A stretch of DNA of 64,000 nucleotides from Bacteroidales bacterium. GTDB lineage: Bacteria > Bacteroidota > Bacteroidia > Bacteroidales > UBA12077. The DNA lies in contig JAEINU010000003.1 in the NCBI GenBank assembly GCA_016342685.1, positions 310,001 to 374,000 of the forward strand. The letters run 5' to 3'. Positions within the stretch are counted from its first letter, which is position 1. Every line of letters starts with the position of its first letter. The notes beneath the pieces are model-generated. The model was given only the letters and a program-made list of their open reading frames with translations. It made no database searches and was not told the DNA's origin. The translations under genes and the position numbers were made by a program. Below are positions 1 to 64,000 of the stretch, one piece after another.

Positions 1-42
1 AAAAGACGTAGATTTAAATTTATACCTCCAGACGTTCGGTAA
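1..42 (+). CDS. 3' end of an unidentified gene
   Basis: Only the last 13 codons and a TAA stop lie in the window, reading in frame 1 from the first base. The visible tail is strongly basic (four K/R residues at the start, then FKFIPPDVR). This is too little to name a family. The frame is open to the window edge and the intergenic sequence that follows is non-coding, which is why I treat it as a real gene end rather than chance. Confidence 0.4.
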   Translation, partial: KRRRFKFIPPDVR

Positions 43-73
43 TTAACAATAAATCAATTTATAGTATATAAGC

Positions 74-125
74 GCGACAAAAATGGGTAGTAATTGTCGT
101 GGTCTTTGTCGTGGCTTTTTAGCCA
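74..125 (+). terminator. Possible hairpin or terminator with a duplicated right arm
   Basis: CGACAA (75-80) can pair either with TTGTCG at 94-99 or with a second copy at 106-111. The 9-base word TTGTCGTGG occurs twice, 12 bases apart. The second copy is followed by GGCTTTTTAGCC and further T-rich sequence. This looks like termination of the gene that ends at 42, but the stem is short and the call is tentative. Confidence 0.3.
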
Positions 126-208
126 TCATTTTTAATTAGTTTCTTAAGAATCCAAGTATTATTGCGTGAACAAATTAAATTGTTGAATTTGATATACGCT
201 TTTGTACA

Positions 209-442
209 ATGAATAAAGAAAATTGGTTAAAAATAGTTTTAGTAATAGTTATACTGCTTACTCTTGTTTTTATGTTAACAGGACTGAATGAAGTATACTA
301 TTCCGAAGAAGTTGAAGAAGTTGATCTGAAAAAAGTGATTGAAGAGAGTGTAAAAGACACTGTTCAAACGAGTCCTATAATGAAAAAATACAGAACAAAA
401 GATGGGATTTTACTTTTTTTTAAAAATGATATTATATACTAA
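209..442 (+). CDS. Small single-pass membrane protein, unknown function
   Basis: A 77-residue protein with one hydrophobic segment at about residues 8-26 (runs of V, I and L), then a very acidic stretch (about residues 32-50, many E and D), then a basic tail. A short cytoplasmic N-terminus and an extracytoplasmic acidic region are likely from the positive-inside rule. It ends 11 bases before the large protease gene and has the same orientation, so the two are probably co-transcribed. I do not recognise the family. It could be a small accessory or anchor for the secreted proteins that follow, but nothing in the sequence proves that. Confidence 0.6.
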   Translation: MNKENWLKIVLVIVILLTLVFMLTGLNEVYYSEEVEEVDLKKVIEESVKDTVQTSPIMKKYRTKDGILLFFKNDIIY

Positions 443-453
443 TTAAAGATACT

Positions 454-3400
454 ATGAATATGAAAATAAAATTACTTGTAGTAATGTTTTTGTTTTGTTT
501 ATGGGGAGTAAAAAGTTCCTTTGCACAAGATTACAAAATTAGACTTTCCTCTCATACTATAAATTATGATGATGAAAAAGATAATAAAAGCATTTCGTCA
601 ACAGATCTAAATAAAGCTGAAAAATATTTTATAATTCAGTTTAAGGAAATACCTAGTGAAGTAGAAAAAAAGGAATTGTATAATTTGGGAATTGAATTGA
701 TAGATTATATTCCTGATTATGCTTATTTAGCAACAAAGAAATCTAAAAGAATAAAGCTTTCTTCAAAATCAGATCTTGGAATATTAAGAGTAGAAGAGTA
801 TAAGTCTGAATATAAGCTTGATTATCGAATTTCAAATAACCAAGTGCCTAAATGGGCTGTTCCTGAGTTTGGCCGAGTTAATATTAACGTTGTATTTTTC
901 GAAAATATAAATTTTACATTAGATAAATTTCAAAAGCTGAATATAACCAATGTAAAAAATATTGGTCAAAATTTATATCAGTTAGAAATTAGCGAAAGCA
1001 AGATAGATGATCTGGCAAAAATTCAAGAGGTAAAATGGATTGAATTAATCAAACCCGAAAAACAGCTTAGTAATAAGAACCAAAGAACCATGCATCGTGC
1101 TAATGTTGTTAATTCAGATTTGGCGATTGGGAAAGGACTCTATGGCGAAGGTATTATTATAGGTGAATTAGATGGGGGGAGTATTTCCGAGCATCAGGAC
1201 TTAGTATCAAATATTACGAATCATTCAAAGTTGGGTAACCACAATCATTCAACTCACGTAGCAGGTTCAATTATTGGTAAAGGCTTAATTAATCCTGAAA
1301 TTAAAGGTATAGCACCAAAGGCTTATTTACATTCGTGGGATTTTTATACAGATAATCCAATGGGTAGAACAGATACTGCAATTTTTGATGAAAACTTAAA
1401 TTTAGTAACAAATTCATGGGGTTATAGTTTTTCTCCTTATACATGTTATAATCCGGTTCCATATCTTACAAATGATAGAGAATATGATATTGTTGCAAGA
1501 AAGTATCCTAAGGTTTTGCAAGTGTTTGCTACGGGTAATGATCAGCAATCATGCAGTGGGGGATATAAAACAGCAAGCTGGAATATGAAAAATGTTTTAT
1601 TTGTAGGTGCGGTTGATAATAATGATGTAGTAGCAGATTTTAGTAGTTGTGGTCCTTTATATGATGGAAGAATAGTCCCTCATGTGGTTGGAATGGGAGT
1701 TGATGTATACAGTACTTCTTTAGATCAGAGCTATGAATATATGAGTGGAACATCGATGTCTACACCTGGTGTAACAGGGAGTGTAGCATTACTTTATGAA
1801 GCATATAAGAAAAAATATAATGAATTTCCAACATCTAGTCTTGCAAAAGCACTAGTTTGCAATACTGCAAAAGACCTTGGAAATCCGGGTCCTGATTATC
1901 AATATGGTTTTGGTAGAATAGATATTCTTAAAGCAGTAGAAAGTGTTGAAGATGCATCTTTCTTTGAAGGAAATGTTAAAAATATTCAGACAGTTGAGCA
2001 TGAATTTACTATTGAGAGTGGAGTTACTCAGTTTAAAGTAACTTTAGTATGGAATGATCGTCCAGCTTATCCCGGATCTGCAGTTGCATTGGTTGATAAT
2101 ATGGATCTTAGCATTGAAAAACCAGATGGAGAATTAGTATATCCATTAGTATTAAATCCACTTACTCCTTCTTCAATTGCCGAAAATAAAAGCGATAATA
2201 TTAATAATATTGAGCAGGTAGTTATCAATCAACCAATTGCTGGAACTTATAAAATAAAAGTAAAAGGGACGGTTATCCAAAGTGAAAATAACTATTCTAT
2301 TGCTTATTGTGCAGAAAAACAGAATATTCAAATAGTATTTCCTATTGGAAATGAAAATCTTATTTCTGGTAATAGTGAGTTTTTAAGATGGAATTCTTCT
2401 AATCATGATGATCAAATTGATTTATTTATTTCCGAAGATAACGGTAATACTTGGAATGAAATTACTACTGGATTAAATGCAAATATCAGAAATTATGAAT
2501 TTACTTTTCCTGAAATTTCTAATAAGAATGTTAAAATAAAAGTTGTTCAAGGAAGCATGAATTCTGAGAGCGAGGCTTTAATTGTGGCTCCTGTTTCTAA
2601 AAAAATTGAAATTGATGCAAATTTTGAAAGCGGATATATTAAATGGAATAAGGTTGAAAATGCTAATTCTTACGATATTTTTTCTATTGACCAAGGGGAT
2701 ATAAAATTATTAGAAACGGTAACTGACACTTTTTTTACTGCAAATAATTTAATCACAGATGAAAGGCAATTTTTTACAATACAATCAAATTTGAGTGATT
2801 ATAAATCTCAAAGGAATATTGCTCAGTCTGTTACTGCAATTCCTAAAGTAGATGTAGGTATTAAGACTATTTTAAGTCCGTTACCTGGAGCGTTTTTAGG
2901 AGAAGAAGAGCTCGTAAAAATTCGCATAATTAATGTAGGAGCAAGCGAATTAGTTGCAGGAACAAAATTACCTGTAAAATATTCTGTAAATAATGGTGAC
3001 CCTATAGAAGATACTGTTACACTTAACAGTAATGTAAAACGAAACGAAACCTATGATTTCTCCTTTTCAAAGACTGCTTATATGTCGGTTAATAAACTTT
3101 ACGAATTTAAATTTGAAGTTGAGCATGTAGAAGATACTATATATAAAGATAATAATACATTTAATTGGAGAGTTCTGCATTTCGATGAGATTACAGAATA
3201 TCCATATAAAGAGAATTTTGACCTTGTTTATGATTTGACATTAAATGAAATAGACGACAATGTATACCTAGATAGAGGATGGGATAATGATTATATAAAT
3301 GATGATTTTGAATGGTGGCCATGGAATTCAGATACATACAAGGAAGGAACGGGTCCATCAGAAGATCACACATCAGGGAAAGGTAAGTTTTTATATACCG

Positions 3401-5751
3401 AATCGTTTTTCTTAGAAGGGGAAATAGGAACAATGAATTTGTTTTCTCCTTATTTTAATATCAATAGTTTAGATCAACCTTTAATTTCATTCTGGTATCA
3501 CATGTATGCAGAAGAACTTGAGATGGGTTCTTTATATCTTGATATTTTCAGTGTTCAAGAAAATCAATGGTACGAAAATGTTTGGACGAAAACAGGAACT
3601 CAGGGTAACAAGTGGAGAAATGCTCTAATCGATATTTCAGATTATAAAAATATGGGTTTAATTAGATGTCGTTTAAGAGTAGTGACAAGCAATACCTATC
3701 AAAATGCAGTTGCTATAGACGACTTTGAAATGTACGAGGGTAATATTTATGATCTTAAAATAGATTCAATCGGATTAAATCAGGATGGAGGATTGTTAAA
3801 TAATGAAGAAATAATTAAGATATATTATAGCAATATTGGAGGAAAGGAAATACCTGTTGGAGAAAAACTTAGTTTTCAATATCAACTAAATGATGATACA
3901 CAAGTAAATGAAGAATTCACTGTTGAACAGGCAATATTAACTGGAGATCACATGGTTTATGAGTTTAAAGCAAAAGCCGATTTAAGTGATATAACTAAAA
4001 GAAATTTTGTCGATATTGAGATCCAATTTTTAAAAGATAAACGCCAAAGTAATAACAAAATTAGAAATATGGTGGTTCAGTCATATAATGAACCAACATC
4101 AGTATGCGATATCGGTTATTATTATATGGGAGTGTTGAATGTGGGTTTAGAAGGAGCATATTCTGAACTATCGATAGAAAACTATAACACTTTATTTTCC
4201 AATACAGAAGTTGAAGGATATTCCTTTTATGCAGATCAAATAGCAACTGTATATAAGGGAAAAAAATACGAACTAGGTTATCAAGCTATTCCTTTTACAA
4301 AAGTTGATGGTTTAGATCCAACAGGGCAGTATGTTAAAGTGTGGGTTGACTATAATCAGGATGGAATATTTGATAACGGTGAAGCGGTTAGTCAAACAAA
4401 TTATAGAGGAATTGCATATGAAATAGATGAAATATTAATTCCAGAAACTGCTAAGTTAGGCTTAACAAGAATGCGCGTACGATCAGGTTATTATAAAGAA
4501 GATATGATAAGTGATAATGCAGCTGATAATAATTTTGATTATGGTGAAACAGAAGATTATACTATAAAGATTATTGAGGAGCCTCAGTATAATATTGGAT
4601 TAAATAGTTTTAAGGATATGCCGTTTTCTTTTTCTGGATTAAGTGAAAATGAAAAATTGAGTGTAAATCTTATAAATTCAGGATCAGTTTCAATTGAGGC
4701 TAGTACTGCAATAAAAATTTCTTATAGTGTTAATGGAAATGTAAACACAGAAGATTATACATTATCGAATAATTTTATGAGCTCGGAATCATTAATTTAT
4801 GAGTTCAACAAGAAACTTGATTTATCATTAGAAGGTAAGTACATTATAAAAGCATGGGTTGATTTAGTGGGAGATGAAGATTGTTACAATGACACCTTAT
4901 ACTTAACCGTTATTAATTTACCTAATGAGAATCCATTTGAATATTCAGAAAATTTTGAAAATTCAGATGATCAAAAATGGTTTGCAACTGCAACTAAAAA
5001 CAAAAGTGTTTGGGAGCTTGGTTTACCTACAACAAGGTTTTTAAATACTACTCACTCTGGAGCAAATGTATGGGGAACAGTTCTTGATGGAGATTATCTA
5101 CCAAGAACAGAAGCGATTTTATATTCTCCGGTTTTTGATTTCACAGAAATTAATTCAGCAATTTTATCATTTTGGATAAGTTCAATATCCGAGCCTGGAT
5201 TTGATGGAATGATTTTAGAAGCGTCTGTTGATGGCCTTTATTGGGCAAAGTTGGGTGAAAACGAATCGGAATTTTATAATATAGCAAACAAAGGAAAAAA
5301 TAATCTGGGTAGTAATATCTGGTCCGATTATTCTGAAGGATGGAAAAAGAAAGAAATTTCATTAAAGCAATATTGTGGTAAGAAAGAAGTTGCTTTTAGA
5401 TATCGTTTTGTCTCTGATGAAAACCAAGATTCTGAAGGTTTTTGCTTGGATGATTTTGTTATAGAATCAACAAAAACAACTACATCTGTTAATGAAATAT
5501 TAAACGACAATCTAAATATTTATCCAAATCCTTTTACAGAAGGAATAAACATTGATTGTTCAAATACAACGGGAGGTTTGCTTGTCAAAATCCTTGATGT
5601 AACAGGAGTGGAGTTGAAATCTGAAATGATTGCTTCGGATCATTCAGAAAGCGTATTTGTCAATTTAAATAATCTACCATCAGGTATTTATATGTTACAA
5701 CTTATTACAGATGGAAAAAAAATGTATAGTAAACAAATTATAAAATACTAA
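454..5751 (+). CDS. Secreted subtilisin-like (S8) serine protease with T9SS sorting domain
   Basis: A 1765-residue exported protease. Residues 1-25 are a signal peptide ending in SSFAQ. The S8 catalytic domain spans about residues 225-500. The triad is visible as D240 (GELDGG), H265 (NHSTHVAG) and S434 (MSGTSMSTPG), with oxyanion N362 (TGND). After it come a PPC/P-domain-like beta region, repeated CARDB/MAM-like beta domains, a GEVED-type domain (about 1220-1370, with VWVDYNQDGIFDNGE and DYGETEDYTIKI), another jelly-roll region, and a type A Por secretion tail from about residue 1685 (NIYPNPF...). It should cross the outer membrane through T9SS and digest external protein. The aspartate sits in DGG rather than the usual DTG or DSG. 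It heads a run of three T9SS cargo genes. Confidence 0.92.
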   Translation: MNMKIKLLVVMFLFCLWGVKSSFAQDYKIRLSSHTINYDDEKDNKSISSTDLNKAEKYFIIQFKEIPSEVEKKELYNLGIELIDYIPDYAYLATKKSKRIKLSSKSDLGILRVEEYKSEYKLDYRISNNQVPKWAVPEFGRVNINVVFFENINFTLDKFQKLNITNVKNIGQNLYQLEISESKIDDLAKIQEVKWIELIKPEKQLSNKNQRTMHRANVVNSDLAIGKGLYGEGIIIGELDGGSISEHQDLVSNITNHSKLGNHNHSTHVAGSIIGKGLINPEIKGIAPKAYLHSWDFYTDNPMGRTDTAIFDENLNLVTNSWGYSFSPYTCYNPVPYLTNDREYDIVARKYPKVLQVFATGNDQQSCSGGYKTASWNMKNVLFVGAVDNNDVVADFSSCGPLYDGRIVPHVVGMGVDVYSTSLDQSYEYMSGTSMSTPGVTGSVALLYEAYKKKYNEFPTSSLAKALVCNTAKDLGNPGPDYQYGFGRIDILKAVESVEDASFFEGNVKNIQTVEHEFTIESGVTQFKVTLVWNDRPAYPGSAVALVDNMDLSIEKPDGELVYPLVLNPLTPSSIAENKSDNINNIEQVVINQPIAGTYKIKVKGTVIQSENNYSIAYCAEKQNIQIVFPIGNENLISGNSEFLRWNSSNHDDQIDLFISEDNGNTWNEITTGLNANIRNYEFTFPEISNKNVKIKVVQGSMNSESEALIVAPVSKKIEIDANFESGYIKWNKVENANSYDIFSIDQGDIKLLETVTDTFFTANNLITDERQFFTIQSNLSDYKSQRNIAQSVTAIPKVDVGIKTILSPLPGAFLGEEELVKIRIINVGASELVAGTKLPVKYSVNNGDPIEDTVTLNSNVKRNETYDFSFSKTAYMSVNKLYEFKFEVEHVEDTIYKDNNTFNWRVLHFDEITEYPYKENFDLVYDLTLNEIDDNVYLDRGWDNDYINDDFEWWPWNSDTYKEGTGPSEDHTSGKGKFLYTESFFLEGEIGTMNLFSPYFNINSLDQPLISFWYHMYAEELEMGSLYLDIFSVQENQWYENVWTKTGTQGNKWRNALIDISDYKNMGLIRCRLRVVTSNTYQNAVAIDDFEMYEGNIYDLKIDSIGLNQDGGLLNNEEIIKIYYSNIGGKEIPVGEKLSFQYQLNDDTQVNEEFTVEQAILTGDHMVYEFKAKADLSDITKRNFVDIEIQFLKDKRQSNNKIRNMVVQSYNEPTSVCDIGYYYMGVLNVGLEGAYSELSIENYNTLFSNTEVEGYSFYADQIATVYKGKKYELGYQAIPFTKVDGLDPTGQYVKVWVDYNQDGIFDNGEAVSQTNYRGIAYEIDEILIPETAKLGLTRMRVRSGYYKEDMISDNAADNNFDYGETEDYTIKIIEEPQYNIGLNSFKDMPFSFSGLSENEKLSVNLINSGSVSIEASTAIKISYSVNGNVNTEDYTLSNNFMSSESLIYEFNKKLDLSLEGKYIIKAWVDLVGDEDCYNDTLYLTVINLPNENPFEYSENFENSDDQKWFATATKNKSVWELGLPTTRFLNTTHSGANVWGTVLDGDYLPRTEAILYSPVFDFTEINSAILSFWISSISEPGFDGMILEASVDGLYWAKLGENESEFYNIANKGKNNLGSNIWSDYSEGWKKKEISLKQYCGKKEVAFRYRFVSDENQDSEGFCLDDFVIESTKTTTSVNEILNDNLNIYPNPFTEGINIDCSNTTGGLLVKILDVTGVELKSEMIASDHSESVFVNLNNLPSGIYMLQLITDGKKMYSKQIIKY

Positions 5752-5763
5752 AAATTAATTACT

Positions 5764-8700
5764 ATGAAAATATTACAAAAATCATTATTAATTATATGCT
5801 TGTTCTTTGGAGCTAGTCTTATAAGTAATGCTCAAATAGTAGATCTTCCAATATCTGTTGATTTCAATAGTTTTAGTGGAATAAATCTTTCAGAAATAAA
5901 CGAAGGATGGACTGAAGGAAATGGATATCCTGTTCCTAGTTTAGGCACAGGCTCATGGTTTGCGGGAGAAATCTTATATAATACAACAACAGCATCTATC
6001 AAACTTAATTCAGGAAATAAAGACGGATGGATTGTTTCTCCCGAATTTAATGTTACGAACAGTACAAATCTTTTTTTTAAAGCATCAGTGAGTGCTGATT
6101 ATAATTATCCTAAAGAAACAGAATTAGGTATTGATGATGAGTTTGGGATTTATATTTCGGAAGATGGAGGTTCTTCTTTTACAAAGCTATTGAATATTAA
6201 GAGTGATTTGGAATACAATTTAAAACCGTTTCATGTTGATTTGTCTGGATACGAAAGCAAAACGATACGCGTTGGCTTTTATGCATCCGATGGCCAAGTT
6301 CAGAATAGTTATGCTTGTGTGCACCTTGATGATATTAAAATTAAAAATTCTACAGAAAAAGATTTAGCTGTAAATGGCTTTGATATCTCTCAGAATATTG
6401 AACTTAATAAAGAATTAAAATTTAATGTAGAAGTAACAAATGAAGGTTTAAACACATTAAATAATATTCCTTTAAGAATAGATATAAGAGGTCCTGAAAA
6501 CAGAACTGAAGTAATCGTAATCGACGAAAATATTGAAGTAGCACAAACTAAAACTATTTATTTAACAGATATTAAGTTAGCTGCCGAAGGAAAATATACT
6601 ATTAAAGTTAGTAGTGAATTGGTAGACGATGCAGATGCGGGAAATGATATTTTTCAGCAAGAGTTTGAACTTATTGCTAATAAAGAAATTCCGCTTGAAG
6701 TGTTAGATTTTAAATACTCATACAGCTCGGTTTCTTATTATAAAGGATGGAAGGAAGCAATAGGTGACCCAGAGCATCTAGCATATTCAGGATCTGCATG
6801 GGATACAAAGGTTTACCAAGAGCATTCTGCATTTTGTGCACCTATTTATGGTCAGGAATCATTTGATTGGTTTATTAGCCCTTCTTTTATTCCTACACAA
6901 AATACGAATTTGTATTTTGAAGCTACTTTGAAGTTTCTCGAAGGAACAACTGCTATGGGCGACGATGATGAGATAGTTATATACATAACTGATGATGGAG
7001 GGCTTAATTGGACAAAAAAAGCAAGCATAAATAAAGATAATATTGATGAATCGTGGAAAAAATACTTCTTTGATTTAAGCGAGTACGAAGGGGATATTAT
7101 TAAAGTTGGATTTTTTGCAACCTCAGGAAATACTAAAGATGAATCAATAACGAATGTTTATATTGATAATGTTAGTATTAATACTGTTTACGATTATGAT
7201 ATCAAACTTACAGATGTTTTGGAACCTCAAAAACCTGCCCAGTTTACCAGTACAGAAACAATTGCTGTAGCAGTCGAGAATTTAGGAAAAGAGAAAATAG
7301 AGAATTTCATTTTATCCTATACAGTAAATGGAGGCACAGAAATTAAAGAAAATGTAACACAATCAATTGAATCACAAGAGAGCAGCGTTTATTATTTTAA
7401 TACAAAGGCAGATCTTACAGGATCTGATATACAAATATCAGTTAAGGCTTATTTAGACGGAGATGCGAATACAGAAAACAATGAAATTAACAATCTAGAA
7501 TTAAATACATATAGTTATAATCCTTTAACAGAAGGTAAATATGAACTAGGTTTCGAAGTAGATGAAGATTTTTCTGCATGGGTAACAATTGATGGTAATC
7601 AGGATGGCTTTACATGGCAGTTACATCATGATGAGTCATCTTATGATTATGATGGTGATTATACTTTTTATTATTCTTCAAAAAATACAACAGTACAATC
7701 AAATGAATGGTTGATTAGTAATGGATTTTATCTAGAAGCAGGTTGTGAGTATTTTATGTCTTTCTATTTTGCAAATAGGGCTGGCATAGCTCCTGAAAAA
7801 TTAAAAGTTACTATGGGAGAAACTCAAACTATTGCAGGGCAGAATCAAACCTTGATAGATTTAGGGGAAATATCTAATAATTCATTTAGCCAAGCAGAAA
7901 AAACTTTTACAGTTTCAAGTGATGGTTTCTATTATTTTGGTTGGAATTCATATGGCGATGCAGATCAGTATGCCATGTTTATTGACAATATTGTTATTCA
8001 GAAAAAATACAATACAGATCTTTCCATAAATCGTTTTTATATACCAAAAGCAATCGATTATTCAAATAATATTTTAGACTCAATCCGAACTGTTTTAGTC
8101 GAAGTAGAAAATCAGGGAGAACTCGAATTAACAGAGATTCCTTTAAAGATGGAATTTCAAAACGAAGACGAGAATAAAACATTTGAATTTACATTTACAC
8201 AAACAATTGCGCCTGGCGAGAAAGTAAAACTAGAACTTAAAGATGATGCATTTGCATTTGATTTCTCTAAGCCTATTGATGCAAAAGTATTTGTAAATAG
8301 CTCTTCTGATGAATACCATAAAAATGATACTCTGGTAAAAGAAAATTATATGCATATAAATTATTATACCAGTTTTGAATATGCCGAGGAAACCGAATCG
8401 TGGATAATTGTAGATTCTGATGAAGGTGGTCATACCTGGGAACGAAAAAAAGATAAATCAAAAGCAAAAACAGGAAATTACTATTATGGTGTAAAAACAT
8501 CAGTATATGGGGGATATACAGAAAATATCGACTGGTTAATTAGCGATGGAATATATTTAGAAAAGTCAGCTTGTTATAAACTAAAATTTTGGTATGCAAA
8601 TGTTTATTCAAAAGAAAATCTGAAATTATTTATTGGGAATTCTTATGATCCTGAAACATTTACCGATAAATTAATTGATATTAATATTGTCGACAATCAT

Positions 8701-9540
8701 AGTTCAACTTATAGTTTAGCAGAGATTATAATTAATGTTGATGAAACAGGGGTTTATTATTTAGGCTTTTTATCCGATCTTGAAATTAATAATAGATATT
8801 ATATCTGTATTGACGATTTTAGTTTGGAGAAAGTCGAAGAGCCTACTCCTGAATTCGATTTGTCTTATGACTTGATTTATAAAAACGCTGTATTAAAAAT
8901 AGACAATAAGAATGATGCCGTGAAGGACTGGACTTGGACTATTGATGGAAAAGTTTTTGAAAATGTCGAGCAATTTGAATACGTTTTTTCAGAAAAAGGA
9001 GAATATCCTGTAAAGCTCGAAGCAGGAAACAGATGTGTTACAAACATGAAAGATGAGACAATAACAATTGATTATGCTTTAACTGATGATTTTGAATATA
9101 CCATTGATGATAAAAATGTTTCTGTTACAGTTGATAATACAAACTTGAGTGATGTGGTTTGGAATTTTGGAGATGGTAATTTTTCAAACGAAATAAGCCC
9201 GATTAATTCATATGCCGATTATGGAACTTATAATATCATATTGTCTTTATATAGTGTGTGGGATTCATTTAATATTGAAAAGGAAATTGAATTAAAAACA
9301 TCAACGGCTATAGAACCGATTGAAAAGAAAGATATATACCTATATCCAAATCCTGCTAGCACATATGTAAACATTGCAGCTAACAAAACAGGCAAAGCAT
9401 ATATTTATAATGAAACCGGTGTTGTGGTTAAAGAAATAGAACTAACTCAAGAAATAAAAGTTATTGATATTTCTAATCTGAAACCAGGAATTTATTTTGT
9501 TGAAAGCAATGAAATGTCTGTTAAACTTATTGTGCAATAA
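5764..9540 (+). CDS. T9SS-exported multidomain beta protein (choice-of-anchor-J and PKD-like)
   Basis: A 1258-residue secreted protein. Signal peptide about 1-24 (ends ISNAQ). At least four repeats of a jelly-roll/MAM-like module are visible through recurring 'GW..G.......W....SP.F' and 'YYFGW/YYLGF ... IDN/IDDF' motifs. CARDB-like linkers separate them. Near the C-terminus a PKD-like domain carries WNFGDGN and is followed by a type A sorting tail (IYLYPNPASTYVNI ... LKPGIYFVE). No catalytic motif is seen, so an adhesin or surface-layer role is inferred. It starts 12 bases after the protease stop and is likely in the same transcript. An intrinsic hairpin lies directly behind it. Confidence 0.85.
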   Translation: MKILQKSLLIICLFFGASLISNAQIVDLPISVDFNSFSGINLSEINEGWTEGNGYPVPSLGTGSWFAGEILYNTTTASIKLNSGNKDGWIVSPEFNVTNSTNLFFKASVSADYNYPKETELGIDDEFGIYISEDGGSSFTKLLNIKSDLEYNLKPFHVDLSGYESKTIRVGFYASDGQVQNSYACVHLDDIKIKNSTEKDLAVNGFDISQNIELNKELKFNVEVTNEGLNTLNNIPLRIDIRGPENRTEVIVIDENIEVAQTKTIYLTDIKLAAEGKYTIKVSSELVDDADAGNDIFQQEFELIANKEIPLEVLDFKYSYSSVSYYKGWKEAIGDPEHLAYSGSAWDTKVYQEHSAFCAPIYGQESFDWFISPSFIPTQNTNLYFEATLKFLEGTTAMGDDDEIVIYITDDGGLNWTKKASINKDNIDESWKKYFFDLSEYEGDIIKVGFFATSGNTKDESITNVYIDNVSINTVYDYDIKLTDVLEPQKPAQFTSTETIAVAVENLGKEKIENFILSYTVNGGTEIKENVTQSIESQESSVYYFNTKADLTGSDIQISVKAYLDGDANTENNEINNLELNTYSYNPLTEGKYELGFEVDEDFSAWVTIDGNQDGFTWQLHHDESSYDYDGDYTFYYSSKNTTVQSNEWLISNGFYLEAGCEYFMSFYFANRAGIAPEKLKVTMGETQTIAGQNQTLIDLGEISNNSFSQAEKTFTVSSDGFYYFGWNSYGDADQYAMFIDNIVIQKKYNTDLSINRFYIPKAIDYSNNILDSIRTVLVEVENQGELELTEIPLKMEFQNEDENKTFEFTFTQTIAPGEKVKLELKDDAFAFDFSKPIDAKVFVNSSSDEYHKNDTLVKENYMHINYYTSFEYAEETESWIIVDSDEGGHTWERKKDKSKAKTGNYYYGVKTSVYGGYTENIDWLISDGIYLEKSACYKLKFWYANVYSKENLKLFIGNSYDPETFTDKLIDINIVDNHSSTYSLAEIIINVDETGVYYLGFLSDLEINNRYYICIDDFSLEKVEEPTPEFDLSYDLIYKNAVLKIDNKNDAVKDWTWTIDGKVFENVEQFEYVFSEKGEYPVKLEAGNRCVTNMKDETITIDYALTDDFEYTIDDKNVSVTVDNTNLSDVVWNFGDGNFSNEISPINSYADYGTYNIILSLYSVWDSFNIEKEIELKTSTAIEPIEKKDIYLYPNPASTYVNIAANKTGKAYIYNETGVVVKEIELTQEIKVIDISNLKPGIYFVESNEMSVKLIVQ

Positions 9541-9556
9541 TTGAAGACCCAAATAC

Positions 9557-9600
9557 ACTAGGGGCATAGAGTAATTAAGCCCCTAGTTTCTTATTATTTT
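9557..9600 (+). terminator. Intrinsic terminator after the second T9SS cargo gene
   Basis: Perfect 9-bp inverted repeat ACTAGGGGC (9557-9565) and GCCCCTAGT (9579-9587) with a 13-base loop, followed by a T-rich tract. It lies 16 bases after the upstream stop codon and before the third cargo gene. It may be a full stop or a read-through attenuator, since no clear TAnnTTTG box is seen between it and the next start. Confidence 0.8.
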
Positions 9601-9617
9601 AACCTAAAAATATAACT

Positions 9618-12600
9618 ATGAAAAAATTTACTTTTATTTTTTTATTAACTTGCTATGCGTTGACTTTTAGTCTAAAAGCTCAAGTAATTAGCGAAAACTT
9701 TGATGGATCTTCCAGTATTCCTGAGAATTGGGAGAGTATTGTTTATTCTACTTCTACTTATTCTGAAATAAAAACAAGTACAAGTAATAAGAACTCTGAA
9801 CCTAACTCCTTGTATTTATATGCTAGTTATAGTGATCCTACAGCTTATATGATACTTGCATCTCCAGTAGCAGATTTTTCTCAATCTAGTTCTCATAAAT
9901 TATCTGCATATGTATATGGAAGTGTTGGAGATAAAATTGCTATAGGTACAATTTCTGATTATACCGATACATCAACTTATATCCCAATAGATACTTTGGA
10001 AATTACTGTTGGATATAAATTTAATTACTTTGAGAAATATATTTCCCCAGCAGAAACGAATACACGTGTTGCTTTCAGACGTGTTAAGGGAAATGTTTAT
10101 ATCGATGACATTACTGTAGATCCTGTTTTGCCATATAATGTAAAAATTGAAACTTTAAATAAGCAAGATGCAATTTTATCAGGAACAGGTTTTGATTATT
10201 TATTTCTGATAAAAAATACGGGTACCAATATTGCAAATTTCAGTTTCTCTGTTGATTCCGAATTGACATATAAAATATTAGACAAAGATGGAATTACTGA
10301 AATTTCAACTAAAGAAATTGCTGCATTAACAAACGACACTATAATTATTAAGGTTACTTCATCGAGCATACAAGATGGAATTAAGCAGGAAGATTTTACA
10401 TTAAAGACTCATATTGTTGAAAGTACTACTTCAGAAGCTTCTATCGAAGTTAACTTTACAACATATTCTCCTTATATCGAAATTGAAGACGGATTTGAAA
10501 GTCAAAGCCTTCCTTTCGCTTGGTCAGTGTCTGGAGATAAAAGTAAAGTGAAATTCTTTGAAAGTGATTATTATTCACATACAGGTACTTGTTATACTCA
10601 AATAAGTGCTGGCACAACTGAAATTCCAAATATGCTTATTAGCCCTGCTTTAAAAGGATACGATGGAGATTATAAAATTAGTGCTTGGATAAATGGTACT
10701 GAGGATCTTGAAATTGGTATTATTACTGATTTAAACGATTGGTCAACATATAAGGCGCTTAGTACAGTAACTGGAGGGAATCGTGTATACGAAAAAATTG
10801 AGCTAATCTGTAAAGATTTCAATAATAATGCTCATGTTGTATTTAAGTTTGTAGGTATAAATAGTTATTCAAAAACTTTAATTGATGATGTCGATTTTGA
10901 AAGATATGAAGATTATAGCTTAGATTTAAAAACAGAAAACACAAACCAATCTGGTTATGTTGGAGGTCAGGTTTTATATCCTATTTATATATTAAATAAT
11001 GGTACATTAGATGAAAAATATGATATCAGTGTTGATAGTGAATGGAATTATAAAATTTTAAGTAAAGATTTATTAACTGAAATTACTGAGATTAATGTAT
11101 CGGTTGATGTTCTTGATACAGTTTATGTACAAATGGAAATTCCTGAAAATGGAATTCTTGATAATCAAATAGATTATGCTAAAGTAAAAGTAGCTTGTCA
11201 TGATAATGTAGCTAATTTCGAAGAAACAGAATTAAGTACTACAGCATATTTTTATTATTCTTATTTAAACGAAGGTTTTGAAAATTCAACTTTAATACCA
11301 GCAAACTGGAAATATTATGCTCATGAAGCGAAGTATTCTTCTGTAAAAGTTAAAACAGGAAGTTCTTATGCTTACGAAGGACAAAATGGTATTTCAATGT
11401 ATCAGTCTTCTAGTGCTGAGTATCCTTTATGTTTAATATCTCCTATTTTTAATGCTTCGGACAATAATTATTCTATAAGTTTTAATGCTAAGGTTACTAG
11501 TGGAGAAATCGATCTGAAATTTGGAACAATTACAGATCCTAATGATACAACTACATTTGAATTAATTACAAATGTTAGTCTGACAACCGATTATACATTG
11601 TTTGCTTTTGATAATGTAACATTGACCGAAGCGAAAGCTTTTGCAATAATTCATGGTACTGCATCAAAAACAATCAACATCGATAATGTTGTGGTTAAAC
11701 AGAATAAAACAGTTGTAACATTTGATCCTCTTGATGGAACTGAGTTTGAAAACTCAAAACCTGACATGTTTGTATACTTTAGTAAACCAGTATTATATAT
11801 CGATAGTACTGAGTTAGCACAAAATAATATTACAGACGTTCTGGAATTAAGAAAAGGGTCTGAGAGCGGTGAAGTTATTAATATCAATACAGTAATTAGT
11901 GATAATAAACAATCCTTGAAAATTGCACCTACTGTAAATCTAATCCCAGATTCTTATTATTTAATTTTGAATAAAAAATTAATTGATTTTGATGGAGATA
12001 CAATAAATTCAGATAAAATATCTTTCCAAATTTTGGATTTAGTGGCTCCTGAATTCACCGAAGGTTTTCCAATTGTTGAGAATATAACAAAAGATGCGTT
12101 TGATCTTAAAGTAAATTCTAACGAAGATGGCAAATCATATTATATTTTGGTAGCTAAAGGTTCAGTTGCTCCCGATTATCAACAAGTAAAAGCAGGAGTT
12201 GATTATAATTCAGAAACTGTAATTGTTGCTGGAAATAAAAATATCCTAGGAAACACAACTGAGATTCTACTGGTTGAAGGATTAGATGAAAACACAGAAT
12301 ATGATTTATATGTAACCGTTGAAGATAATAGTGGTAATACTCAAGAGAACGTTGTAAAATTAGATGTAAAAACTCTTGATGTAACAGCTCCGGAATTTGT
12401 TGAAGGATTTCCAATTGTTGAGAATATAACAAAAGATGCATTTGATCTTAAAGTAAATTCTAACGAAGATGGAAAATCATATTATATTTTGTTAGCTGAT
12501 GGTTCTGATGCTCCTGATTATATGCAAGTAAAAGCAGGTGTTGATTATAATTCAGAAACTGTAATTGTTGCTGGGAATAAAAATATTCTAGGAAATACAA

Positions 12601-13319
12601 CTGAGATTATACAAGTTGAAGGTTTAGATGAAAATACAGAGTACGATTTATATGTAACCGTTGAAGATAATAATGGTAATACTCAAGAGAATGTTGTAAA
12701 ATTGGATGTAAAAATTCCAGATGTAACAGCACCTGAATTTGCTCAGGATTATCCTCAGGCTAAGAATATTAAGGAAACAGCTTTCGATTTATTTGTTAAA
12801 TCGAACGAAGCAGGAATCGCATATTATATTTTAATTGCTAATGATGCTATGACGCCTACTGCTACTGAGATTAAAAATGCTGTTAATTATTCTGTAGTTG
12901 ATATTGTAGAATCAGGTAATATTGATTCAAAAACTGAAGAAGAGGCGTTTGTAATTATATCAGGACTTGTACATAATACAGAATATGATTTATATCTAAC
13001 AATTGAAGATAGTGAAGGAAATCTCCAAGAGATTATTTCTAAAGTTGATGTAAAAACAATTATGTCAACATCAATTGAAGAGTTCGACCTGAATTTTACT
13101 GTAGCACCTAACCCTGCAAAAGATTTTATTAATATTAATTCTAGTGAAATTATTAAAAATTATACTTTATTAAATGCAATTGGAAATGTTGTATTAAAGA
13201 ATAGTGTAAAAGAAAGATCGGTTCAAATAAATGTTAGTGGTTTAAACAAAGGCCTTTATTTCTTAATTGTTAAAACAAATTTGAATAAAGAAAGCGTTAA
13301 AAGAATCGTAATAGAGTAA
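9618..13319 (+). CDS. T9SS-exported adhesin-like protein with three 114-residue repeats
   Basis: A 1233-residue secreted protein. Signal peptide about 1-22 (ends LKAQ). Three choice-of-anchor-J-like modules follow (NFDGSSSIPENWES; GFESQSLPFAWSV; GFENSTLIPANWK). Then a SbsA/Big_5-type Ig-like domain (VVTFDPLDGTEFENSKPDMF), three tandem fibronectin-III-like repeats of 114 residues (about 810-1150), and a type A Por tail (VAPNPAKDFININ ... LNKGLYFLIVK). No enzyme motif is visible, so a surface adhesion or matrix role is inferred. It follows two other T9SS cargo genes and is closed by a strong terminator. The first two repeats are nearly identical at nucleotide level, implying recent duplication or gene conversion. 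Confidence 0.87.
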   Translation: MKKFTFIFLLTCYALTFSLKAQVISENFDGSSSIPENWESIVYSTSTYSEIKTSTSNKNSEPNSLYLYASYSDPTAYMILASPVADFSQSSSHKLSAYVYGSVGDKIAIGTISDYTDTSTYIPIDTLEITVGYKFNYFEKYISPAETNTRVAFRRVKGNVYIDDITVDPVLPYNVKIETLNKQDAILSGTGFDYLFLIKNTGTNIANFSFSVDSELTYKILDKDGITEISTKEIAALTNDTIIIKVTSSSIQDGIKQEDFTLKTHIVESTTSEASIEVNFTTYSPYIEIEDGFESQSLPFAWSVSGDKSKVKFFESDYYSHTGTCYTQISAGTTEIPNMLISPALKGYDGDYKISAWINGTEDLEIGIITDLNDWSTYKALSTVTGGNRVYEKIELICKDFNNNAHVVFKFVGINSYSKTLIDDVDFERYEDYSLDLKTENTNQSGYVGGQVLYPIYILNNGTLDEKYDISVDSEWNYKILSKDLLTEITEINVSVDVLDTVYVQMEIPENGILDNQIDYAKVKVACHDNVANFEETELSTTAYFYYSYLNEGFENSTLIPANWKYYAHEAKYSSVKVKTGSSYAYEGQNGISMYQSSSAEYPLCLISPIFNASDNNYSISFNAKVTSGEIDLKFGTITDPNDTTTFELITNVSLTTDYTLFAFDNVTLTEAKAFAIIHGTASKTINIDNVVVKQNKTVVTFDPLDGTEFENSKPDMFVYFSKPVLYIDSTELAQNNITDVLELRKGSESGEVININTVISDNKQSLKIAPTVNLIPDSYYLILNKKLIDFDGDTINSDKISFQILDLVAPEFTEGFPIVENITKDAFDLKVNSNEDGKSYYILVAKGSVAPDYQQVKAGVDYNSETVIVAGNKNILGNTTEILLVEGLDENTEYDLYVTVEDNSGNTQENVVKLDVKTLDVTAPEFVEGFPIVENITKDAFDLKVNSNEDGKSYYILLADGSDAPDYMQVKAGVDYNSETVIVAGNKNILGNTTEIIQVEGLDENTEYDLYVTVEDNNGNTQENVVKLDVKIPDVTAPEFAQDYPQAKNIKETAFDLFVKSNEAGIAYYILIANDAMTPTATEIKNAVNYSVVDIVESGNIDSKTEEEAFVIISGLVHNTEYDLYLTIEDSEGNLQEIISKVDVKTIMSTSIEEFDLNFTVAPNPAKDFININSSEIIKNYTLLNAIGNVVLKNSVKERSVQINVSGLNKGLYFLIVKTNLNKESVKRIVIE
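12045..13064 (+). repeat. Three tandem 342-bp coding repeats (fibronectin-III-like modules)
   Basis: Units begin at 12045, 12387 and 12729, each at the codons for AP-E-F, exactly 342 bases (114 codons) apart. Units 1 and 2 share long identical runs, for example the stretch coding GFPIVENITKDAFDLKVNS. Unit 3 is clearly homologous but diverged. The whole-codon period preserves the reading frame, so copy number could change without breaking the gene. Confidence 0.9.
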
Positions 13320-13348
13320 TAGATTGGTTAGAAATAGATATTAAATCG

Positions 13349-13380
13349 GAGGCTGTAAATTTATTTGCAGCCTCTTTTTA
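13349..13380 (+). terminator. Intrinsic terminator after the T9SS cargo cluster
   Basis: GAGGCTG (13349-13355) pairs perfectly with CAGCCTC (13368-13374). The stem extends inward through a G-T wobble and three A-T pairs, and is followed by TTTTTA. It lies 29 bases after the stop codon of the third cargo gene. Confidence 0.88.
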
Positions 13381-13427
13381 TTACATAAAAAAGTGTTTTT
13401 TTCTTGTGGTATGTGTTACATAAATAA

Positions 13428-13443
13428 TTTTAGAATTCTAAAA
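13428..13443. promoter_or_regulatory. 16-bp perfect palindrome at the gdx promoter (candidate operator)
   Basis: TTTTAGAATTCTAAAA is self-complementary over 16 bases. It ends four bases before the putative -7 box of the exporter gene, so a dimeric repressor bound here would block the -33/-7 spacer. No ykkC-type guanidine riboswitch fits in the 97-base gap, which leaves a protein operator as the more plausible control. The assignment is inferred. Confidence 0.4.
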
Positions 13444-13447
13444 AGAA

Positions 13448-13455
13448 TATATTTG
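13448..13455 (+). promoter_or_regulatory. Bacteroidota -7 box of the gdx promoter
   Basis: TATATTTG matches the TAnnTTTG consensus of the Bacteroidota primary sigma factor and lies 22 bases before the ATG. No convincing TTTG -33 element is seen at the usual 19-21 base spacing, so this may be an activator-dependent or weak promoter. Confidence 0.5.
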
Positions 13456-13477
13456 CATTACAAATAGAAATTAAAAT

Positions 13478-13795
13478 ATGGCTTGGTTTTTTCTTTTTAT
13501 TGCAGGTGTTTTTGAGATAGGGTGGGCTATTGGAATGAAATATACTCAAGGTTTTACGAAACTGGTACCGTCTGTTATAACACTTGTTTCAATGGCATTA
13601 AGTGTGTACTTATTATCTCTTGCAACAAAAGAAATTCCTATCGGCACAGCCTATGCTGTTTGGACAGGAATCGGTATTGCAGGAACCTCTATTCTCGGCG
13701 TCATCCTTTTCGACGAAACGGTAGAAGTTCTTAAAGTTGTTTTTATTTCTATGATTTTAATAGCCATTGTAGGACTAAAAATCACTTCAAACTAA
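13478..13795 (+). CDS. gdx: SMR-family guanidinium exporter (Gdx/SugE type)
   Basis: A 105-residue protein with four hydrophobic helices, the size of the small multidrug resistance family. It aligns closely with E. coli SugE/Gdx from memory: the central acid E13 in helix 1 (GVFEIGWAIGMKYT), and the helix-3 signature PIGTAYAVWTGIGIAG, which marks the Gdx subfamily rather than EmrE/QacE. The expected role is proton-coupled export of guanidinium across the inner membrane as an antiparallel homodimer. No SMR partner gene is adjacent, which fits a homodimeric Gdx. Its stop codon overlaps the stop of the convergent antiporter gene. Confidence 0.9.
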   Translation: MAWFFLFIAGVFEIGWAIGMKYTQGFTKLVPSVITLVSMALSVYLLSLATKEIPIGTAYAVWTGIGIAGTSILGVILFDETVEVLKVVFISMILIAIVGLKITSN

Positions 13796-16740
13796 TCCAG
13801 TTTAGTACAAATTAACATTCTGCTATCTCTGCTTAATGTTATTGATTCATCGTTGACAAAACAAGGGGCTTCGATATTTTCATCATTCGATTTAATCGCC
13901 TTTCCTGTTATTAGTATTGCAAGCTTATCTTTTATATCTATATTCCTTACCTTTTTTGCAAGAATTAATTCGCCTTTCGATAGCCACTTCTGAATATCGT
14001 TATGTTGTAATTTGCTATATTCCTTATGTTCAGATAAAATATTTTCGGCTAAACGAGGTGCAGCAATTTCCCATAGTTTATCTTCAAGAGTATGATTATC
14101 ATGAATAACTTGCTGCATACTTACAGATGTTAAACGCAGCACTGTAACCGGAGATTCTGCCGTTATTGTAGCTGTTCTTGGAACGTTTGTTAGAACTGAT
14201 ATTTCTCCAATAACACTTCCTTTCCCCAGAATATCAATTAGTTTTTTGTTAATTGTAACTTTCACAGATCCACGTGCAATTACAAACAAACCATCAATTT
14301 GCCCATGTTCTTTTATGATTTTTTCACCAACAGCATAATTCCTATGTTGAAATAAGCTAACTACTTTATTGAAAGTTGTTTTATCCAATTCTTTTAACCA
14401 CTGAATTTCTTGCAGTAATTTAGCTTTTTCTGGGGGAACAATTTCAGGAGGCGAATCAACTAATTTTTTCATTCTCTCTTCAATACTATCAATCATTTTA
14501 TGAGCTTCATCGGTACCAATCTGACCTTTCTTTTGTAGGCGTTCTACAATTTTAAGCTCATTGTTCAGGTTTGTACGAATAGCTTGTCGCGTTGCAATGG
14601 AGTCGTAAATTTCGGGATACGTATTTTTAAGATTTCTTAAAAAAGTTAATCCATGAATTCTATTTTCATTTATTTCGCTTTCTATAGTTGCAATATCTTG
14701 ATCTATTGTTAGTTCTTCAGTATTAGAGCTAATTGTCATACTTTCCGCTAACTTTAAAGTTTCGTATTGCGCTTCTACAAAACCACGAGCTGCATCGTAA
14801 CTAATGGCTAGTCGTTCAAAGAAAAACCGTTGCGAAATTTTATTTAATATCGGAATTGATTGAAGTTTATTTAAATATTTTGGAGTTTGCCACAATTGTT
14901 CCAAATCCTTTCGTTCCGACAATGAAATTTTACCGTCAGAATCAATAATTTCGTTTATGGCATCTGTTAAATTTCGAACAGCGATAGGGCCTAGCAAACC
15001 TTCCTTAAATTGATTCCAGTAACTACTTTTTTCTTTCTCTAGAACCCTTCGGCGAGTTTCATATAAATTTGAGTATTTGCCTTCATCAAGCACAATTTCA
15101 ATATCTTCTGGTTCATCAGGTAAATATGTTTTTACAGTTTCCCAATTGGCTCGACCAAGAAATCTATCTGATTTTAGTTTCTCCATTGAGTTCTCAGATG
15201 TATTTCTCAAATGGCTTTTTGCATTCAGAATCATTTTCTGTTTTGCAGGAGGAATGTCTGTTAATCCTAAATAACTTAATAAATACTTTATTGTTGTAGC
15301 ATTAATTATCAGTGTTAATGTTACTATTCCCGCAGTATAAAATAAAAACTGATCTCTTATTGTGCTATCTATTTTTGTTTCTCCTGCTACTATTAATGCT
15401 AGTGCTAATCCAATTGCTCCACGGAGAGCTCCCCACCAAAGAACGTATGCATTGTTTTTAGAAAGCCCATAACCAGCTTTTTTCATTAAAGGGAAGAAAA
15501 TGGCAATAACAATTGCTCTAACAATATGAATGCCAATATATAATAAAATAAGAATCAAGAAATCTTGTCCTGTGAAAACAATGTTGTTTGCAATTACAAC
15601 ACCTACTATTAAGAAAATTAATGTATTTGCAATGAAAGCAAATAGTTCCCAGAATTCATGTAAGAAATGACCTACTTCAGGGCTTATTCTTGTTTTTCCT
15701 TTGCTTGCCATTAATAATCCCAACGCAACTAATCCTAATACTCCAGAAACATGAAGGAAGTGTTCAGCAATATAAAATGTCATATAAGCAGCTGCAACAA
15801 TAACTGTTATTTCCACAAGGGCATCGTTAAATACTTTTTTTACCCAAGCAATAACAATGTATCCAATTATTAATCCAACTGCTATTCCTCCAATAGCAAC
15901 TCTTAAAAATTCAATTATTGGAGATGCTTCAGAACCAACTCCAGTAATTCCTGCCAATAGAACCATGAAAATTACAATTGCAGTTCCGTCATTTAGCATG
16001 GATTCGCCTTCAATTAATGTTCCCAGTTTTTTACTTGCACCTACCTCTTTTAATATAGAAACAACTGCAACTGGGTCTGTGGCGCTAATTACAGCACCAA
16101 AAAGAAGTGCCATTGACCATGACCAAATAGAAAACCCGACACCCATAACTTTTAATAGAATAACTACAGATGCAGTTAGTACTAAGGCAACTATTATTCC
16201 AGGAACTGCTAAAATAAAAGCATTGGCAAAGGATTTTTTAAAGGTGTGAACATCCATTGCAAAAGCAGCTTCAAATATTAATGTAGGCAAGAAAATATAA
16301 AGTATTAAATGTGGATCTATTTGTCCTGCCCAATTTACAGCATCACTTAAAAAGCTGGCATTAAGCTTTAAACCAATAATATCCCATTCGCCAAAGTATC
16401 CTAATCGTGTAAGCGCACCTAATCCTAGTCCAATAAGAAGTAGAGATACAGTAAAAGGTAATGGACTTTTCTTTAAAAAATGTCTTGTTCCTGCTCCAAT
16501 TATCAAAGCAATTATTAGAAAAAACAATGGACTCATATTTCCAGAATGTCCTTCATCATGATTTTCTTCAGAGGTATGTTCATTTGCAATTTGTTCCGGA
16601 TTACTATGCACTGTAACTATTTCATGATTCTCTTTTTCATGCTCTTGAGCAAAGGTCTTATTTTGTAATGATATTGCTAGTATAAGAACAGAAAGCAGAA
16701 ATAGAAAACGAAGTGATTTATTAAATGAGTTTTTTGTCAT
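13792..16740 (-). CDS. CPA1-type Na+/H+ antiporter with C-terminal cyclic-nucleotide-binding domain
   Basis: A 982-residue inner-membrane antiporter. A cleavable or uncleaved signal-like segment (about 1-32) precedes a His/Glu-rich periplasmic stretch (33-68), then about 12 membrane helices. CPA1 hallmarks are visible: T221-D222-P223 (SATDPVAVVSI) and the EGESMLNDG motif with N250/D251. A cytoplasmic region of about 500 residues follows, partly charged and helical. A CNBD at about 790-880 has an intact phosphate cassette (GEISVLTNVPRTATI, E846 and R855). This layout resembles plant SOS1 and sperm NHE. It likely exchanges Na+ for H+ under control of a cyclic nucleotide. The 31 bases next to the ATG form a hairpin. 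Confidence 0.9.
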   Translation of the reverse strand: MTKNSFNKSLRFLFLLSVLILAISLQNKTFAQEHEKENHEIVTVHSNPEQIANEHTSEENHDEGHSGNMSPLFFLIIALIIGAGTRHFLKKSPLPFTVSLLLIGLGLGALTRLGYFGEWDIIGLKLNASFLSDAVNWAGQIDPHLILYIFLPTLIFEAAFAMDVHTFKKSFANAFILAVPGIIVALVLTASVVILLKVMGVGFSIWSWSMALLFGAVISATDPVAVVSILKEVGASKKLGTLIEGESMLNDGTAIVIFMVLLAGITGVGSEASPIIEFLRVAIGGIAVGLIIGYIVIAWVKKVFNDALVEITVIVAAAYMTFYIAEHFLHVSGVLGLVALGLLMASKGKTRISPEVGHFLHEFWELFAFIANTLIFLIVGVVIANNIVFTGQDFLILILLYIGIHIVRAIVIAIFFPLMKKAGYGLSKNNAYVLWWGALRGAIGLALALIVAGETKIDSTIRDQFLFYTAGIVTLTLIINATTIKYLLSYLGLTDIPPAKQKMILNAKSHLRNTSENSMEKLKSDRFLGRANWETVKTYLPDEPEDIEIVLDEGKYSNLYETRRRVLEKEKSSYWNQFKEGLLGPIAVRNLTDAINEIIDSDGKISLSERKDLEQLWQTPKYLNKLQSIPILNKISQRFFFERLAISYDAARGFVEAQYETLKLAESMTISSNTEELTIDQDIATIESEINENRIHGLTFLRNLKNTYPEIYDSIATRQAIRTNLNNELKIVERLQKKGQIGTDEAHKMIDSIEERMKKLVDSPPEIVPPEKAKLLQEIQWLKELDKTTFNKVVSLFQHRNYAVGEKIIKEHGQIDGLFVIARGSVKVTINKKLIDILGKGSVIGEISVLTNVPRTATITAESPVTVLRLTSVSMQQVIHDNHTLEDKLWEIAAPRLAENILSEHKEYSKLQHNDIQKWLSKGELILAKKVRNIDIKDKLAILITGKAIKSNDENIEAPCFVNDESITLSRDSRMLICTKLD

Positions 16741-16771
16741 TATCTTGGGTTAAAATTTAAAAACCAAGATA
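16741..16771 (-). promoter_or_regulatory. Leader hairpin abutting the antiporter start codon
   Basis: On the minus strand TATCTTGG and CCAAGATA form an 8-bp perfect stem, extendable by two pairs past a one-base bulge, and the 3' arm ends at the base just before the ATG. Any ribosome-binding stretch would be inside the stem, so it could restrain translation. The rest of the gap to 16928 is AT-rich and holds a second 7-bp hairpin at 16895-16912 with no clear role. Confidence 0.4.
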
Positions 16772-16928
16772 CAAAAAAATATTTTATAATATTTAAAAAG
16801 CCAAACCCAAAAAGTTTGTTAGATGAGTAATCTATAATTTCTTTGATGAATCCTAAATCTCCAAAGATAAACACTTGATTGGGAATGGCTAAGGTAGGTT
16901 ATTGGTAACCTAATATTATAAAAAATAA

Positions 16929-17489
16929 TTAATCGATTGTTACATGTCCCCAGTTTTCACCTTTTCTTATGCGATTGAGCTGAGTGTGGGTTATGCCAAA
17001 TTCTTTAGCTAATTTATATAGTTTGTTTTTACCACGAGCAAGCTTCTTTTTTAATCTAATTACATCAGTTTCTGTAAGTTTAGAATAATTAATAGCTCCA
17101 CGTTTATAGTTTGGATTTATTTTCTGATGAGCAAACATTGTTTCCTTTGTCACCCATTTTAGATTTTCAGTGTGATTGTTATTCTTATCAAAATCTACAT
17201 GAATTACATACTGTTGAAGTTCATTATCCTTAGGAATAAAATTTTCTGCTACTAACTTATGAATGTATTTTGTTGTTCGTTTATTGTTTTCTAATTTAAT
17301 ATTTAGAATCTTATATCCTTTTAAGCAAGAGCCTTTTATGATGATTCCATTTTCTTTATCAACTTTAAAGCTTTTTATTCGGCCAAAGTTAGATATTTCG
17401 TATACTTCATTTGGAGCCATTCCCGAGATTTCTATTAATCTCCAGATTTCCCCAAAATTATTATTATTATTTTCTCTCGTAGTAATCAT
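16929..17489 (-). CDS. NUMOD4/HNH homing-type endonuclease with C-terminal helix-turn-helix
   Basis: A 186-residue protein. Residues about 14-60 match the NUMOD4 DNA-binding motif (GEIWRLIEI ... YEISNFGRIKS). Residues 75-120 match an HNH_3 nuclease core (YIHKLVAENFIP, then IHVDFDKNNNHTENLKWVT). The C-terminus (about 135-180) is a helix-turn-helix of the kind found beside these nucleases (LTETDVIRLKK ... KLAKEFGITHTQLNRI). It is expected to nick or cut DNA. It is free-standing with no intron or intein visible nearby, and lies downstream of the gliding/GGGP synthase operon with a 126-base gap. It is the most mobile-looking gene in the window. Confidence 0.8.
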   Translation of the reverse strand: MITTRENNNNNFGEIWRLIEISGMAPNEVYEISNFGRIKSFKVDKENGIIIKGSCLKGYKILNIKLENNKRTTKYIHKLVAENFIPKDNELQQYVIHVDFDKNNNHTENLKWVTKETMFAHQKINPNYKRGAINYSKLTETDVIRLKKKLARGKNKLYKLAKEFGITHTQLNRIRKGENWGHVTID

Positions 17490-17615
17490 GCGTCTAATCT
17501 ATTTTTAATAGATATTTGGTTAGACCCTATATCTTAATCAGGGTTTAATTTAAACGAGGAGAGTCTTTAATTATTTTTGCAAAAAGAATAATTTCCGAGT
17601 AAATATATTTTTTAA

Positions 17616-18344
17616 CTACGAATGCGCCGCTTTTACGAGTTCGTCCAAAAGGTTTATATCATTTTCTATTGCTGTTCCAAGAACAACAATATCTGCACCA
17701 GCATTTATGGCTAATCGAATATCTTTTGTTGATTTTAAACCTCCACCAACAATTAAAGGAATGTTAACGCTTTTACTTACAGCCTCTATCATTTCGGTAT
17801 TAATGGTGTTTTTTGCTCCGCTTCCAGCCTCAAGATATATGTATTTTAAACCAAGCATTTCACCAGCCATAGCTGTTGCTGTTGCAATGTCTTGTTTGTC
17901 TGATGGTATTGGTTTTGTATTACTCATATATTCTACCGAAGTAGGTTTGCCACCATCAATTAAAATATATCCTGTGGGCAGAACTTCTAATTTGCTTCGT
18001 TTTATATGAGATGAGGCTATAACATGATTGCCTATAAGTAAATCAGGATTACGACCTGATATTAACGAAAGAAGGAGTATTGCATCTGCTTTGTTTGATA
18101 TTTGCAATAAATTTCCAGGAAATAATATTACTGGAATTGTTGAATTTGCTTTTATTAAACCTATAGATCTATCAATATCATTATTTAAAAGACTTCCCCC
18201 AACAAATATTACATCAACATTTGTTTTGTTTGCTCGTTCAATTAAATTTTCTAATGATAATTCAGTATGTTGATCAGGATCAATTAGTAAAGCAAAGATT
18301 TTTTTTCCTGATTTTTTCTTATTTTCGATTAGCTCAGAAATCAT
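17616..18344 (-). CDS. Geranylgeranylglyceryl phosphate synthase family (PcrB/GGGPS)
   Basis: A 242-residue TIM-barrel enzyme with family motifs in order: LLIDPDQH near residue 20, VDVIFVGGSLL, PVILFPGN, DAILLLSLISGRNPDLLIGNH, YILIDGGK, KYIYLEAGSGA, and LIVGGGLKS followed by GADIVVLGTAIE for phosphate binding. The family joins a polyprenyl diphosphate to sn-glycerol-1-phosphate through an ether bond, the first committed step of archaeal lipids. Homologues are known in Bacteroidota, where the product's role is unclear. It is the last gene of the mutY-ssb-gldE-gldD operon, 50 bases after the phosphopantetheinyl transferase. No dedicated glycerol-1-phosphate dehydrogenase is in the window. Confidence 0.9.
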   Translation of the reverse strand: MISELIENKKKSGKKIFALLIDPDQHTELSLENLIERANKTNVDVIFVGGSLLNNDIDRSIGLIKANSTIPVILFPGNLLQISNKADAILLLSLISGRNPDLLIGNHVIASSHIKRSKLEVLPTGYILIDGGKPTSVEYMSNTKPIPSDKQDIATATAMAGEMLGLKYIYLEAGSGAKNTINTEMIEAVSKSVNIPLIVGGGLKSTKDIRLAINAGADIVVLGTAIENDINLLDELVKAAHS

Positions 18345-18394
18345 GTTGTTAGAATTAATAAATAAAGATATAAAACGAAATTGGCATTCTAAAA

Positions 18395-19027
18395 TTATTT
18401 ATAACACCATACAATAGAGTAGTTTTTTAAAGTGAAATAATTTAAGGTAAAACGTTCGTTCATATAGCTATTGTTAACAGTTCCAAACATAAGGCCGTCG
18501 TTCTTTGGACAAAAAGATTCTATATTAAGATTGGTAACGAAATTGATATCCACTTTATCGCAGATTTTATATAAAGCTTCTTTTGCGCACCAATGTAAAT
18601 ATAAGTGGTAAAGTTCTTGATCTTTATTAATATTGTCTAATTCTTCAGGGCGAAGAAATTTATCTGCAATTCTCAAAATTTTTGTTGACATAAACTCCAA
18701 ATCCAGCCCAACTCGTTTTTTCCTACTCATTAAAATAGATGTAAGATTCTTTGAGTGCGAAATGCTGATATTGTATTCATTGTTATGTAAATATGGCTTT
18801 CTTTCGGGGCCATAAACGATTTTTGATTCTTTGCCAAGCATTTCTTTTAAAAGAGTTCTAACGCTTAGCCATTCAAGTTTTCGTTTGTGATTCTTAAAAC
18901 TTTCAACAGTAATAAGATCTTTTTCGTCTAGACTTAACATCGACATTAAAGAATCGTAATCTTCGGTTATTTCCCAGATTCCAAGTTCAACGTCTTCATT
19001 AAAATGCTCTCTAACAATAAGTCCCAT
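18395..19027 (-). CDS. 4'-phosphopantetheinyl transferase (Sfp type)
   Basis: A 210-residue enzyme that transfers the phosphopantetheine arm of coenzyme A onto a serine of carrier proteins. The Mg2+-binding signature is G-L-D109-L-E111 and the second signature is H-W146-C-A-K149-E150-A-L-Y-K. An upstream SISHS motif (88-92) contacts CoA. The length is between the AcpS and full Sfp types, as is common in this phylum. It starts 11 bases after gldD, in the conserved gld operon. No PKS or NRPS is nearby, so fatty-acid ACP is the likely substrate. Confidence 0.88.
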   Translation of the reverse strand: MGLIVREHFNEDVELGIWEITEDYDSLMSMLSLDEKDLITVESFKNHKRKLEWLSVRTLLKEMLGKESKIVYGPERKPYLHNNEYNISISHSKNLTSILMSRKKRVGLDLEFMSTKILRIADKFLRPEELDNINKDQELYHLYLHWCAKEALYKICDKVDINFVTNLNIESFCPKNDGLMFGTVNNSYMNERFTLNYFTLKNYSIVWCYK

Positions 19028-19038
19028 AACTTAATTTG

Positions 19039-19626
19039 TTAATTCCACTCAAACGACTCAATTAGTACTTTTATATCCTCTTTCACAAAGTTAATTACAG
19101 GCGCTAATGAATCTTTATTGGGTTCTGTCGCAAAATATAATGCCCCACGTAAATAATTATCAACACTATCTGTTAAAAAGAACTGAACAGAAGATGCTGC
19201 ATTACCTTCTATTTCGTATAAAATACCGTGGACATGTTTTTCAGGATTTGAAAAGACTTTTTCATTAATTGCATCTGCTTTAATTGAATGCTTATAAGCT
19301 AGTTTTCTCGTATCCTCTATAATTTGATCAAAATTCTTATTGATTTTTAAATAGCTAATGTGGATTTTTCCGTTTATTTCAGGATATTCGATATTAATCC
19401 AATAATCCTTACCATTTTTAGAATTATCGAACTCAATTTTCGCACATGAAGCGTAGTTAAAAGTATAAGGTAAATTCGCTTCAAGTTTTGTATATTCTTT
19501 ATCTGGCAAATCAATTCTAAAAAAACCTCTTGGTTTTGGAGTGTGCTTTTCTTTGCAAGAACCCAAAATAATGGGGATTATAATGATAATCACACGAATG
19601 TATGTTACTATATTTCGTTTTTGCAT
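19039..19626 (-). CDS. gldD: Gliding motility lipoprotein GldD
   Basis: A 195-residue lipoprotein. A hydrophobic leader ends in the lipobox L-G-S-C24, so the mature protein is lipidated at C24. The sequence PKPRGFFRIDLPDKEY just after the anchor is a GldD family hallmark, and the position directly behind gldE (7-base gap) is conserved across Bacteroidota. GldD is required for gliding in Flavobacterium johnsoniae and is linked to T9SS function. The exact biochemical role is unknown. Confidence 0.93.
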   Translation of the reverse strand: MQKRNIVTYIRVIIIIIPIILGSCKEKHTPKPRGFFRIDLPDKEYTKLEANLPYTFNYASCAKIEFDNSKNGKDYWINIEYPEINGKIHISYLKINKNFDQIIEDTRKLAYKHSIKADAINEKVFSNPEKHVHGILYEIEGNAASSVQFFLTDSVDNYLRGALYFATEPNKDSLAPVINFVKEDIKVLIESFEWN

Positions 19627-19633
19627 TATTGGC

Positions 19634-20953
19634 TTATTCCTTGATAGTTACCTTAATTTGCTTGATTCTACGTTTATCCACAGACTCGATGGTAAAGGTA
19701 AGTTTTTTATAGTCAATTTGTGTATTTTTTAAAGGGATTTCCCCTTTGAGTTCAAGTATAACTCCAGCTATAGTATCTACATCCCCGGTTAAATCGTCAA
19801 AATAGTCGTCGTTAATATCTACTATTTTTAAGAAATCATTTAATAGGGTTTTACCTTCAAAAAGATACGTTAAGTTGTTTATTTTTGAATAAATAATCTC
19901 ATCTTCATCAGATTCGTCTGTAATTTCACCAACAATTTCTTCAATTACATCTTCAAGTGTAACAATGCCACTTGTTCCACCATACTCATCAATAACAATG
20001 GCCATGTGAATTTTATTTTCTTGAAACTCTTTAAGTAAGTCGTTGATTTTTTTGTTTTCAGGCACAAAGTAGGGTTGTCTGATTAGTGATTGCCATTTAA
20101 ACTCGTCGTCTTGATGAATATGTGGTAATAAATCTTTTATAAATAATATACCTTTCACATTATCAAAAGTTTCCGAATAAATTGGAATTCTTGAGTGTCC
20201 AGATTTTATTATAAACTCAAGGAGTTCTTTAAATTTATATTCTATATCAATACCAATAACATCAACTCTGGATTTCATAATTTCTTTAGCACTAATATTA
20301 CCAAATTTTACAATCCCCTTTAAGATATTTTCATCTTCAGTTATTTGGTCTTTTGTTAGGTTTAATGCTTGAGATAAATCATCGATCGTAATGTTTTGTT
20401 TTATTTGAGCAAGTTTGGTTCCAATAAAACTGGTTGAGTTTACCATTAAAGTGCTAACAGGATGGAATATTTTACTAAATAGCGCAATTAAAATTGATGA
20501 AGCTCTGGCAAATTTTTCTGATTTTCTTTTTGCATAAAATTTTGGGATTGTTACTCCTAAAAATATAAGAAGGAAAGAAATTATTGCCACTTGAATTAGA
20601 AATCCTAATGAAGGAGCTTCTGAAAAATTAAAAAGCCTATTAAGAATAATACCTGCCAAAACTATAAAACTTACATTTATAAAACTGTTGGCAATTGTTG
20701 TTGTTGCTAATAATTTTGCAGGATTTTTTAATAGTTTTATTATTAATTGATTTCTAAAATCTTTTTTCTTTTCTATTTCTTTTATTTGATCCGACTTTAA
20801 GTTGAATAAAGCGTTTTCGGCCCCACTAATAAGGGCCGAAAATATTAATAAAATAAATGATATTATTATTCCTAAGATTGTATAAAAATCGATATTCTTA
20901 ACCGTAATTTTTACTATTATTAAAATTAACGGTAAGGGGTCTGCTGTTTCCAA
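19634..20953 (-). CDS. gldE: Gliding motility-associated protein GldE (CNNM/CBS/CorC family)
   Basis: A 439-residue membrane protein. An N-terminal CNNM (DUF21) region at about 25-190 has several membrane helices (ISGAENALFNL is typical), followed by a CBS pair at about 220-345 (MKSRVDVIGID; MAIVIDEYGGTSGIVTLEDVIEEIVGEI) and a CorC_HlyC domain at the C-terminus. The family resembles Mg2+/Co2+ efflux proteins, but GldE works with GldD in gliding. It lies between ssb (24-base gap) and gldD, the canonical order. Confidence 0.92.
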   Translation of the reverse strand: METADPLPLILIIVKITVKNIDFYTILGIIISFILLIFSALISGAENALFNLKSDQIKEIEKKKDFRNQLIIKLLKNPAKLLATTTIANSFINVSFIVLAGIILNRLFNFSEAPSLGFLIQVAIISFLLIFLGVTIPKFYAKRKSEKFARASSILIALFSKIFHPVSTLMVNSTSFIGTKLAQIKQNITIDDLSQALNLTKDQITEDENILKGIVKFGNISAKEIMKSRVDVIGIDIEYKFKELLEFIIKSGHSRIPIYSETFDNVKGILFIKDLLPHIHQDDEFKWQSLIRQPYFVPENKKINDLLKEFQENKIHMAIVIDEYGGTSGIVTLEDVIEEIVGEITDESDEDEIIYSKINNLTYLFEGKTLLNDFLKIVDINDDYFDDLTGDVDTIAGVILELKGEIPLKNTQIDYKKLTFTIESVDKRRIKQIKVTIKE

Positions 20954-20977
20954 TTTTTGTAAATATTATTTATTTAA

Positions 20978-21397
20978 TTAAAAAGGTAAATCATCCTCTT
21001 CGGTTGATATATTTTCAATATTTTCAACAGATGCATTCTGTGGTGCTGAGGCCGATTCTTCATTGCTTTGTTTTGCACCTAACATTTGCATATTGTCGGC
21101 AACAATTTCTGTTGTATATCTTTTATTTCCTTCTTTATCGTCCCAAGAACGAGTTCTGATTTTTCCTTCAATATATAATGGATTTCCCTTTTTAACATAT
21201 TTTTCGGCAACTTCAGCTAATCCTCTCCAAATTACTATATTGTGCCATTCTGTATTTGTAACTTTTTCATTGTCCTTACTGCGATATGTTTCACTAGTAG
21301 CTAGAGGGAAACTTGCAACTGTAACACCATTATCAAGGTGTCTAACTTCAGGATCTTTACCAACATTTCCAATTAAGATAACTTTATTAATACCCAT
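20978..21397 (-). CDS. ssb: Single-stranded DNA-binding protein
   Basis: A 139-residue SSB. The OB fold occupies about residues 1-108 (MGINKVILIGNVGKDPEVR, NTEWHNIVIWRGLAEVAEKYVKKG as family markers). A short polar linker follows and the protein ends in the acidic tip EEDDLPF that recruits replication and repair partners. It binds single-stranded DNA as a tetramer. It has its own -7 box upstream although it is in the mutY-ssb-gldE order. Confidence 0.96.
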   Translation of the reverse strand: MGINKVILIGNVGKDPEVRHLDNGVTVASFPLATSETYRSKDNEKVTNTEWHNIVIWRGLAEVAEKYVKKGNPLYIEGKIRTRSWDDKEGNKRYTTEIVADNMQMLGAKQSNEESASAPQNASVENIENISTEEDDLPF

Positions 21398-21455
21398 AAA
21401 TTTTTCATTTAAATATTTAACATAATTGTAAAGTTATAAAAAAATAATACATAGC

Positions 21456-21463
21456 CAAACATA
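21456..21463 (-). promoter_or_regulatory. -7 box of an internal ssb promoter
   Basis: On the minus strand TATGTTTG fits TAnnTTTG about 59 bases before the ssb ATG, in the 76-base gap after mutY. It would let ssb-gldE-gldD be expressed independently of mutY. Confidence 0.45.
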
Positions 21464-21473
21464 GTATTTTTAT

Positions 21474-22526
21474 TTATTTATTATCGTTTAAATATCTGTC
21501 TATAAGTCTTGGAATGCTATATTTATTAAGATCTTCTAGGTGAATATTTATTAGATTTTTATCAATAAATTCGTTTGTACTAGGCACTTCAATCTTTAAA
21601 AAATTGGCATGTATAATTTGATGTGAAAGTACATGTTTTTTTTTAACAATGTTGGAGTTGATTTTTGGGTTTATGTTTTTAAAGATTTTATTCCATAATT
21701 TATGATTGACAATTTCGTCGATGGAAATTTCCGAATCGCTTTCAATTAAAGGGAATTGATGTAATAATTTCCAAATATCCTGACTTGTTCTTTTTTCAAT
21801 AAAAAATGTGTCCTTATATATAAGGTGTAAAAAGTAAAAATATCTTTCTCTTTTTTTAATCTTTTGTTTCTTTAATGGAAGCTCCGATATTAAACCTCTA
21901 TTGTATGCAAAACAAATAGATTTAAATATACACAAGTTGCAATTTGGATTTGTAGGAGTGCATTGTAATGCACCAAATTCCATCATTGCCTGATTAAAAA
22001 CATCGGGCTGTTTCTGGTCAATAAGATCTAATGCCTTATTGTAAAATGTTTTCTTGCCGTTTGAAGTTTGAGTTGATTCAAAAATACCATATAATCTAGA
22101 CAAAACTCTAAATACATTTCCATCGACAACAGGTATTGGTTCTTTGAATGAAAAGGAAGCAATTGCAGCTGCTGTGTAATCGCCAATTCCTTTGAGTTTT
22201 TTTAGTTCTATGAAATTTTCAGGAAACTTATCATTTAAGCTGTTAACTATTACGTTAGCAGTGTGGTACATGTTTCTGGCTCTGGAATAGTAACCTAATC
22301 CTTGCCATATGTTTAATACCTCATCGATGTTTGCTTGTGCTAATGATTGTATATTCGGAAATGTTTTAATAAAATTGAAATAGTAACTTATGCCTTGATC
22401 TACTTGAGTTTGTTGAAGGATTATTTCTGAAACCCATATTAAATAGGGGTCAGAGGTATTTCTCCATGGTAAATCTCGTTTGAATTGTGAGTACCAAATT
22501 ATAAGGTTTTTGCTAATATTTCTCAT
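21474..22526 (-). CDS. mutY: A/G-specific adenine DNA glycosylase
   Basis: A 350-residue base-excision repair enzyme that removes adenine opposite 8-oxoguanine. Catalytic E34 lies in SEIILQQTQV, the helix-hairpin-helix is LKGIGDYTAAAIASF, and catalytic D135 is in VVDGNVFRVLSRL. The [4Fe-4S] cysteines are C189, C196, C199 and C205. These positions match E. coli MutY within three residues. The C-terminal region (about 225-345) corresponds to the NUDIX-like 8-oxoG recognition domain. It heads the ssb-gldE-gldD operon and is divergent from the HU gene. Confidence 0.95.
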   Translation of the reverse strand: MRNISKNLIIWYSQFKRDLPWRNTSDPYLIWVSEIILQQTQVDQGISYYFNFIKTFPNIQSLAQANIDEVLNIWQGLGYYSRARNMYHTANVIVNSLNDKFPENFIELKKLKGIGDYTAAAIASFSFKEPIPVVDGNVFRVLSRLYGIFESTQTSNGKKTFYNKALDLIDQKQPDVFNQAMMEFGALQCTPTNPNCNLCIFKSICFAYNRGLISELPLKKQKIKKRERYFYFLHLIYKDTFFIEKRTSQDIWKLLHQFPLIESDSEISIDEIVNHKLWNKIFKNINPKINSNIVKKKHVLSHQIIHANFLKIEVPSTNEFIDKNLINIHLEDLNKYSIPRLIDRYLNDNK

Positions 22527-22559
22527 TATGGCAGAACAAAATAATTTTCAATTAATTGA

Positions 22560-22592
22560 CAAATTTAATCGTTTTGTGTTTTATTAATCAAA
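22560..22592 (-). promoter_or_regulatory. mutY promoter (-33 and -7 elements)
   Basis: On the minus strand TTTG (22592-22589), a 21-base spacer and TAAATTTG (22567-22560) match the Bacteroidota promoter layout well. It is the best two-element match noticed in the window, about 34 bases before the mutY ATG. Confidence 0.6.
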
Positions 22593-22602
22593 AGAAAACA
22601 TT

Positions 22603-22610
22603 TATATTTG
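22603..22610 (+). promoter_or_regulatory. -7 box of the HU gene promoter
   Basis: TATATTTG matches TAnnTTTG. A TTTG lies upstream at 22573-22576, but the spacing of 26 bases is longer than normal. The box is 53 bases before the ATG and divergent from the mutY promoter. Confidence 0.5.
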
Positions 22611-22663
22611 CAGTTCAAATTATGTAAATGATCTAAAATATTGATAATTAAAGTATTTAAAAA

Positions 22664-22951
22664 ATGACAAAAGCAGATATCGTTAACGAAATTTCAAAAA
22701 ACACAGGGATTGAGAAAATAACTGTACAAAAAACAGTTGAAGCTTTCATGGAAACCATTAAAGATTCATTAGTAAATGATAAGAATGTATATTTAAGAGG
22801 TTTTGGTAGCTTTATCGTTAAAAAACGTGCTGAAAAAACTGCAAGGAATATTTCAAAGAATACAACTATTATTATTCCAGAACACTTTATTCCTTCATTT
22901 AAACCTTCGAAGAGATTTGTGAATAAGGTAAAAGGTAACGTTAAACATTAA
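22664..22951 (+). CDS. HU-family DNA-binding protein
   Basis: A 95-residue nucleoid protein. It begins MTKADIVNEISKNTGI, the standard HU/IHF helical start, and has the beta-arm core VYLRGFGSFIVKKRAEKTARNISKNT. The usual arm-tip proline region is replaced by IIIPEHFIPSFKPSKRF, as in Bacteroidota HU/IHF variants. It binds and bends DNA as a dimer. It is followed after 24 bases by the 30-residue basic protein and then by RNase G, a conserved order in this phylum as far as I recall. Confidence 0.94.
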   Translation: MTKADIVNEISKNTGIEKITVQKTVEAFMETIKDSLVNDKNVYLRGFGSFIVKKRAEKTARNISKNTTIIIPEHFIPSFKPSKRFVNKVKGNVKH

Positions 22952-22975
22952 TAGCAACTAAATAAAATTGACATT

Positions 22976-23068
22976 ATGCCAAGCGGAAAGAAGAGAAAAA
23001 GACATAAGATGGCAACTCATAAACGCAAAAAACGTTTAAGAAAAAATCGTCACAAGAAGAGAAAATAG
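22976..23068 (+). CDS. 30-residue basic ribosomal-type protein (AURKAIP1/bS22-like)
   Basis: An ATG-started frame of 30 codons ending in TAG encodes MPSGKKRKRHKMATHKRKK followed by a further basic tail. Some two thirds of the residues are K, R or H and there are no acids. It matches the AURKAIP1/COX24-type small protein widely annotated in Bacteroidota, related to actinobacterial bS22 and mitochondrial mS38, which sit in the small ribosomal subunit near the decoding region. It lies 24 bases after the HU gene. It is below the size cut-off of most ORF calls, but the strong composition and recognisable sequence make it real. Confidence 0.85.
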   Translation: MPSGKKRKRHKMATHKRKKRLRKNRHKKRK

Positions 23069-23095
23069 AATATTAGTTTATTCTAAGTAAATGAC

Positions 23096-23135
23096 ATTTG
23101 AACCTATTGAAGTTGTATCTTCTTTAGGTTTAAAT
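23096..23135 (+). promoter_or_regulatory. Long hairpin in the RNase G leader
   Basis: ATTTGAACCTA (23096-23106) pairs with TAGGTTTAAAT (23125-23135) through 11 pairs including one G-T. A symmetric TT/TT internal loop and a 4-bp GAAG/CTTC upper stem follow, with a 6-base TTGTAT loop. There is no T-run behind it, so it is not a standard terminator. It ends 43 bases before the rng start, and RNase E is known to autoregulate through leader hairpins in E. coli, so autocontrol is a reasonable inference. Confidence 0.5.
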
Positions 23136-23178
23136 TGTTTATAGTAATTAATGTATTACAAAATCTGGAGAAGGAAGC

Positions 23179-24729
23179 GTGAGTACCGAACTAGTAATTG
23201 ATGTAACACCCTCTGAAATAGCTATTGCCTTACTTGAAAACAAGCAATTAGTTGAGTTAAATAAGGAAAAGAGAAATTTGCAGTTTGCCGTTGGAGATAT
23301 ATATCTTGCAAGGGTAAAGCGAATTATGCCTGGTTTAAACGCAGCTTTTGTTGATGTTGGTTATGAGAAAGATGCATTTTTGCATTATCTTGACTTAGGA
23401 CCTCAATTTCGTACTTTGAATAAGTATGTTAAAAGCGCAATGACAAAGAAGGGTAAAGCATTAGCTATACCTAAAATGAAACTTGAAACAGATATCGATA
23501 AAAACGGTAAAATTTCAAATGTTTTAAAGGGTGGTCAGTTAGTGTTGGTGCAAATTGCAAAGGAGCCTATTTCAACAAAGGGTCCGCGATTAAGCTCTGA
23601 GATATCAATTGCAGGTAGAAATATTGTACTTATACCTTTTTCTGATAAAGTATCTATTTCTCAAAAAATTTCCTCACCTGAGGAAAAGAAACGTTTAAAA
23701 AGATTAGTTGAAAGTATTAAACCTAAAAATTATGGTGTAATTGTTCGCACTGTAGCCGAGGGTAAAAAGGTTGCTGTTTTAGATGCTGAGCTTAGAGGTT
23801 TAGTTAAGAAATGGGAGACTGCTTTTGATAAACTTACCGGTGAGGTTGTACCAAAATTAGTAATAAGTGAACTAAACAGAACATCTGCTATGTTAAGGGA
23901 TGTTCTTAATGTATCTTTTAATCATATTTTTGTAAATGAGGATACTGTTTATAGAGAGTTAAGAGATTACATACTTACTATTGCTCCTGAGAAAGAAAAG
24001 ATTGTAAAGCATTTTGATAAAGTTGAACCGATTTTTGATCACTATGGTGTCGATAAGCAAATTAAAGCAGCATTCGGCAAAACAGTGTCTTTTAAAAGCG
24101 GTGCATATCTTATTATAGAACACACAGAAGCTTTGCATGTTATTGATGTTAATAGCGGAAATCGTTCTAAGCTAGGAGAAGATCAGGAATCTAATGCTCT
24201 TGAAGTTAATTTAGCAGCGGCTGATGAAATTGCTCGTCAGTTACGATTAAGAGACATGGGAGGTATTATTGTTGTCGATTTCATTGACATGCACACCAAT
24301 GAAAATAAGCAACGGGTTTACGAGAAAATGAAAGAGGCGATGTCGGCCGATCGAACCAAACACAATATCTTACCTTTAAGTAAGTTTGGTTTAATGCAAA
24401 TAACGCGACAAAGAGTTCGTCCAGAATTAAGTATTCGAACGGTTGAAAAATGTCCTACATGTAAAGGCTCTGGAGAAGTTAATTCAAGTGTTTTATTTGT
24501 GGATGATATTGAAAATCACATTAGCTTCCTTATTAATGAAGCTAATCATAAAAAACTTACTTTAAAAGTGCATCCATATATAGCCGGTTATATAAAACAG
24601 GGTATATATTCTACAAAAGTTAAATGGTTCTTTAAGTTTAAAAAGAACATAAAAGTAGAATCAGTAAATTCTTACCACTTTCTAGAATTTCACTTCTTTG
24701 ATAATGATGGTGAAATTATAAAAGATTAA
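23179..24729 (+). CDS. rng: Ribonuclease G (RNase E/G family)
   Basis: A 516-residue endoribonuclease that cuts AU-rich single-stranded RNA and matures rRNA. An S1-type domain is at about 35-130 (VGDIYLARVKRIMPGLNAAFVDVG). The DNase I-like catalytic region has metal-binding D323 (HVIDVNSGN) and D367 (IIVVDFIDM). The zinc-link CPTC motif is at C425/C428. The start is GTG, chosen because homologues begin here (MSTELVIDV) and a GGAG-AAGGA Shine-Dalgarno-like stretch precedes it, which is unusual for a Bacteroidota gene. No extended RNase E scaffold tail is present. Confidence 0.95.
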   Translation: MSTELVIDVTPSEIAIALLENKQLVELNKEKRNLQFAVGDIYLARVKRIMPGLNAAFVDVGYEKDAFLHYLDLGPQFRTLNKYVKSAMTKKGKALAIPKMKLETDIDKNGKISNVLKGGQLVLVQIAKEPISTKGPRLSSEISIAGRNIVLIPFSDKVSISQKISSPEEKKRLKRLVESIKPKNYGVIVRTVAEGKKVAVLDAELRGLVKKWETAFDKLTGEVVPKLVISELNRTSAMLRDVLNVSFNHIFVNEDTVYRELRDYILTIAPEKEKIVKHFDKVEPIFDHYGVDKQIKAAFGKTVSFKSGAYLIIEHTEALHVIDVNSGNRSKLGEDQESNALEVNLAAADEIARQLRLRDMGGIIVVDFIDMHTNENKQRVYEKMKEAMSADRTKHNILPLSKFGLMQITRQRVRPELSIRTVEKCPTCKGSGEVNSSVLFVDDIENHISFLINEANHKKLTLKVHPYIAGYIKQGIYSTKVKWFFKFKKNIKVESVNSYHFLEFHFFDNDGEIIKD

Positions 24730-24763
24730 CACTTCAAAGAATTGTGTTTGTTGTTAATGATTG

Positions 24764-24789
24764 TTAATATCTATTTATGTAGATATTAA
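24764..24789. promoter_or_regulatory. 10-bp perfect inverted repeat between rng and dsbD
   Basis: TTAATATCTA (24764-24773) and TAGATATTAA (24780-24789) with a 6-base loop. It lies 35 bases after the rng stop and 37 bases before the dsbD -7 box. It could be a weak AT-rich terminator for rng or an operator for dsbD. The following sequence is T-rich but lacks a clean run. Confidence 0.4.
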
Positions 24790-24826
24790 TTATTATACAT
24801 CTATTTTTTATTTACTACTTAATTCT

Positions 24827-24834
24827 TAAATTTG
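24827..24834 (+). promoter_or_regulatory. -7 box of the dsbD promoter
   Basis: TAAATTTG fits TAnnTTTG. A transcript starting about seven bases later would have a very short leader before the ATG at 24849, or about 17 bases before the alternative ATG at 24858. Confidence 0.5.
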
Positions 24835-24848
24835 GTGCATTCTAAAAA

Positions 24849-26888
24849 ATGACAACCATGAAAAAAGTAGTAATATTAGGTGTTTTATTAATTTTAACAA
24901 TAAGCTTAAAAGCCCAATTAGTTGATCCTGTTAAATGGAAAACTACAAGTAACAATCAGGAATCTGGAATCGTAGAAATTACATTCGATGCAAGTATTGG
25001 CATGCATTGGCATCTGTATTCTCAATATTTTGATGATGGAGGACCTGTTAAAACAACGTTTTATTTTGATGAGTCGAATAAATTCGAATTAATAGGAACC
25101 CCAAGCGAAAGTCCTGAGCCAGAGCAAGTTTTCGATGATGTTTTCAAAATTAATGTAAAATATTTTAGCAATAAGGCTCAGTTTATACAAAAAATTAAAC
25201 TTTTAACAGAAGAAGCTTTCGAAATAACTGGATCTATTGAATATCAGGTTTGTCAGGATGATAAATGTGTTTATTTCAATCCAGACTTTAAAGTAAAAGT
25301 AGCTGGTGAGAAAACTGCACAAGTTTCTAAAGATGCTCAAGCGGATATTAAGGACGAAAAACATAGTAAATTAGAAAAATCTCCACAAACTGCTAATTTA
25401 GTTAATGATAGTATACAAATAGATCAAAATACAACAGAGGGTAAATCTATTTGGGGCTTTTTCTTTTTAGCTTTTGTATTAGGTTTAGCTGCAATTCTTA
25501 CACCCTGTGTTTTTCCAATGATTCCAATGACGGTTTCATTTTTTATGCAAGGGCAATCTTCAAAATTTAATTCGGTTGTAAAAGCTCTAATCTTTGGAAT
25601 TTCAATCGTTGTTTTATATACAAGTGTTGGTTTAATTGTTTCTTTAACGAGTGCTGGGGCTGATTTTACAACAGGCTTAAGCACACATTGGATTCCAAAT
25701 ACTATTTTCTTTGTATTATTCTTAGCGTTTGCTGCTTCGTTTTTTGGAATGTTCGAAATAATACTTCCTTCAGGTTTAGCAAATAAAGCTGATAAACAGG
25801 TTGATAAAGGTGGTTTTTTAGCATCTTTCTTTATGGCTTTTACCTTGGTAATTGTTTCGTTTAGTTGTACAGGACCAATTGTGGGAGCTTTATTAGTTAA
25901 GGCTGCTGGTGGAGATGTATTGGAGCCACTTATTGGGATGTTTGCATTTGGATTGGCCTTTGCCTTACCTTTTACTTTATTAGCAATATTCCCAAGAATG
26001 CTGAAGAGTATGCCAAAATCTGGTGGATGGATGAATGCTGTGAAAGTTGTTTTAGGTTTTGTAATTCTAGCATTCTCGTTAAAATTCATTACCAATATTG
26101 ATCAGACGTATCATTTAGGAATAATTACCCGTGAAGTATTTCTGTCAATCTGGATTGTAATATTTGTTTTATTAGGAATATACTTTTTAGGTAAATTGAA
26201 GTTTTCTCACGATAGCGAAGTTCCATTTATCACCGTTCCACGACTAGTTCTTGCAATGGCATCATTTGTTTTTGCATTGTATTTAGTGCCAGGGATATTC
26301 GGAGCTGACTTAAATGCTGTTTCTGCTTTAATTCCGCCAAAATCAGCGCAACAATTTGACCTAACGAGTCATCAAGTTTCTGTTTCGGAGCATTCATCCG
26401 TAGCACCAAACTCTTTGTGTGAAGCTCCAAAATATGGTGATATTCTGCATTTGCCTCATGGATTACAAGGATATTTCGATTATGAACAAGGAATGGCATG
26501 TGCTAAAAAGCTAAATAAACCTGTTTTGTTAGATTTTAAAGGTCATGCTTGCGCTAATTGCAAGGAGATGGAAAATAAGGTGTGGTCTAACCCCGAAGTT
26601 CTGAAAAGGTTGCAAGAAGATTATATTATTATTGCAATGTATGTTGACGATAGAACAAAACTACCAGAAAGTGAATGGATAACTTCTAGTTACGACGGAA
26701 AAGTAAAAAAGACAATAGGTAAGAAATATGCTGATTTTCAAATTGAAAAATACAATATTAACAGTCAGCCTTATTATGTTTTAATTGATACTGATGGTAA
26801 TAATTTAAATGATCCTCAAGGACATAATTTAGATATAGATAATTTTGTAAATTTCTTAGACGAAGGAGTACATGCTTTCATTAAGTAA
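24849..26888 (+). CDS. dsbD: Thiol:disulfide interchange protein DsbD family
   Basis: A 679-residue inner-membrane electron carrier that passes reducing power from cytoplasmic thioredoxin to periplasmic partners. Signal peptide about 1-25 (second ATG at residue 4 is an equally good start). The periplasmic N-domain has the redox pair C135/C140 (VCQDDKC). The membrane domain of about eight helices carries C220 (TPCVFPMIP) and C340 (FSCTGP). The C-terminal thioredoxin-like domain has C568-A-N-C571. All three redox pairs of the relay are present. Likely uses include cytochrome c maturation and rescue of oxidised envelope thiols. Confidence 0.93.
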   Translation: MTTMKKVVILGVLLILTISLKAQLVDPVKWKTTSNNQESGIVEITFDASIGMHWHLYSQYFDDGGPVKTTFYFDESNKFELIGTPSESPEPEQVFDDVFKINVKYFSNKAQFIQKIKLLTEEAFEITGSIEYQVCQDDKCVYFNPDFKVKVAGEKTAQVSKDAQADIKDEKHSKLEKSPQTANLVNDSIQIDQNTTEGKSIWGFFFLAFVLGLAAILTPCVFPMIPMTVSFFMQGQSSKFNSVVKALIFGISIVVLYTSVGLIVSLTSAGADFTTGLSTHWIPNTIFFVLFLAFAASFFGMFEIILPSGLANKADKQVDKGGFLASFFMAFTLVIVSFSCTGPIVGALLVKAAGGDVLEPLIGMFAFGLAFALPFTLLAIFPRMLKSMPKSGGWMNAVKVVLGFVILAFSLKFITNIDQTYHLGIITREVFLSIWIVIFVLLGIYFLGKLKFSHDSEVPFITVPRLVLAMASFVFALYLVPGIFGADLNAVSALIPPKSAQQFDLTSHQVSVSEHSSVAPNSLCEAPKYGDILHLPHGLQGYFDYEQGMACAKKLNKPVLLDFKGHACANCKEMENKVWSNPEVLKRLQEDYIIIAMYVDDRTKLPESEWITSSYDGKVKKTIGKKYADFQIEKYNINSQPYYVLIDTDGNNLNDPQGHNLDIDNFVNFLDEGVHAFIK

Positions 26889-26925
26889 ATAAATAATAAA
26901 GTCGCACCATGTTACTTAGTGCGAC
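26886..26925 (-). terminator. Terminator for the minus-strand DUF4249/TonB receptor operon
   Basis: GTCGCAC (26901-26907) and GTGCGAC (26919-26925) form a perfect 7-bp stem with an 11-base loop. On the minus strand it is followed by TTTATTATTTATTTA, a good U-rich tract, whereas the plus-strand side is poor. It therefore probably serves the convergent minus-strand genes. Confidence 0.7.
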
Positions 26926-26937
26926 CTTAATATTAAG

Positions 26938-26980
26938 AAAGTTGTTGTCCAAGTTTATCGAAGGATGACAACTTTTTTAT
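26938..26980 (+). terminator. Terminator for dsbD
   Basis: AAAGTTGTTGTCC (26938-26950) pairs with GGATGACAACTTT (26963-26975) over 13 positions including two G-T wobbles, followed by TTTATTTTTA on the plus strand. Together with the neighbouring hairpin it forms a back-to-back pair separating dsbD from the convergent operon. Confidence 0.75.
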
Positions 26981-26982
26981 TT

Positions 26983-27855
26983 TTAGAACCATGCCAGTTC
27001 AATCCATTCACTCTTTTTAGGAATAGTATCCGTAATTATATAATTTGAATATGCCAGAAAAAAGCCGAGAGGGTCATCGTTTTTATTGTCGTTAGGTGTA
27101 AGTTCTATTATATTTCCATTTGGATTTGCAGGAGGTCCACCAAATGGACCCATATCCCAATCTGTAATAGATAAAACCTGATATAGGTAATCATAATACT
27201 CTTTTGTTATTGATTGTGTTTCAAGATCAATTGTGTCACCGACTTCTGCTTTTTCTATCCAACCGACTTCAACATTTTCCATGTAATAGCCATTTATAAA
27301 AAGATCATCAGAAAATCGACGTTCGTTTAAGGTATCTGTTTCTAAAACCCCATTGCGATATATATTCCATAAATAATAATTATCTGGAGTTTCTGGTTCA
27401 AGAGCATTTAAAAGAACCGTAATAGAACTATCTATTATATCATAAGCACTTAAATCATAGTATCCAAAATTAATTGAATCGATAGGTGGACATAAGTTCA
27501 TGTAACATGATGCTTCGTATAATTCACCATCTATATCAATAGATAAAGTGTATGTTTTGCCCACTTCACCTGCTATTAGATCCGTTTCATATAATCCACT
27601 GGAAACTTCTGCCAGATTAAAAATATTTTCCCCATCTGTAATAGATACTGTTGCTCCGGTAACTCTAGGTGCTGACGTATTAGAAAAGTAATCTGCAGTT
27701 TTTGTTAAAGTGACCTGATGAGCTTTTATTTCATTACTAATTGATCCCTCAACAACCAGTCTTGTATAGCCACTCTTTAATTCAGGATTATAGGATTCTG
27801 TGCAAGCTGATGTTATTATAATTAAGATAAGAATAATATATGTTATTTTTTTCAT
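26983..27855 (-). CDS. DUF4249 outer-membrane lipoprotein
   Basis: A 290-residue lipoprotein. The leader ends in T-S-A-C18, giving a lipidated mature protein. The N-terminal beta region (YTRLVVEGSISNEIKAHQVTLTKTADYF ... GATVSITDGEN) is characteristic of DUF4249. The family is nearly always encoded directly after a TonB-dependent receptor, as here (11-base gap), and probably forms a surface-exposed partner for substrate capture. No substrate can be named from the sequence. Confidence 0.87.
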   Translation of the reverse strand: MKKITYIILILIIITSACTESYNPELKSGYTRLVVEGSISNEIKAHQVTLTKTADYFSNTSAPRVTGATVSITDGENIFNLAEVSSGLYETDLIAGEVGKTYTLSIDIDGELYEASCYMNLCPPIDSINFGYYDLSAYDIIDSSITVLLNALEPETPDNYYLWNIYRNGVLETDTLNERRFSDDLFINGYYMENVEVGWIEKAEVGDTIDLETQSITKEYYDYLYQVLSITDWDMGPFGGPPANPNGNIIELTPNDNKNDDPLGFFLAYSNYIITDTIPKKSEWIELAWF

Positions 27856-27866
27856 TGCTGTAAATT

Positions 27867-30191
27867 TTAAAAATGGAAATTCCAGGTTAAAGATGGTAAA
27901 ATTGGGAATAAGTATACCAATTCTGCTTTAGTTTTTGTTGGATCGTCTTCATCCTGACTAAAACTAATCATCCACGCATTGTGTCTATTGTAAACATTGT
28001 AAATTGAAAGGTTGAATTCACTTTTTAATCTTTTATTTGGTTTTTCTTTACTCTTTAGGGTTATCCCAAGATCCATTCTATGGTAATCAGGCATTCTGAC
28101 ACCATTTCTTTCAGAATATACTGGAATAATCATATTGCCCTGTTCAGATCTTCCAGTTGGAAACGTAACTGGAGCTCCAGAAGCATAAACCCATGTTGCA
28201 GAAACATTTAAGCGTTTGGTTAAATCATAGCTACCAACAACTGAAATATTATGCGGTCTATCGTAGGATGATGAATATACTTTGCTCTCATTTATTGTTG
28301 GGATTTTTCTTGTGGCCTTTGATAATGTATAGCTAACCCAACCGGTGAAATTCCCTTGTTGTTTTCTTATAAGGAATTCAGCTCCATATGACCAAGCATC
28401 TCCTGTTCTAAATTCACTTTCGTATTCAGCATTAAGATTAAGATCGGCAAAATCCTTAAAGTCAATTTGATTATCCATGTTTTTATAATAAATCTCAACC
28501 GATGTTTCTAGGGTATTGTTTAAGAAATTTCTAAAATACCCCACAGCTATTTGGTCTGCTAATTGCGGATTTATATTAGGAGTAGATGGAATCCAAACAT
28601 CTAATGGAGAGCCTGCCGTACTATTAGATGCTAGATGCATATATTGTAATGTTCTTGAATAACTTGCTTTTACTGATGATCTTTTATTAAGCGTATAATT
28701 CAAACTTAAACGAGGTTCTAAGCCAGAAAAAGTATTGTATATGTCCCATTTATCATAAACTGTTGAGTCTATTGTTTCATAATTTTCATCGAAGTCATAT
28801 AAAGTAGCATCTCCCATATTTTGGAACATAGATCCTCGTAAACCATAATTCACAGCAAGTTTATCAGTTAGTTTATGTTCATTACTAATATAAAGACCAT
28901 ATTCTAGTGCTCTTGAATCGGGAACAGAGACCGTATTGCTGGAAGTTTGATTTGTGCTTTTTGCAACTCCAGGAATTATATGATGATGTATTATTTCGAA
29001 TCCAAATTTTATAGTATTTCTAGGATTGGGATAATAATTAAAGTCGGCTTTTAACTTAAAATCTTCAAGATTTGATATCCATTTTGAGCCAAGAGATTGA
29101 CTCCCCATTTGCATTTTATAATCGTACCGACTGTAAATAAAAGAAAAGTTTGAAAAAAGTTTATCTGAAAATAAATGATTCCAACGTGTTGTTACTGTTT
29201 TGTTACCCCAGTCAAAGCTATAAGCATCTCCAAATTTGAAAACATCTCTACCAAAATATGCAGAAAAGAATACTCTGTTTTTATCATTAATTCTATAGTT
29301 GGTTTTTAGGTTTAAATCGTAAAAGTATAGTTGTGTAGATTTAAGAGCATCATCACTTGCTAATAGTAAAAACAGATCGGCATATGTTCTTCTTCCTGCT
29401 ACTAAAATTGACCATTTATCTTTTATAATCGGAGTTTCCAGTGTCAATCTTGATGATATTGTTCCAAGTCCACCAGTTGCTTCAAACTTTTTTTGATTGC
29501 CTTCTTTCATTCGAATGTCTAATAAAGAAGATAATCTACCGCCATATTCTGCTGGAATATCTCCTTTATATAATTTCAGATCTTTTACTGCATCATTGTT
29601 AAATACTGAAAAGAATCCCATTAAGTGGGATGCATTATAAACAGTTGCTTCGTCGAAAAGAATTAAGTTTTGATCAGGGCTTCCTCCACGAACATTAAAC
29701 CCAGAAAATCCTTCTCCGGTTGATTGAACGCCTGGTAAAAGTTGTAGTGTTTTTATTACATCAATCTCTCCCATTAGAGCAGGTATTTTCTTTATCTCTT
29801 TGGCTTGAAGTTTAACAGTACTCATCTCTGTTTTTATAATGTTTTCATTTTTTCTTTCGGCAACAACCACAACTTCATCTATTGTTTTAGAGGATTCTGC
29901 TAAAACAACATTCATGCTTATATCTTTATTAAAACTTAGTTGTTTTTGAATAGGCTCATAACCTATATATGAAAAATCAATATTGTAATCTCCTGAAGGT
30001 AGTGTTAATGAGTAAAATCCATAAACATTTGTGACTGTTCCAGATTTTAGTTTTGGGACATAAATTGTTGCTCCAATAAGCTCTTCGCCTGATTCATCTT
30101 TAATAAATCCACTAATAGTATATTTATTCTGTGCATACATACTTAATGCAGCAAGAAAAATTATACAAGCAGATAGTATAATTTTTTTCAT
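27867..30191 (-). CDS. TonB-dependent outer-membrane receptor
   Basis: A 774-residue receptor. A signal peptide (ends YAQ) is followed by a carboxypeptidase-regulatory-like beta domain at about 22-105 (YTISGFIKDESGEELIGATIYVP), a plug domain at about 120-230 (GFSGFNVRGGSPDQNLILFDEA, then KGDIPAEYGGRLSSLLDI) and a C-terminal beta barrel ending in F-H-F. It is shorter than SusC proteins and is paired with a DUF4249 lipoprotein rather than SusD, so a carbohydrate polymer substrate is less likely than a metal chelate or peptide. That distinction is inferred. Energy would come from TonB-ExbBD encoded elsewhere. Confidence 0.92.
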   Translation of the reverse strand: MKKIILSACIIFLAALSMYAQNKYTISGFIKDESGEELIGATIYVPKLKSGTVTNVYGFYSLTLPSGDYNIDFSYIGYEPIQKQLSFNKDISMNVVLAESSKTIDEVVVVAERKNENIIKTEMSTVKLQAKEIKKIPALMGEIDVIKTLQLLPGVQSTGEGFSGFNVRGGSPDQNLILFDEATVYNASHLMGFFSVFNNDAVKDLKLYKGDIPAEYGGRLSSLLDIRMKEGNQKKFEATGGLGTISSRLTLETPIIKDKWSILVAGRRTYADLFLLLASDDALKSTQLYFYDLNLKTNYRINDKNRVFFSAYFGRDVFKFGDAYSFDWGNKTVTTRWNHLFSDKLFSNFSFIYSRYDYKMQMGSQSLGSKWISNLEDFKLKADFNYYPNPRNTIKFGFEIIHHHIIPGVAKSTNQTSSNTVSVPDSRALEYGLYISNEHKLTDKLAVNYGLRGSMFQNMGDATLYDFDENYETIDSTVYDKWDIYNTFSGLEPRLSLNYTLNKRSSVKASYSRTLQYMHLASNSTAGSPLDVWIPSTPNINPQLADQIAVGYFRNFLNNTLETSVEIYYKNMDNQIDFKDFADLNLNAEYESEFRTGDAWSYGAEFLIRKQQGNFTGWVSYTLSKATRKIPTINESKVYSSSYDRPHNISVVGSYDLTKRLNVSATWVYASGAPVTFPTGRSEQGNMIIPVYSERNGVRMPDYHRMDLGITLKSKEKPNKRLKSEFNLSIYNVYNRHNAWMISFSQDEDDPTKTKAELVYLFPILPSLTWNFHF

Positions 30192-30262
30192 TTCGGTTCG
30201 GTGGTATTAGTATTTTTTCGTTTAAAATTCAGCTTTTTGGAACGCAATAATAGTGCCAATAT

Positions 30263-31888
30263 CTAAGGTGAAACGTGTTGTTTATACTTTTTATTACTAA
30301 TAAAATGACCAACTATTGTATATAAAATTAAGAAAATGGAAATAAATAAAGAAATCCTTCCTATAAAGTCACCATTTTTAACATAAAAAGTATATTGTGT
30401 ATTTGGTTTAAGGGAGCCTTTAATTGCCGTTCTTTTCCACCATTCAGTATTATTTATAATTTCTCCTCTTTGATTTATAAAAGCAGAAAGGCCGGTATTT
30501 GCTGACCTGGCAACGCTTCTTCGGGTTTCAATTGCTCTTAGTTGAGAAAGTCGTAAATGTTGCCTGTAGCTCGGAGTATTGCCCCACCATCCATCATTTG
30601 TTATGACAAAAATTAAATTTGCACCTTTTTTTACATAATCGCTTACATGCTCCCCAAATGCAGACTCATAGCAAATGACCGGAGCTATTTTAATATCAGA
30701 AATAGAGTTTTTAAAAACTTCGCGTTCCTCTTGTGTTCCTAGAATTCCTGAAACACCCCCAAAATCGATAATGAATTTTTCTAGAAATCCAAATAAATGA
30801 ATAAAAGGCATTGTTTCAACTCCGCTAACAAGTTTCGATTTATAATAGCTAGGGATTTTATTTGTGGTATCTATTTGTAAGGCTGTATTATTTATGTTGT
30901 AGTGTATTTTTTCTTTTTCATTGTACTTCGTTGTAACTGTTGCATCTTCTATATTTGATATTTCTTTATATGTGCTTGCTCCAATTATAAAACTTATGTT
31001 CGGGTGCTTATTAACAAATTCTTTAATTGAAATAATACTCGAATCAGATATAAGATTATGCTCCCAAATTGGAAAACTGATAGCGGTTTCAGGAGCAATT
31101 ACATAGTCGGTATCTTTGTCAATAATACTATCAGCTAAGTTTAATATTAGCTGAGTTTGTTGTTTTTGAGGAATGTTATATTTCGCGTTATAAGGATCTA
31201 AATTTGGTTGTAATAAAGCAATTTTAATATCATTTCCTTTTTCAATATAATTATTGAAGATATTTATTGAGAACAAAATTGGAACAGCTAATGCTAGAAT
31301 ATAGAAGAATCCTTTTGTCAAATAAACTCTATGGTTTCTGTCTTGACTGTACGTTTTTAATGCTTTAAAAAGAAATAAATTTAAAATTAAAATCCAAAGG
31401 GTTCCGCCAAATACACCTGTGTATTCGTACCATTGGATTATTTTTAGATCTTTAGCAAATGCATTTCCAAGATTCAGCCATGGCCAGGTTAAATGGGTGT
31501 TTAAGAAAATGTATTCGAAACTGATCCAATAAAATATGAATGAAAAATTTCCTGTTTTATTTCCAAACTTTTTTTTGGTTAAGTGAAAAAGACCAAAAGT
31601 TATAGACATAAAACAAGTATTGGTAAGGATTACCACTATAGCTGCAACGAAATCGGAATTTTTAATCCAATAGGTAGCTATTATATTCCAAATTAGAAAT
31701 GATAAAGATGAAAATTTAATTAAATCAAAGTGAGAGTTCTTGTCTTTTGATTTGTATAAATGATCTTCAATAATTAGAAGTGGCAAGAATGCAATTGTAA
31801 TAATTAATCCTGAAAAATGATCATGCCAAGGTAGGGCAAGCAATACTCCACTTAAGATTGATAATCCTGTTAAAGTACGCTTATTCAT
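30263..31888 (-). CDS. lnt: Apolipoprotein N-acyltransferase
   Basis: A 541-residue inner-membrane enzyme that adds the third acyl chain to lipoproteins before transport by Lol. Six or so N-terminal helices are followed by a periplasmic nitrilase-like domain from about residue 220 (IKIALLQPNLDP). Catalytic residues are E267 (APETAIS), a lysine in YYKSKLV (K350 or K352), and C406 (VICYESAFGE). The start overlaps the end of the upstream permease by 8 bases, implying coupled translation. Its activity serves the lipoproteins in this window, such as GldD and the DUF4249 protein. Confidence 0.93.
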   Translation of the reverse strand: MNKRTLTGLSILSGVLLALPWHDHFSGLIITIAFLPLLIIEDHLYKSKDKNSHFDLIKFSSLSFLIWNIIATYWIKNSDFVAAIVVILTNTCFMSITFGLFHLTKKKFGNKTGNFSFIFYWISFEYIFLNTHLTWPWLNLGNAFAKDLKIIQWYEYTGVFGGTLWILILNLFLFKALKTYSQDRNHRVYLTKGFFYILALAVPILFSINIFNNYIEKGNDIKIALLQPNLDPYNAKYNIPQKQQTQLILNLADSIIDKDTDYVIAPETAISFPIWEHNLISDSSIISIKEFVNKHPNISFIIGASTYKEISNIEDATVTTKYNEKEKIHYNINNTALQIDTTNKIPSYYKSKLVSGVETMPFIHLFGFLEKFIIDFGGVSGILGTQEEREVFKNSISDIKIAPVICYESAFGEHVSDYVKKGANLIFVITNDGWWGNTPSYRQHLRLSQLRAIETRRSVARSANTGLSAFINQRGEIINNTEWWKRTAIKGSLKPNTQYTFYVKNGDFIGRISLFISIFLILYTIVGHFISNKKYKQHVSP

Positions 31889-32789
31889 TCTTACTTTCTT
31901 TTTTGCGCTTGTTTACCAAATACACTCCAACAAAAATTAATCCTATCCATAAAAATTGCCAGATAGAAATTTTCTCTCCATCAAAAATACCCCACATAAT
32001 TGCAAAAACAGGAATTACATATGTAACTGATGCTCCAAAAAGAGCCGATGTATGTTGTATAAGAGTGTTAAATATTGCCAATGCTAGAACTGTTCCAATT
32101 ACGGCGAGTACTGCTATGTAACCCATATTTAGAATGTAGTCAGGAGTTGATAAGGCAAAACTAAAATCGGTAAATAATAAATATATACCGGCAAAGGGAC
32201 CCACAAACATAAATGCAATTGAAGTAAGTTCTAAACCGTTAAGGTCTTTGATTTTATATTTAACCTGATTAACATTTATACCGTAACAAATTGTAGCTAT
32301 AACAATAAATAGTCCATAATAATTAATATTATCTAAAATATTTCCGCCATTCGCAGAGAATGCGATCAATCCCACTGCGCCAACCAAACCAAGAAAAATA
32401 CCAACTGCGTTAATTAATTTGGCAGAGCTTTTATAAAAAAGCAATCCAATTATTAATGTAAACAAAGGGGTGGTAGAATTTAGCATGCCAGCTAAAGCAC
32501 TGTCAACCTGAGTTTGTGCCTTAGTAAAAAGGAAAGCAGGAATTGTAGATCCAATAAAACCAACAATAATTAAGGAGTAGATATTGTCTTTTGTGATTTT
32601 CTTGAGGTTTTTTATTCCCCAGGGAAGGAATGCCAGAAACGAAATAAAAATCCTAAATGCAGCTACCTGATCATGACTGTAGGAGCGCAGTCCCTTTTTC
32701 ATTAAAATAAAACTACTACCCCATATAAAAGATAGAAATAATAAGGTTATCCACTGCCAACTCTTATTCTTTAAATTAATTTTAGTCAT
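31881..32789 (-). CDS. DMT-family permease (EamA)
   Basis: A 302-residue membrane protein with about ten hydrophobic helices arranged as two EamA repeats (FIWGSSFILMKKGLRSY and later the second copy around residues 155-295). Such proteins export or import small metabolites. The substrate cannot be predicted. It is translationally coupled to lnt by an 8-base overlap. Upstream, a 146-base region is shared with the divergent aldehyde dehydrogenase gene. Confidence 0.85.
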   Translation of the reverse strand: MTKINLKNKSWQWITLLFLSFIWGSSFILMKKGLRSYSHDQVAAFRIFISFLAFLPWGIKNLKKITKDNIYSLIIVGFIGSTIPAFLFTKAQTQVDSALAGMLNSTTPLFTLIIGLLFYKSSAKLINAVGIFLGLVGAVGLIAFSANGGNILDNINYYGLFIVIATICYGINVNQVKYKIKDLNGLELTSIAFMFVGPFAGIYLLFTDFSFALSTPDYILNMGYIAVLAVIGTVLALAIFNTLIQHTSALFGASVTYVIPVFAIMWGIFDGEKISIWQFLWIGLIFVGVYLVNKRKKESKNE

Positions 32790-32902
32790 TAGATTTTTTT
32801 ATTAGGTGATAAAGATATGTTATAAATAACAAAACAACTGTTCACATGTTTTAACTTTTTGTAAAATGCATCTTTTTGCATAGGATTCTATATTAAAAAA
32901 AT

Positions 32903-32910
32903 TAATTTTG
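32903..32910 (+). promoter_or_regulatory. -7 box of the aldehyde dehydrogenase promoter
   Basis: TAATTTTG fits TAnnTTTG and lies 25 bases before the ATG. A TTTG at 32875-32878 is a possible -33 element at a slightly long 24-base spacing. Confidence 0.5.
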
Positions 32911-32935
32911 CATTACTTTTTACAAAAGATGAAAA

Positions 32936-34360
32936 ATGATTGATAATAAGATTTATATCGCTGGAGAATTTGTTTCAACAAAGCAAAAACTTGAAGTTTT
33001 AAATCCTTATAATAATTCTGTTGTTGGTATAACATATATAGCAGGAAAAAAAGAACTTGAGCAAGCAATCGAAAGAGCTGTATTGGTAAAGAAAGAGATG
33101 CGTGATCTTGCTTCTTATAAAAAATATAGAGTTTTAATGGAAATTGCTCTTGGTGTAAAAAGTAAGAAAGAAGAACTTGCTTTAATTTTGGCAAAAGAAG
33201 CAGGAAAACCTCTTAAATATGCTTTGGGAGAAATTGATCGTGCTATTCAAGTATTTATAATTGCGGCAGAGGAGTGTAAAAGATTGCCAAAAGAATACTT
33301 TTCTTTGGATTGGACTCCAGCAGGTGAAAATAAAGAGGCATTTGTAAAACATTTTCCTATTGGATTAATAGCGGGAATAGCACCCTTTAATTTTCCATTA
33401 AATTTGGCTGTTCATAAAATAGCACCAGCGATTGCGGCAGGAAATCCTATTATTCTTAAACCGGCTCGATCGACACCTCTTACAGTTCTTGAGTTGGCAA
33501 AAATTATCGATAAAACTGATTTGCCAAAGGGGGCACTGTCCGTTTTGACAATGGATCGTAATGCAGGAAATCAATTAGTAACCGACGAAAGAATAAGTAT
33601 GTTATCGTTTACAGGATCTCCGGCAGTAGGGTGGAAAATGAAATCAAACGCGGGTAAAAAGAAGGTTGCTTTAGAACTTGGTGGGAATGCAGGTGTTGTT
33701 GTTACAGATACTGCAGACATTGAATTGTCGGTTAAGAAATGTGTGGTAGGTAGTTTTGCATATTCTGGTCAGGTGTGTATTCATGTGCAAAGAATTTATG
33801 TACACGAAAATGTTTTTGATGTTTTTATTGATAAATTTATAGAAGAAACAAAAAAACTAAAGATTGGATTACCAGAGGATATAAATACAGATATATCTTC
33901 GATGATAGATGAAGAAAATGCTATTCGTGTTGAACAATGGGTTAGCGAAGCAGTATTAGAAGGAGCAAAAGTACTTTTTGGAGGAAACAGAAAGGGAACT
34001 TATTTTGAACCAACTATTCTTACAAATACGAAGCATGGAATGAAGGTGTGCGCGCTTGAAGTATTTGGACCAGTAGTTACAATAGAAAAATATTCAGATT
34101 ATAACAATGCAATAGTAGATGTAAATAATTCGGAATTTGGATTACAAGCTGGAGTATTTACAAACAATATAAAGGAAATGAATCAAGCCTTTAATGAATT
34201 GGAAGTTGGGGGGGTAATTATAAATGATGTTCCAACTTTTAGAGTTGATCATATGCCATATGGAGGAGTTAAAAACTCCGGTTTCGGAAGAGAAGGGATT
34301 AAATATTCGATTCATGAAATGATGGAACCCAAACTTATAGTAAAAAATACTAATTATTAA
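32936..34360 (+). CDS. NAD(P)-dependent aldehyde dehydrogenase
   Basis: A 474-residue enzyme of the ALDH superfamily. Visible signatures are the Rossmann region (GIAPFNFPLNLAVHKIAPAIAAGN, then ILKPARSTPLT), FTGSPAVGW, general base E247 (ALELGGN) and catalytic C281 (SGQVCIHVQR). The C-terminal signature is MPYGGVKNSGFGREG. It resembles the lactaldehyde/non-phosphorylating glyceraldehyde-3-phosphate branch, but the substrate is not certain. It is followed by a LysE-type exporter after 14 bases and may share its transcript. Confidence 0.88.
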   Translation: MIDNKIYIAGEFVSTKQKLEVLNPYNNSVVGITYIAGKKELEQAIERAVLVKKEMRDLASYKKYRVLMEIALGVKSKKEELALILAKEAGKPLKYALGEIDRAIQVFIIAAEECKRLPKEYFSLDWTPAGENKEAFVKHFPIGLIAGIAPFNFPLNLAVHKIAPAIAAGNPIILKPARSTPLTVLELAKIIDKTDLPKGALSVLTMDRNAGNQLVTDERISMLSFTGSPAVGWKMKSNAGKKKVALELGGNAGVVVTDTADIELSVKKCVVGSFAYSGQVCIHVQRIYVHENVFDVFIDKFIEETKKLKIGLPEDINTDISSMIDEENAIRVEQWVSEAVLEGAKVLFGGNRKGTYFEPTILTNTKHGMKVCALEVFGPVVTIEKYSDYNNAIVDVNNSEFGLQAGVFTNNIKEMNQAFNELEVGGVIINDVPTFRVDHMPYGGVKNSGFGREGIKYSIHEMMEPKLIVKNTNY

Positions 34361-34374
34361 TTAGAGTTAAAAGA

Positions 34375-35001
34375 GTGCAGGTCGAGTTTATAATAAAAGG
34401 TTTAATAGTTGGTTTTTTGGCTTCGGTTCCATTAGGTCCCGTAGGTGTATTATGCATTCAAAGAACAATAAATAAAGGGCGTGTTTCTGGAATATTTTCG
34501 GGAATGGGAGCTGCTACTGTTGACGCTTTTTTTGCATTGGTAGCTGCTTTTGGTTTAACTTTCGTAATTACTTTCATTGAAGAGCAACAGCTTTACATTC
34601 AGTTAATTGGTGGAGCTGTGTTGATATTGCTGGGAGCTAGAATTTTCAAGGCAAATCCAATAAAACAAATTAGGAAACAGAGAAAAAAGAAAAACAAATT
34701 GATTGAAGATTATTTCTCTGTTTTATTATTAACACTCTCAAATCCATTAGCCGTTTTTCTATTTGTTGCAGCATTTGCAGGGATAGGAATTGTAGGTCCT
34801 GATGATGGAATATTAAAATCTTGGTTAATTGTTTTAGGAGTATTTGGTGGTGCCATGATATGGTGGTTTACCTTAACTTTTCTAATAAACATTTTTCGTA
34901 AAAAATTCAGATTAAAACAGTTGTGGTGGATTAATAAAATTGCAGGATTAATAATTATAATATTTGGAATAGCAGCAATGCTTAGTATATTTATTAAATA
35001 G
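34375..35001 (+). CDS. LysE/RhtB-family exporter
   Basis: A 208-residue membrane protein with six predicted helices. The N-terminal segment FLASVPLGPVGVLCIQRTINKGRVSGIFSGMGA is the LysE translocator signature (given here in two parts: ASVPLGPVGVLCIQ and GRVSGIFSGMG). The family exports amino acids or related small molecules. The start is GTG with a purine-rich stretch before it. It lies 14 bases after the dehydrogenase gene and 58 bases before engB. Confidence 0.85.
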   Translation: MQVEFIIKGLIVGFLASVPLGPVGVLCIQRTINKGRVSGIFSGMGAATVDAFFALVAAFGLTFVITFIEEQQLYIQLIGGAVLILLGARIFKANPIKQIRKQRKKKNKLIEDYFSVLLLTLSNPLAVFLFVAAFAGIGIVGPDDGILKSWLIVLGVFGGAMIWWFTLTFLINIFRKKFRLKQLWWINKIAGLIIIIFGIAAMLSIFIK

Positions 35002-35059
35002 TTTGTAATTATTAATCGCATAAAGTTTTTCATCGTTTGTAACAAATAAATTAATATCT

Positions 35060-35662
35060 ATGGAAATTAAGAGTGCCGAATTTATGGCCAGTTATACGAC
35101 ATATAAAGATTGTCCGGAACCAGTAATTCCAGAATATGCTTTTGTAGGAAGATCAAACGTTGGGAAATCAAGTTTGATTAATATGTTAATGGACAGAAAG
35201 AAACTTGCTAAGACTTCGCAAACTCCAGGAAAAACACAATTGATAAATTCATTTTTCATAAATAAAAAATGGTATTTAGTCGATTTGCCGGGATATGGAT
35301 ACGCAAAGGTTGCAAAATCGACGCGAAAAGATTTTAATAAACTAATAAAGGATTATGTTGAGTTTAGAAAAAACTTGATGTGTTTATTTGTTCTTTTAGA
35401 TTCGAGACACAAACCTCAGCAAAATGATTTATTATTCATGCGTTGGCTTGGCGAAAAAGGAATTCCTTTCTGTATGATTTTTACAAAAACAGATAAAATT
35501 TCAAGTTCAGAGTTAAATAAAAATCTGAATAACTATAAAAAGGAAATGTTAAAGAATTGGGAAGCTCTGCCTGAAATATTTGTAACATCCTCAGAACATA
35601 AAATAGGAAGAAGTGAAATTCTTAGTTTTATTGGAAAAATAAACGAATCAGCAGTTTTTTAA
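35060..35662 (+). CDS. engB: Ribosome biogenesis GTPase EngB (YsxC/YihA)
   Basis: A 200-residue TRAFAC GTPase needed for 50S subunit assembly. G1 is GRSNVGKSSL, G2 includes the threonine in TSQTPGKTQ, G3 is DLPGYGYA and G4 is TKTDK. The domain fills the whole protein, as expected for EngB. The next genes (prs, rplY, pth) are also translation or nucleotide housekeeping. Confidence 0.94.
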   Translation: MEIKSAEFMASYTTYKDCPEPVIPEYAFVGRSNVGKSSLINMLMDRKKLAKTSQTPGKTQLINSFFINKKWYLVDLPGYGYAKVAKSTRKDFNKLIKDYVEFRKNLMCLFVLLDSRHKPQQNDLLFMRWLGEKGIPFCMIFTKTDKISSSELNKNLNNYKKEMLKNWEALPEIFVTSSEHKIGRSEILSFIGKINESAVF

Positions 35663-35714
35663 GGGTAAACGCTAATTTTTCTCTTAAAGAAGATGAAAAA
35701 TAAAATGATATTTT

Positions 35715-35722
35715 TAACTTTG
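35715..35722 (+). promoter_or_regulatory. -7 box of the prs promoter
   Basis: TAACTTTG fits TAnnTTTG, 43 bases before the prs ATG in a 103-base gap. No clear -33 element. Confidence 0.45.
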
Positions 35723-35765
35723 CTCATCCTAAAAGGAACCTTAAATTAATTGAAAACTAGTAACA

Positions 35766-36701
35766 ATGAACGAAACACCAATTAAAATTTTTTCAGGAAC
35801 AAAATCTCGTTTTATTGCAGAAAAAATTGCAAAAGAATATGGTATTGAATTAGGTAATTCGACTTATACAGAGTTTAGCGACGGGGAATTTCAAACATCT
35901 TTTGAAGAAACCGTTCGTGGAGCATATGTATTTATAATTCAATCAACTTTTCCACCATCTGATAACTTGATGGAATTGTTGCTAATGATTGATGCAGCAA
36001 AAAGAGCTTCGGCTTATAAAGTTGTTGCAGTGATGCCATACTTTGGTTTTGCACGACAAGATAGAAAAGATAAGCCCCGTGTATCAATTGGAGCTAAGTT
36101 GGTAGCTAATTTATTAACTGCTGCAGGTGTAGACCGAATTATGACAATGGATTTGCATGCAGATCAAATTCAAGGTTTCTTTGATGTACCTGTTGATCAT
36201 TTATATGCATCATCGATATTTGTACCATATATTAAGAGTTTGAATTTAGATAATTTGGTAATTGCAGCTCCTGATATGGGAGGTGCTAAAAGAGCAAATT
36301 CTTACTCAAAGTTTCTTCATACTCCATTAGTTGTTAGTCATAAATCAAGAAATAAAGCGAATAGTGTTGGCGAAATGACTGTAATTGGTGATGTTGAAGG
36401 TAAAAACGTAATTATACTTGATGATATGATCGATACGGCAGGAACAATTACAAAAGCGGCCGATATGATGATGGAAAAAGGTGCATTAAGTGTAAGAGCT
36501 GTTGTAACTCACGCTGTGTTGTCTGGTCCAGCATATGAGCGGATTAATGATTCACAAATTACTGAAGTTGTTGTTACAGATTCAATGCCAATTAAACCAA
36601 TTTCAGATAAAATAAAAGTTTTATCTATTGCAGGTGTTTTTGCCGATGTTATTAATAAGGTATATAATTATCAGTCGATAAGTTCGAATTTTATAGTTTA
36701 A
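35766..36701 (+). CDS. prs: Ribose-phosphate pyrophosphokinase
   Basis: A 311-residue PRPP synthase converting ribose-5-phosphate and ATP to PRPP for nucleotide, histidine and NAD synthesis. Family motifs: FSDGEFQTSFEE, the ATP loop near FGFARQDRKDKPRVSIGAKL (two halves: GFARQDRKDKPR and SIGAKLVANLL), and the PRPP loop VIILDDMIDTAGTITKAA. The length is standard for class I enzymes. Confidence 0.96.
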   Translation: MNETPIKIFSGTKSRFIAEKIAKEYGIELGNSTYTEFSDGEFQTSFEETVRGAYVFIIQSTFPPSDNLMELLLMIDAAKRASAYKVVAVMPYFGFARQDRKDKPRVSIGAKLVANLLTAAGVDRIMTMDLHADQIQGFFDVPVDHLYASSIFVPYIKSLNLDNLVIAAPDMGGAKRANSYSKFLHTPLVVSHKSRNKANSVGEMTVIGDVEGKNVIILDDMIDTAGTITKAADMMMEKGALSVRAVVTHAVLSGPAYERINDSQITEVVVTDSMPIKPISDKIKVLSIAGVFADVINKVYNYQSISSNFIV

Positions 36702-36714
36702 ATATATATATTTG
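36683..36714 (+). promoter_or_regulatory. rplY promoter
   Basis: TATATTTG (36707-36714) is a full -7 match, with TTCG (36683-36686) one base from the TTTG -33 element at a 20-base spacing. The -33 element lies inside the end of prs. The predicted leader before rplY is roughly 90 bases and holds no obvious structure. Confidence 0.5.
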
Positions 36715-36814
36715 CACTCCAAAATTGTAAAGCATATTGTATAAAAGTGTGATGGGGAATAAGAAGCTTTAAAAATTTTAGTATTATTCTGAGTAGCACG
36801 TAATTAGAAAAAAA

Positions 36815-37450
36815 ATGAAATCAATTGATGTAAAAGGTAGCTTGAGAGAAGCTGTAGGGAAAACAACTGCTAAGTTATTAAGAAAAGAAAATGAAGTACC
36901 TTGCGTATTATACGGACAGGGCGAAAATGTTCATTTTCATATTTCTGAAAAAGCATTCAAAAAGCTAGTTTACACACCAGATGCTTACTTAGTAAATATC
37001 GATATTGATGGTAAGATTTATCAGTCAATTATTCGTGACGTTCAATATCACCCAGTATCTGACAAAGTGATTCACGCAGATTTTTATCATGTACTTGAAG
37101 ATTCTCCATTATGGACAATGCTTCCAGTGCGTATTGTAGGTTCTTCTGTTGGTGTTATCAAAGGTGGTAGATTAGTACAAAAAATGCGTAAGATTAAAAT
37201 TAAAGGTATTGCTAAAAACTTACCAGAAGATATTACAATTGATATTACTACTTTAGATATTGGAAAATCTATAAAAATTAAAGATTTAGCAATTGAAAAT
37301 ATTGAATTACTAGATCCTTTAAATGCTGTAGTAGTTCTTATTAAAACTGCGCGTGGTGTTCAGACTGATGAAGCTGGTGAAGAAGGAGAAGGTGAAGAAG
37401 CTGCTGCAGAAGGTGGAGACGCTCCAGCAGAAGAAAAAGCTGCTGAATAG
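36815..37450 (+). CDS. rplY: Ribosomal protein bL25 (general stress protein Ctc form)
   Basis: A 211-residue protein that binds 5S rRNA in the large subunit. The L25 beta barrel is at about 1-93 (VPCVLYGQGENVHFHISEKAF, given as VPCVLYGQGE), with the TL5/Ctc C-terminal domain at about 100-185. The tail from about 187 is a low-complexity Glu/Ala/Gly-rich acidic stretch, common in this family. It is directly followed by pth. Confidence 0.95.
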   Translation: MKSIDVKGSLREAVGKTTAKLLRKENEVPCVLYGQGENVHFHISEKAFKKLVYTPDAYLVNIDIDGKIYQSIIRDVQYHPVSDKVIHADFYHVLEDSPLWTMLPVRIVGSSVGVIKGGRLVQKMRKIKIKGIAKNLPEDITIDITTLDIGKSIKIKDLAIENIELLDPLNAVVVLIKTARGVQTDEAGEEGEGEEAAAEGGDAPAEEKAAE

Positions 37451-37479
37451 TACTTTAACTTTTTAAACTTCAAATTAGT

Positions 37480-38043
37480 TTGAAATACCTGATAGTCGGA
37501 TTAGGAAATATTGGTAACGAATATATCAATACACGACATAATATTGGATTTAAGATATTGGATGCATTAGCTAATGCATCCAATATTTCTTTTCAGGACC
37601 GTCGGTTAGCATATCGTGCCGAATATAAATTCAAAGGACGAACGTTTGTTTTAATTAAACCTACTACTTATATGAATTTAAGTGGTAAAGCGGTTAATTA
37701 CTGGCTGCAAAAAGAAAAGCTTTCGTTCGATAAATTACTGGTTCTTGTTGACGATGTAGCTTTGCCGTTTGGATCCTTGAGATTGCGCCCAAAGGGAGCC
37801 GATGCAGGACATAACGGCTTAAAGGATATAAATTTGGCTTTGGGTCATCAAAATTATACGCGTTTGCGTTTTGGAATCGGGAACGATTATGCAAGAGGTG
37901 CACAAGCTCATTACGTTCTTAGTTCGTGGGAAGATGAAGAAAAAAAGCAATTACCTGAAAGAATTGATCTTGCAATTGAAATTATAAAAAGTTTTGGAAC
38001 AATTGGTGTTTCAAATACAATGAATCAATATAATAATAGATAG
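37480..38043 (+). CDS. pth: Peptidyl-tRNA hydrolase
   Basis: A 187-residue enzyme that frees peptides from dropped-off peptidyl-tRNA. Key residues: N10 (GLGN), catalytic H20 (NTRHNIGF), N66 (PTTYMNLSG), D92 (LVDDVALPFG) and N112 (AGHNGL). The start is TTG, 29 bases after rplY. It is chosen because Pth proteins begin at exactly this K-Y-L-I-V-G-L-G-N stretch and no in-frame ATG precedes it. Codons 26-36 contain a 32-base perfect palindrome, an unusual feature for a coding region. Confidence 0.94.
   Translation: MKYLIVGLGNIGNEYINTRHNIGFKILDALANASNISFQDRRLAYRAEYKFKGRTFVLIKPTTYMNLSGKAVNYWLQKEKLSFDKLLVLVDDVALPFGSLRLRPKGADAGHNGLKDINLALGHQNYTRLRFGIGNDYARGAQAHYVLSSWEDEEKKQLPERIDLAIEIIKSFGTIGVSNTMNQYNNR
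37555..37586. repeat. 32-bp perfect palindrome inside pth
   Basis: ATATTGGATGCATTAG (37555-37570) is followed immediately by its exact reverse complement (37571-37586). A G-T and an A-T pair extend it one step further on each side. In mRNA it would fold into a 14-bp stem with a tight loop about 75 bases after the start codon. A direct repeat ATATTGGAT also occurs at 37541-37549, just before it. Confidence 0.9.
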
Positions 38044-38109
38044 TTCGTCCGAATTATTTTTATAACTACTCGTTAATTTCTACTTTTACTTTTTAATTTG
38101 TTTATAGAA

Positions 38110-38496
38110 ATGCAAAACGAAAATAATTTACGCATTGATAAGTGGTTGTGGGCAGTTCGTATTTTTAAATCACGAAGCCTAGCGTCAGAAGCATGCAAAA
38201 AGGGAAAAGTTTTGATTGATAAGGTTCAGGTAAAGCCATCCAGAGTAATCAAGATTGGAGAAATAATTAGTATTAAAAGATTACCTGTAGTTTATCAGTA
38301 TAAAGTTCTAGGTTTATTGGGTAAACGACAGGCCGCTAAAATTGTGGTTGATTTTGTCGAAGATATTACACCCGAAGAAGAAAAAATGAAATTAGACTTA
38401 CAACATAATACAGGATTTGAGTTGAGAGATCGTGGAATAGGAAGGCCTACGAAAAGAGAGCGGAGATTAATTGAAGAACTAAAAAAGAAAAGCTAA
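38110..38496 (+). CDS. S4-domain RNA-binding protein (Hsp15/HslR-like)
   Basis: A 128-residue protein. The S4 domain is at about 7-70 (LRIDKWLWAVRIFKSRSLASEACKKGKVLID, recognisable from RIDKWLWAVR and ACKKGKV). Hsp15 binds stalled 50S subunits with attached peptidyl-tRNA, which fits its position directly after pth. An in-frame TTG at 38098 would add four residues (M-F-I-E). I prefer the ATG because homologues start near RIDKWLW. The basic C-terminal tail (RPTKRERRLIEELKKKS) suggests RNA contact. Confidence 0.87.
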   Translation: MQNENNLRIDKWLWAVRIFKSRSLASEACKKGKVLIDKVQVKPSRVIKIGEIISIKRLPVVYQYKVLGLLGKRQAAKIVVDFVEDITPEEEKMKLDLQHNTGFELRDRGIGRPTKRERRLIEELKKKS

Positions 38497-38498
38497 TT

Positions 38499-39041
38499 AT
38501 GATAATTGCACAGCAAAAAAAGAATGAGAATATAGCTGAATACATTCTATATATGTGGCAGATAGAAGATCTTATTAGGGCGTATAAGTTGGATATCTCA
38601 GAAATCGAAAAAAATATCGTTCAGCGATTCGAACAGCCCGATTCTGTAAAAAAGGAGATCGCAAATTGGTATGCTGGTTTAATTGACTTAATGAAGGAAG
38701 AAAATAAAACTAAAAGTGGACATCTTCAGTTTATTCAAAATTCAATAAATGATTTACATGAGATTCATCAATTTTTGTTAAAATCTCCAGACCATTTAGA
38801 TTATATTGATATTTATAATAAGGCAAAAGATGGTGTTGTAGAACTTTTAAATAAGTCAAAGGGAACCGTTGAGAATGAAATTGAAGCTTGTTTTAATGGA
38901 CTGTACGGTTTATTAATGCTTCGATTGCAACAAAAAACCATTTCGCCTGATACTATTTCTGCATTGAGTGCTGTAAGTCAGATGGTAGGATTATTAACAA
39001 AAAAGCATAAAATGATTGAAGAAGGAAAAATCGAGCTATAA
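38499..39041 (+). CDS. DUF4924 family protein
   Basis: A 180-residue soluble, mostly helical protein starting two bases after the S4 gene. The opening MIIAQQKKNENIAEYILYMWQIED is the recognisable head of DUF4924, a family restricted to Bacteroidota. No catalytic motif or membrane segment is seen. Function unknown. The end overlaps the convergent DCC gene by 6 bases. Confidence 0.82.
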   Translation: MIIAQQKKNENIAEYILYMWQIEDLIRAYKLDISEIEKNIVQRFEQPDSVKKEIANWYAGLIDLMKEENKTKSGHLQFIQNSINDLHEIHQFLLKSPDHLDYIDIYNKAKDGVVELLNKSKGTVENEIEACFNGLYGLLMLRLQQKTISPDTISALSAVSQMVGLLTKKHKMIEEGKIEL

Positions 39042-39446
39042 GAATTTTTCCTTTTCCTTTTCGGTTGGCAAGTAGCATCTTTTCTTTTTGCCAAACCATT
39101 TAAATCTATTTTTCGAGATTCTTTTATAAATCCAATTTCTAAAAGATTTAGGAATTAGTATAAATAAGTAAAGCATTGGCCAAAGTCCTCGAAGTTTCTT
39201 CGAAATTCTTAATGCAGCATCCGATTCAAAATACAGAATATCTTTTTCAATCAGAATAACTGATTTGTCGTAATCGGTCGAGATTGAATTTTTAGTTAAT
39301 AATTCTTTCCCAATATCTGATTGTAACGATGTGAAAATAAAACTATCTTTTTTATCACGTTTCAATATAAATTTTACCGACCATTCACATAATAAACAGT
39401 AACCATCGAATAGAATTAAACTTTTATTTTTTGTTGTTTTTTTCAT
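39036..39446 (-). CDS. DCC-family (DUF393) thiol-disulfide oxidoreductase-like protein
   Basis: A 136-residue protein with the family motif near the N-terminus: FDGYCLLC (F-D-G-x-C-x-x-C; the D-C-C of the family name is partly replaced, as Y precedes C). Thioredoxin-like fold is inferred. A hydrophobic patch at about 89-103 (LWPMLYLFILIPKSF) is typical for the family. It overlaps manA by 23 bases in another frame, implying translational coupling. Confidence 0.8.
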   Translation of the reverse strand: MKKTTKNKSLILFDGYCLLCEWSVKFILKRDKKDSFIFTSLQSDIGKELLTKNSISTDYDKSVILIEKDILYFESDAALRISKKLRGLWPMLYLFILIPKSFRNWIYKRISKNRFKWFGKKKRCYLPTEKEKEKFL

Positions 39447-40437
39447 TTTCCAAGTCAGGAATGTAAACCTCTAATAGCTTACTTGGAACAACCGGAATTA
39501 AAGTCAAATGTTCAATTGCCGAAGGAATCAAAACAGTTTCTCCTTTTTTAATTTTAATTTTTTCGTTATCGTAATATTTAATTTCGAATTCGCCGTCTGT
39601 GCAAATATATATTACAAAAGAGTCTAGTTGATTGTAATCCTTTTCAATATTTATATCGAAGTCGATAATACTTGTTTCGAAATAGGGTGTTGATAGGATT
39701 TCTGAGGTAGAATTCTTTATGTTTTTATAGTTTTCTTTATAGCTTTCAGGAGTTGTAAAATCTATAGAATCTAAAGCTTCTTGCGTGTGCAACTCTCTTG
39801 AATTCCCTGAATCATCTTTTCTGTCCCAATCGTAAATTCTAAACGTAATATCTGATGTTTGTTGAATTTCGGCCAGAACTATTCCTGATCCAATTGAATG
39901 TACACGTCCTGCAGGAATATAGAAAACATCACCTTCTTTAACTTTTTCAAAATTCAATATATTCGTTATCTCATTTTTGTTAAAGTGATTTAAATAATGT
40001 TCTTTATCCATTTCATGATTAAATCCTGAAATAAGTTCAGAATCCTTTTTTGCATGGAGAATGTACCACATTTCAGTCTTTCCTGAGGCTTCATATTTCT
40101 CCTTAGCTATTTTATCGTTTGGATGAACCTGAACAGATAAAGGTTTATTAGCATCAATAAATTTTATAAGTAAGGGGAATTGATTTCCAAATTTATCATA
40201 AATGCGATCTCCAACTAAATCGCCCATGTAAATCTCTATAAGTTCATTCAGTTCATTATCTTCTAAAAAACCATTACAAACAATTGAATTCTTATCCTCA
40301 ACTCCAGAAATTTCCCAACTTTCTCCAATTTCTTTATTTTCAGGGATATCTTTATTTAAAACAGATTTTAGATTTCTGCTTCCCCATATTTTTTCAATAT
40401 AAATTGGGTTAAATTTTAGGGGATATAAATCATTCAT
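39424..40437 (-). CDS. manA: Mannose-6-phosphate isomerase, class I
   Basis: A 337-residue cupin enzyme converting mannose-6-phosphate and fructose-6-phosphate. The family start is KFNPIYIEKIWGSRNLK. Zinc ligands are Q103 and H105 (LSVQVHPND) and E122 (GKTEMWYIL), and a later histidine is in YIPAGRVHSIG. The length matches the short bacterial type. It supplies sugar for surface glycans, relevant in a phylum that glycosylates and anchors T9SS cargo. Confidence 0.9.
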   Translation of the reverse strand: MNDLYPLKFNPIYIEKIWGSRNLKSVLNKDIPENKEIGESWEISGVEDKNSIVCNGFLEDNELNELIEIYMGDLVGDRIYDKFGNQFPLLIKFIDANKPLSVQVHPNDKIAKEKYEASGKTEMWYILHAKKDSELISGFNHEMDKEHYLNHFNKNEITNILNFEKVKEGDVFYIPAGRVHSIGSGIVLAEIQQTSDITFRIYDWDRKDDSGNSRELHTQEALDSIDFTTPESYKENYKNIKNSTSEILSTPYFETSIIDFDINIEKDYNQLDSFVIYICTDGEFEIKYYDNEKIKIKKGETVLIPSAIEHLTLIPVVPSKLLEVYIPDLENEKNNKK

Positions 40438-40448
40438 AGTATAAAAAT

Positions 40449-40751
40449 TTAAAATTCGTAATCAATAACAGATTTATCTTTCTTAATATCTTTGCACTCA
40501 CTTATCGCTTTTTGATGTGCTGGATGTTTTAGATAAAAATCTAAATCTTCCCAGGAATTATATTCCGATACAATAACAAGGTCGTAAGAAAAGTCTGTTT
40601 CTTTTGAGTTTATTCCAATTTCGTATGATTTTACAACATCAATCTTGGATTTTAAATTTCCAAATGAAGATAGCATTCTTTTTATGCCTAAATGTTTTTC
40701 ATTATCATCTTTAGCATCAGTAAATTTAAACATTATAATATGTCTTATCAT
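40449..40751 (-). CDS. Dabb-family stress-responsive A/B barrel protein
   Basis: A 100-residue protein starting MIRHIIMFKFTDAKD, the classic Dabb domain opening, and ending with the HPAHQKAISECKDIKKDKSVIDYEF-type segment (HPAHQ is the family motif). It forms a dimeric alpha/beta barrel of unclear function. It lies 11 bases upstream of manA on the same strand and is divergent from udk. Confidence 0.88.
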   Translation of the reverse strand: MIRHIIMFKFTDAKDDNEKHLGIKRMLSSFGNLKSKIDVVKSYEIGINSKETDFSYDLVIVSEYNSWEDLDFYLKHPAHQKAISECKDIKKDKSVIDYEF

Positions 40752-40758
40752 TGCTTAT

Positions 40759-40766
40759 TATTTTTG
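40759..40766 (+). promoter_or_regulatory. -7 box of the udk promoter
   Basis: TATTTTTG fits TAnnTTTG, 60 bases before the udk ATG in the divergent gap with the Dabb gene. Confidence 0.4.
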
Positions 40767-40826
40767 CGTAAATTTATAGTATCTTCATGCCAAAATTTTG
40801 CATAAAGTTATTAAAAAAATATTGAT

Positions 40827-41450
40827 ATGTCGTTTATTATTGGAATAGCAGGAGGTACAGGCTCAGGTAAAACAACTGTTGTTAGAAAAGTAATTGAGAG
40901 TTTGCCAAAAGATGAGGTGGCAATAATTCCACAAGATTCATATTATAAAGATAATAGTCATTTACCTATTGAGGAACGCCAGGAAATTAACTTTGATCAT
41001 CCTCGCTCATTGGAGTTTAAGCTTTTAATTGATCATATTAAAAAACTGAAAGAAGGTAAAGCGGTTCAGCAACCAATATACTCATATCTAACATGTATGA
41101 GATCTGAAGAAACAATTCATGTAGAAGCAAAGAAGGTAATTATTGTGGAAGGAATTTTAATCTTACAGAATTCTCAGTTGCGTGATTTAATGGATATTAA
41201 AGTTTATGTTGATGCTGATAATGATGATCGATTAATGCGAGTTATTCACCGTGATTTGATTGAACGAGGACGTTCGGTAAATAAAGTATTGGAGCGATAT
41301 GAAAAAACGGTTAAGCCAATGCACTTGCAATTTATTGAACCTACTAAAAGATATGCCGACGTTATTATTCCTCAAGGAGGAAACAATAAAGTAGGTATAG
41401 ATTTATTATCGTCAATGTTGGAAAAAAAGATACATTTAGGAAATGAATAA
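40827..41450 (+). CDS. udk: Uridine kinase
   Basis: A 207-residue P-loop kinase that phosphorylates uridine and cytidine in pyrimidine salvage. Walker A is GGTGSGKTTV at residues 9-18. Other family motifs are IPQDSYYKDNSHLP, NFDHPRSLEF, YSYLTCMRSEETI and VEGILIL. Full length. It is followed by an exonuclease gene after 11 bases. Confidence 0.95.
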   Translation: MSFIIGIAGGTGSGKTTVVRKVIESLPKDEVAIIPQDSYYKDNSHLPIEERQEINFDHPRSLEFKLLIDHIKKLKEGKAVQQPIYSYLTCMRSEETIHVEAKKVIIVEGILILQNSQLRDLMDIKVYVDADNDDRLMRVIHRDLIERGRSVNKVLERYEKTVKPMHLQFIEPTKRYADVIIPQGGNNKVGIDLLSSMLEKKIHLGNE

Positions 41451-41461
41451 ATTGATCATGT

Positions 41462-42199
41462 ATGCTTAACAATATCAAAATAGAAAATATATTATTTCTT
41501 GATATTGAAACTGTTCCTCAGTATCAAGATTTTGATTCTGTCCCAGAAAAATTTAAAGAGTTTTGGGAGAAAAAGTCTACCTTTTTTCGTGATGAGCAAC
41601 AATCTGCCTCAGATGTTTATCAACGAGCTGGAATATATTCTGAGTTTGGAAAAATTATTTGTATTTCTGTAGGGATTGCGGTTATTAAAAATGATCAGAA
41701 AACATTTCGCTTAAAATCATTCTTTGGTGATGATGAATCTCTTTTGCTTCAAGAGTTTGCCGCAATGCTAAAAAAATATCATTCTTCAAATTCGGAATTG
41801 CAGTTGTGCGCTCATAACGGCAAAGAATTTGATTTCCCATATATTGCTCGTCGTATGCTAATTAATGGTATAAAGCTTCCTCAGCTTTTAGATATTGCTG
41901 GAAAAAAACCTTGGGAGGTGATGTTTTTAGATACAATGGAGTTATGGAAATTTGGTGATTATAAGAACTATACATCATTAAATTTATTAACGCAAATATT
42001 TAATATTCCAACACCAAAAGACGATATCGATGGAAGTATGGTGGCCGATGTTTACTGGAAAGAGAATGACTTACATCGAATTGTAACATATTGTGAGAAG
42101 GATGTAATTGCAATTGCGCAACTATTTTTAAAATATCAATGCAACGAGTTAATTCCTCATGAGAATATAGAATCAACTACAATAAATAAGTTACTCTAA
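41462..42199 (+). CDS. PolB-type 3'-5' exonuclease (DEDDy)
   Basis: A 245-residue exonuclease. The DEDDy residues are seen in LFLDIETVPQY (Exo I: D and E), HNGKEFDFPYIARR (Exo II: D) and TYCEKDVIAIAQLF (Exo III: Y and D). It matches the stand-alone 'predicted 3'-5' exonuclease related to PolB' family common in Bacteroidota, with a role in DNA proofreading or repair inferred. It overlaps the convergent hydrolase by 9 bases. Confidence 0.88.
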   Translation: MLNNIKIENILFLDIETVPQYQDFDSVPEKFKEFWEKKSTFFRDEQQSASDVYQRAGIYSEFGKIICISVGIAVIKNDQKTFRLKSFFGDDESLLLQEFAAMLKKYHSSNSELQLCAHNGKEFDFPYIARRMLINGIKLPQLLDIAGKKPWEVMFLDTMELWKFGDYKNYTSLNLLTQIFNIPTPKDDIDGSMVADVYWKENDLHRIVTYCEKDVIAIAQLFLKYQCNELIPHENIESTTINKLL

Positions 42200-42982
42200 A
42201 ATAAAGTTGTTTATTTCTTTTAAGAAAAGTTCTGGCTGTTCGGCATGGAGCCAATGTCCTGCGTTTGGAATTGTTTTAATAAAAGCAAAAGGAAAGATCT
42301 TAGCAATAGTTTTTCGATCTTCGTCAAGAATATATTCAGAGTTTTCTCCCTTTATGAATAAAACTGAAAATTTCGTAATTCTCTGCTGATCTTCATTTAG
42401 TCCGGCCATAATATTTACCAGCTCATTTTTTATGGCTTTTATGTTTATGCGCCAACTATATTCATTTTTTTCAGTTCTTTTTATATTTTTTAAAAGAAAC
42501 TGACGAATTCGATTTTCGGGAATTGATTTGGATAGGATATCATCAATTTCCTGTCTCGAATTTATGCCGTAAAAATCAAGATTGTACATTGCACGAATAA
42601 TTGCAGTATGCGATAAAAGTTGATTTGCATTTGTTGTTTTGTAAGATCTTGGTGAAATATCTGCAACAATTAATTTGCTAACTCTTTCGGGGTTTTCTGC
42701 TGCAAAAAACATAGCTGTTTTTCCACCCATAGAATGACCAAGTAAAATAGCCTTTTCGATGGAATGTTCATCCATGAATTCTTTTAGGTCGTTTTTTAAA
42801 ACTGTATAATTATGATCAGACGAATGGGGTGATTTTCCATGGTTTCTTTGATCAATAATGAAAATCTCAAAGTTTTCAGCAAGTTTTTTCCCGATACTCA
42901 CCCAGTTATCCGATGATCCATACAAACCATGAATAATTATTAAAGGCTCACCTTGTCCGTATTTTCTAAAGAAAAGTTCCAT
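42191..42982 (-). CDS. Alpha/beta-hydrolase (YbfF-like esterase)
   Basis: A 263-residue hydrolase. The oxyanion region is IIIHGLYGSSDNW, the nucleophile elbow is GHS84MGGKTA, and a C-terminal NAGHWLHAEQPE holds the catalytic histidine. The acid is probably in the strand before it. The pattern fits small acyl-CoA or acyl-ester thioesterases of the YbfF group. The true substrate is unknown. The next gene downstream on this strand is convergent. Confidence 0.87.
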   Translation of the reverse strand: MELFFRKYGQGEPLIIIHGLYGSSDNWVSIGKKLAENFEIFIIDQRNHGKSPHSSDHNYTVLKNDLKEFMDEHSIEKAILLGHSMGGKTAMFFAAENPERVSKLIVADISPRSYKTTNANQLLSHTAIIRAMYNLDFYGINSRQEIDDILSKSIPENRIRQFLLKNIKRTEKNEYSWRINIKAIKNELVNIMAGLNEDQQRITKFSVLFIKGENSEYILDEDRKTIAKIFPFAFIKTIPNAGHWLHAEQPELFLKEINNFILE

Positions 42983-43009
42983 GTCAATCGCAATACTGCG
43001 TAGTTTGAA

Positions 43010-43480
43010 TTATTCCGGAAGTTTAAATTCAGGATTATATATTATTCCAATAATGTTACCCCATGGATCTTTTACAGATGCAACCATTAAATCTCCACCA
43101 ACATTAGTTGGTTTTTCATGTGCAATTGCACCCAAGTCAATCAATCGAGCGAATACTTTTTCAATATCATCAACACCCCAGTATGAAAGAACACTTTCTG
43201 CTTTATTGGTGCTTGGATTTTCTTCTGGCAACAAACCTAATTCATAACCTCCAATGTTAAAGCCAACATAGTAAGGTTCGTCAAAATACTGTTTTGTTCC
43301 GAATGCTTTTGAATACCACTCTTTTGCTTCGTTTAGATTGGCAACTTTGTAGATTGTTGTTCTAAGTCCTAGCATATTCGATGAATTTTTAGTTTTTAGA
43401 TTATTCACAAGATCATCGTTTTGGCAGTAAGCAAAAAATGATGTCAAAATAATAATAGAAGTTACAAAGATTCTAGTCAT
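43010..43480 (-). CDS. Exported VOC/glyoxalase-fold protein
   Basis: A 156-residue protein. Residues 1-20 look like a signal peptide (TSIIILTSFFAYCQ), after which one VOC unit pair follows (LGLRTTIYKVANLNEAKEWYSKAFG ... VASVKDPWGNIIGIIYNPEF, recognisable from NLNEAKEWYSKAFG and DPWGNIIG). The fold supports metal-dependent lyases, dioxygenases or binding proteins. The export signal is unusual for the family. It starts 4 bases after pdxJ, so the two are co-transcribed. Confidence 0.82.
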   Translation of the reverse strand: MTRIFVTSIIILTSFFAYCQNDDLVNNLKTKNSSNMLGLRTTIYKVANLNEAKEWYSKAFGTKQYFDEPYYVGFNIGGYELGLLPEENPSTNKAESVLSYWGVDDIEKVFARLIDLGAIAHEKPTNVGGDLMVASVKDPWGNIIGIIYNPEFKLPE

Positions 43481-43484
43481 TTGT

Positions 43485-44198
43485 TTATTTCAATTCTCTT
43501 AAATACATCTGAACTGTATTTTCTAATCCTAAATAAAGAGCATCAGAAATTAATGCATGACCAATTGAAACTTCCAATAATCCTGAGATATTCTGATTGA
43601 AATATTTAAGATTATGTAAATCTAAATCATGACCTGCATTTAATCCTAAGTTAACAGAATTAGCTGCTTCAGCAGCAATTACAAATTCGTGAATAGCTTC
43701 TTCTCTGTTCTTATGATAATTTGCTGCGTAAGGTTCTGTATAAAGTTCAACCCTATTTGTTCCAGTATCAGCCGCATGTTTTATTAATTCAGAGTCTGGA
43801 TTAATAAAGATTGAAGTTCTGATTTTTGCTTCGTGAAATCTACCAACAACTTCTTTAAGAAAAGCTTTATTGTTAATAGTATCCCATCCCGAATTTGAAG
43901 TTAAAGCATCTGGTGGATCAGGAACCAATGTTACTTGTGTTGGATTAATATCAAGAACCAATTTTATAAAATCTTCAGAAGGATATCCTTCAATATTAAA
44001 TTCTGTTGTTATAATTGGTTTAATGTCATATACATCCTTATAGCGAATGTGTCTTTCGTCTGGGCGGGGGTGAACCGTTATTCCTTCTGCACCAAATCGC
44101 TCGCAATTTATGGCAGCATCAACAACATTTGGATAATTTCCTCCTCTGGCATTTCTTAATGTTGCAATTTTATTTATATTTACACTTAACCTAGTCAT
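43485..44198 (-). CDS. pdxJ: Pyridoxine 5'-phosphate synthase
   Basis: A 237-residue TIM-barrel enzyme that condenses 1-deoxyxylulose-5-phosphate with 3-amino-2-oxopropyl phosphate in vitamin B6 synthesis. Motifs: [17 protein letters not shown] at the start, [29 protein letters not shown] and [13 protein letters not shown]. The full family length is present. It is divergent from the CBS gene and begins the conserved Bacteroidota pdxJ-nadK-bamA neighbourhood. Confidence 0.95.
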
Positions 44199-44252
44199 AT
44201 CTTAATATTTGACAATAGAATAAACAATTAATCGTTTTACTTGTTAATTGAG

Positions 44253-44260
44253 CAAAAATA
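44253..44260 (-). promoter_or_regulatory. -7 box of the pdxJ promoter
   Basis: On the minus strand TATTTTTG fits TAnnTTTG, 54 bases before the pdxJ ATG. A 7-bp inverted repeat, CAATTAA (44225-44231) and TTAATTG (44244-44250), lies just downstream in the leader. Confidence 0.4.
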
Positions 44261-44286
44261 CGAGTATTTTTTTGAAGAGTTGAAAT

Positions 44287-44952
44287 ATGTTGGCAAAAGA
44301 TTTAATATCCGATGAAATTCCTGCAATCAGAACTTCCGATACGGCCGTAGAAGCTTTAAATTGGATGGAAGTTTTCCGTATCTCACATCTTCCTATTGTT
44401 AATAATAAGGAATTCTTGGGACTAATTTCCGATTCTGATATTTACGATGTTAATAATCCGGATGAACCAATTGGGAATCATAGCTTGTCATTAATAAAAC
44501 CTTTTGTTAAATACGATCAACATATATATGAGGTATTAGAAATTGCATCTAGATTAAAACTCACAGCAGTTCCGGTTTTAGATTACGAAGGAAATTACTT
44601 AGGTATAATTTGTATTAGCGATTTGTTGCATTATTTTGCAAAGCTTTCTGCAATTGAGAAGCCCGGCGGAATTATCGTATTGGAGGTTACCGAGAGCGAT
44701 TACTCAATGTCCGAAATCTCTCAAATAGTTGAGTCGAACGATGCTAAAATCTTAAGTATGTATATAAATACTTTACCCGATTCAACAAAATTAGAGGTTA
44801 CAATAAAGTTAAATCTAACTGATTTAACTTCAATAACACAAACGTTTAATAGATACCAATATCATATTAAAGAATCATTTATGGAGTATGACGAACAAGA
44901 CGACCTTTATAATGAAAGATATGATTTGTTTATGCGATTTTTAAACACTTAG
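44287..44952 (+). CDS. CBS-pair protein with C-terminal ACT-like region
   Basis: A 221-residue soluble protein. Two CBS domains occupy about 5-125 (LISDEIPAIRTSDTAVEALNWMEVFRISHLPIV and the second around LKLTAVPVLDYEGNYLGIICISDLL; recognisable from SHLPIVNN and TAVPVLDYEG). A region from about 132 (GGIIVLEVTESDYSMSEISQI) looks like an ACT domain. It probably senses an adenine nucleotide. It is the first plus-strand gene of the nadK-porG-uppS-bamA cluster, where a CBS protein is commonly found. Confidence 0.85.
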   Translation: MLAKDLISDEIPAIRTSDTAVEALNWMEVFRISHLPIVNNKEFLGLISDSDIYDVNNPDEPIGNHSLSLIKPFVKYDQHIYEVLEIASRLKLTAVPVLDYEGNYLGIICISDLLHYFAKLSAIEKPGGIIVLEVTESDYSMSEISQIVESNDAKILSMYINTLPDSTKLEVTIKLNLTDLTSITQTFNRYQYHIKESFMEYDEQDDLYNERYDLFMRFLNT

Positions 44953-44962
44953 TATCTGTAAA

Positions 44963-46351
44963 ATGATTCTCCTAAAAAAGATACTCTTCAGTTTTTTGCT
45001 TTTACTTTTTAGTTTCTTCAGCCTCTTTTCTCAGGAAAAATTGATGGTTTCTGAGATTAATCTAAGTGGCAATAATATTACAAATGATGAAATCATCTAT
45101 AGAGAATTATTATTTAAAATTGGCGATCAGATTTTAGTTGACCAATTACCTGACTTAATTGAAAAATCGACCAATAATTTATTAAATACATCATTATTTA
45201 ACTTTGTAACAATTTCGCATTCCATAACTAGATCTAGTTTAAAAATAGAAATTGTATTTCAAGAAAGGTGGTATGTTTGGCCTTATCCGGTATTGGAACA
45301 TGCAGATAGAAATTTAAGTTCGTATCTAAATAATGAGGAGTGGTCGAGAATTGATTACGGATTGTTTGTATTAATAAATAATTTCAGAGGGCGAAAAGAA
45401 ATATTAAAACTAAAAACAATTTTTGGATTTAATAACCGATATGGGCTAACATATTATAAACCCTTTATTGATAAAAAACAGAAAGTGGGATTAGGTCTTG
45501 ATTTAAACTATTACCAAAATCGAGAAGTGGCATTTCAGATTAACAATAATGAATTGGATTATATTAAGTCGGGAAATGATTATGTCCGAGAAACCTTAGA
45601 ATTTACAGGTTTCATAACTTATAGGCCGCAAATGTATACAAATCATCTTATTGCGATTAAATACGACGATGTTTCAGTTTACGACACGGTTGTTAAATTA
45701 AACGATAATTATTTCTTTAATCACGATAATAAAATAAACTTATTCTCTCTAATTTATAATTTTGATTTTGATAAACGAGATTCAAAAATCTATCCTTTAA
45801 CTGGCTTTCGCTTTTTTACTGCAATCGCAAAAAAAGGAATTGGAATTGTATCCGATAAAGGCCCTTTTTACGTAAAATCAATCGCTGAAGAAAACTTGAA
45901 ATTATCTAACCGATTTTATTTCAATACTAGTGTTGGATGGAAATATAGTTTTAATAATATAAACTCTTTTTACTTTAGTAAAGCAATCGGATATGATAAC
46001 TATATACGAGGAATGGAGTATTATGTGAGCAATGGCTGTCATTACTATGTGTCAAAATCAAATTTTAAGTTTGAGTTAATTCCTCAAACGAATTTAAATC
46101 TTAACTTTTTAAGCTCAAATAAATTTAGTAAAGCACATTATGCATTCTATATAAATTTATTTTTTGATACTGGATATGTCGATTCTAATTATAATATTCA
46201 TACTTCTTTATCGAATGAATTTCTATATAGTGGAGGTGTGGGGCTAGATTTTGTAACATATTACGATAAAGTTTTGCGAATTGAATATTCTCTGAATAAA
46301 TTTGGAGAACATGGATTATTTTTTCACCTTGGTGCACCAATAATTGAATAA
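44963..46351 (+). CDS. Short Omp85-family outer-membrane protein
   Basis: A 462-residue protein. Signal peptide about 1-23 (ends SLFSQ). One POTRA-like domain lies at about 25-100 (LMVSEINLSGNNITNDEIIYRELLF). The rest is a beta barrel that shows the Omp85 pattern IYPLTGFRFFTAIAKKG and a terminal beta signal region (YSLNKFGEHGLFFHLGAPI). It is much shorter than BamA (869 residues here) and has a single POTRA, like TamA-minor or FhaC-type forms. It could be an accessory insertase or transporter. It overlaps the longest possible nadK frame. Confidence 0.8.
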   Translation: MILLKKILFSFLLLLFSFFSLFSQEKLMVSEINLSGNNITNDEIIYRELLFKIGDQILVDQLPDLIEKSTNNLLNTSLFNFVTISHSITRSSLKIEIVFQERWYVWPYPVLEHADRNLSSYLNNEEWSRIDYGLFVLINNFRGRKEILKLKTIFGFNNRYGLTYYKPFIDKKQKVGLGLDLNYYQNREVAFQINNNELDYIKSGNDYVRETLEFTGFITYRPQMYTNHLIAIKYDDVSVYDTVVKLNDNYFFNHDNKINLFSLIYNFDFDKRDSKIYPLTGFRFFTAIAKKGIGIVSDKGPFYVKSIAEENLKLSNRFYFNTSVGWKYSFNNINSFYFSKAIGYDNYIRGMEYYVSNGCHYYVSKSNFKFELIPQTNLNLNFLSSNKFSKAHYAFYINLFFDTGYVDSNYNIHTSLSNEFLYSGGVGLDFVTYYDKVLRIEYSLNKFGEHGLFFHLGAPIIE

Positions 46352-46355
46352 AATT

Positions 46356-47234
46356 ATGAGAGTAGCAATATATGGTCGAAATTTTGAGGAGGGATTTAAA
46401 GAATATATTAAGAAATTCTTTGAAATATTGAATCAAAATAATGTTCAAATTGTCGTGTTTAAGGAATTTTATGATTTTTTAAGAAAAATTATAGATTTAA
46501 AAAATGATTCGATTGAAGTCTTTACAAAACACACCGAATTAAAAGAAAATATTGATCTGCTTTTTAGTATTGGTGGTGATGGAACCATTTTAAGTGCAAT
46601 TAATTATGTCCGAAATTATGGAATTCCAATTGTTGGTATTAATACTGGAAGATTGGGGTTCTTAGCAAGTATTGCAAAGGATGAAATTGAATCAGCCTTG
46701 CAAGCAATTTTAACTTCGAATTATCAAGTTGAAGAACGTTCCCTGCTTAAATTAAGGACATCATCTAATCATTTCGGAGATTTCCCTTATAGCCTAAACG
46801 AAGTTGCAATTCAGAAAGTTGATTCGGAAATGATTACTGTTCATGTATATATTGATGGTGAGTACTTAAATACATATTGGTCCGATGGATTAATAGTTTC
46901 TACACCTACTGGATCAACAGCATATTCATTAAGCGTTGGAGGCCCTATAATAATACCTCAATCAGGTAATTTTATAATTTCACCCATTTCGCCACATAAC
47001 TTAACAGTACGCCCAATTGTATTGCCCGATACGAGTACTCTTGAGTTAAAGCTTGAGAGTAGAGCATTAAATTACATCGCCTCATTAGATCATAGATCAA
47101 TGATGATAAAAAATACTGAGGAATTATTTATTCGTAAAGCTGATTTTAAGGTGAAACTTATAAAATTAAACAATACGAGTTTTTATAAAACTCTAAGAAA
47201 CAAATTAATGTGGGGAGTTGATAAAAGAAACTAG
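46356..47234 (+). CDS. nadK: NAD kinase
   Basis: A 292-residue enzyme making NADP from NAD and ATP or polyphosphate. The signature G73-G-D75-G-T77 holds the catalytic aspartate, with GINTGRLGFLA and a later DGLIVSTPTGSTAYSLSVGGPI as further family motifs. A TTG at 46344 would extend the protein by four residues and overlap the previous gene. The ATG at 46356 starts at MRVAIYGR as in homologues and is preferred. Confidence 0.94.
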   Translation: MRVAIYGRNFEEGFKEYIKKFFEILNQNNVQIVVFKEFYDFLRKIIDLKNDSIEVFTKHTELKENIDLLFSIGGDGTILSAINYVRNYGIPIVGINTGRLGFLASIAKDEIESALQAILTSNYQVEERSLLKLRTSSNHFGDFPYSLNEVAIQKVDSEMITVHVYIDGEYLNTYWSDGLIVSTPTGSTAYSLSVGGPIIIPQSGNFIISPISPHNLTVRPIVLPDTSTLELKLESRALNYIASLDHRSMMIKNTEELFIRKADFKVKLIKLNNTSFYKTLRNKLMWGVDKRN

Positions 47235-47324
47235 TGATGCTATTTTGAAAAACATTTTATATTTTAAAACGTATTATTATAGTGCTTAATAATTTTGTAA
47301 TTAGAATTTATTCATAAAAATAGA

Positions 47325-47332
47325 TAAATTTG
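47325..47332 (+). promoter_or_regulatory. -7 box upstream of the DUF6089/PorG genes
   Basis: TAAATTTG fits TAnnTTTG, 18 bases before the ATG. A second match, TAATTTTG at 47290-47297, lies further upstream. These would drive the porG-uppS-bamA-skp unit independently of nadK. Confidence 0.5.
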
Positions 47333-47350
47333 TACTTATATAAATAGGTA

Positions 47351-48100
47351 ATGAAAAATCTAACAAGACTTATATTCTTAGGATTGCTGTTAATTCCTGT
47401 CTTGGGATATTCCCAACGGTGGAAATTGTCTAGGTCAGAATATATGTATGGTGTTGGAATTTCAAACTACGTAGGAGATATTGGTGGTGCAAATACAAGG
47501 GATGGATCCGGATTTGCTGATATTGATATTGGATGCACAAGGCCTGTTATAGCTGTTGGTTATAGATATAGAATGTATCAACGGGTTGCAGTAAAAGCTA
47601 ATTTTACATATGCAAATATGTGTGGCACCGACGATAAATCTGTAAACGAAGGAAGAAGTTATAGTTTTACGGCCAATCTGTTTGAACTTAATGGGCATGT
47701 GGAGTATCATATAACTGAAGAAAAACAAATGGTGTCATACTCTTCAATGTCTTTGAGAGGAAAATTAAAAAAAGTAAATGCAGGAGTTAATCTATATGTA
47801 TTCGTGGGTTTAGGTGGAGCATATTTCAAGTCTAATCCGAGTGAGGGTTCATTTGACGGAAGATATGTTGGAAATAAAAATATGGCACTCGTCGTGCCAT
47901 TTGGAGTAGGATTAAAATATCCTATATCGCCTAAATCATATATAGGACTTGAGTTTGGGAGAAGATTTGTCACTTCGGATTATATCGATGGATTTAGCCC
48001 AGAACCATCAGAACATAAGGATGTATACTATTTTACAGTAATTAGCGTTTCTTATAAAATTAAGAAGAAAAGTTATCGCAGACCTGAATATCGTTTTTAA
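47351..48100 (+). CDS. PorG/DUF6089-like outer-membrane beta-barrel protein (first copy)
   Basis: A 249-residue protein with a signal peptide (about 1-21, ends GYSQ) and an eight-strand-like barrel rich in alternating aromatic residues. The start of the mature part (EYMYGVGISNYVGDIGG) and the C-terminal FGVGLKYPISPKSYIGLEFGRR segment resemble the DUF6089 family to which PorG belongs. The basic tail (KKKSYRRPEYRF) differs from the following gene. It is 6 bases upstream of the second copy. Function is inferred from neighbourhood: T9SS or outer-membrane assembly. Confidence 0.75.
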   Translation: MKNLTRLIFLGLLLIPVLGYSQRWKLSRSEYMYGVGISNYVGDIGGANTRDGSGFADIDIGCTRPVIAVGYRYRMYQRVAVKANFTYANMCGTDDKSVNEGRSYSFTANLFELNGHVEYHITEEKQMVSYSSMSLRGKLKKVNAGVNLYVFVGLGGAYFKSNPSEGSFDGRYVGNKNMALVVPFGVGLKYPISPKSYIGLEFGRRFVTSDYIDGFSPEPSEHKDVYYFTVISVSYKIKKKSYRRPEYRF

Positions 48101-48106
48101 AATTTT

Positions 48107-48778
48107 ATGAAAAAGAACCTATTACTGTTAATTCTAATATCTATTTCTCAGATAGTATTAGCGCAGAGCAAGACTGAGTTTGGAGTGTTTGTTGGGACTT
48201 CCTATTATCAGGGAGATATTAATAAGTCAAAGTTATTCTATTCACCATCTTTATCTTATGGAGCAATAGTAAAATACAATTTGAGCAAACATTTATCGGC
48301 AAGGTTCGAAGGAATTTATGGAACAATAAAAGGAAATGATTTGGACTTTAACGAATCGGAGAATTTGCTTAGGGGAGCATCGTTTTCGGCGAAACTAATT
48401 GATCTTTCTGGAGTTATTGAATTTAATTTCTTACCATATTCAAGTTCTGGTTACATAAAAAAGAATGATGAAAGGTTTACTCCGTTTATATTTCTAGGTG
48501 TTGGAGCAAATTTTATTTTGAGCTCTGGAGGATTTGAAAATCCAATTACGATTCCTTTTGGATTAGGAATTAAATATAATATCTTTGAGCGCTTAACTCT
48601 TGGGTTAGAATGGAGTTATCGCAAGACCTTTAACGATGAATTAGACGGGATTATTAATGTACAAGATGATGATAATCTCCCGGTAATACATAATGATGAT
48701 TGGTATTCGTTTTGCGGTGTATTTCTAACTTATAAGATATTTAAAGATAAGATTGATTGTCCTACATATTATTATTAA
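48107..48778 (+). CDS. porG: PorG-like T9SS component (DUF6089)
   Basis: A 223-residue protein. Signal peptide about 1-19 (ends VLAQ). The mature start FGVFVGTSYYQGDINKSKLFY and the end FCGVFLTYKIFKDKIDCPTYYY are close to PorG of Porphyromonas gingivalis, where the gene is likewise directly upstream of uppS and bamA. PorG anchors the PorK-PorN ring of the T9SS to the outer membrane. It links this cluster to the three secreted cargo proteins at the left end of the window. Confidence 0.82.
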   Translation: MKKNLLLLILISISQIVLAQSKTEFGVFVGTSYYQGDINKSKLFYSPSLSYGAIVKYNLSKHLSARFEGIYGTIKGNDLDFNESENLLRGASFSAKLIDLSGVIEFNFLPYSSSGYIKKNDERFTPFIFLGVGANFILSSGGFENPITIPFGLGIKYNIFERLTLGLEWSYRKTFNDELDGIINVQDDDNLPVIHNDDWYSFCGVFLTYKIFKDKIDCPTYYY

Positions 48779-48782
48779 GTTG

Positions 48783-49526
48783 ATGGATTTTAAGGAGAAA
48801 ATTGATAAAAATAACCTTCCCGAACATATTGCCATAATTATGGACGGAAATGGTCGATGGGCAAAGAAAAAAGGAAATCAAAGAATTTTTGGGCATAAAA
48901 ATGGAGTTAAAGCAGTTCGCGATGTTGTTGAAGGAGCTGGCGAAATAGGTGTTAAGTACTTGACATTATATGCTTTCTCAACAGAAAATTGGAATAGACC
49001 AAAGCAAGAAATTGATGCATTAATGGGTTTGTTAGTTTCTACAATAGATTCAGAAACCGACACACTAATTAAGAATAATGTTCGTTTAATGACTATTGGT
49101 GATACTGAGGGCTTGCCAAAAAACGTAGGAATAAAGCTTAAAAAGCTTATAGAGAAAACATCACAAAATAAAGGTTTAACATTAATATTAGCGCTAAATT
49201 ACAGTGCGAGGTGGGAAATCTTAAACGCAGTAAAAAATATTATAAAAGATAATAAAAGTACAGAGATTGATGAAAGTAAGATTAGTAATGATTTTTTTGA
49301 ATCTTACCTAAACACAAAAGATATTCCAGATCCTGATTTATTAATTAGAACAAGTGGAGAATATCGAATAAGTAATTTTTTAATTTGGCAAATTGCTTAT
49401 TCCGAACTTTATTTTACAGATGTGCTTTGGCCAGATTATAGAAAACCAGATCTTTTTGAGGCAATATTAGATTATCAAAAAAGAGAAAGAAGATTCGGGA
49501 AAATTAGTGAACAGATAAATAGTTAG
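48783..49526 (+). CDS. uppS: Undecaprenyl diphosphate synthase
   Basis: A 247-residue cis-prenyltransferase that makes the C55 lipid carrier for peptidoglycan and surface glycans. Catalytic D21 is in IAIIMDGNGRWAKK, with TLYAFSTENWNRP and DPDLLIRTSGEYRISNFL as further motifs. A longer frame from a TTG at 48753 would overlap porG by 26 bases. The ATG at 48783, four bases after the porG stop, gives the standard length. Confidence 0.95.
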   Translation: MDFKEKIDKNNLPEHIAIIMDGNGRWAKKKGNQRIFGHKNGVKAVRDVVEGAGEIGVKYLTLYAFSTENWNRPKQEIDALMGLLVSTIDSETDTLIKNNVRLMTIGDTEGLPKNVGIKLKKLIEKTSQNKGLTLILALNYSARWEILNAVKNIIKDNKSTEIDESKISNDFFESYLNTKDIPDPDLLIRTSGEYRISNFLIWQIAYSELYFTDVLWPDYRKPDLFEAILDYQKRERRFGKISEQINS

Positions 49527-49551
49527 TTTAATTTTAATAGTTTATTGAAGA

Positions 49552-52161
49552 ATGTTTAAGAAACTCATAAGCAATTTAGTTTTAGTCTTTATTACAACCT
49601 TTCTTTTTGCACAAGAAGTTGATTATTCGGAAATGGATGTGATGGATTATAAAAGATCTAAGGATTACATTATAAAAGACATCTCAGTTTCTGGAATAAA
49701 ATACCTAGATGCAAAAATCTTAATAAATTTATCTGGATTAGCTATAGATCAGAAAATCACAGTGCCAGGCGAAGTAATAACAAAAGCTGTCGAAAAATTG
49801 TGGGATCAAGGATTGTTTTCTGATGTTAAAATTACTGCAACCGAGATATTAAGGGATAGTATTTCTTTAAATATTCATCTGCAAGAAAGAAGTCGATTAT
49901 CAGATTTTAAAATACATGGATTAAAAAAATCTGAAATAGAGGATATTAACGAAGTTCTTGAAATTAAAAGAGGGAAACAGGTTACAGAAAATTTGTTTAA
50001 TAGTTCAAGAAGAGTTATTCAAAATTATTTGATAAATAAGAAATACTTAAATGCTGAGATCGATATTGTTATGACTGATGATACAGCCTCAAAAGCAAAT
50101 AATGTTATTCTTAACATTTATATTGATAAAAAAGAGAAGGTTAAAATCAAAGAGGTTATTTATCAAGGGAATAATGTATTTAGTGAAAGAAAGCTAAATA
50201 GATTAATGAAAAAAACACACAAAAAGAATATCAATATATTTAAAGGATCAAAGTTTATTGAAGAGGATTTTGAGGAGGATAAAAATAGTATAATTGCCAA
50301 GTATTATTCGAAAGGTTATCGCGATGTAAAAATTGTAAAAGACAGTATTTATAAGATTAGTGATAAAAGAATAGGATTAAAAATTGATATCGAAGAAGGA
50401 AACCAATATTTCTTTAGAGAAATAGATTGGGTTGGTAATACTATTTATAAAACAAAAGCACTTGATTTTGGTCTGAAGATAAAATCTGGTGATCCTTATG
50501 ATCCGGAGCTTTTAAATGAAAGACTTAACTATGCCGAAGATGCGGTTAGTAATTTATATTTAGATTATGGTTATATGTTTTCTTCATTAACTCCTGTTGT
50601 AAATGATATTGAAAACGATTCTATTGATCTTCAAATTAGAGTTCAAGAAGGAGAGAGAGTTACACTTGATAATATTATTATAAAAGGTAACGACCGAACA
50701 AATGAGCATGTGATTAGAAGAGAGATGAGAACCAAGCCAGGGATGCTGTTTAGTAAAGCCGATATCATGAGAACTCAACGAGAATTAGCGCAGTTGGGAT
50801 ATTTCGATCCGGAGCAACTAGGTATAGATCCTATAAATATTAATCAAGCAGAAAATACAGTAGATCTGGAGTATACTGTGGTTGAAAAATCTACAGATCA
50901 ACTTGAAGTATCTGGAGGTTGGGGAAATAATATGTTTGTAGGAACACTTGGAGTAAGATTCAGTAATTTCTCTCTTGGCAATGCGCTTAAGAAAGGAGCA
51001 TGGCGTCCAATCCCTTCAGGTGATGGTCAAACAGTAAGTTTAAGAGCCACTACAAATGGTAAATATTATTCGTCATATAGTGTAAGTTTTGTAGAACCAT
51101 GGTTAGGAGGAAAAAAGGCAACTTCTTTATCTGTATCTGCTTATCACTCAGTTCAGAAACAATCAACAAGTTATTATATTTTTGATGTTGGGAGTGAATT
51201 TATGAAAGTAACAGGAGCAACTGTTGGCTTAGGACAAAGATTAAAATGGCCTGATGATTATTTCACAATATCAAACTCAATTTCTTATCAAAGATATGAT
51301 TTAAACGAGTGGGATTATTTTATTTTTGATAATGGAACATCTAATAATTTAAGCCTTACTACTACATTTAACAGAAGTTCTGTTGATGCTCCAATATATC
51401 CAAGAAGAGGTTCTAACTTTTCACTTTCATTACAGTTAACATTTCCGTACTCCTTGTTTAAAGAGGATCAATTTTGGAGTTTAAACAGTAATGAAATGGC
51501 TAATATTGACTCTGTTACAGCTTTCAATAATCCTAAAGCTTGGGATGAATTATCACCTGAGCTAAAAGAAACTGCAAAAAATAATGCATACGAGAACGAG
51601 AGAAACTCACGCAAATACGAGTGGGTTGAATACCATAAATGGAAGTATAAAGGAGCGTGGTATATAAAAATATGGAAGGATTTGGTTCTTGCTACGAATA
51701 CCGAATTTGGTTACTTAGGTTATTATAATAAAGATGTAGGATATGCTCCATTTGGTAAATTTAATCTGGGTGGTGATGGAATGTCTGGATATAGCATGTA
51801 TGGAGTTGAAACAATTGGGCTTAGAGGTTATGAAAATAGTTCTATTACACCGACTGATCAAAATGGAACCAGAAATGGAAATGTTTATGAAAAGATTAAT
51901 TTCGAGTTAAGATACCCAATTACCTTAAAACCTCAGGCTACAATTTTTGTTTTAGGTTTTGTGGAGGCAGGTAATGCTTGGTCTTCTTTTGATGAGTTTA
52001 ATCCATTCCAAATAAAGAGATCTGCGGGGCTTGGTCTTAGAGCATTTTTACCAATGTTCGGATTGCTCGGAGTTGATTGGGGTTATGGTTTTGATGATAT
52101 TCCTGGTTCTCCTGATGCTAGCGGAAGTCAATTCCATTTTGTGATTGGACAACAATTCTAA
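49552..52161 (+). CDS. bamA: Outer-membrane protein assembly factor BamA
   Basis: An 869-residue Omp85 insertase. Signal peptide about 1-20 (ends FLFAQ). Five POTRA domains follow, for example YIIKDISVSGIKYLDAKIL at about 39 and VTLDNIIIKGNDRTNEHVIRREM near 370. A 16-strand barrel from about residue 455 begins with YTVVEKSTDQLEVSGGWG. It ends in the aromatic beta signal QFHFVIGQQF. It folds all outer-membrane barrels, including the TonB receptor and T9SS translocon parts. It is followed after 11 bases by two skp genes that serve it. Confidence 0.96.
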   Translation: MFKKLISNLVLVFITTFLFAQEVDYSEMDVMDYKRSKDYIIKDISVSGIKYLDAKILINLSGLAIDQKITVPGEVITKAVEKLWDQGLFSDVKITATEILRDSISLNIHLQERSRLSDFKIHGLKKSEIEDINEVLEIKRGKQVTENLFNSSRRVIQNYLINKKYLNAEIDIVMTDDTASKANNVILNIYIDKKEKVKIKEVIYQGNNVFSERKLNRLMKKTHKKNINIFKGSKFIEEDFEEDKNSIIAKYYSKGYRDVKIVKDSIYKISDKRIGLKIDIEEGNQYFFREIDWVGNTIYKTKALDFGLKIKSGDPYDPELLNERLNYAEDAVSNLYLDYGYMFSSLTPVVNDIENDSIDLQIRVQEGERVTLDNIIIKGNDRTNEHVIRREMRTKPGMLFSKADIMRTQRELAQLGYFDPEQLGIDPININQAENTVDLEYTVVEKSTDQLEVSGGWGNNMFVGTLGVRFSNFSLGNALKKGAWRPIPSGDGQTVSLRATTNGKYYSSYSVSFVEPWLGGKKATSLSVSAYHSVQKQSTSYYIFDVGSEFMKVTGATVGLGQRLKWPDDYFTISNSISYQRYDLNEWDYFIFDNGTSNNLSLTTTFNRSSVDAPIYPRRGSNFSLSLQLTFPYSLFKEDQFWSLNSNEMANIDSVTAFNNPKAWDELSPELKETAKNNAYENERNSRKYEWVEYHKWKYKGAWYIKIWKDLVLATNTEFGYLGYYNKDVGYAPFGKFNLGGDGMSGYSMYGVETIGLRGYENSSITPTDQNGTRNGNVYEKINFELRYPITLKPQATIFVLGFVEAGNAWSSFDEFNPFQIKRSAGLGLRAFLPMFGLLGVDWGYGFDDIPGSPDASGSQFHFVIGQQF

Positions 52162-52172
52162 AACACATTGAT

Positions 52173-52685
52173 ATGAAACGTTTTATTTTTGGTTTAATAT
52201 TTGTATTGATAACCACAGCTAGTTTTTCTCAGAAATATGCCTATGTTGATACTGAGTATATTTTAAGTAATATACCTTCTTATAAAGCAGCTCAGGATAA
52301 GCTTAATGAAATTTCTGTTGAATGGCAAAAAGAGTTGGAGCAAGAATATTCTATCGTTGAAAAGATGAAAGAAGATTTTAAAACAGAAAAGGTTTTGCTA
52401 ACAAAGGATATGATAAGGCAGAGAACAGATGAAATATTTAAAAAAGAGCGGGCTGTAAAAAGTCTTCAAAATAGGTTCTTTGGTCCGGGAGGAGAGTTGT
52501 TTATTAAACGTCAAGAGCTAATTAAGCCAATTCAAGATGAAGTTTATGAAGTTATTCAGGATATAGCAGAATCTGGAAAGTTTGCAATAATATTTGATAC
52601 AGCCGCAGGTGCCACAATTTTATTTACAGATCCTAAGTATGATAAAAGCGATGAGGTTCTGGAAAAATTAGGCTATAAAAATTAA
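52173..52685 (+). CDS. skp: OmpH/Skp-family periplasmic chaperone (copy 1)
   Basis: A 170-residue protein. Signal peptide about 1-19 (ends SFSQ). Mature part starts KYAYVDTEYILSNIPSY, as in Bacteroidota OmpH/Skp, with a long charged coiled-coil at about 40-120 and a final beta strand (KFAIIFDTAAGATILFTDP). It holds unfolded outer-membrane proteins in the periplasm as a trimer. Directly downstream of bamA, and the first of two paralogues. Confidence 0.92.
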   Translation: MKRFIFGLIFVLITTASFSQKYAYVDTEYILSNIPSYKAAQDKLNEISVEWQKELEQEYSIVEKMKEDFKTEKVLLTKDMIRQRTDEIFKKERAVKSLQNRFFGPGGELFIKRQELIKPIQDEVYEVIQDIAESGKFAIIFDTAAGATILFTDPKYDKSDEVLEKLGYKN

Positions 52686-52741
52686 TTTTATAAATTTGTA
52701 ATTAAATTAAAAAATAGAAATAAATTAAAAAATAAGATAAT

Positions 52742-53251
52742 ATGAAAAAGATTTTAGGAATTCTACTTGTGGTTTTATCTGTAACAAGTGTTTTTGCACA
52801 AAAGGAATATAAATTTGGACATATTAATTCAAATGAATTAATGTCAGTAATGCCAGAAAGAGAAGGTATTTCTTTAGAATTTCAAAAGTACCAGCAAATG
52901 TTGAGTGAAGAGTATCAAGCAATGATGACTGAATTTCAGACTCAGGCGGCTGTTTTTAATGAGAAGAAGGCTACATATTCTGATACTTATATAAAAACAA
53001 AAGAAGAAGAACTTTTAGGAATGCAACAAAGAATACAAGGTTTTCAACAAACTGCACAACAAGATTTGCAACAAAAAGAGGCTGAGCTTTTTCAGCCAAT
53101 GATGGACAAGGCGCAAGCTGCAATTGAAGTTGTTTCTAAAGCTAATGGATTTACATATATATTTGATTTAGGAGCTGGTGGAGTTATTTATTTCTCTGAT
53201 GACAGTATTGATATTCTTCCTTTAGTTAAAAAGGAATTAGGAATTGAATAA
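52742..53251 (+). CDS. skp: OmpH/Skp-family periplasmic chaperone (copy 2)
   Basis: A 169-residue paralogue of the preceding gene. Signal peptide about 1-19 (ends VFAQ). Mature start KEYKFGHINSNELMSVMPE, coiled coil rich in Gln and Glu (QQRIQGFQQTAQQDLQQKEA), final strand GFTYIFDLGAGGVIYFSDDS. The tandem arrangement after bamA is conserved in Bacteroidota. It is followed by a strong terminator that closes the cluster's first part. Confidence 0.92.
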   Translation: MKKILGILLVVLSVTSVFAQKEYKFGHINSNELMSVMPEREGISLEFQKYQQMLSEEYQAMMTEFQTQAAVFNEKKATYSDTYIKTKEEELLGMQQRIQGFQQTAQQDLQQKEAELFQPMMDKAQAAIEVVSKANGFTYIFDLGAGGVIYFSDDSIDILPLVKKELGIE

Positions 53252-53273
53252 ATAAAATTATTTCGATAAATTT

Positions 53274-53310
53274 AACCACCCTTATTTGTAAGGGTGGTTT
53301 TTTATTTTGG
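53274..53310 (+). terminator. Strong intrinsic terminator after skp
   Basis: AACCACCCTTA (53274-53284), a TTTG loop and TAAGGGTGGTT (53289-53299) form a perfect 11-bp stem followed by TTTTTATTTT. It ends just before the murI ATG at 53316. If termination is efficient, murI needs read-through or a promoter inside the hairpin region. Confidence 0.9.
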
Positions 53311-53315
53311 TATAT

Positions 53316-54101
53316 ATGGCAAACAATAATCCCATAGGTATTTTTGATTCAGGTGTAGGAGGTTTATCTATTTTCAAGGAATTAATAAAAAGACTTCCGT
53401 ACGAGAGTGTGGTTTATTTTGCCGACAGTGCAAATTGTCCCTATGGTCCAAAACAGAAAGATGAGATAATTAACTTATCAGTTAAAGCTGTTGATTTTTT
53501 ACTGTCAAAGAAATGTAAAATTGTTATAGTAGCTTGTAATACAGCTACAGCTGCAGCTATTTCATTCTTGCGAAATAACTATAAGATATCATTTATAGGA
53601 ATGGAACCCGCAGTAAAACCTGCATCAATCTATTCAAAAACACAAAGTATTGCAGTTTTGGCAACTGAGGGAACATTTAACGGTGACCTGTATAAGGAAA
53701 CAAGTGAAAAATATGCAAAGGGTATAGATTTAAACATAAAGGTTGGGGATAAATTAGTTGGGATTGTTGAGAATGGTTTAATTGAAGAGCCGGAATCATT
53801 AGAATATATAACAGACCTAATAAAGCCATTGCTAAAGAAAAAGATCGATAAACTAGTTCTGGGCTGTACGCATTACCCTTTCTTAATACCTGCTTTAAGG
53901 CAAATACTTCCATCATATATTGAAATTATTGATCCTTCGCCAGCAGTGATAAGGCAATTGGAAAGGGTTTTGTTAGAGAATAATATTTTAAATAACAAAA
54001 ATGAAAATGCAAAATATGATTTCTTTAGTTCGGGTGATACTCATATAATGGAAAAAGTGTTGAGTAGTATTATTCAACAACAAGAAGTAATAAAGGTGTA
54101 A
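53316..54101 (+). CDS. murI: Glutamate racemase
   Basis: A 261-residue cofactor-independent racemase making D-glutamate for peptidoglycan. D11 (IFDSGVGGLS), catalytic C74 (VACNTATAA) and C184/H186 (LGCTHYPF) are all present. A TTG at 53307 would add M-V-Y, but the ATG at 53316 (MANNNPIGIFDSG) fits the family better and clears the terminator. It ends one base before the convergent carbonic-anhydrase-like gene. Confidence 0.95.
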   Translation: MANNNPIGIFDSGVGGLSIFKELIKRLPYESVVYFADSANCPYGPKQKDEIINLSVKAVDFLLSKKCKIVIVACNTATAAAISFLRNNYKISFIGMEPAVKPASIYSKTQSIAVLATEGTFNGDLYKETSEKYAKGIDLNIKVGDKLVGIVENGLIEEPESLEYITDLIKPLLKKKIDKLVLGCTHYPFLIPALRQILPSYIEIIDPSPAVIRQLERVLLENNILNNKNENAKYDFFSSGDTHIMEKVLSSIIQQQEVIKV

Positions 54102-54614
54102 TTATTTATACCAATCAGAATACATAATGTAGTTATTTGCAATCTTCTCGATCATTTCTTTTGTTTGTTCTTGTTCAATTGATTTAATTCTTTTAGCAGG
54201 AACACCTCCATAAATACTTCCAGGTTCAACAATTGTGCTGTCAAGCACTAGAGCTCCAGCGGCAATAATCGAATTTTCTCCTATTACAGCGTGATCCATA
54301 ATAATTGCACCCATACCTACCAAAACATTATCTTGAATTGTTGCGCCATGAATAATAACATTGTGTCCAATCGAAACGTTATTTCCAATATTAATCTGAG
54401 ATTTTTGATATAAGCAATGAAGAACAGCACCGTCTTGTACATTAACCTTATTCCCTATTTTTATAGAATTTACATCGCCTCTTACAACCGAGTTAAACCA
54501 AAAACTGCAATTTGAACCAACTTCAACATCACCAATAATCGTAGCATTATCGGCTAAGTAACAGTTATGCCCTATTTTAGGTGTAAAACCTCGTACTGTT
54601 TTAATTAAGGCCAT
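54102..54614 (-). CDS. Gamma-carbonic-anhydrase family hexapeptide protein (YrdA-like)
   Basis: A 170-residue left-handed beta-helix protein. The three metal histidines of the family are H66 (VLHC), H84 (IGHN) and H89 (IIHG). Repeated hexapeptides run through the protein (NATIIGDVEVGSN, INIGNNVSIGHN). The start is the ATG at 54614 (MALIKTVRGFTPKIG). A TTG 39 bases upstream would add 13 residues not typical of the family. Activity as a true carbonic anhydrase or an acetyltransferase relative is not settled for this group. Confidence 0.88.
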   Translation of the reverse strand: MALIKTVRGFTPKIGHNCYLADNATIIGDVEVGSNCSFWFNSVVRGDVNSIKIGNKVNVQDGAVLHCLYQKSQINIGNNVSIGHNVIIHGATIQDNVLVGMGAIIMDHAVIGENSIIAAGALVLDSTIVEPGSIYGGVPAKRIKSIEQEQTKEMIEKIANNYIMYSDWYK

Positions 54615-54816
54615 GAATAAGTGTTTGAAAAAGTGAATTTTACGTAAAACCAATTAGACTAGTACTTAGAATAGGATTATGAGAAAAATCATACTTTTTA
54701 CATTAAAATTTAATTCAAAAATACTTAATAATTAATTAACAATGCTTAATTTTGTCGTAGAAATAATTCAAATGTATTGTTATAGAAACATTACAGAGTA
54801 ATAATAAAAATATCGA

Positions 54817-54854
54817 AAATGCATATGAAATAGGCAACTATTCCATGTGCATTT
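54817..54854. promoter_or_regulatory. Imperfect dyad at the korA promoter (candidate operator)
   Basis: Arms 54817-54832 (centred on ATGCATATGAAATA) and 54839-54854 (TATTCCATGTGCAT) are complementary at 14 of 16 positions across a 6-base GGCAAC loop. The right arm ends one base before the -7 box, so the dyad occupies the -33/spacer region. A dimeric regulator is inferred. Confidence 0.4.
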
Positions 54855-54855
54855 A

Positions 54856-54863
54856 TAATTTTG
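54856..54863 (+). promoter_or_regulatory. -7 box of the korAB promoter
   Basis: TAATTTTG fits TAnnTTTG, 40 bases before the korA ATG. A second match, TAATTTTG at 54747-54754, could be an upstream promoter. The remaining gap back to the carbonic-anhydrase-like gene is AT-rich with no other recognisable signal. Confidence 0.5.
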
Positions 54864-54903
54864 TAAACGTCTGTTAATTTAAATCTACTAAATTAAAATT
54901 GTT

Positions 54904-56748
54904 ATGAGTAAAAAAGCAGATGTCATCGAACGAAATGATGTAGTTATTCGGTTTTCCGGAGACTCAGGAGATGGCATGCAACTTACGGGGACATTGTTTT
55001 CAGATACGTCAGCATTTATTGGAAATGATTTATCAACTTTTCCTGACTATCCTTCAGAGATTAGAGCTCCACAAGGTACAATAGGAGGTGTGTCTGGCTT
55101 TCAGGTGCATGTAGGAGCAAAAATCAAAACACCTGGTGATTATGCTGATATTTTAGTTGCTATGAATCCAGCAGCTTTAAAAGCGACCGCCAAATGGGTG
55201 AAAGATGGAGGTACAATAATCCTTGATGAGGATAGTTTTGATGAAAGAGGCCTAAAAAAGGCAGGGTATAAAACCGATAATCCTATTCTTGAGGATAAAT
55301 TAGATGGTTACAATATTATTAAAGCTCCAATTTCTACGCTAACAAAGGAAGCTTTAAAAGATTCTGGTTTAGATCCTAAAAGTGTTTTGAGAAGTAAAAA
55401 TATGTTTGCTTTGGGTATGGTTTATTGGATTTTTGATCGTCCATTAAATTATACTGAAACATTTTTTGAAAAGAAGTTCAAGAAAAAGCCAATGGTAGTT
55501 GAAGCAAATAAACACGTGCTTCGTGCAGGTTTTAATTATGCTGAAACTGTGGAGCATATGACTCCTTCATATAAGGTTAGTCCAGCAAAAATAAACAAAG
55601 GGACATATAGGAATATAAATGGTAATTTAGCTACAGCATGGGGATTGATTGCTGCTGCTGAAAAAGCAAACCTAGAGTTATTCTGTGGATCTTATCCTAT
55701 TACTCCAGCTACTGAAATTTTACAGGAGTTATCGAATAGAAAAGATTTAGGTGTAAAAACTTTTCAAGCAGAAGATGAGATTGCTGGTATTTGCACATCT
55801 ATTGGTGCAAGTTTCGCAGGTGATTTAGCAGTTACTTCAACATCGGGTCCAGGTCTAGCCTTAAAAGGTGAGGCAATAGGATTAGCAGTAATGACAGAGT
55901 TGCCATTGGTAATTGTTAATGTTCAGAGAGGTGGTCCGTCAACGGGTCTTCCAACAAAACCCGAACAATCAGATTTAATGCAAGCATTGTATGGAAGAAA
56001 CGGAGAAAGTCCTGTAGTTGTTGTTGCAGCTAGTACTCCATCTGATTGTTTCCATTATGCTTTTCAAGCTGCTAAAATTGCGGTTGAGCATATGACTCCA
56101 GTTATACTTTTAACGGATGGTTTTATTGCGAATGGTTCTGAACCATGGAAAATCCCTAGTATGGCAGATTATCCATCTATCAAAGCTCCTTTAGCAAAGG
56201 AAAAAACAGAAGGTTGGAATTCATATGAGAGAGATCTTGAAAAATTAGCAAGAACATGGGCTGCTCCTGGAACTATTGGTTTGGAACATAGAATAGGTGG
56301 CCTTGAAAAGGATGCAATAAAAGGGTCCGTTTCTCAGGATCCAATAAATCATCAAAAAATGACTGATATTCGTGAAGAAAAAGTTCAACGGGTAAGTAAT
56401 TACATTCCAAAATTAAAAGTTGAAGGCGAAGAAAGTGGAAAACTCCTTGTTGTTGGTTGGGGTGGCACATATGGGCACCTTGCAACTTCTGTAAGTGATC
56501 TTCAGCAAAAAGGTCATAGTGTAAGTTTAGCACATTTTAATTACATAAAACCACTTCCTTCAAATGTAAAAGAAGTGTTTAGTAAATTTGATAAAATTGT
56601 TGTTTGTGAGATTAACTCGGGTCAGTTTGTTGGTTATTTAAGAATGACAAATCCTGAATTTAAGTATGAACAATACAATAAAGTTCAAGGATTGCCTTTT
56701 ACAACAATTGAATTAGAAGAACAATTCATAAAATTATTGGAGGAATAG
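54904..56748 (+). CDS. korA: 2-oxoglutarate:ferredoxin oxidoreductase, fused gamma-alpha subunit
   Basis: A 614-residue subunit. Residues about 12-200 are the gamma-type domain (RFSGDSGDGMQLTGTLFSD as family start, then FPDYPSEIRAPQGTIGG). Residues about 215-600 are the alpha part (ELFCGSYPITPATEILQEL, then TSTSGPGLALKGEAIGLAV and RGGPSTGLPTKPEQSD). With KorB it converts 2-oxoglutarate and CoA to succinyl-CoA, passing electrons to ferredoxin, in either direction. The fused form with a separate beta subunit is usual in Bacteroidota. Substrate choice between 2-oxoglutarate and other 2-oxoacids is inferred from family. Confidence 0.93.
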   Translation: MSKKADVIERNDVVIRFSGDSGDGMQLTGTLFSDTSAFIGNDLSTFPDYPSEIRAPQGTIGGVSGFQVHVGAKIKTPGDYADILVAMNPAALKATAKWVKDGGTIILDEDSFDERGLKKAGYKTDNPILEDKLDGYNIIKAPISTLTKEALKDSGLDPKSVLRSKNMFALGMVYWIFDRPLNYTETFFEKKFKKKPMVVEANKHVLRAGFNYAETVEHMTPSYKVSPAKINKGTYRNINGNLATAWGLIAAAEKANLELFCGSYPITPATEILQELSNRKDLGVKTFQAEDEIAGICTSIGASFAGDLAVTSTSGPGLALKGEAIGLAVMTELPLVIVNVQRGGPSTGLPTKPEQSDLMQALYGRNGESPVVVVAASTPSDCFHYAFQAAKIAVEHMTPVILLTDGFIANGSEPWKIPSMADYPSIKAPLAKEKTEGWNSYERDLEKLARTWAAPGTIGLEHRIGGLEKDAIKGSVSQDPINHQKMTDIREEKVQRVSNYIPKLKVEGEESGKLLVVGWGGTYGHLATSVSDLQQKGHSVSLAHFNYIKPLPSNVKEVFSKFDKIVVCEINSGQFVGYLRMTNPEFKYEQYNKVQGLPFTTIELEEQFIKLLEE

Positions 56749-56750
56749 TT

Positions 56751-57770
56751 ATGGCTGATATTCAAACTAATTTTACAGCAAAAGATTTTAAAAGTGATCA
56801 GGAAGTTAGATGGTGTCCTGGGTGTGGAGATCATGCTATAATGAATGCTATTCAAAGAGCTCTTCCTGAATTAGGATATAAAAAGGAGAACTTCGCATTT
56901 ATTTCTGGTATAGGTTGTTCATCGCGTTTTCCATACTATATGGATACTTATGGTTTTCATAGTATACACGGAAGAGCATCGGCAATTGCATCAGGTGTAA
57001 AGGTTGCAAATCCTAACTTAAGTGTTTGGCAAATTACCGGTGATGGTGATTCTATGGCAATTGGCGGGAACCATTTTATTCATATTGTTAGAAGAAATGT
57101 TGATGTAAATATTATTTTATTTAATAATGAGATATATGGGCTTACTAAAGGTCAATATTCCCCAACTTCTAAATATGGATCAGTTACTAAAACTTCACCT
57201 TTTGGAACGGTTGAACAACCTTTTCATCCGGGAGAATTGGTAATAGGAGCACAAGGTAAATTCTTTGCACGTTCAATTGACACTAATCTTAAACTGTGTC
57301 AGGAAATATTCATACAAGCATCTAAGCATGAAGGAGCATCTGTAGTTGAAGTACTTCAGAATTGTGTTATTTACAATGATAAAACACATGCAGCTTTATC
57401 TGATAGAGAACACAAAGAAGATAGAACAATCGTTTTAAGACATGGAGAACCGATGATTTTTGGTAAGAATAAAGATAAAGGTCTTATTCTCGATGCAAAA
57501 CACTTAAAACTTAAAGTTGTTGAGCTAGGAGATGAGTATACTGAAAAAGACTTGTTGGTTCACAATGCTGAAGAAACGAATCCTGGGATTCACCTTATGT
57601 TAACAAATATGGCTTATCCAGAGCTTCCAGTTGCTTTTGGTGTTATTAGAAGTGTAAAAGCACAAACGTATGATAAAGCTGTACAGGCGCAAGTAGAAGA
57701 TGTGAAAGCTAAATCATCTATTAAATGTGTTGATGATTTACTTAAGAGTGGTACTACTTGGGAAGTTTAA
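56751..57770 (+). CDS. korB: 2-oxoglutarate:ferredoxin oxidoreductase, beta subunit
   Basis: A 339-residue thiamine-diphosphate subunit, starting two bases after the korA stop. WCPGCGDHAIM and GIGCSSRFPYY supply cluster cysteines. The ThDP/Mg2+ motif is GDGDSMAIGGNHF ending in NNEIYGLTKGQYSPTS. It forms the active site with KorA. Tight spacing implies co-translation. A terminator follows, separating it from the receiver/ATP-grasp pair. Confidence 0.94.
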   Translation: MADIQTNFTAKDFKSDQEVRWCPGCGDHAIMNAIQRALPELGYKKENFAFISGIGCSSRFPYYMDTYGFHSIHGRASAIASGVKVANPNLSVWQITGDGDSMAIGGNHFIHIVRRNVDVNIILFNNEIYGLTKGQYSPTSKYGSVTKTSPFGTVEQPFHPGELVIGAQGKFFARSIDTNLKLCQEIFIQASKHEGASVVEVLQNCVIYNDKTHAALSDREHKEDRTIVLRHGEPMIFGKNKDKGLILDAKHLKLKVVELGDEYTEKDLLVHNAEETNPGIHLMLTNMAYPELPVAFGVIRSVKAQTYDKAVQAQVEDVKAKSSIKCVDDLLKSGTTWEV

Positions 57771-57792
57771 TAAATTATTTAAAATAAAATCA

Positions 57793-57823
57793 AGGGCTAT
57801 CCAATTAGGGTAGCTCTTTTTTT
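57793..57823 (+). terminator. Terminator after korAB
   Basis: AGGGCTATCC (57793-57802) pairs with GGGTAGCTCT (57808-57817) over 10 positions with two G-T wobbles and a 5-base loop, followed by seven T. It lies 22 bases after the korB stop. The remaining 200 bases to the next gene are AT-rich. I see no exact TAnnTTTG box there (TATATTTA near 57931 is one mismatch away). Confidence 0.82.
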
Positions 57824-58025
57824 ATGCCTTATGAAAACAATTAGAACATATAAATTACTCGATTTGATATTTTCTAAAAAATGAATAAAAACATCTTCTT
57901 TTATCTACCCTAAAAAACTTTTATATTTATAGACAATAAAGACTGATAAATAAATTATTTAGATGAACAAGTAATTAAATCAATCTGTTCTATTATTTAA
58001 TGCATATCAACTAAACAGATCCTGT

Positions 58026-61000
58026 ATGGCCGACCAGATTAATCAGAATAATGACTTTAGTAGGTTGTTAGATGAAAATAAGGAACGTTTAAAAGAGCTC
58101 GCTTGCATAAACGAAACAACAAGGATTATTAAGGAGGGAAAATCAATTGAAGAATCACTTCAAAAAATCACTCTTCGTTTACCCAAAGCATGGCAATATC
58201 CACAATACGCTGTGGCGAGAATTTTTTTTGGTGGGCATGAATATCATAGTCCAGAATTTCAGGAAACGGAATGGACTCAAAAACAAACTTTTCAGACAAT
58301 AGATGGCGAAGAAGGTATTATAGAGATTTTTTATACAAAAAGATTTCCTAAGCGTTTTGAAGGCCCTTTTTTAAAGGAAGAAAGAGATCTAATATTAAAT
58401 CTGTCGAATTTAATACTCGGATTTTTAGATAGTCACAAAGCAAAGGAAATAATTAAGAAACAAGATAAGAAGAAGGAATTACAAGATGGCTCGTCGGGTT
58501 CATCTTCAAAAGAATTGAATAGTCGACAACTTCTTCAAAAATTCTTAAATAAACACAATGCTGATAGAGATTTATTGCATGATTTAATGCCGTTTAAAGT
58601 AAAAGAAATATTATTGGTAGCTAATTTATATGATGCATACAGTATTGAAAAAGAAGGCCGTTTTTCGGATCATATACTTGGAGAGTATAATCAATTAAAT
58701 CTCACATCATTACCAAGGGTAACAGGAGTGTCAACAGAAGAAGAAGCGTTGGAAGCACTAGAAATAAAGCACTTCGACTTGGTGATTTTTATGATGGGGG
58801 TCGATAAAAAAACGCCTTTGATTATATCAAAAACAATAAAAAATAAATTTCCTTACATTCCGTCCTTCCTGTTATTAAATAATAATAGTGATTTAGCTGT
58901 ACTTGAAGAAGGAAAAAGAGATCTGTCTGATATTGATAAAGTGTTTGTTTGGAATGGAGATTCCAAGGTATTCTTTGCAATGGTTAAGTTGATTGAAGAT
59001 AAAGTGAATGTGGATAATGACACAAAACTTGGTTTAACCAGAGTTATATTGTTAGTAGAAGATTCACCCAAATATTATTCGAGATATTTGCCAATGCTCT
59101 ACAAGATTATTATGGAGCAAACACAACGGTTAATCGAAGATGTTAATACAGATGATCTTTATAAGGTGCTTAAGATGAGAGCTCGCCCCAAAATATTATT
59201 GGCTAGTACTTATGAAGAAGCTATGAATGTTTTTAATAATTATAAAGATTATTTCCTATGTGTGATATCAGATGTTTGTTTTCCTAAAGAAAACGAATTA
59301 AATCATTCAGCGGGCTTTGAGTTAATAAAATACATCAAACAAAATATAGTTAATTTGCCTACCGTTATACAATCATCTAATCCAGAAAATGCAAAACGAT
59401 CATATGAATTAAAATCAAATTTCATAAATAAGAACTCAGAAAGCTTACTTCAAGATTTAAAAAGTTTTATTAATTATCATCTTGGTTTTGGTCATTTTGT
59501 GTATCGAGATAATCAAGGAAGACAAATTGCTGTAGCAAAGTCAATGCTGGAGTTTGAATCTTATCTGAAAACTGTTCCCGAAGATTCTTTAATATACCAT
59601 GCGGTTAAAAATCAGTTTTCACTTTGGTTAATGGCCCGAGGAGAAATACAGATTGCTAAGATTATTAATCCTTTAAAAATTACTGATTTTAAAAATCCAA
59701 ATCAACTTAGAGATTTTTTAATCAACATCTTGAAATTATACAGAAATGAACAAGAAAAAGGAAAAATTGTTAATTTTAATGAATCAGCGATACTCGAAGA
59801 AAATAATATTGTAAGTCTTGCATCAGGAGCGTTAGGAGGAAAAGGCAGAGGATTAGCATTTATCAATACGCTTATATATAATTTTAAGTTTAAGGAGCTA
59901 TTACCATTAATAAATGTGCGTACTCCAAGAACTAGCATTATTGGAACCGAAGAGTTTGATTTATTTATTGAAGGAAATCATTTGCTGGATATTATTTTTG
60001 ATGACGACGATTTTTTTACTCTAAAAAATACCTTCTTAGCAGCAGAGTTGTCATATTCATTGAAAAAAAGATTAAAAATTTTCCTGAGATTAATTACAAA
60101 ACCAATAGCAGTTAGATCTTCTAGTTTGTTTGAAGATAGCATTAATCAACCCTTTTCAGGAATTTTTGAAACATATATCTTACCAAATAATCATCCAGAG
60201 TTTGATCAAAGATTAAAGCAACTCATGAACGCTATAAAATTGGTTTATGCTTCTATTTACTCTAAGAATGCTCGAACCTATTTTAAAGCCATTGATCATA
60301 AAGTGGAGGAAGAAAAAATGGCGGTTGTTTTGCAAGAAGTGGTAGGTAATAGGTTTGATGATTATTATTATCCTCACATTAGTGGAACAGCTCAATCTCA
60401 TAACTACTATCCAGTTGCACATATGAAACCCGATGAGGGATTTGCAGTTGCAGCATTAGGGCTTGGACAGTATGTAGTGGAAGGTGAAAAAGCTTTTCGA
60501 TTTTCACCAAGCTATCCTAATTTAGATATTGTTTCACCAAAAGATTTATATAAAGGATCGCAGTTGCATTTTTATGCAGTCGATATGGCAAAGGAAAACC
60601 TAAATCTACTTGAAGGAGAAGATGCAGGTTTAATAAAACTAGATATTGATGTGTCTGAAAAGCATGGATCGCTGAAACATTTAGTATCTGTTTACGATCC
60701 AGAAAACGATCGTATTAGTCCGGGATTAGATTCATATGGTCCGAGAATTATAAATTTTGCAAATATTCTAAAGTACGATTATATCCCTTTGGCAAAAACA
60801 ATTAATGTAATTCTCGATGTTGTTAAAGAAGCTCTTGGTTCACCAGTTGAGATAGAGTTTTCAGTCGACCTAAATAAAGACAAAAATGGATTGGCATCTT
60901 TTTATTTGTTACAAATAAAACCATTAGTGTGTAATGAAGAAGATTACCATGTAGATGTAGATAAGATTGATCGTGAACATTTGGTTCTATATTCTGAAAA

Positions 61001-61487
61001 AACTATGGGCAATGGTAAGTTACAAAACATAAAAGATGTTATTTTTGTAATGCCCGATAAATTTAGCAATACCAGCACCATGCAGATGACTTATGAAATA
61101 GAAAAGTTAAATCAGAAAATGCAAGAAGCAGGTAAAAAATACATTCTTATTGGACCTGGTAGATGGGGTACAAGAGATAAGTTTATTGGAATCCCAGTAG
61201 CTTGGCCACAAATTTCAAATGCAAAAGTGATTGTTGAAATGAGTTTAGATGATTTTGCATTGGATGCCTCACTTGGATCGCACTTTTTTCATAATGTGAC
61301 ATCGATGAATGTAGGGTATTTTTCGGTAAATCATAAATCAATTAAGGATACTATTTCTTGGGAAATATTAGAAAAACAAAAAATAATTGAACAAACCACC
61401 TATTTTAAGCATATAGAGTTTAAGAAACCACTTACTATTACAATGGATGGTAGAAAACGGTTCTCTGCAATAACATGGAATAAATAA
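58026..61487 (+). CDS. GAF/pseudo-receiver/receiver protein fused to a PEP-synthase-type ATP-grasp domain
   Basis: An 1153-residue soluble protein. In order: GAF-like domain (about 15-140, LPKAWQYPQYAVARIFF); pseudo-receiver (about 190-320) in which the acidic pair is A199-N200 and the acceptor position is M256 (FDLVIFMMGV); a second receiver (about 338-480) with E345-D346, D416 (CVISDVCFP), S450/S451 and K469; a helical linker; then the PPDK/PEP-synthase N-terminal ATP-grasp domain from G601 (GALGGKGRGLAF) through R697 (RSSSLFEDS) to E944. A C-terminal segment has GPGRWGT at 1043-1049. The phosphohistidine swivel and PEP-binding barrel are absent, so it cannot be a normal PEP synthase. A phosphorylation-controlled ATP-dependent enzyme is inferred. 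A paralogue follows after 15 bases. Confidence 0.85.
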   Translation: MADQINQNNDFSRLLDENKERLKELACINETTRIIKEGKSIEESLQKITLRLPKAWQYPQYAVARIFFGGHEYHSPEFQETEWTQKQTFQTIDGEEGIIEIFYTKRFPKRFEGPFLKEERDLILNLSNLILGFLDSHKAKEIIKKQDKKKELQDGSSGSSSKELNSRQLLQKFLNKHNADRDLLHDLMPFKVKEILLVANLYDAYSIEKEGRFSDHILGEYNQLNLTSLPRVTGVSTEEEALEALEIKHFDLVIFMMGVDKKTPLIISKTIKNKFPYIPSFLLLNNNSDLAVLEEGKRDLSDIDKVFVWNGDSKVFFAMVKLIEDKVNVDNDTKLGLTRVILLVEDSPKYYSRYLPMLYKIIMEQTQRLIEDVNTDDLYKVLKMRARPKILLASTYEEAMNVFNNYKDYFLCVISDVCFPKENELNHSAGFELIKYIKQNIVNLPTVIQSSNPENAKRSYELKSNFINKNSESLLQDLKSFINYHLGFGHFVYRDNQGRQIAVAKSMLEFESYLKTVPEDSLIYHAVKNQFSLWLMARGEIQIAKIINPLKITDFKNPNQLRDFLINILKLYRNEQEKGKIVNFNESAILEENNIVSLASGALGGKGRGLAFINTLIYNFKFKELLPLINVRTPRTSIIGTEEFDLFIEGNHLLDIIFDDDDFFTLKNTFLAAELSYSLKKRLKIFLRLITKPIAVRSSSLFEDSINQPFSGIFETYILPNNHPEFDQRLKQLMNAIKLVYASIYSKNARTYFKAIDHKVEEEKMAVVLQEVVGNRFDDYYYPHISGTAQSHNYYPVAHMKPDEGFAVAALGLGQYVVEGEKAFRFSPSYPNLDIVSPKDLYKGSQLHFYAVDMAKENLNLLEGEDAGLIKLDIDVSEKHGSLKHLVSVYDPENDRISPGLDSYGPRIINFANILKYDYIPLAKTINVILDVVKEALGSPVEIEFSVDLNKDKNGLASFYLLQIKPLVCNEEDYHVDVDKIDREHLVLYSEKTMGNGKLQNIKDVIFVMPDKFSNTSTMQMTYEIEKLNQKMQEAGKKYILIGPGRWGTRDKFIGIPVAWPQISNAKVIVEMSLDDFALDASLGSHFFHNVTSMNVGYFSVNHKSIKDTISWEILEKQKIIEQTTYFKHIEFKKPLTITMDGRKRFSAITWNK

Positions 61488-61502
61488 ACTGAACTTACAT
61501 TT

Positions 61503-64000
61503 ATGAGCTTTTATACGAATCATCAAGATAATTTAAAAATCGATTTTAACGATACATCATTTAATTTATTAATGCAAAGGCGAATCCATAAAGTATTACT
61601 AATATCTAGTAATTACGATTCGTTTATGTTAGAGGAAGATGGAAGAATTGATGAGCAAATTTTTAACGAATATGTTTCATTAAATTTACGTTACCCTCCA
61701 ATTTTTGTTATGGCTAATTCCTCAGAAGAAGCCTTTGAGATTTTAAAAAATGATAACATAGATTTAGTTATCTCGATGTTAAGTATTGGAGATCGCGATA
61801 CATTTTCATTTGCTAATGAGATAAAAGGCTTATATCCAGAGGTGCCAATTGTTGTATTAACACATTTTTCGCGCGAAGTAACTATTCGATTAGAAAAAGA
61901 GGATTTAAGTGCAATTGATTATGTGTTTTGTTGGTTAGGAAATGCCGATATTTTATTAGCAATAATAAAACTGATTGAAGATAGAATGAATGTTGAATAC
62001 GATGTTGATGTTGTGGGCGTTCAAACAATATTATTAGTAGAGGATTCAATCAGATATATTTCAACATATTTACCAAATATCTATAAAATAATATTTAAAC
62101 AATCTAAGGAATACATGCGCGAGGCACTTAACGAACACCAGAAAATGCTTCGTATGCGCGGTCGTCCAAAAATTCTTCTTGCTACCAATTATGAGCAAGC
62201 GATGGAGTTGTACGAGAAGTACAAGTACAATATGCTTGGAATAATTTCCGATATTACCTATCCCAGAAAAGGAATTAAAGATAAATTGGCAGGAATAAAG
62301 TTATGTAAAAAGGTAAAAGAAGATGATGAGTTTATGCCTTTGTTATTGCAATCGTCAGATTTAAATAATAAGAAATATGCCGATGAGCTAGAGGTTGGAT
62401 TTATCCACAAATATTCGAAAACCTTATCTATTGAATTAAGAAATTATATCATAAAACAATTTGCATTTGGAGAGTTCATATTTAGAGATCCAGAAACATT
62501 AAAGCCAATTGGAAGAGCATCTGATTTGCAAGCACTGCAGCATTTAATATTAACAGTACCTGAAAAATCAATCGAATATCATGCAAGTCGAAATGATTTA
62601 TCAAAATGGTTAAATGCACGAGCTATATTTCCAATTGCACAATTGTTTAAATATCTAAAACTGACCGATTTTCAAAGTGTAAAAGATGCAAGAGCTTATA
62701 TTTACAAAGCCATTTCGAGTTATCGAATGAGCAAAGGGCGTGGAGTTATTGCAAAATTCGATAAAAATAATTTCGATGAGTATCTTGTTTTTTCTAGAAT
62801 TGGTGATGGCTCTATTGGAGGAAAGGCTCGTGGATTAGCATTTATAAATTCTATAATTAAGAAGAACAGGATCTTTAATAAGTTTCCAGGAATTATTATA
62901 ACAATTCCAAGAACAGTTGTGTTGAGTACCGATATTTTCGACGATTTTATGGAAGAAAATGATCTCTATAAAATTGGAATGTCTGATATGTCTGATGATG
63001 AAATACTTGATCATTTTATTAATGCCAAACTTCCAAGTAGAGTATACCAAGATTTATATGCCTTAATCTCGGTTATAAATAATCCAATTGCAATCAGATC
63101 TTCTTCAAAGCTAGAGGATTCACATTATCAGCCATTTGCCGGAATTTACTCAACTTATATGATTCCTAAAACTACAAATAGCACTTTAATGATAAAAATG
63201 CTATCGGATGCAATTAAATGTGTTTACGCTTCGGTATATTACAAAGCGAGCAAGGCCTATATGTCTGCAACATCAAATGTAATTGATGAAGAAAAGATGG
63301 GGATTGTATTGCAAGAGGTTTGTGGAAAGCAATTTGGGAACAAATTTTATCCAACAATATCGGGAGTTGCACGGTCAATAAATTTTTATCCAATCGAACC
63401 GGAGAAATCCGAAGATGGAATTGTAAATATTGCATATGGTTTAGGAAAACAAATTGTTGATGGCGGAATTTCTCTTAGATTCTCGCCAAAGCATCCCAAA
63501 AAGATACTACAGTTATCGTCACCGGATATGGCACTTAAGGATACACAAAAAGATTTTTACTCCTTAGATATGTGTCCAACAAAATTTATTCCTTCAACAG
63601 ACGATGGCGTAAATTTGGTTAAATACGACATTAAGGAAGCCGAAAAAGATTCATCATTAAAATTTGCAGCGTCAACATACGATTTCCAAAATAATATTCT
63701 TCGCGACGGAACCATATACGAGGGTAAAAGAATTGTAACATTTGCAAATGTATTGAAACATGGGACATTTCCTTTAGCCGAAATTCTGGAAACTTTATTA
63801 GAGGTTGGTCAGAGAGAGATGAATAACCCAATAGAAATTGAATTTGCTGTTGATCTAAATGTACCTAAAGGCGAACCCTATGTGTTTAATTTTTTGCAAA
63901 TTAGGCCAATTGTAAATAACGATCAACAGGAAGGTTTCGATATAGAAGACATTAAACAAGACGATACAATAATATATTGTGAATCTGCAATGGGGAATGG
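61503..64000 (+). CDS. Second receiver/ATP-grasp (PEP-synthase-type) protein, cut by the window edge
   Basis: An open frame of at least 832 codons from an ATG 15 bases after the previous stop to the window end. It is a paralogue without the GAF domain: pseudo-receiver at about 30-165 (IDLVISMLSIG, M92 at the acceptor position), true receiver with E180-D181, D250 (GIISDITYP) and FIHK lysine, linker, then the ATP-grasp domain from G434 (GDGSIGGKARGLAF) with R532 (RSSSKLEDS), and the E-I-E-F-A-V-D-L-N motif near residue 779. It ends at ESAMGNG, which matches the start of the C-terminal segment of the first copy (SEKTMGNGK). The rest lies outside the window. Confidence 0.85.
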   Translation, partial: MSFYTNHQDNLKIDFNDTSFNLLMQRRIHKVLLISSNYDSFMLEEDGRIDEQIFNEYVSLNLRYPPIFVMANSSEEAFEILKNDNIDLVISMLSIGDRDTFSFANEIKGLYPEVPIVVLTHFSREVTIRLEKEDLSAIDYVFCWLGNADILLAIIKLIEDRMNVEYDVDVVGVQTILLVEDSIRYISTYLPNIYKIIFKQSKEYMREALNEHQKMLRMRGRPKILLATNYEQAMELYEKYKYNMLGIISDITYPRKGIKDKLAGIKLCKKVKEDDEFMPLLLQSSDLNNKKYADELEVGFIHKYSKTLSIELRNYIIKQFAFGEFIFRDPETLKPIGRASDLQALQHLILTVPEKSIEYHASRNDLSKWLNARAIFPIAQLFKYLKLTDFQSVKDARAYIYKAISSYRMSKGRGVIAKFDKNNFDEYLVFSRIGDGSIGGKARGLAFINSIIKKNRIFNKFPGIIITIPRTVVLSTDIFDDFMEENDLYKIGMSDMSDDEILDHFINAKLPSRVYQDLYALISVINNPIAIRSSSKLEDSHYQPFAGIYSTYMIPKTTNSTLMIKMLSDAIKCVYASVYYKASKAYMSATSNVIDEEKMGIVLQEVCGKQFGNKFYPTISGVARSINFYPIEPEKSEDGIVNIAYGLGKQIVDGGISLRFSPKHPKKILQLSSPDMALKDTQKDFYSLDMCPTKFIPSTDDGVNLVKYDIKEAEKDSSLKFAASTYDFQNNILRDGTIYEGKRIVTFANVLKHGTFPLAEILETLLEVGQREMNNPIEIEFAVDLNVPKGEPYVFNFLQIRPIVNNDQQEGFDIEDIKQDDTIIYCESAMGN

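Follow-up and report, generated by a model that had tools for sequence, protein, structure and literature searches.

The presence of a strong hairpin between the gene for a 30-aa ribosomal protein and the gene for RNase G (rng) raises the question as to whether such an element belongs to the leader of the nuclease message or marks the end of the message upstream. The hairpin lies in the window, by which we mean the whole 64,000-nucleotide stretch of Bacteroidales DNA that was analysed. The original prediction placed it in the rng leader, described it as lacking a terminator tail and proposed that RNase G might regulate its own mRNA through it, by analogy with RNase E of E. coli.

The hup-bS22-rng gene row and its hairpins

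All features given here lie on the forward strand (+). The row begins with hup (22664..22951), an open reading frame for an HU-family DNA-binding protein (PF00216, E 1e-26). It is followed by the gene for the 30-aa protein (22976..23068), whose ribosomal nature had been proposed from the sequence and is borne out by the alignment of 30 of its 30 residues to chains of PDB 9i5v and 7jil; the phmmer match to 7jil chain 5, the title of which gives both 30S ribosomal protein S22 and 50S ribosomal protein L38, has an E-value of 8e-10. We refer to this protein of the AURKAIP1/COX24 family as bS22 (alias bL38); at E 0.001 neither Pfam nor NCBIfam contains a match to it. The downstream gene (23179..24729, GTG start) is rng as predicted, being of the RNase E/G family by PF10150 (E 1e-96) and TIGR00757 (E 7e-129).

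This arrangement is widely kept. We compared a set of 80 loci on contigs of named genomes, most of them labelled Bacteroidales/Bacteroidota, some from Sphingobacteriaceae-type genera and a few from Flavobacteriales. In 79 of these bS22 lies at most 700 nt 5' of rng. Of the 78 that extend far enough for hup to be placed, 66 have it at most 400 nt 5' of bS22 and the other 12 at a distance of 539-1012 nt. The order hup, bS22, rng also occurs in nine loci of same-order genomes, some of them already in the set, and we infer from the analysis that the three genes are co-transcribed. While hup and bS22 are adjacent in most Bacteroidales loci, a spacing of about 500-1000 nt in L223-L247 (other orders) and in 12 of L113-L192 leaves room for an extra gene.

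Two features of the rng start were observed alongside. In 71 of 84 loci the codon aligned to it is GTG, which is unusually constant for a start codon other than ATG, and in the window the start is preceded by the Shine-Dalgarno-like GGAGAAGGA (23167..23175). Such a purine stretch is found in 21/21 loci of the genus and in 18/142 others (shuffled mean 8.8, largest 17), and at 26/299 other ORF starts; Bacteroidia ribosomes are reported, in a passage of PMC9976891, not to recognise the Shine-Dalgarno sequence.

The hairpin in question, here called HP2 (23096..23135), reads ATTTGAACCTA-TT-GAAG-TTGTAT-CTTC-TT-TAGGTTTAAAT and is built of a lower stem of 11 bp with one G-U pair, an internal loop of TT/TT, an upper stem of 4 bp and a terminal loop of 6 nt, with a conserved core in which AACCT (23101-23105) pairs with AGGTT (23126-23130). 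On its 5' side 27 nt separate it from the bS22 stop, and on its 3' side 43 nt separate it from the rng GTG. The minimum free energy (MFE) fold of 23086-23145 holds HP2 together with six outer pairs (23087-23092 with 23137-23142, making an element of 23087..23142 that is also present in the centroid fold) at -19.2 kcal/mol, compared with -6.9 on average for shuffled sequences (z -5.9, 0/200 as good), so that both the existence and the shape of the predicted stem-loop stand, and it is stable. The description of HP2 as having no T-run likewise holds in the sense that there is no run of five, yet its 3' side is U-rich, with an interrupted tail TTTAAATTGTTTAT (23129..23142) that overlaps the stem end and is supported by the tail composition across leaders.

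A second, small hairpin (HP1, 23066..23085, TAGAATA-TTAGTT-TATTCTA) includes the bS22 stop codon and was observed only within the genus, with no clear counterpart outside it. Its mean stem score over 20 genus loci is 6.9 against 5.2 as the largest among 200 shuffled sets, and it is weak in L007, L016 and L021. The arms of HP1 co-vary over much of the genus (L002-L021), as in TAGAATAA/TTATTCTA, AGGATAAT/ATTATCCT and AAGATAAT/ATTATCTT.

Conservation and locus specificity of the stem

In order to assess how widely a hairpin is kept we took the best local fold in the bS22-rng gap with 60 dinucleotide shuffles per locus and a threshold of z<=-2. Such a hairpin is present in 20/20 same-genus loci and in 49/59 loci of other families, the ten that miss the threshold including L027, L061, L067, L081 and L084, and in 22/27 loci of other orders of the class, where the sequences differ. 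Our stem rule counts a leader when all five pairs of the core (A[AG]C[CT]T / A[GA]GTT) are formed together with five or more out of eleven pairs next to it. It is satisfied by 96 of 163 leaders, 75 of the 142 outside the genus among them, whereas 20 shuffled sets gave 8.9 on average and never more than 14; the 163 leaders represent 159 distinct sequences from two genome sets that partly overlap. The shared stem has the consensus YAAACYUAAAG...CUUUARGUUUR.

The stem is not universal, as some loci with rng carry unrelated hairpins or no clear hairpin. In eight loci (L171, L177, L184-L187, L191, L192), which we take to be of Sphingobacteriaceae type from the presumed family of the genera in their titles, AACCTC..GAGGTT is found in L184, L186, L187, L191 and L192 and is absent from L171, L177 and L185. 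At L052, in genome G023, the 3' side of HP2 is interrupted and the gap, which exceeds that of its relatives by about 220 nt, contains a strong palindrome (E -35), a similar palindrome being present behind rng in the same genome.

The original prediction had called for a covariance analysis and had counted a lack of conserved pairing as evidence against itself. Among the 75 hairpins of our alignment (75 of 78 selected, L105 being too long and L120 and L152 also absent), for which the five core pairs were required, changes on both sides occur at 10/14 pairs, amounting to 148 cells where shuffling gives 44 on average, and the covariation score of 0.406 falls to 0.181 or 0.10 when the partner is slid by one column. 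At core pair 4 the counts outside the genus, with pairing not required, are C-G 52, U-A 18, U-G 3 and other 4 (n=77); the exchange of C-G for U-A is therefore no product of the rule, because it persists without the pairing requirement. Judged from these alignments the HP2-type stem is a covarying structured RNA whose two sides change while keeping their pairs, and the suspicion that pairing is not conserved fails on these compensatory changes and on the locus specificity of the stem described below.

An inverted repeat with conserved half-sites might also act as DNA, namely as a palindromic operator bound by a transcription factor. The half-site spacing varies widely, however, the apical part is often paired by different sequences and the both-sided changes fit an RNA better, all of which makes an operator very improbable.

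The stem is also specific to this place. Of 98 related genomes, 5 contain the exact stem AAACCTAAAG...CTTTAGGTTT and 6 contain GAACAAACTT...AAGTTTGTTC, one copy each, and a comparison of coordinates puts all 11 sites at the bS22-rng junction. A stem of the GAACAAACTT type is also found in Bacteroides and Parabacteroides, for example at L179, L182 and L188. Five other AACCT..AGGTT pairs in the window make poor hairpins as judged by eye without folding.

Two further explanations were considered and rejected: a general terminator word, since the exact stems are found at rng only in the 98 genomes, and a repeat or mobile element, since only one match to the 141-nt region exists at E 0.001 in the genome of the window.

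A covariance search of the class with model R1 gave matches in 35/247 genomes. Of eight same-order genomes seven were matched, six of them at rng (G000, G045, G083, G169, G203 and G235; not G266), while the 28 matched genomes outside the order gave 0/17 at rng among those with a listed rng place, 11 being without one. The window's own genome has a second R1 site (C23:615220), a terminator-like hairpin. The sites away from rng mean that the covariance model has background. No Rfam family matched the window at its gathering score, and between 22900 and 23300 at E up to 10 one sub-threshold snoRNA match alone was returned, 3' of HP2. HP2 is a conserved stem-loop adjoining a nuclease gene on its strand, with a transcript that it presumably shares with rng, and it matches neither rne5 nor rne-II, the described families of this kind.

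Leader element or end of the upstream message

The position of the hairpin bears directly on the question of which message it serves. In the 75 loci outside the genus that carry the motif the distance from the bS22 stop to the start of the core has a median of 33 nt (sd 8), and that from core to rng a median of 58 nt (sd 43). Within the genus the stop-to-hairpin distance has an sd of 2 and the hairpin-to-rng distance an sd of 1, with about 48 nt from core to rng; as both distances are tight, the genus allows no choice between an upstream and a downstream role, and the tight spacing to rng fits a leader element too.

The tail gives HP2 the look of an end to the upstream message. Behind the core the T fraction is 0.53-0.92 at 10 of 12 positions and the T side is richer than the mirror side (p 2e-7, n=75). 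The leaders have a median T-score of 2.55 (n=141), which resembles that of hairpins between convergent genes (2.13, n=72; p 0.17) and exceeds both the 1.61 of divergent 5'-region hairpins (n=107; p 8e-7) and the 0.56 of hairpins in coding sequence (n=245), on a yardstick that separates convergent from divergent hairpins weakly (p 0.02). Strong tails (score >=4) are found in 15% of leaders and 24% of convergent ends. The longest T run is 3-4 in 21/21 genus loci, short of the uninterrupted run of at least five U that directly follows the stem of an intrinsic terminator, and reaches five or more in 14 of the 75 motif loci outside the genus. At the place of HP2 other families have hairpins with a T-run (L030, L063, L078, L092), as does L066, where rng is missing.

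No sigma-70-like promoter was listed between HP2 and rng, and the roughly 48 nt available in the genus leave little room for one. A promoter box of Bacteroidota is TAnnTTTG. It can be seen by eye between HP2 and rng in only three genus rows (L009, L014, L016).

The original prediction had also conceded that it would fall if the hairpin only terminates the upstream transcript. This is borne out in part, by the anchoring on the bS22 stop outside the genus, the U-rich tail and the T-run hairpins elsewhere, and is opposed by the conservation of the stem sequence, which is lacking in a neighbouring terminator of the genus. The arms of HP2 (30 nt) are 98.2% identical on average in 20 genus loci, compared with 45% at the four-fold sites of rng codons 2-150 in 20 genus loci. 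As a control we used the strongest hairpin 3' of the neighbouring dsbD-like gene in 19 genus genomes. Its mean pairwise identity is 0.50 and that of HP2 with loop and outer pairs, cut by the same MFE procedure, is 0.80, a comparison that rests on one control terminator and is a small sample, a second candidate region being orthologous only in its own genome; cutting HP2 by the conserved motif instead gives 0.93. T-runs of at least five are found in 16/19 control hairpins and in 0/20 HP2. The control hairpins (L257-L275) are of interest in themselves as a case of terminator turnover, with an identity of 0.50 between congeneric species and a T-run mostly kept (16/19).

These figures argue against HP2 being an ordinary terminator, since its identity is 80% against 50% and its T-runs number 0/20 against 16/19. 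An ordinary intrinsic terminator of hup-bS22, with rng served by its own promoter or by leaky read-through and the sequence conservation incidental, would account for the U-rich tail, the stop-codon anchoring outside the genus and the T-run hairpins of some families, and hairpins 3' of rng in several genus members are also partly alike by eye. Set against the near-fixed arms, the control and the occurrence of the exact stems once per genome and here only, we consider it improbable. The near-fixed sequence of HP2 amid changed surroundings points instead to a probable role in controlling, as a dedicated site, the amount of RNase G, and not to an ordinary end-of-gene signal: it looks like a weak terminator and is conserved like a recognition site.

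Proposed attenuation, possible feedback and known systems

The reading that we favour, and to which the sequence comparisons lend about an even chance, is that HP2 would belong to hup-bS22 as its dedicated attenuator or 3'-end hairpin and would keep down the read-through that reaches rng. HP2 and its imperfect U-rich tail would end, or fix and protect, most hup-bS22 messages and only part of transcription would pass into rng, with one promoter serving an abundant protein pair (hup, bS22) and a scarce nuclease. For such an attenuator we infer co-transcription of the three genes, partial termination or processing and a trans-acting factor, the last being suggested because it is the stem sequence and not just the pairing that is fixed; recognition by such a factor would explain the upkeep of the stem beyond pairing. 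Termination alone is no explanation for the fixed stem sequence, and as the genus tail is without a five-T run it may terminate weakly or not at all.

An attractive possible candidate for the recognising factor is RNase G, because RNase E of Synechocystis is reported to bind hairpins, cut the AU-rich strand behind them and control its own leader, with premature ends (as described in parts of PMC10989929). In such a feedback the enzyme would recognise HP2 and cleave within or next to it, the U-rich tail being one conceivable place, and so reduce its own mRNA when plentiful, as described for RNase E in E. coli and in Synechocystis. The stem in front of rng is locus-specific and conserved in sequence, and the sites described in that account of Synechocystis are of the same type, with an AU-rich single strand behind a hairpin. 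No rng match at E 1e-40 was found in 5 of 14 same-order genomes (G038, G040, G070, G078 and G090, 90-96% complete), the 14 having been picked for oddities and not randomly, and G040 has kept bS22 with a GC-rich T-run hairpin in place behind it (L066), a single case that fits feedback. Against this, the position of the hairpin outside the genus tracks the bS22 stop and not rng, and there are rng-bearing loci whose hairpins are unrelated or unclear. Weighing both sides we regard feedback by RNase G as rather unlikely.

An RNase E-type motif in the tail was rejected as an explanation: RNWUU, the motif given in a part of PMC10989929, is present in 47/75 motif loci against a shuffled mean of 51.7 and is not enriched, which counts against feedback and neither proves nor excludes cleavage.

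In a further and likewise doubtful form of this reading HP2 might be a sensor, at which RNase G would recognise YAAACYUAAAG/CUUUARGUUUR and decide whether a stable hup-bS22 message results or a full one making more RNase G. If true this would tie nuclease supply to ribosomal-protein transcription in Bacteroidales.

The alternative recognising factor is bS22 or another protein. Were HP2, as part of the 3' UTR of hup-bS22, bound by bS22 or a different RNA-binding protein, it could serve autogenous control or 3'-end protection of the ribosomal-protein message and not the control of rng, an improbable reading to our mind that is consistent with the anchoring on the bS22 stop outside the genus and with HP1 covering the stop codon within it, and that has a precedent in the L17 downstream element (RF01708) of Lactobacillales and Listeria (from part of PMC2864571). 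A 16S search in the window's own genome gave no match.

The portions covered of PMC2864571 and PMC8040213, which catalogue structured RNAs of this phylum, mention no rng-leader element. The portions covered of two B. thetaiotaomicron transcriptome papers mention no hup-bS22-rng transcript; the one from 2020 reports that an RNase G homolog is present. Titles and the starts of abstracts on RNase G/rng autoregulation and on Bacteroidetes RNase E named no such element, most subscription papers lying outside this scope, and in the parts of the literature covered little was found on RNA decay control in Bacteroidota. As a locus-specific element joining a ribosomal-protein gene to an RNase E/G gene, HP2 offers a handle on how Bacteroidota may set nuclease levels.

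A stem-loop in the 5' UTR of E. coli rne is said to mediate feedback, reportedly from the work of Diwa in 2000 and Schuck in 2009. The rne leader is represented in Rfam by the family rne5. A further Rfam family, rne-II (RF01756), is assigned to Pseudomonadales in part of PMC2864571. HP2 resembles all three as a conserved stem-loop whose message, presumably so for HP2, encodes an enzyme of the RNase E/G family; they lie in the 5' UTR, whereas HP2 is intergenic, anchored outside the genus on the upstream gene and without an Rfam match. The L17 downstream element, from what that source gives, is alike as a conserved RNA element 3' of a ribosomal-protein gene, and HP2 matches no Rfam family. With intrinsic terminators and attenuators HP2 shares a stem and a U-rich tail about 30 nt behind a stop codon, but its stem sequence is common across families and its tail is interrupted, with no five-T run in the genus.

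In E. coli the rng mRNA is controlled by RNase III (a passage of PMC3985665), which resembles HP2 in that the supply of RNase G is set at its mRNA, putatively so for HP2; the E. coli control acts via RNase III. The rne 5' UTR of Synechocystis, according to sections of PMC10989929, is cut in a U-rich site and shares with HP2 a U-rich strand in a hairpin context and premature 3' ends before the nuclease gene, which for HP2 are putative. That site has six consecutive U in a long 5' UTR, whereas the tail of HP2 is interrupted and intercistronic. HP2 would extend RNA-level control of RNase E/G genes past the Proteobacteria and Cyanobacteria.

Follow-up and report, generated by a model that had tools for sequence, protein, structure and literature searches.

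What do two adjacent proteins that each join receivers to the nucleotide-binding half of a PEP synthase phosphorylate, and under whose control? The question is raised by a gene pair, P1 and P2, at the downstream end of the 64,000-nucleotide stretch of Bacteroidales DNA analysed here (the window). In the initial annotation the pair was a possible phosphorelay-controlled PEP-synthase-like enzyme, whose ATP-grasp unit must act on a separate carrier or on a different substrate. Our analysis partly confirms the observations behind that proposal and partly supports its interpretation.

Organization of the gene pair

The open reading frames and the Pfam matches to PPDK_N (PF01326; E 9.7e-33 for P1, 3.2e-38 for P2) bear out two tandem genes on the + strand, each encoding receivers and a PPDK-type ATP-grasp domain. 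P1 (58026..61487, an ORF of 1153 aa) comprises, in order, a sensor-like N-terminal domain, a degenerate receiver, a canonical receiver, a DUF5752-like linker, the ATP-grasp domain and a predicted divergent swivel with the GPGRWG motif, all on the + strand. The sensor-like domain (residues 11-150; 58056..58475), an extra domain of about 140 aa that the initial annotation did not mention, gave no family in a Pfam search; in BLAST (E as low as 7e-17) it resembles the N-terminal parts of long paralogs linked to GDH and of a sensor-nucleotidyltransferase that stands alone. Receiver 1 (58599..59000), with Met at the phospho-Asp position, was placed by alignment, and receiver 2 (59037..59489; E345, D346, D416, S450 and K469) by conservation together with a Response_reg match (9.5e-4) below the Pfam cut-off. 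The linker (59538..59774) matches PF19027 slightly below the curated cut-off (E 9.7e-5) and is further marked by conservation, the family alignment holding an invariant H525...N529..S532.W534...R538 motif. The ATP-grasp domain (59829..60977; K606, R697, E703, D704, E944, Q963 and K965) is followed by the C-terminal domain (60933..61484), with GPGRWG at residues 1043-1048 and H1086 encoded at 61281-61283.

P2 (61503..64000, +) appears incomplete because the window stops there; the full gene, of 989 aa (L004:5504-8473), ends about 470 bases beyond the window edge. Within the window lie its canonical receiver 2 (62016..62480, +; E180, D181, D250, S284 and K303), identified by VIA and by a Response_reg match that spans both receivers above the cut-off (2e-10), its ATP-grasp domain (62811..63959, +; K441, R532, E538, D539, E780, Q799 and R801) and, as placed by the fold model, only the start of its swivel (63918..64000, +), the remainder, including H922 (L004:8267-8269), lying beyond. 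Pfam searches of P1 and P2 found no FHA domain, no PF00391 swivel at E up to 1 and, as initially annotated, no PF02896 PEP/pyruvate barrel. PADLOC gave no anti-phage defence match in the window, and a defence role was dropped.

Conservation of the receivers and the ATP site

Conservation was counted across 214 aligned members of the family, 62 of them P1. This alignment upholds the reading of receiver 1 as degenerate, with Met replacing the phospho-Asp (M92 in P2, M256 in P1), and of receiver 2 as carrying the expected D, D, S/T and K residues, with D or N at acid-pair position 181 (N in 31 P2). The phospho-Asp, D250, is present in every P2 and 61/62 P1, E180 is kept, S284 is kept save for one T, and K303 is found in all P1 and P2. 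Furthermore, the P2 receivers of the AF2 model score as receivers in structure comparison, matching solved ones with a VIA Z of up to 13.6 (3t6k). A canonical receiver 2 ahead of the ATP-grasp domain supports the earlier idea of a receiver-bearing output.

The PPDK-type ATP-grasp site is invariant across the 214 relatives, with the exception of one Arg (R801) that is Lys (K965) in 62/62 P1 members, and its residues, like those of the swivel, are conserved across subfamilies that share only about 28% identity. The GPGRWG segment, whose conservation had been noted from the single locus, is near-invariant, with its Arg in 213/214 proteins, and H922 (P2 numbering) is found in 212/214.

A predicted divergent swivel at the C-terminus

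Isolated from the rest of P2, the C-terminal GPGRWG domain is predicted to fold confidently on its own (pLDDT 87.5), and its nine best PDB matches in VIA are all phosphohistidine swivels (Z 6.6-5.6), namely residues 755-865 of rifampin phosphotransferase (RPH) and 373-510 of PPDK. The best of these, RPH at Z 6.6, is modest by VIA's own guide and rests on a predicted structure. The matches ranked below these swivels are for the most part further swivelling or apical-domain folds (PA/transferrin-receptor apical, chaperonin apical, LD-carboxypeptidase, aconitase and Enzyme I). The full P2 model matches RPH over model residues 418-934 (Z 26.2) and the PEP synthase 2ols over residues 414-987 (Z 25.6), and H922 occupies the topological place that corresponds to the catalytic His of the swivel. 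Foldseek on the isolated domain returned nothing at E < 1e-3, and profile-profile alignment with PPDK swivels failed twice (hhalign probability 0.5%), the template being PPDK-only and of low diversity.

By predicted structure, then, the GPGRWG domain is a divergent swivel whose homology is invisible to sequence methods, and the fold of the homologous P2 domain indicates the same for the C-terminus of P1. The claim that copy 1 ends without a swivel is correct for sequence signatures and fails for the predicted fold; on the models, the only part of a PEP synthase genuinely absent from the pair is the PEP/pyruvate barrel. P1 and P2 lack this PEP-binding barrel, and the final phosphate acceptor would therefore be a different one, as had been suggested. 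The companion suggestion, that a separate phosphohistidine carrier is needed, is not supported: a swivel-like domain lies in cis, and the only PF00391 and PF02896 domains found in the genome are those of an ordinary PPDK.

Genomic linkage to glutamate dehydrogenase

Glutamate dehydrogenase (GDH) is a main ammonium entry point into amino acids in Bacteroides and its relatives. In the window genome P2 is followed by a MORN protein and then GDH, and not by a swivel or barrel gene of a split enzyme, which the initial annotation had raised as a possible refutation. In 63 loci selected solely for their P2-family gene, no neighbour comes close to GDH in frequency (35/63; the runner-up family reaches 7). 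GDH lies within about 8.5 kb at 17/40 Bacteroidales loci against roughly 0.4 expected (binomial 3e-24, related genomes' synteny not being independent), and a sample across the phylum shows the linkage at 16/20 loci. Adjacent pairs (gap < 600 bases) include each of the four possible orientations (24, 11, 7 and 4 cases), and the linkage therefore survives rearrangement. Two kinds of paralog, one of 580 aa that lacks receivers and a distant one of about 1060 aa (28% identity), adjoin a divergent class of GDH, and at two loci (L099 and L108) separate paralogs each stand beside their own GDH. P1/P2 are thus strongly linked to GDH across Bacteroidota, a clue phylum-wide in reach that the label of PEP-synthase-like enzyme overlooked, fitting as it was for an ATP-grasp domain with its catalytic residues. 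The sole annotated match of the family bears no more than the label 'PEP/pyruvate-binding domain-containing protein'. Because GDH is so frequent a neighbour, P1 and P2 are probably regulators of it.

The family is present in 256/295 sampled Bacteroidales genomes, and a plasmid search for homologs outside Bacteroidota gave only three records, all Bacteroidales. At least two GDHs are found in 34/40 P2-bearing Bacteroidales genomes against 2/33 P2-less ones, which mostly have a single GDH; GDH number is confounded with genome size, since the P2-bearing genomes are also larger. As GDH is kept in 29/33 P2-less Bacteroidales, P2 is no general requirement for it.

Upstream of P1 lie korA (54904..56748, +), a 2-oxoacid:acceptor oxidoreductase alpha subunit (TIGR03710, E 2e-193), and korB (56751..57770, +), assigned as a 2-oxoacid:ferredoxin oxidoreductase (KOR) beta subunit by synteny and by a match below that model's own cut-off (NF008820, E 3e-73). 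Within the clade of the window, synteny also shows korA keeping its place upstream of P1-P2, and korAB outnumbers GDH as a neighbour (32 vs 14 of 49 fully flanked loci). P1 and korAB co-occur at 30/35 vs 2/14, counts that include shared ancestry and only hint at a division in which P1 would be KOR-specific and P2 GDH-specific.

A model for P1 and P2

We propose that P1 and P2 may well form a two-component-controlled ATP-to-His phosphotransferase pair regulating GDH and, in the case of P1, perhaps the 2-oxoacid:ferredoxin oxidoreductase, although we hold this model tentatively. The two would be response-regulator-type proteins whose output keeps an ATP-grasp and a divergent swivel, the domains with which PPDK/PEP synthase begins, but no barrel. 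Receiver 2 (D250 in P2, D416 in P1) would be phosphorylated by a histidine kinase from another part of the genome; as initially noted, none is adjacent, HATPase domains being absent from the window and numbering 102 in the genome. We infer that this phosphorylation gates the ATP-grasp domain, which would in turn phosphorylate the swivel histidine (H922 in P2, H1086 in P1), and that a protein, rather than pyruvate, receives the phosphoryl group from the swivel. For P2 the most likely target would be the neighbouring GDH, whose activity would thereby be matched to nitrogen supply, and P1 may act likewise on the adjacent 2-oxoacid (2-oxoglutarate-type) ferredoxin oxidoreductase.

Two older observations in Bacteroides can be set beside this model. 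A B. fragilis 2D-gel study reports GDH in three spots and regards spots that share a mass but differ in pI as isoforms (PMC4539542), and Baggio and Morrison (1996), to judge by their title, point to trans-acting gene(s) downstream of gdhA in Bacteroides thetaiotaomicron that affect GDH activity. P2, a 3-kb gene, adjoins gdh in many relatives and at one locus (L125) lies directly downstream of a gdh, 55 bp away and convergent. The B. thetaiotaomicron segment is reported to span 3 kb, which matches P2 in size; we know of no name for the gene there, and the family described here is a strong candidate for it.

It is unlikely, though worth weighing, that P1 and P2 are instead metabolic enzymes of the 2-oxoglutarate/glutamate node. 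In that case they would, as RPH or PEP synthase do, draw on ATP and the swivel His to transfer phosphate to a small molecule, and would share no more than their regulation with GDH and KOR. Their closest solved relatives (RPH, PEP synthase and PPDK) are small-molecule dikinases, the ATP-site residues are conserved, and both GDH and KOR could plausibly act on 2-oxoglutarate; however, the proteins stop after the swivel, with neither a substrate barrel nor a third domain of the drug-binding type, the two receivers and the sensor-like domain favour regulation, and the separate paralogs each adjoin their own GDH. We consider it rather improbable that GDH is switched through direct contact with bound P2, in the manner of GarA/OdhI, with ATP and receiver phosphorylation setting conformation only. 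Such a partner would fit the synteny with GDH and KOR and the metabolic node shared with GarA, which binds its enzymes directly (PMC5448819), but the retention of K441, R532, E780, Q799 and, nearly always, H922 down to 28% identity argues for catalysis and not a scaffold. Nucleotidyl transfer, in which the ATP-grasp protein and a Pol-beta-type nucleotidyltransferase would modify GDH by adenylylation or uridylylation, much as GlnE acts on glutamine synthetase, is more doubtful still: PF01909 does stand at the C-terminus of the GDH-linked long paralogs (E 2.6e-8), a stand-alone sensor-nucleotidyltransferase lies between P2 and GDH at two loci (L008 and L010) and a nucleotidyltransferase between P1 and P2 at another (L057), but no such enzyme was found in the window genome and, among the loci examined, it is limited, apart from the long paralogs, to three loci. 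Finally, a split PEP synthase acting on a separate phosphohistidine carrier, for which the failure of sequence search to find PF00391 or PF02896 in either protein speaks, is scarcely credible given the near-invariant His of the swivel-like domain in cis, the PPDK-only occurrence of both families and the MORN and GDH genes that follow, and was excluded.

Comparison with known systems

Like PEP synthase and PPDK (PF01326-PF00391-PF02896), P1 and P2 pair an ATP-grasp bearing the catalytic Lys/Arg/Glu/Gln set with a swivel-like domain directly after it, its conserved His at a helix start; unlike them, they carry receivers ahead of the ATP-grasp, are linked to GDH, lack the PEP/pyruvate barrel and have a swivel beyond the reach of PF00391, with a GPGRWG loop and a G-[TS]-HFF motif. 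RPH, the best VIA match both for the full model and for the isolated C-terminal domain, differs in its rifampin-binding domain, in a swivel at the far C-terminus and in having neither receivers nor a GDH link. PorX and similar Bacteroidota response regulators place a receiver before an enzyme-like rather than DNA-binding domain, with a kinase that is not adjacent, an arrangement that P1 and P2 share, although their output is a PPDK-type phosphotransferase and that of PorX is PglZ. GarA/OdhI with PknG in Actinobacteria is likewise a phosphorylation-controlled regulator of the glutamate/2-oxoglutarate node, GarA directly binding glutamate synthase, GDH and KDH (PMC5448819), but it belongs to the FHA proteins, is the target of a Ser/Thr kinase and has no homology to P1 or P2.

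It is possible, if doubtful in its full extent, that a response regulator with its own chain from ATP through a swivel His to an enzyme serves across Bacteroidota as a covalent switch of GDH, and perhaps of 2-oxoglutarate oxidoreductase, separate from PII/GlnE and GarA and with an optional nucleotidyltransferase partner. If true, this would account for how GDH is set to nitrogen supply in these bacteria, would assign a function to a large family so far uncharacterised, and would mean that PPDK-type chemistry has been redeployed for protein control under two-component signalling.

Results

The window, positions 310001-374000 of a contig in a Bacteroidales genome, ends inside P2, the second gene of a tandem pair comprising P1 (58026-61487, plus strand, an ORF of 1153 aa) and P2 (61503 onward past the window edge, plus strand, 989 aa once completed from the genome). 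Gene order in this genome is korA-korB-P1-P2-MORN-GDH, every gene on the plus strand, where korAB encode a 2-oxoacid:acceptor/ferredoxin oxidoreductase, GDH is glutamate dehydrogenase and MORN is a small, secreted-looking MORN-repeat protein (window coordinates 64566-65267, outside the window; L004:8567-9268 in the extended locus) whose gene is kept between P2 and GDH in several close relatives. Upstream of korAB (49552-54653) lie ORFs of 869, 170, 169 and 264 aa and a minus-strand ORF of 183 aa, in an order that recurs at many Bacteroidales loci. The product of the 264-aa ORF resembles a glutamate racemase, a candidate MurI.

GDH linkage is our strongest point, and one not visible to the initial annotation from the sequence alone. 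In loci chosen by the P2 family alone, GDH was present in 16 of 20 P2 regions of a phylum sample, often directly abutting, with P2-GDH pairs in L090, L091 and L108 and a GDH-P2-GDH-P2-GDH array in L099. A further 17/40 Bacteroidales P2 regions contained GDH against a chance expectation of about 0.4, from about 1.9 GDH genes per genome (binomial 3e-24, related genomes not being independent). Neighbour clustering over 63 loci placed GDH in 35 and the next family in 7, and close P2/GDH pairs showed all four relative orientations. Within the window's own clade korAB outnumbers GDH as a neighbour, 32 versus 14 of 49 fully flanked loci.

P2 relatives occur in 256/295 Bacteroidales genomes and in 49/296 drawn from the phylum. 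When a GDH broken across contig ends is scored as one gene, at least two GDHs were found in 34/40 P2-positive versus 2/33 P2-negative genomes (Fisher 3e-12, with genome size a confounder), and within one family in 17/20 versus 2/13 (1.6e-4). GDH as such therefore does not require P2, but P2 accompanies the possession of more than one GDH.

The tandem receiver/ATP-grasp architecture described by the initial annotation stands. Both proteins match PPDK_N; for Response_reg, only P2 scores above the curated cut-off. The annotation also rightly saw no adjacent histidine kinase, there being no HATPase_c domain within the 64-kb window versus 102 in the genome; P1 and P2 are orphan receivers. P1 carries an extra N-terminal domain of about 140 aa, similar to the N-termini of other GDH-linked proteins.

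Our alignment comprised 214 members of the family taken from genome loci: 136 P2, 62 P1, 11 long and 5 short paralogs. K441, R532, E780 and Q799 (P2 numbering), surrounded by GGK, RSS and ED motifs, are unchanged in every subfamily; position 801 sets P1, with Lys in 62/62 proteins, apart from the P2, long and short groups, in which every member has Arg. R882 of GPGRWG is kept in 213/214 and H922 in 212/214, the exceptions being one Gln and one truncated sequence. In receiver 2, D250 and K303 are present in all P2 members and position 181 is D or N, while Met occupies the phospho-Asp position of receiver 1. With the long paralogs as root, a FastTree tree resolves P1 and P2 as separate clades (support 0.96 and 1.0); the P1 clade includes a distant protein of 983 aa that lacks the N-terminal domain. 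In L057, P2 is broken into two same-frame ORFs (4643-7606; 480 and 503 aa), by an in-frame stop or an assembly error.

A full AF2 model, made from a P2 with 90% identity to the window's (pLDDT 84.7), was re-aligned structurally (VIA) to PEP synthase 2ols (residues 414-987, Z 25.6, 352 aligned) and PPDK 1dik (418-987, Z 18.3), both alignments running beyond the ATP-grasp through the GPGRWG domain. Modelled alone (806-987; pLDDT 87.5, pTM 0.87), this domain gave no significant Foldseek match, and the top nine of 998 VIA-re-aligned chains were phosphohistidine swivels of rifampin phosphotransferase (755-865) and PPDK (373-510), at Z 6.6-5.6. Most of the lower matches (Enzyme I N-terminal, PA/transferrin-receptor apical and chaperonin apical domains, LD-carboxypeptidase and aconitase) share with these the swivelling beta/beta/alpha fold of SCOP. 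The model runs strand 875-880, GPGRWG loop, short helix 896-899, strand 902-908, G-[TS]-H922 loop, helix, strand 933-938, an order that corresponds to that of the PPDK swivel, which we take in the genome's own PPDK to be strand, ETSPED loop, helix, GILT strand, GGMTSH, helix, strand. Because sequence-profile comparison with swivels gave no support for homology, we grade the domain as a likely swivel by predicted fold and H922 as plausibly its catalytic His. The claim that swivel and barrel are both missing survives for the PEP/pyruvate barrel, which is truly absent from P1 and P2; overall, the annotation's observation is confirmed in part and its interpretation supported in part.

In the distant long paralogs (about 1060 aa, 28% identity), PPDK_N and the swivel-like GPGRWG domain are combined with a sensor-like domain and, at the C-terminus, a PF01909 nucleotidyltransferase. 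These proteins sit together with a 580-aa receiver-less paralog, adjoining a different GDH class. Long paralogs, mostly of this length, were seen in L089, L093, L094, L095, L097, L100, L101, L106 and L107, nearly all adjoining GDH. Two loci closely related to the window have a stand-alone Pol-beta-type sensor-nucleotidyltransferase between P2 and GDH (L008:7549-8379 and L010:13835-14695, both minus strand), and at another locus a nucleotidyltransferase, also Pol-beta-type, lies between P1 and P2 (L057:3417-3788, plus strand). In L008 and L010 the enzyme carries a sensor-like domain that resembles the N-terminus of P1, and it shares about 37-51% identity with the C-terminal part of the long paralogs linked to GDH.

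Discussion

The literature searched contained no mention of the GPGRWG motif and no paper joining 'pyruvate-binding domain', GDH and Bacteroides. Baggio and Morrison reportedly found that activity in E. coli depended on a 3-kb downstream segment acting in trans. The title of their 1996 paper, cited in PMC4539542, points to trans-acting gene(s) downstream of gdhA that affect GDH activity in B. thetaiotaomicron. PMC4539542 itself lists B. fragilis GDH in three gel spots and takes spots of equal mass but different isoelectric point to suggest isoforms. In Actinobacteria, GarA/PknG govern the same metabolic node, but GarA is unrelated to P1/P2 (PMC5448819).

Rival readings of P1 and P2 are a small-molecule kinase, an allosteric binder or nucleotidylylation. 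As the most likely mechanism we propose a phosphotransfer model that builds on the receiver, the ATP-grasp, the swivel-like predicted fold, the conserved residues and the GDH linkage observed here. Receiver 2 would be phosphorylated by a kinase encoded elsewhere, and this would gate ATP-dependent phosphorylation of H922. The swivel would then transfer the phosphate to GDH, setting GDH activity, and P1 may serve KorAB.
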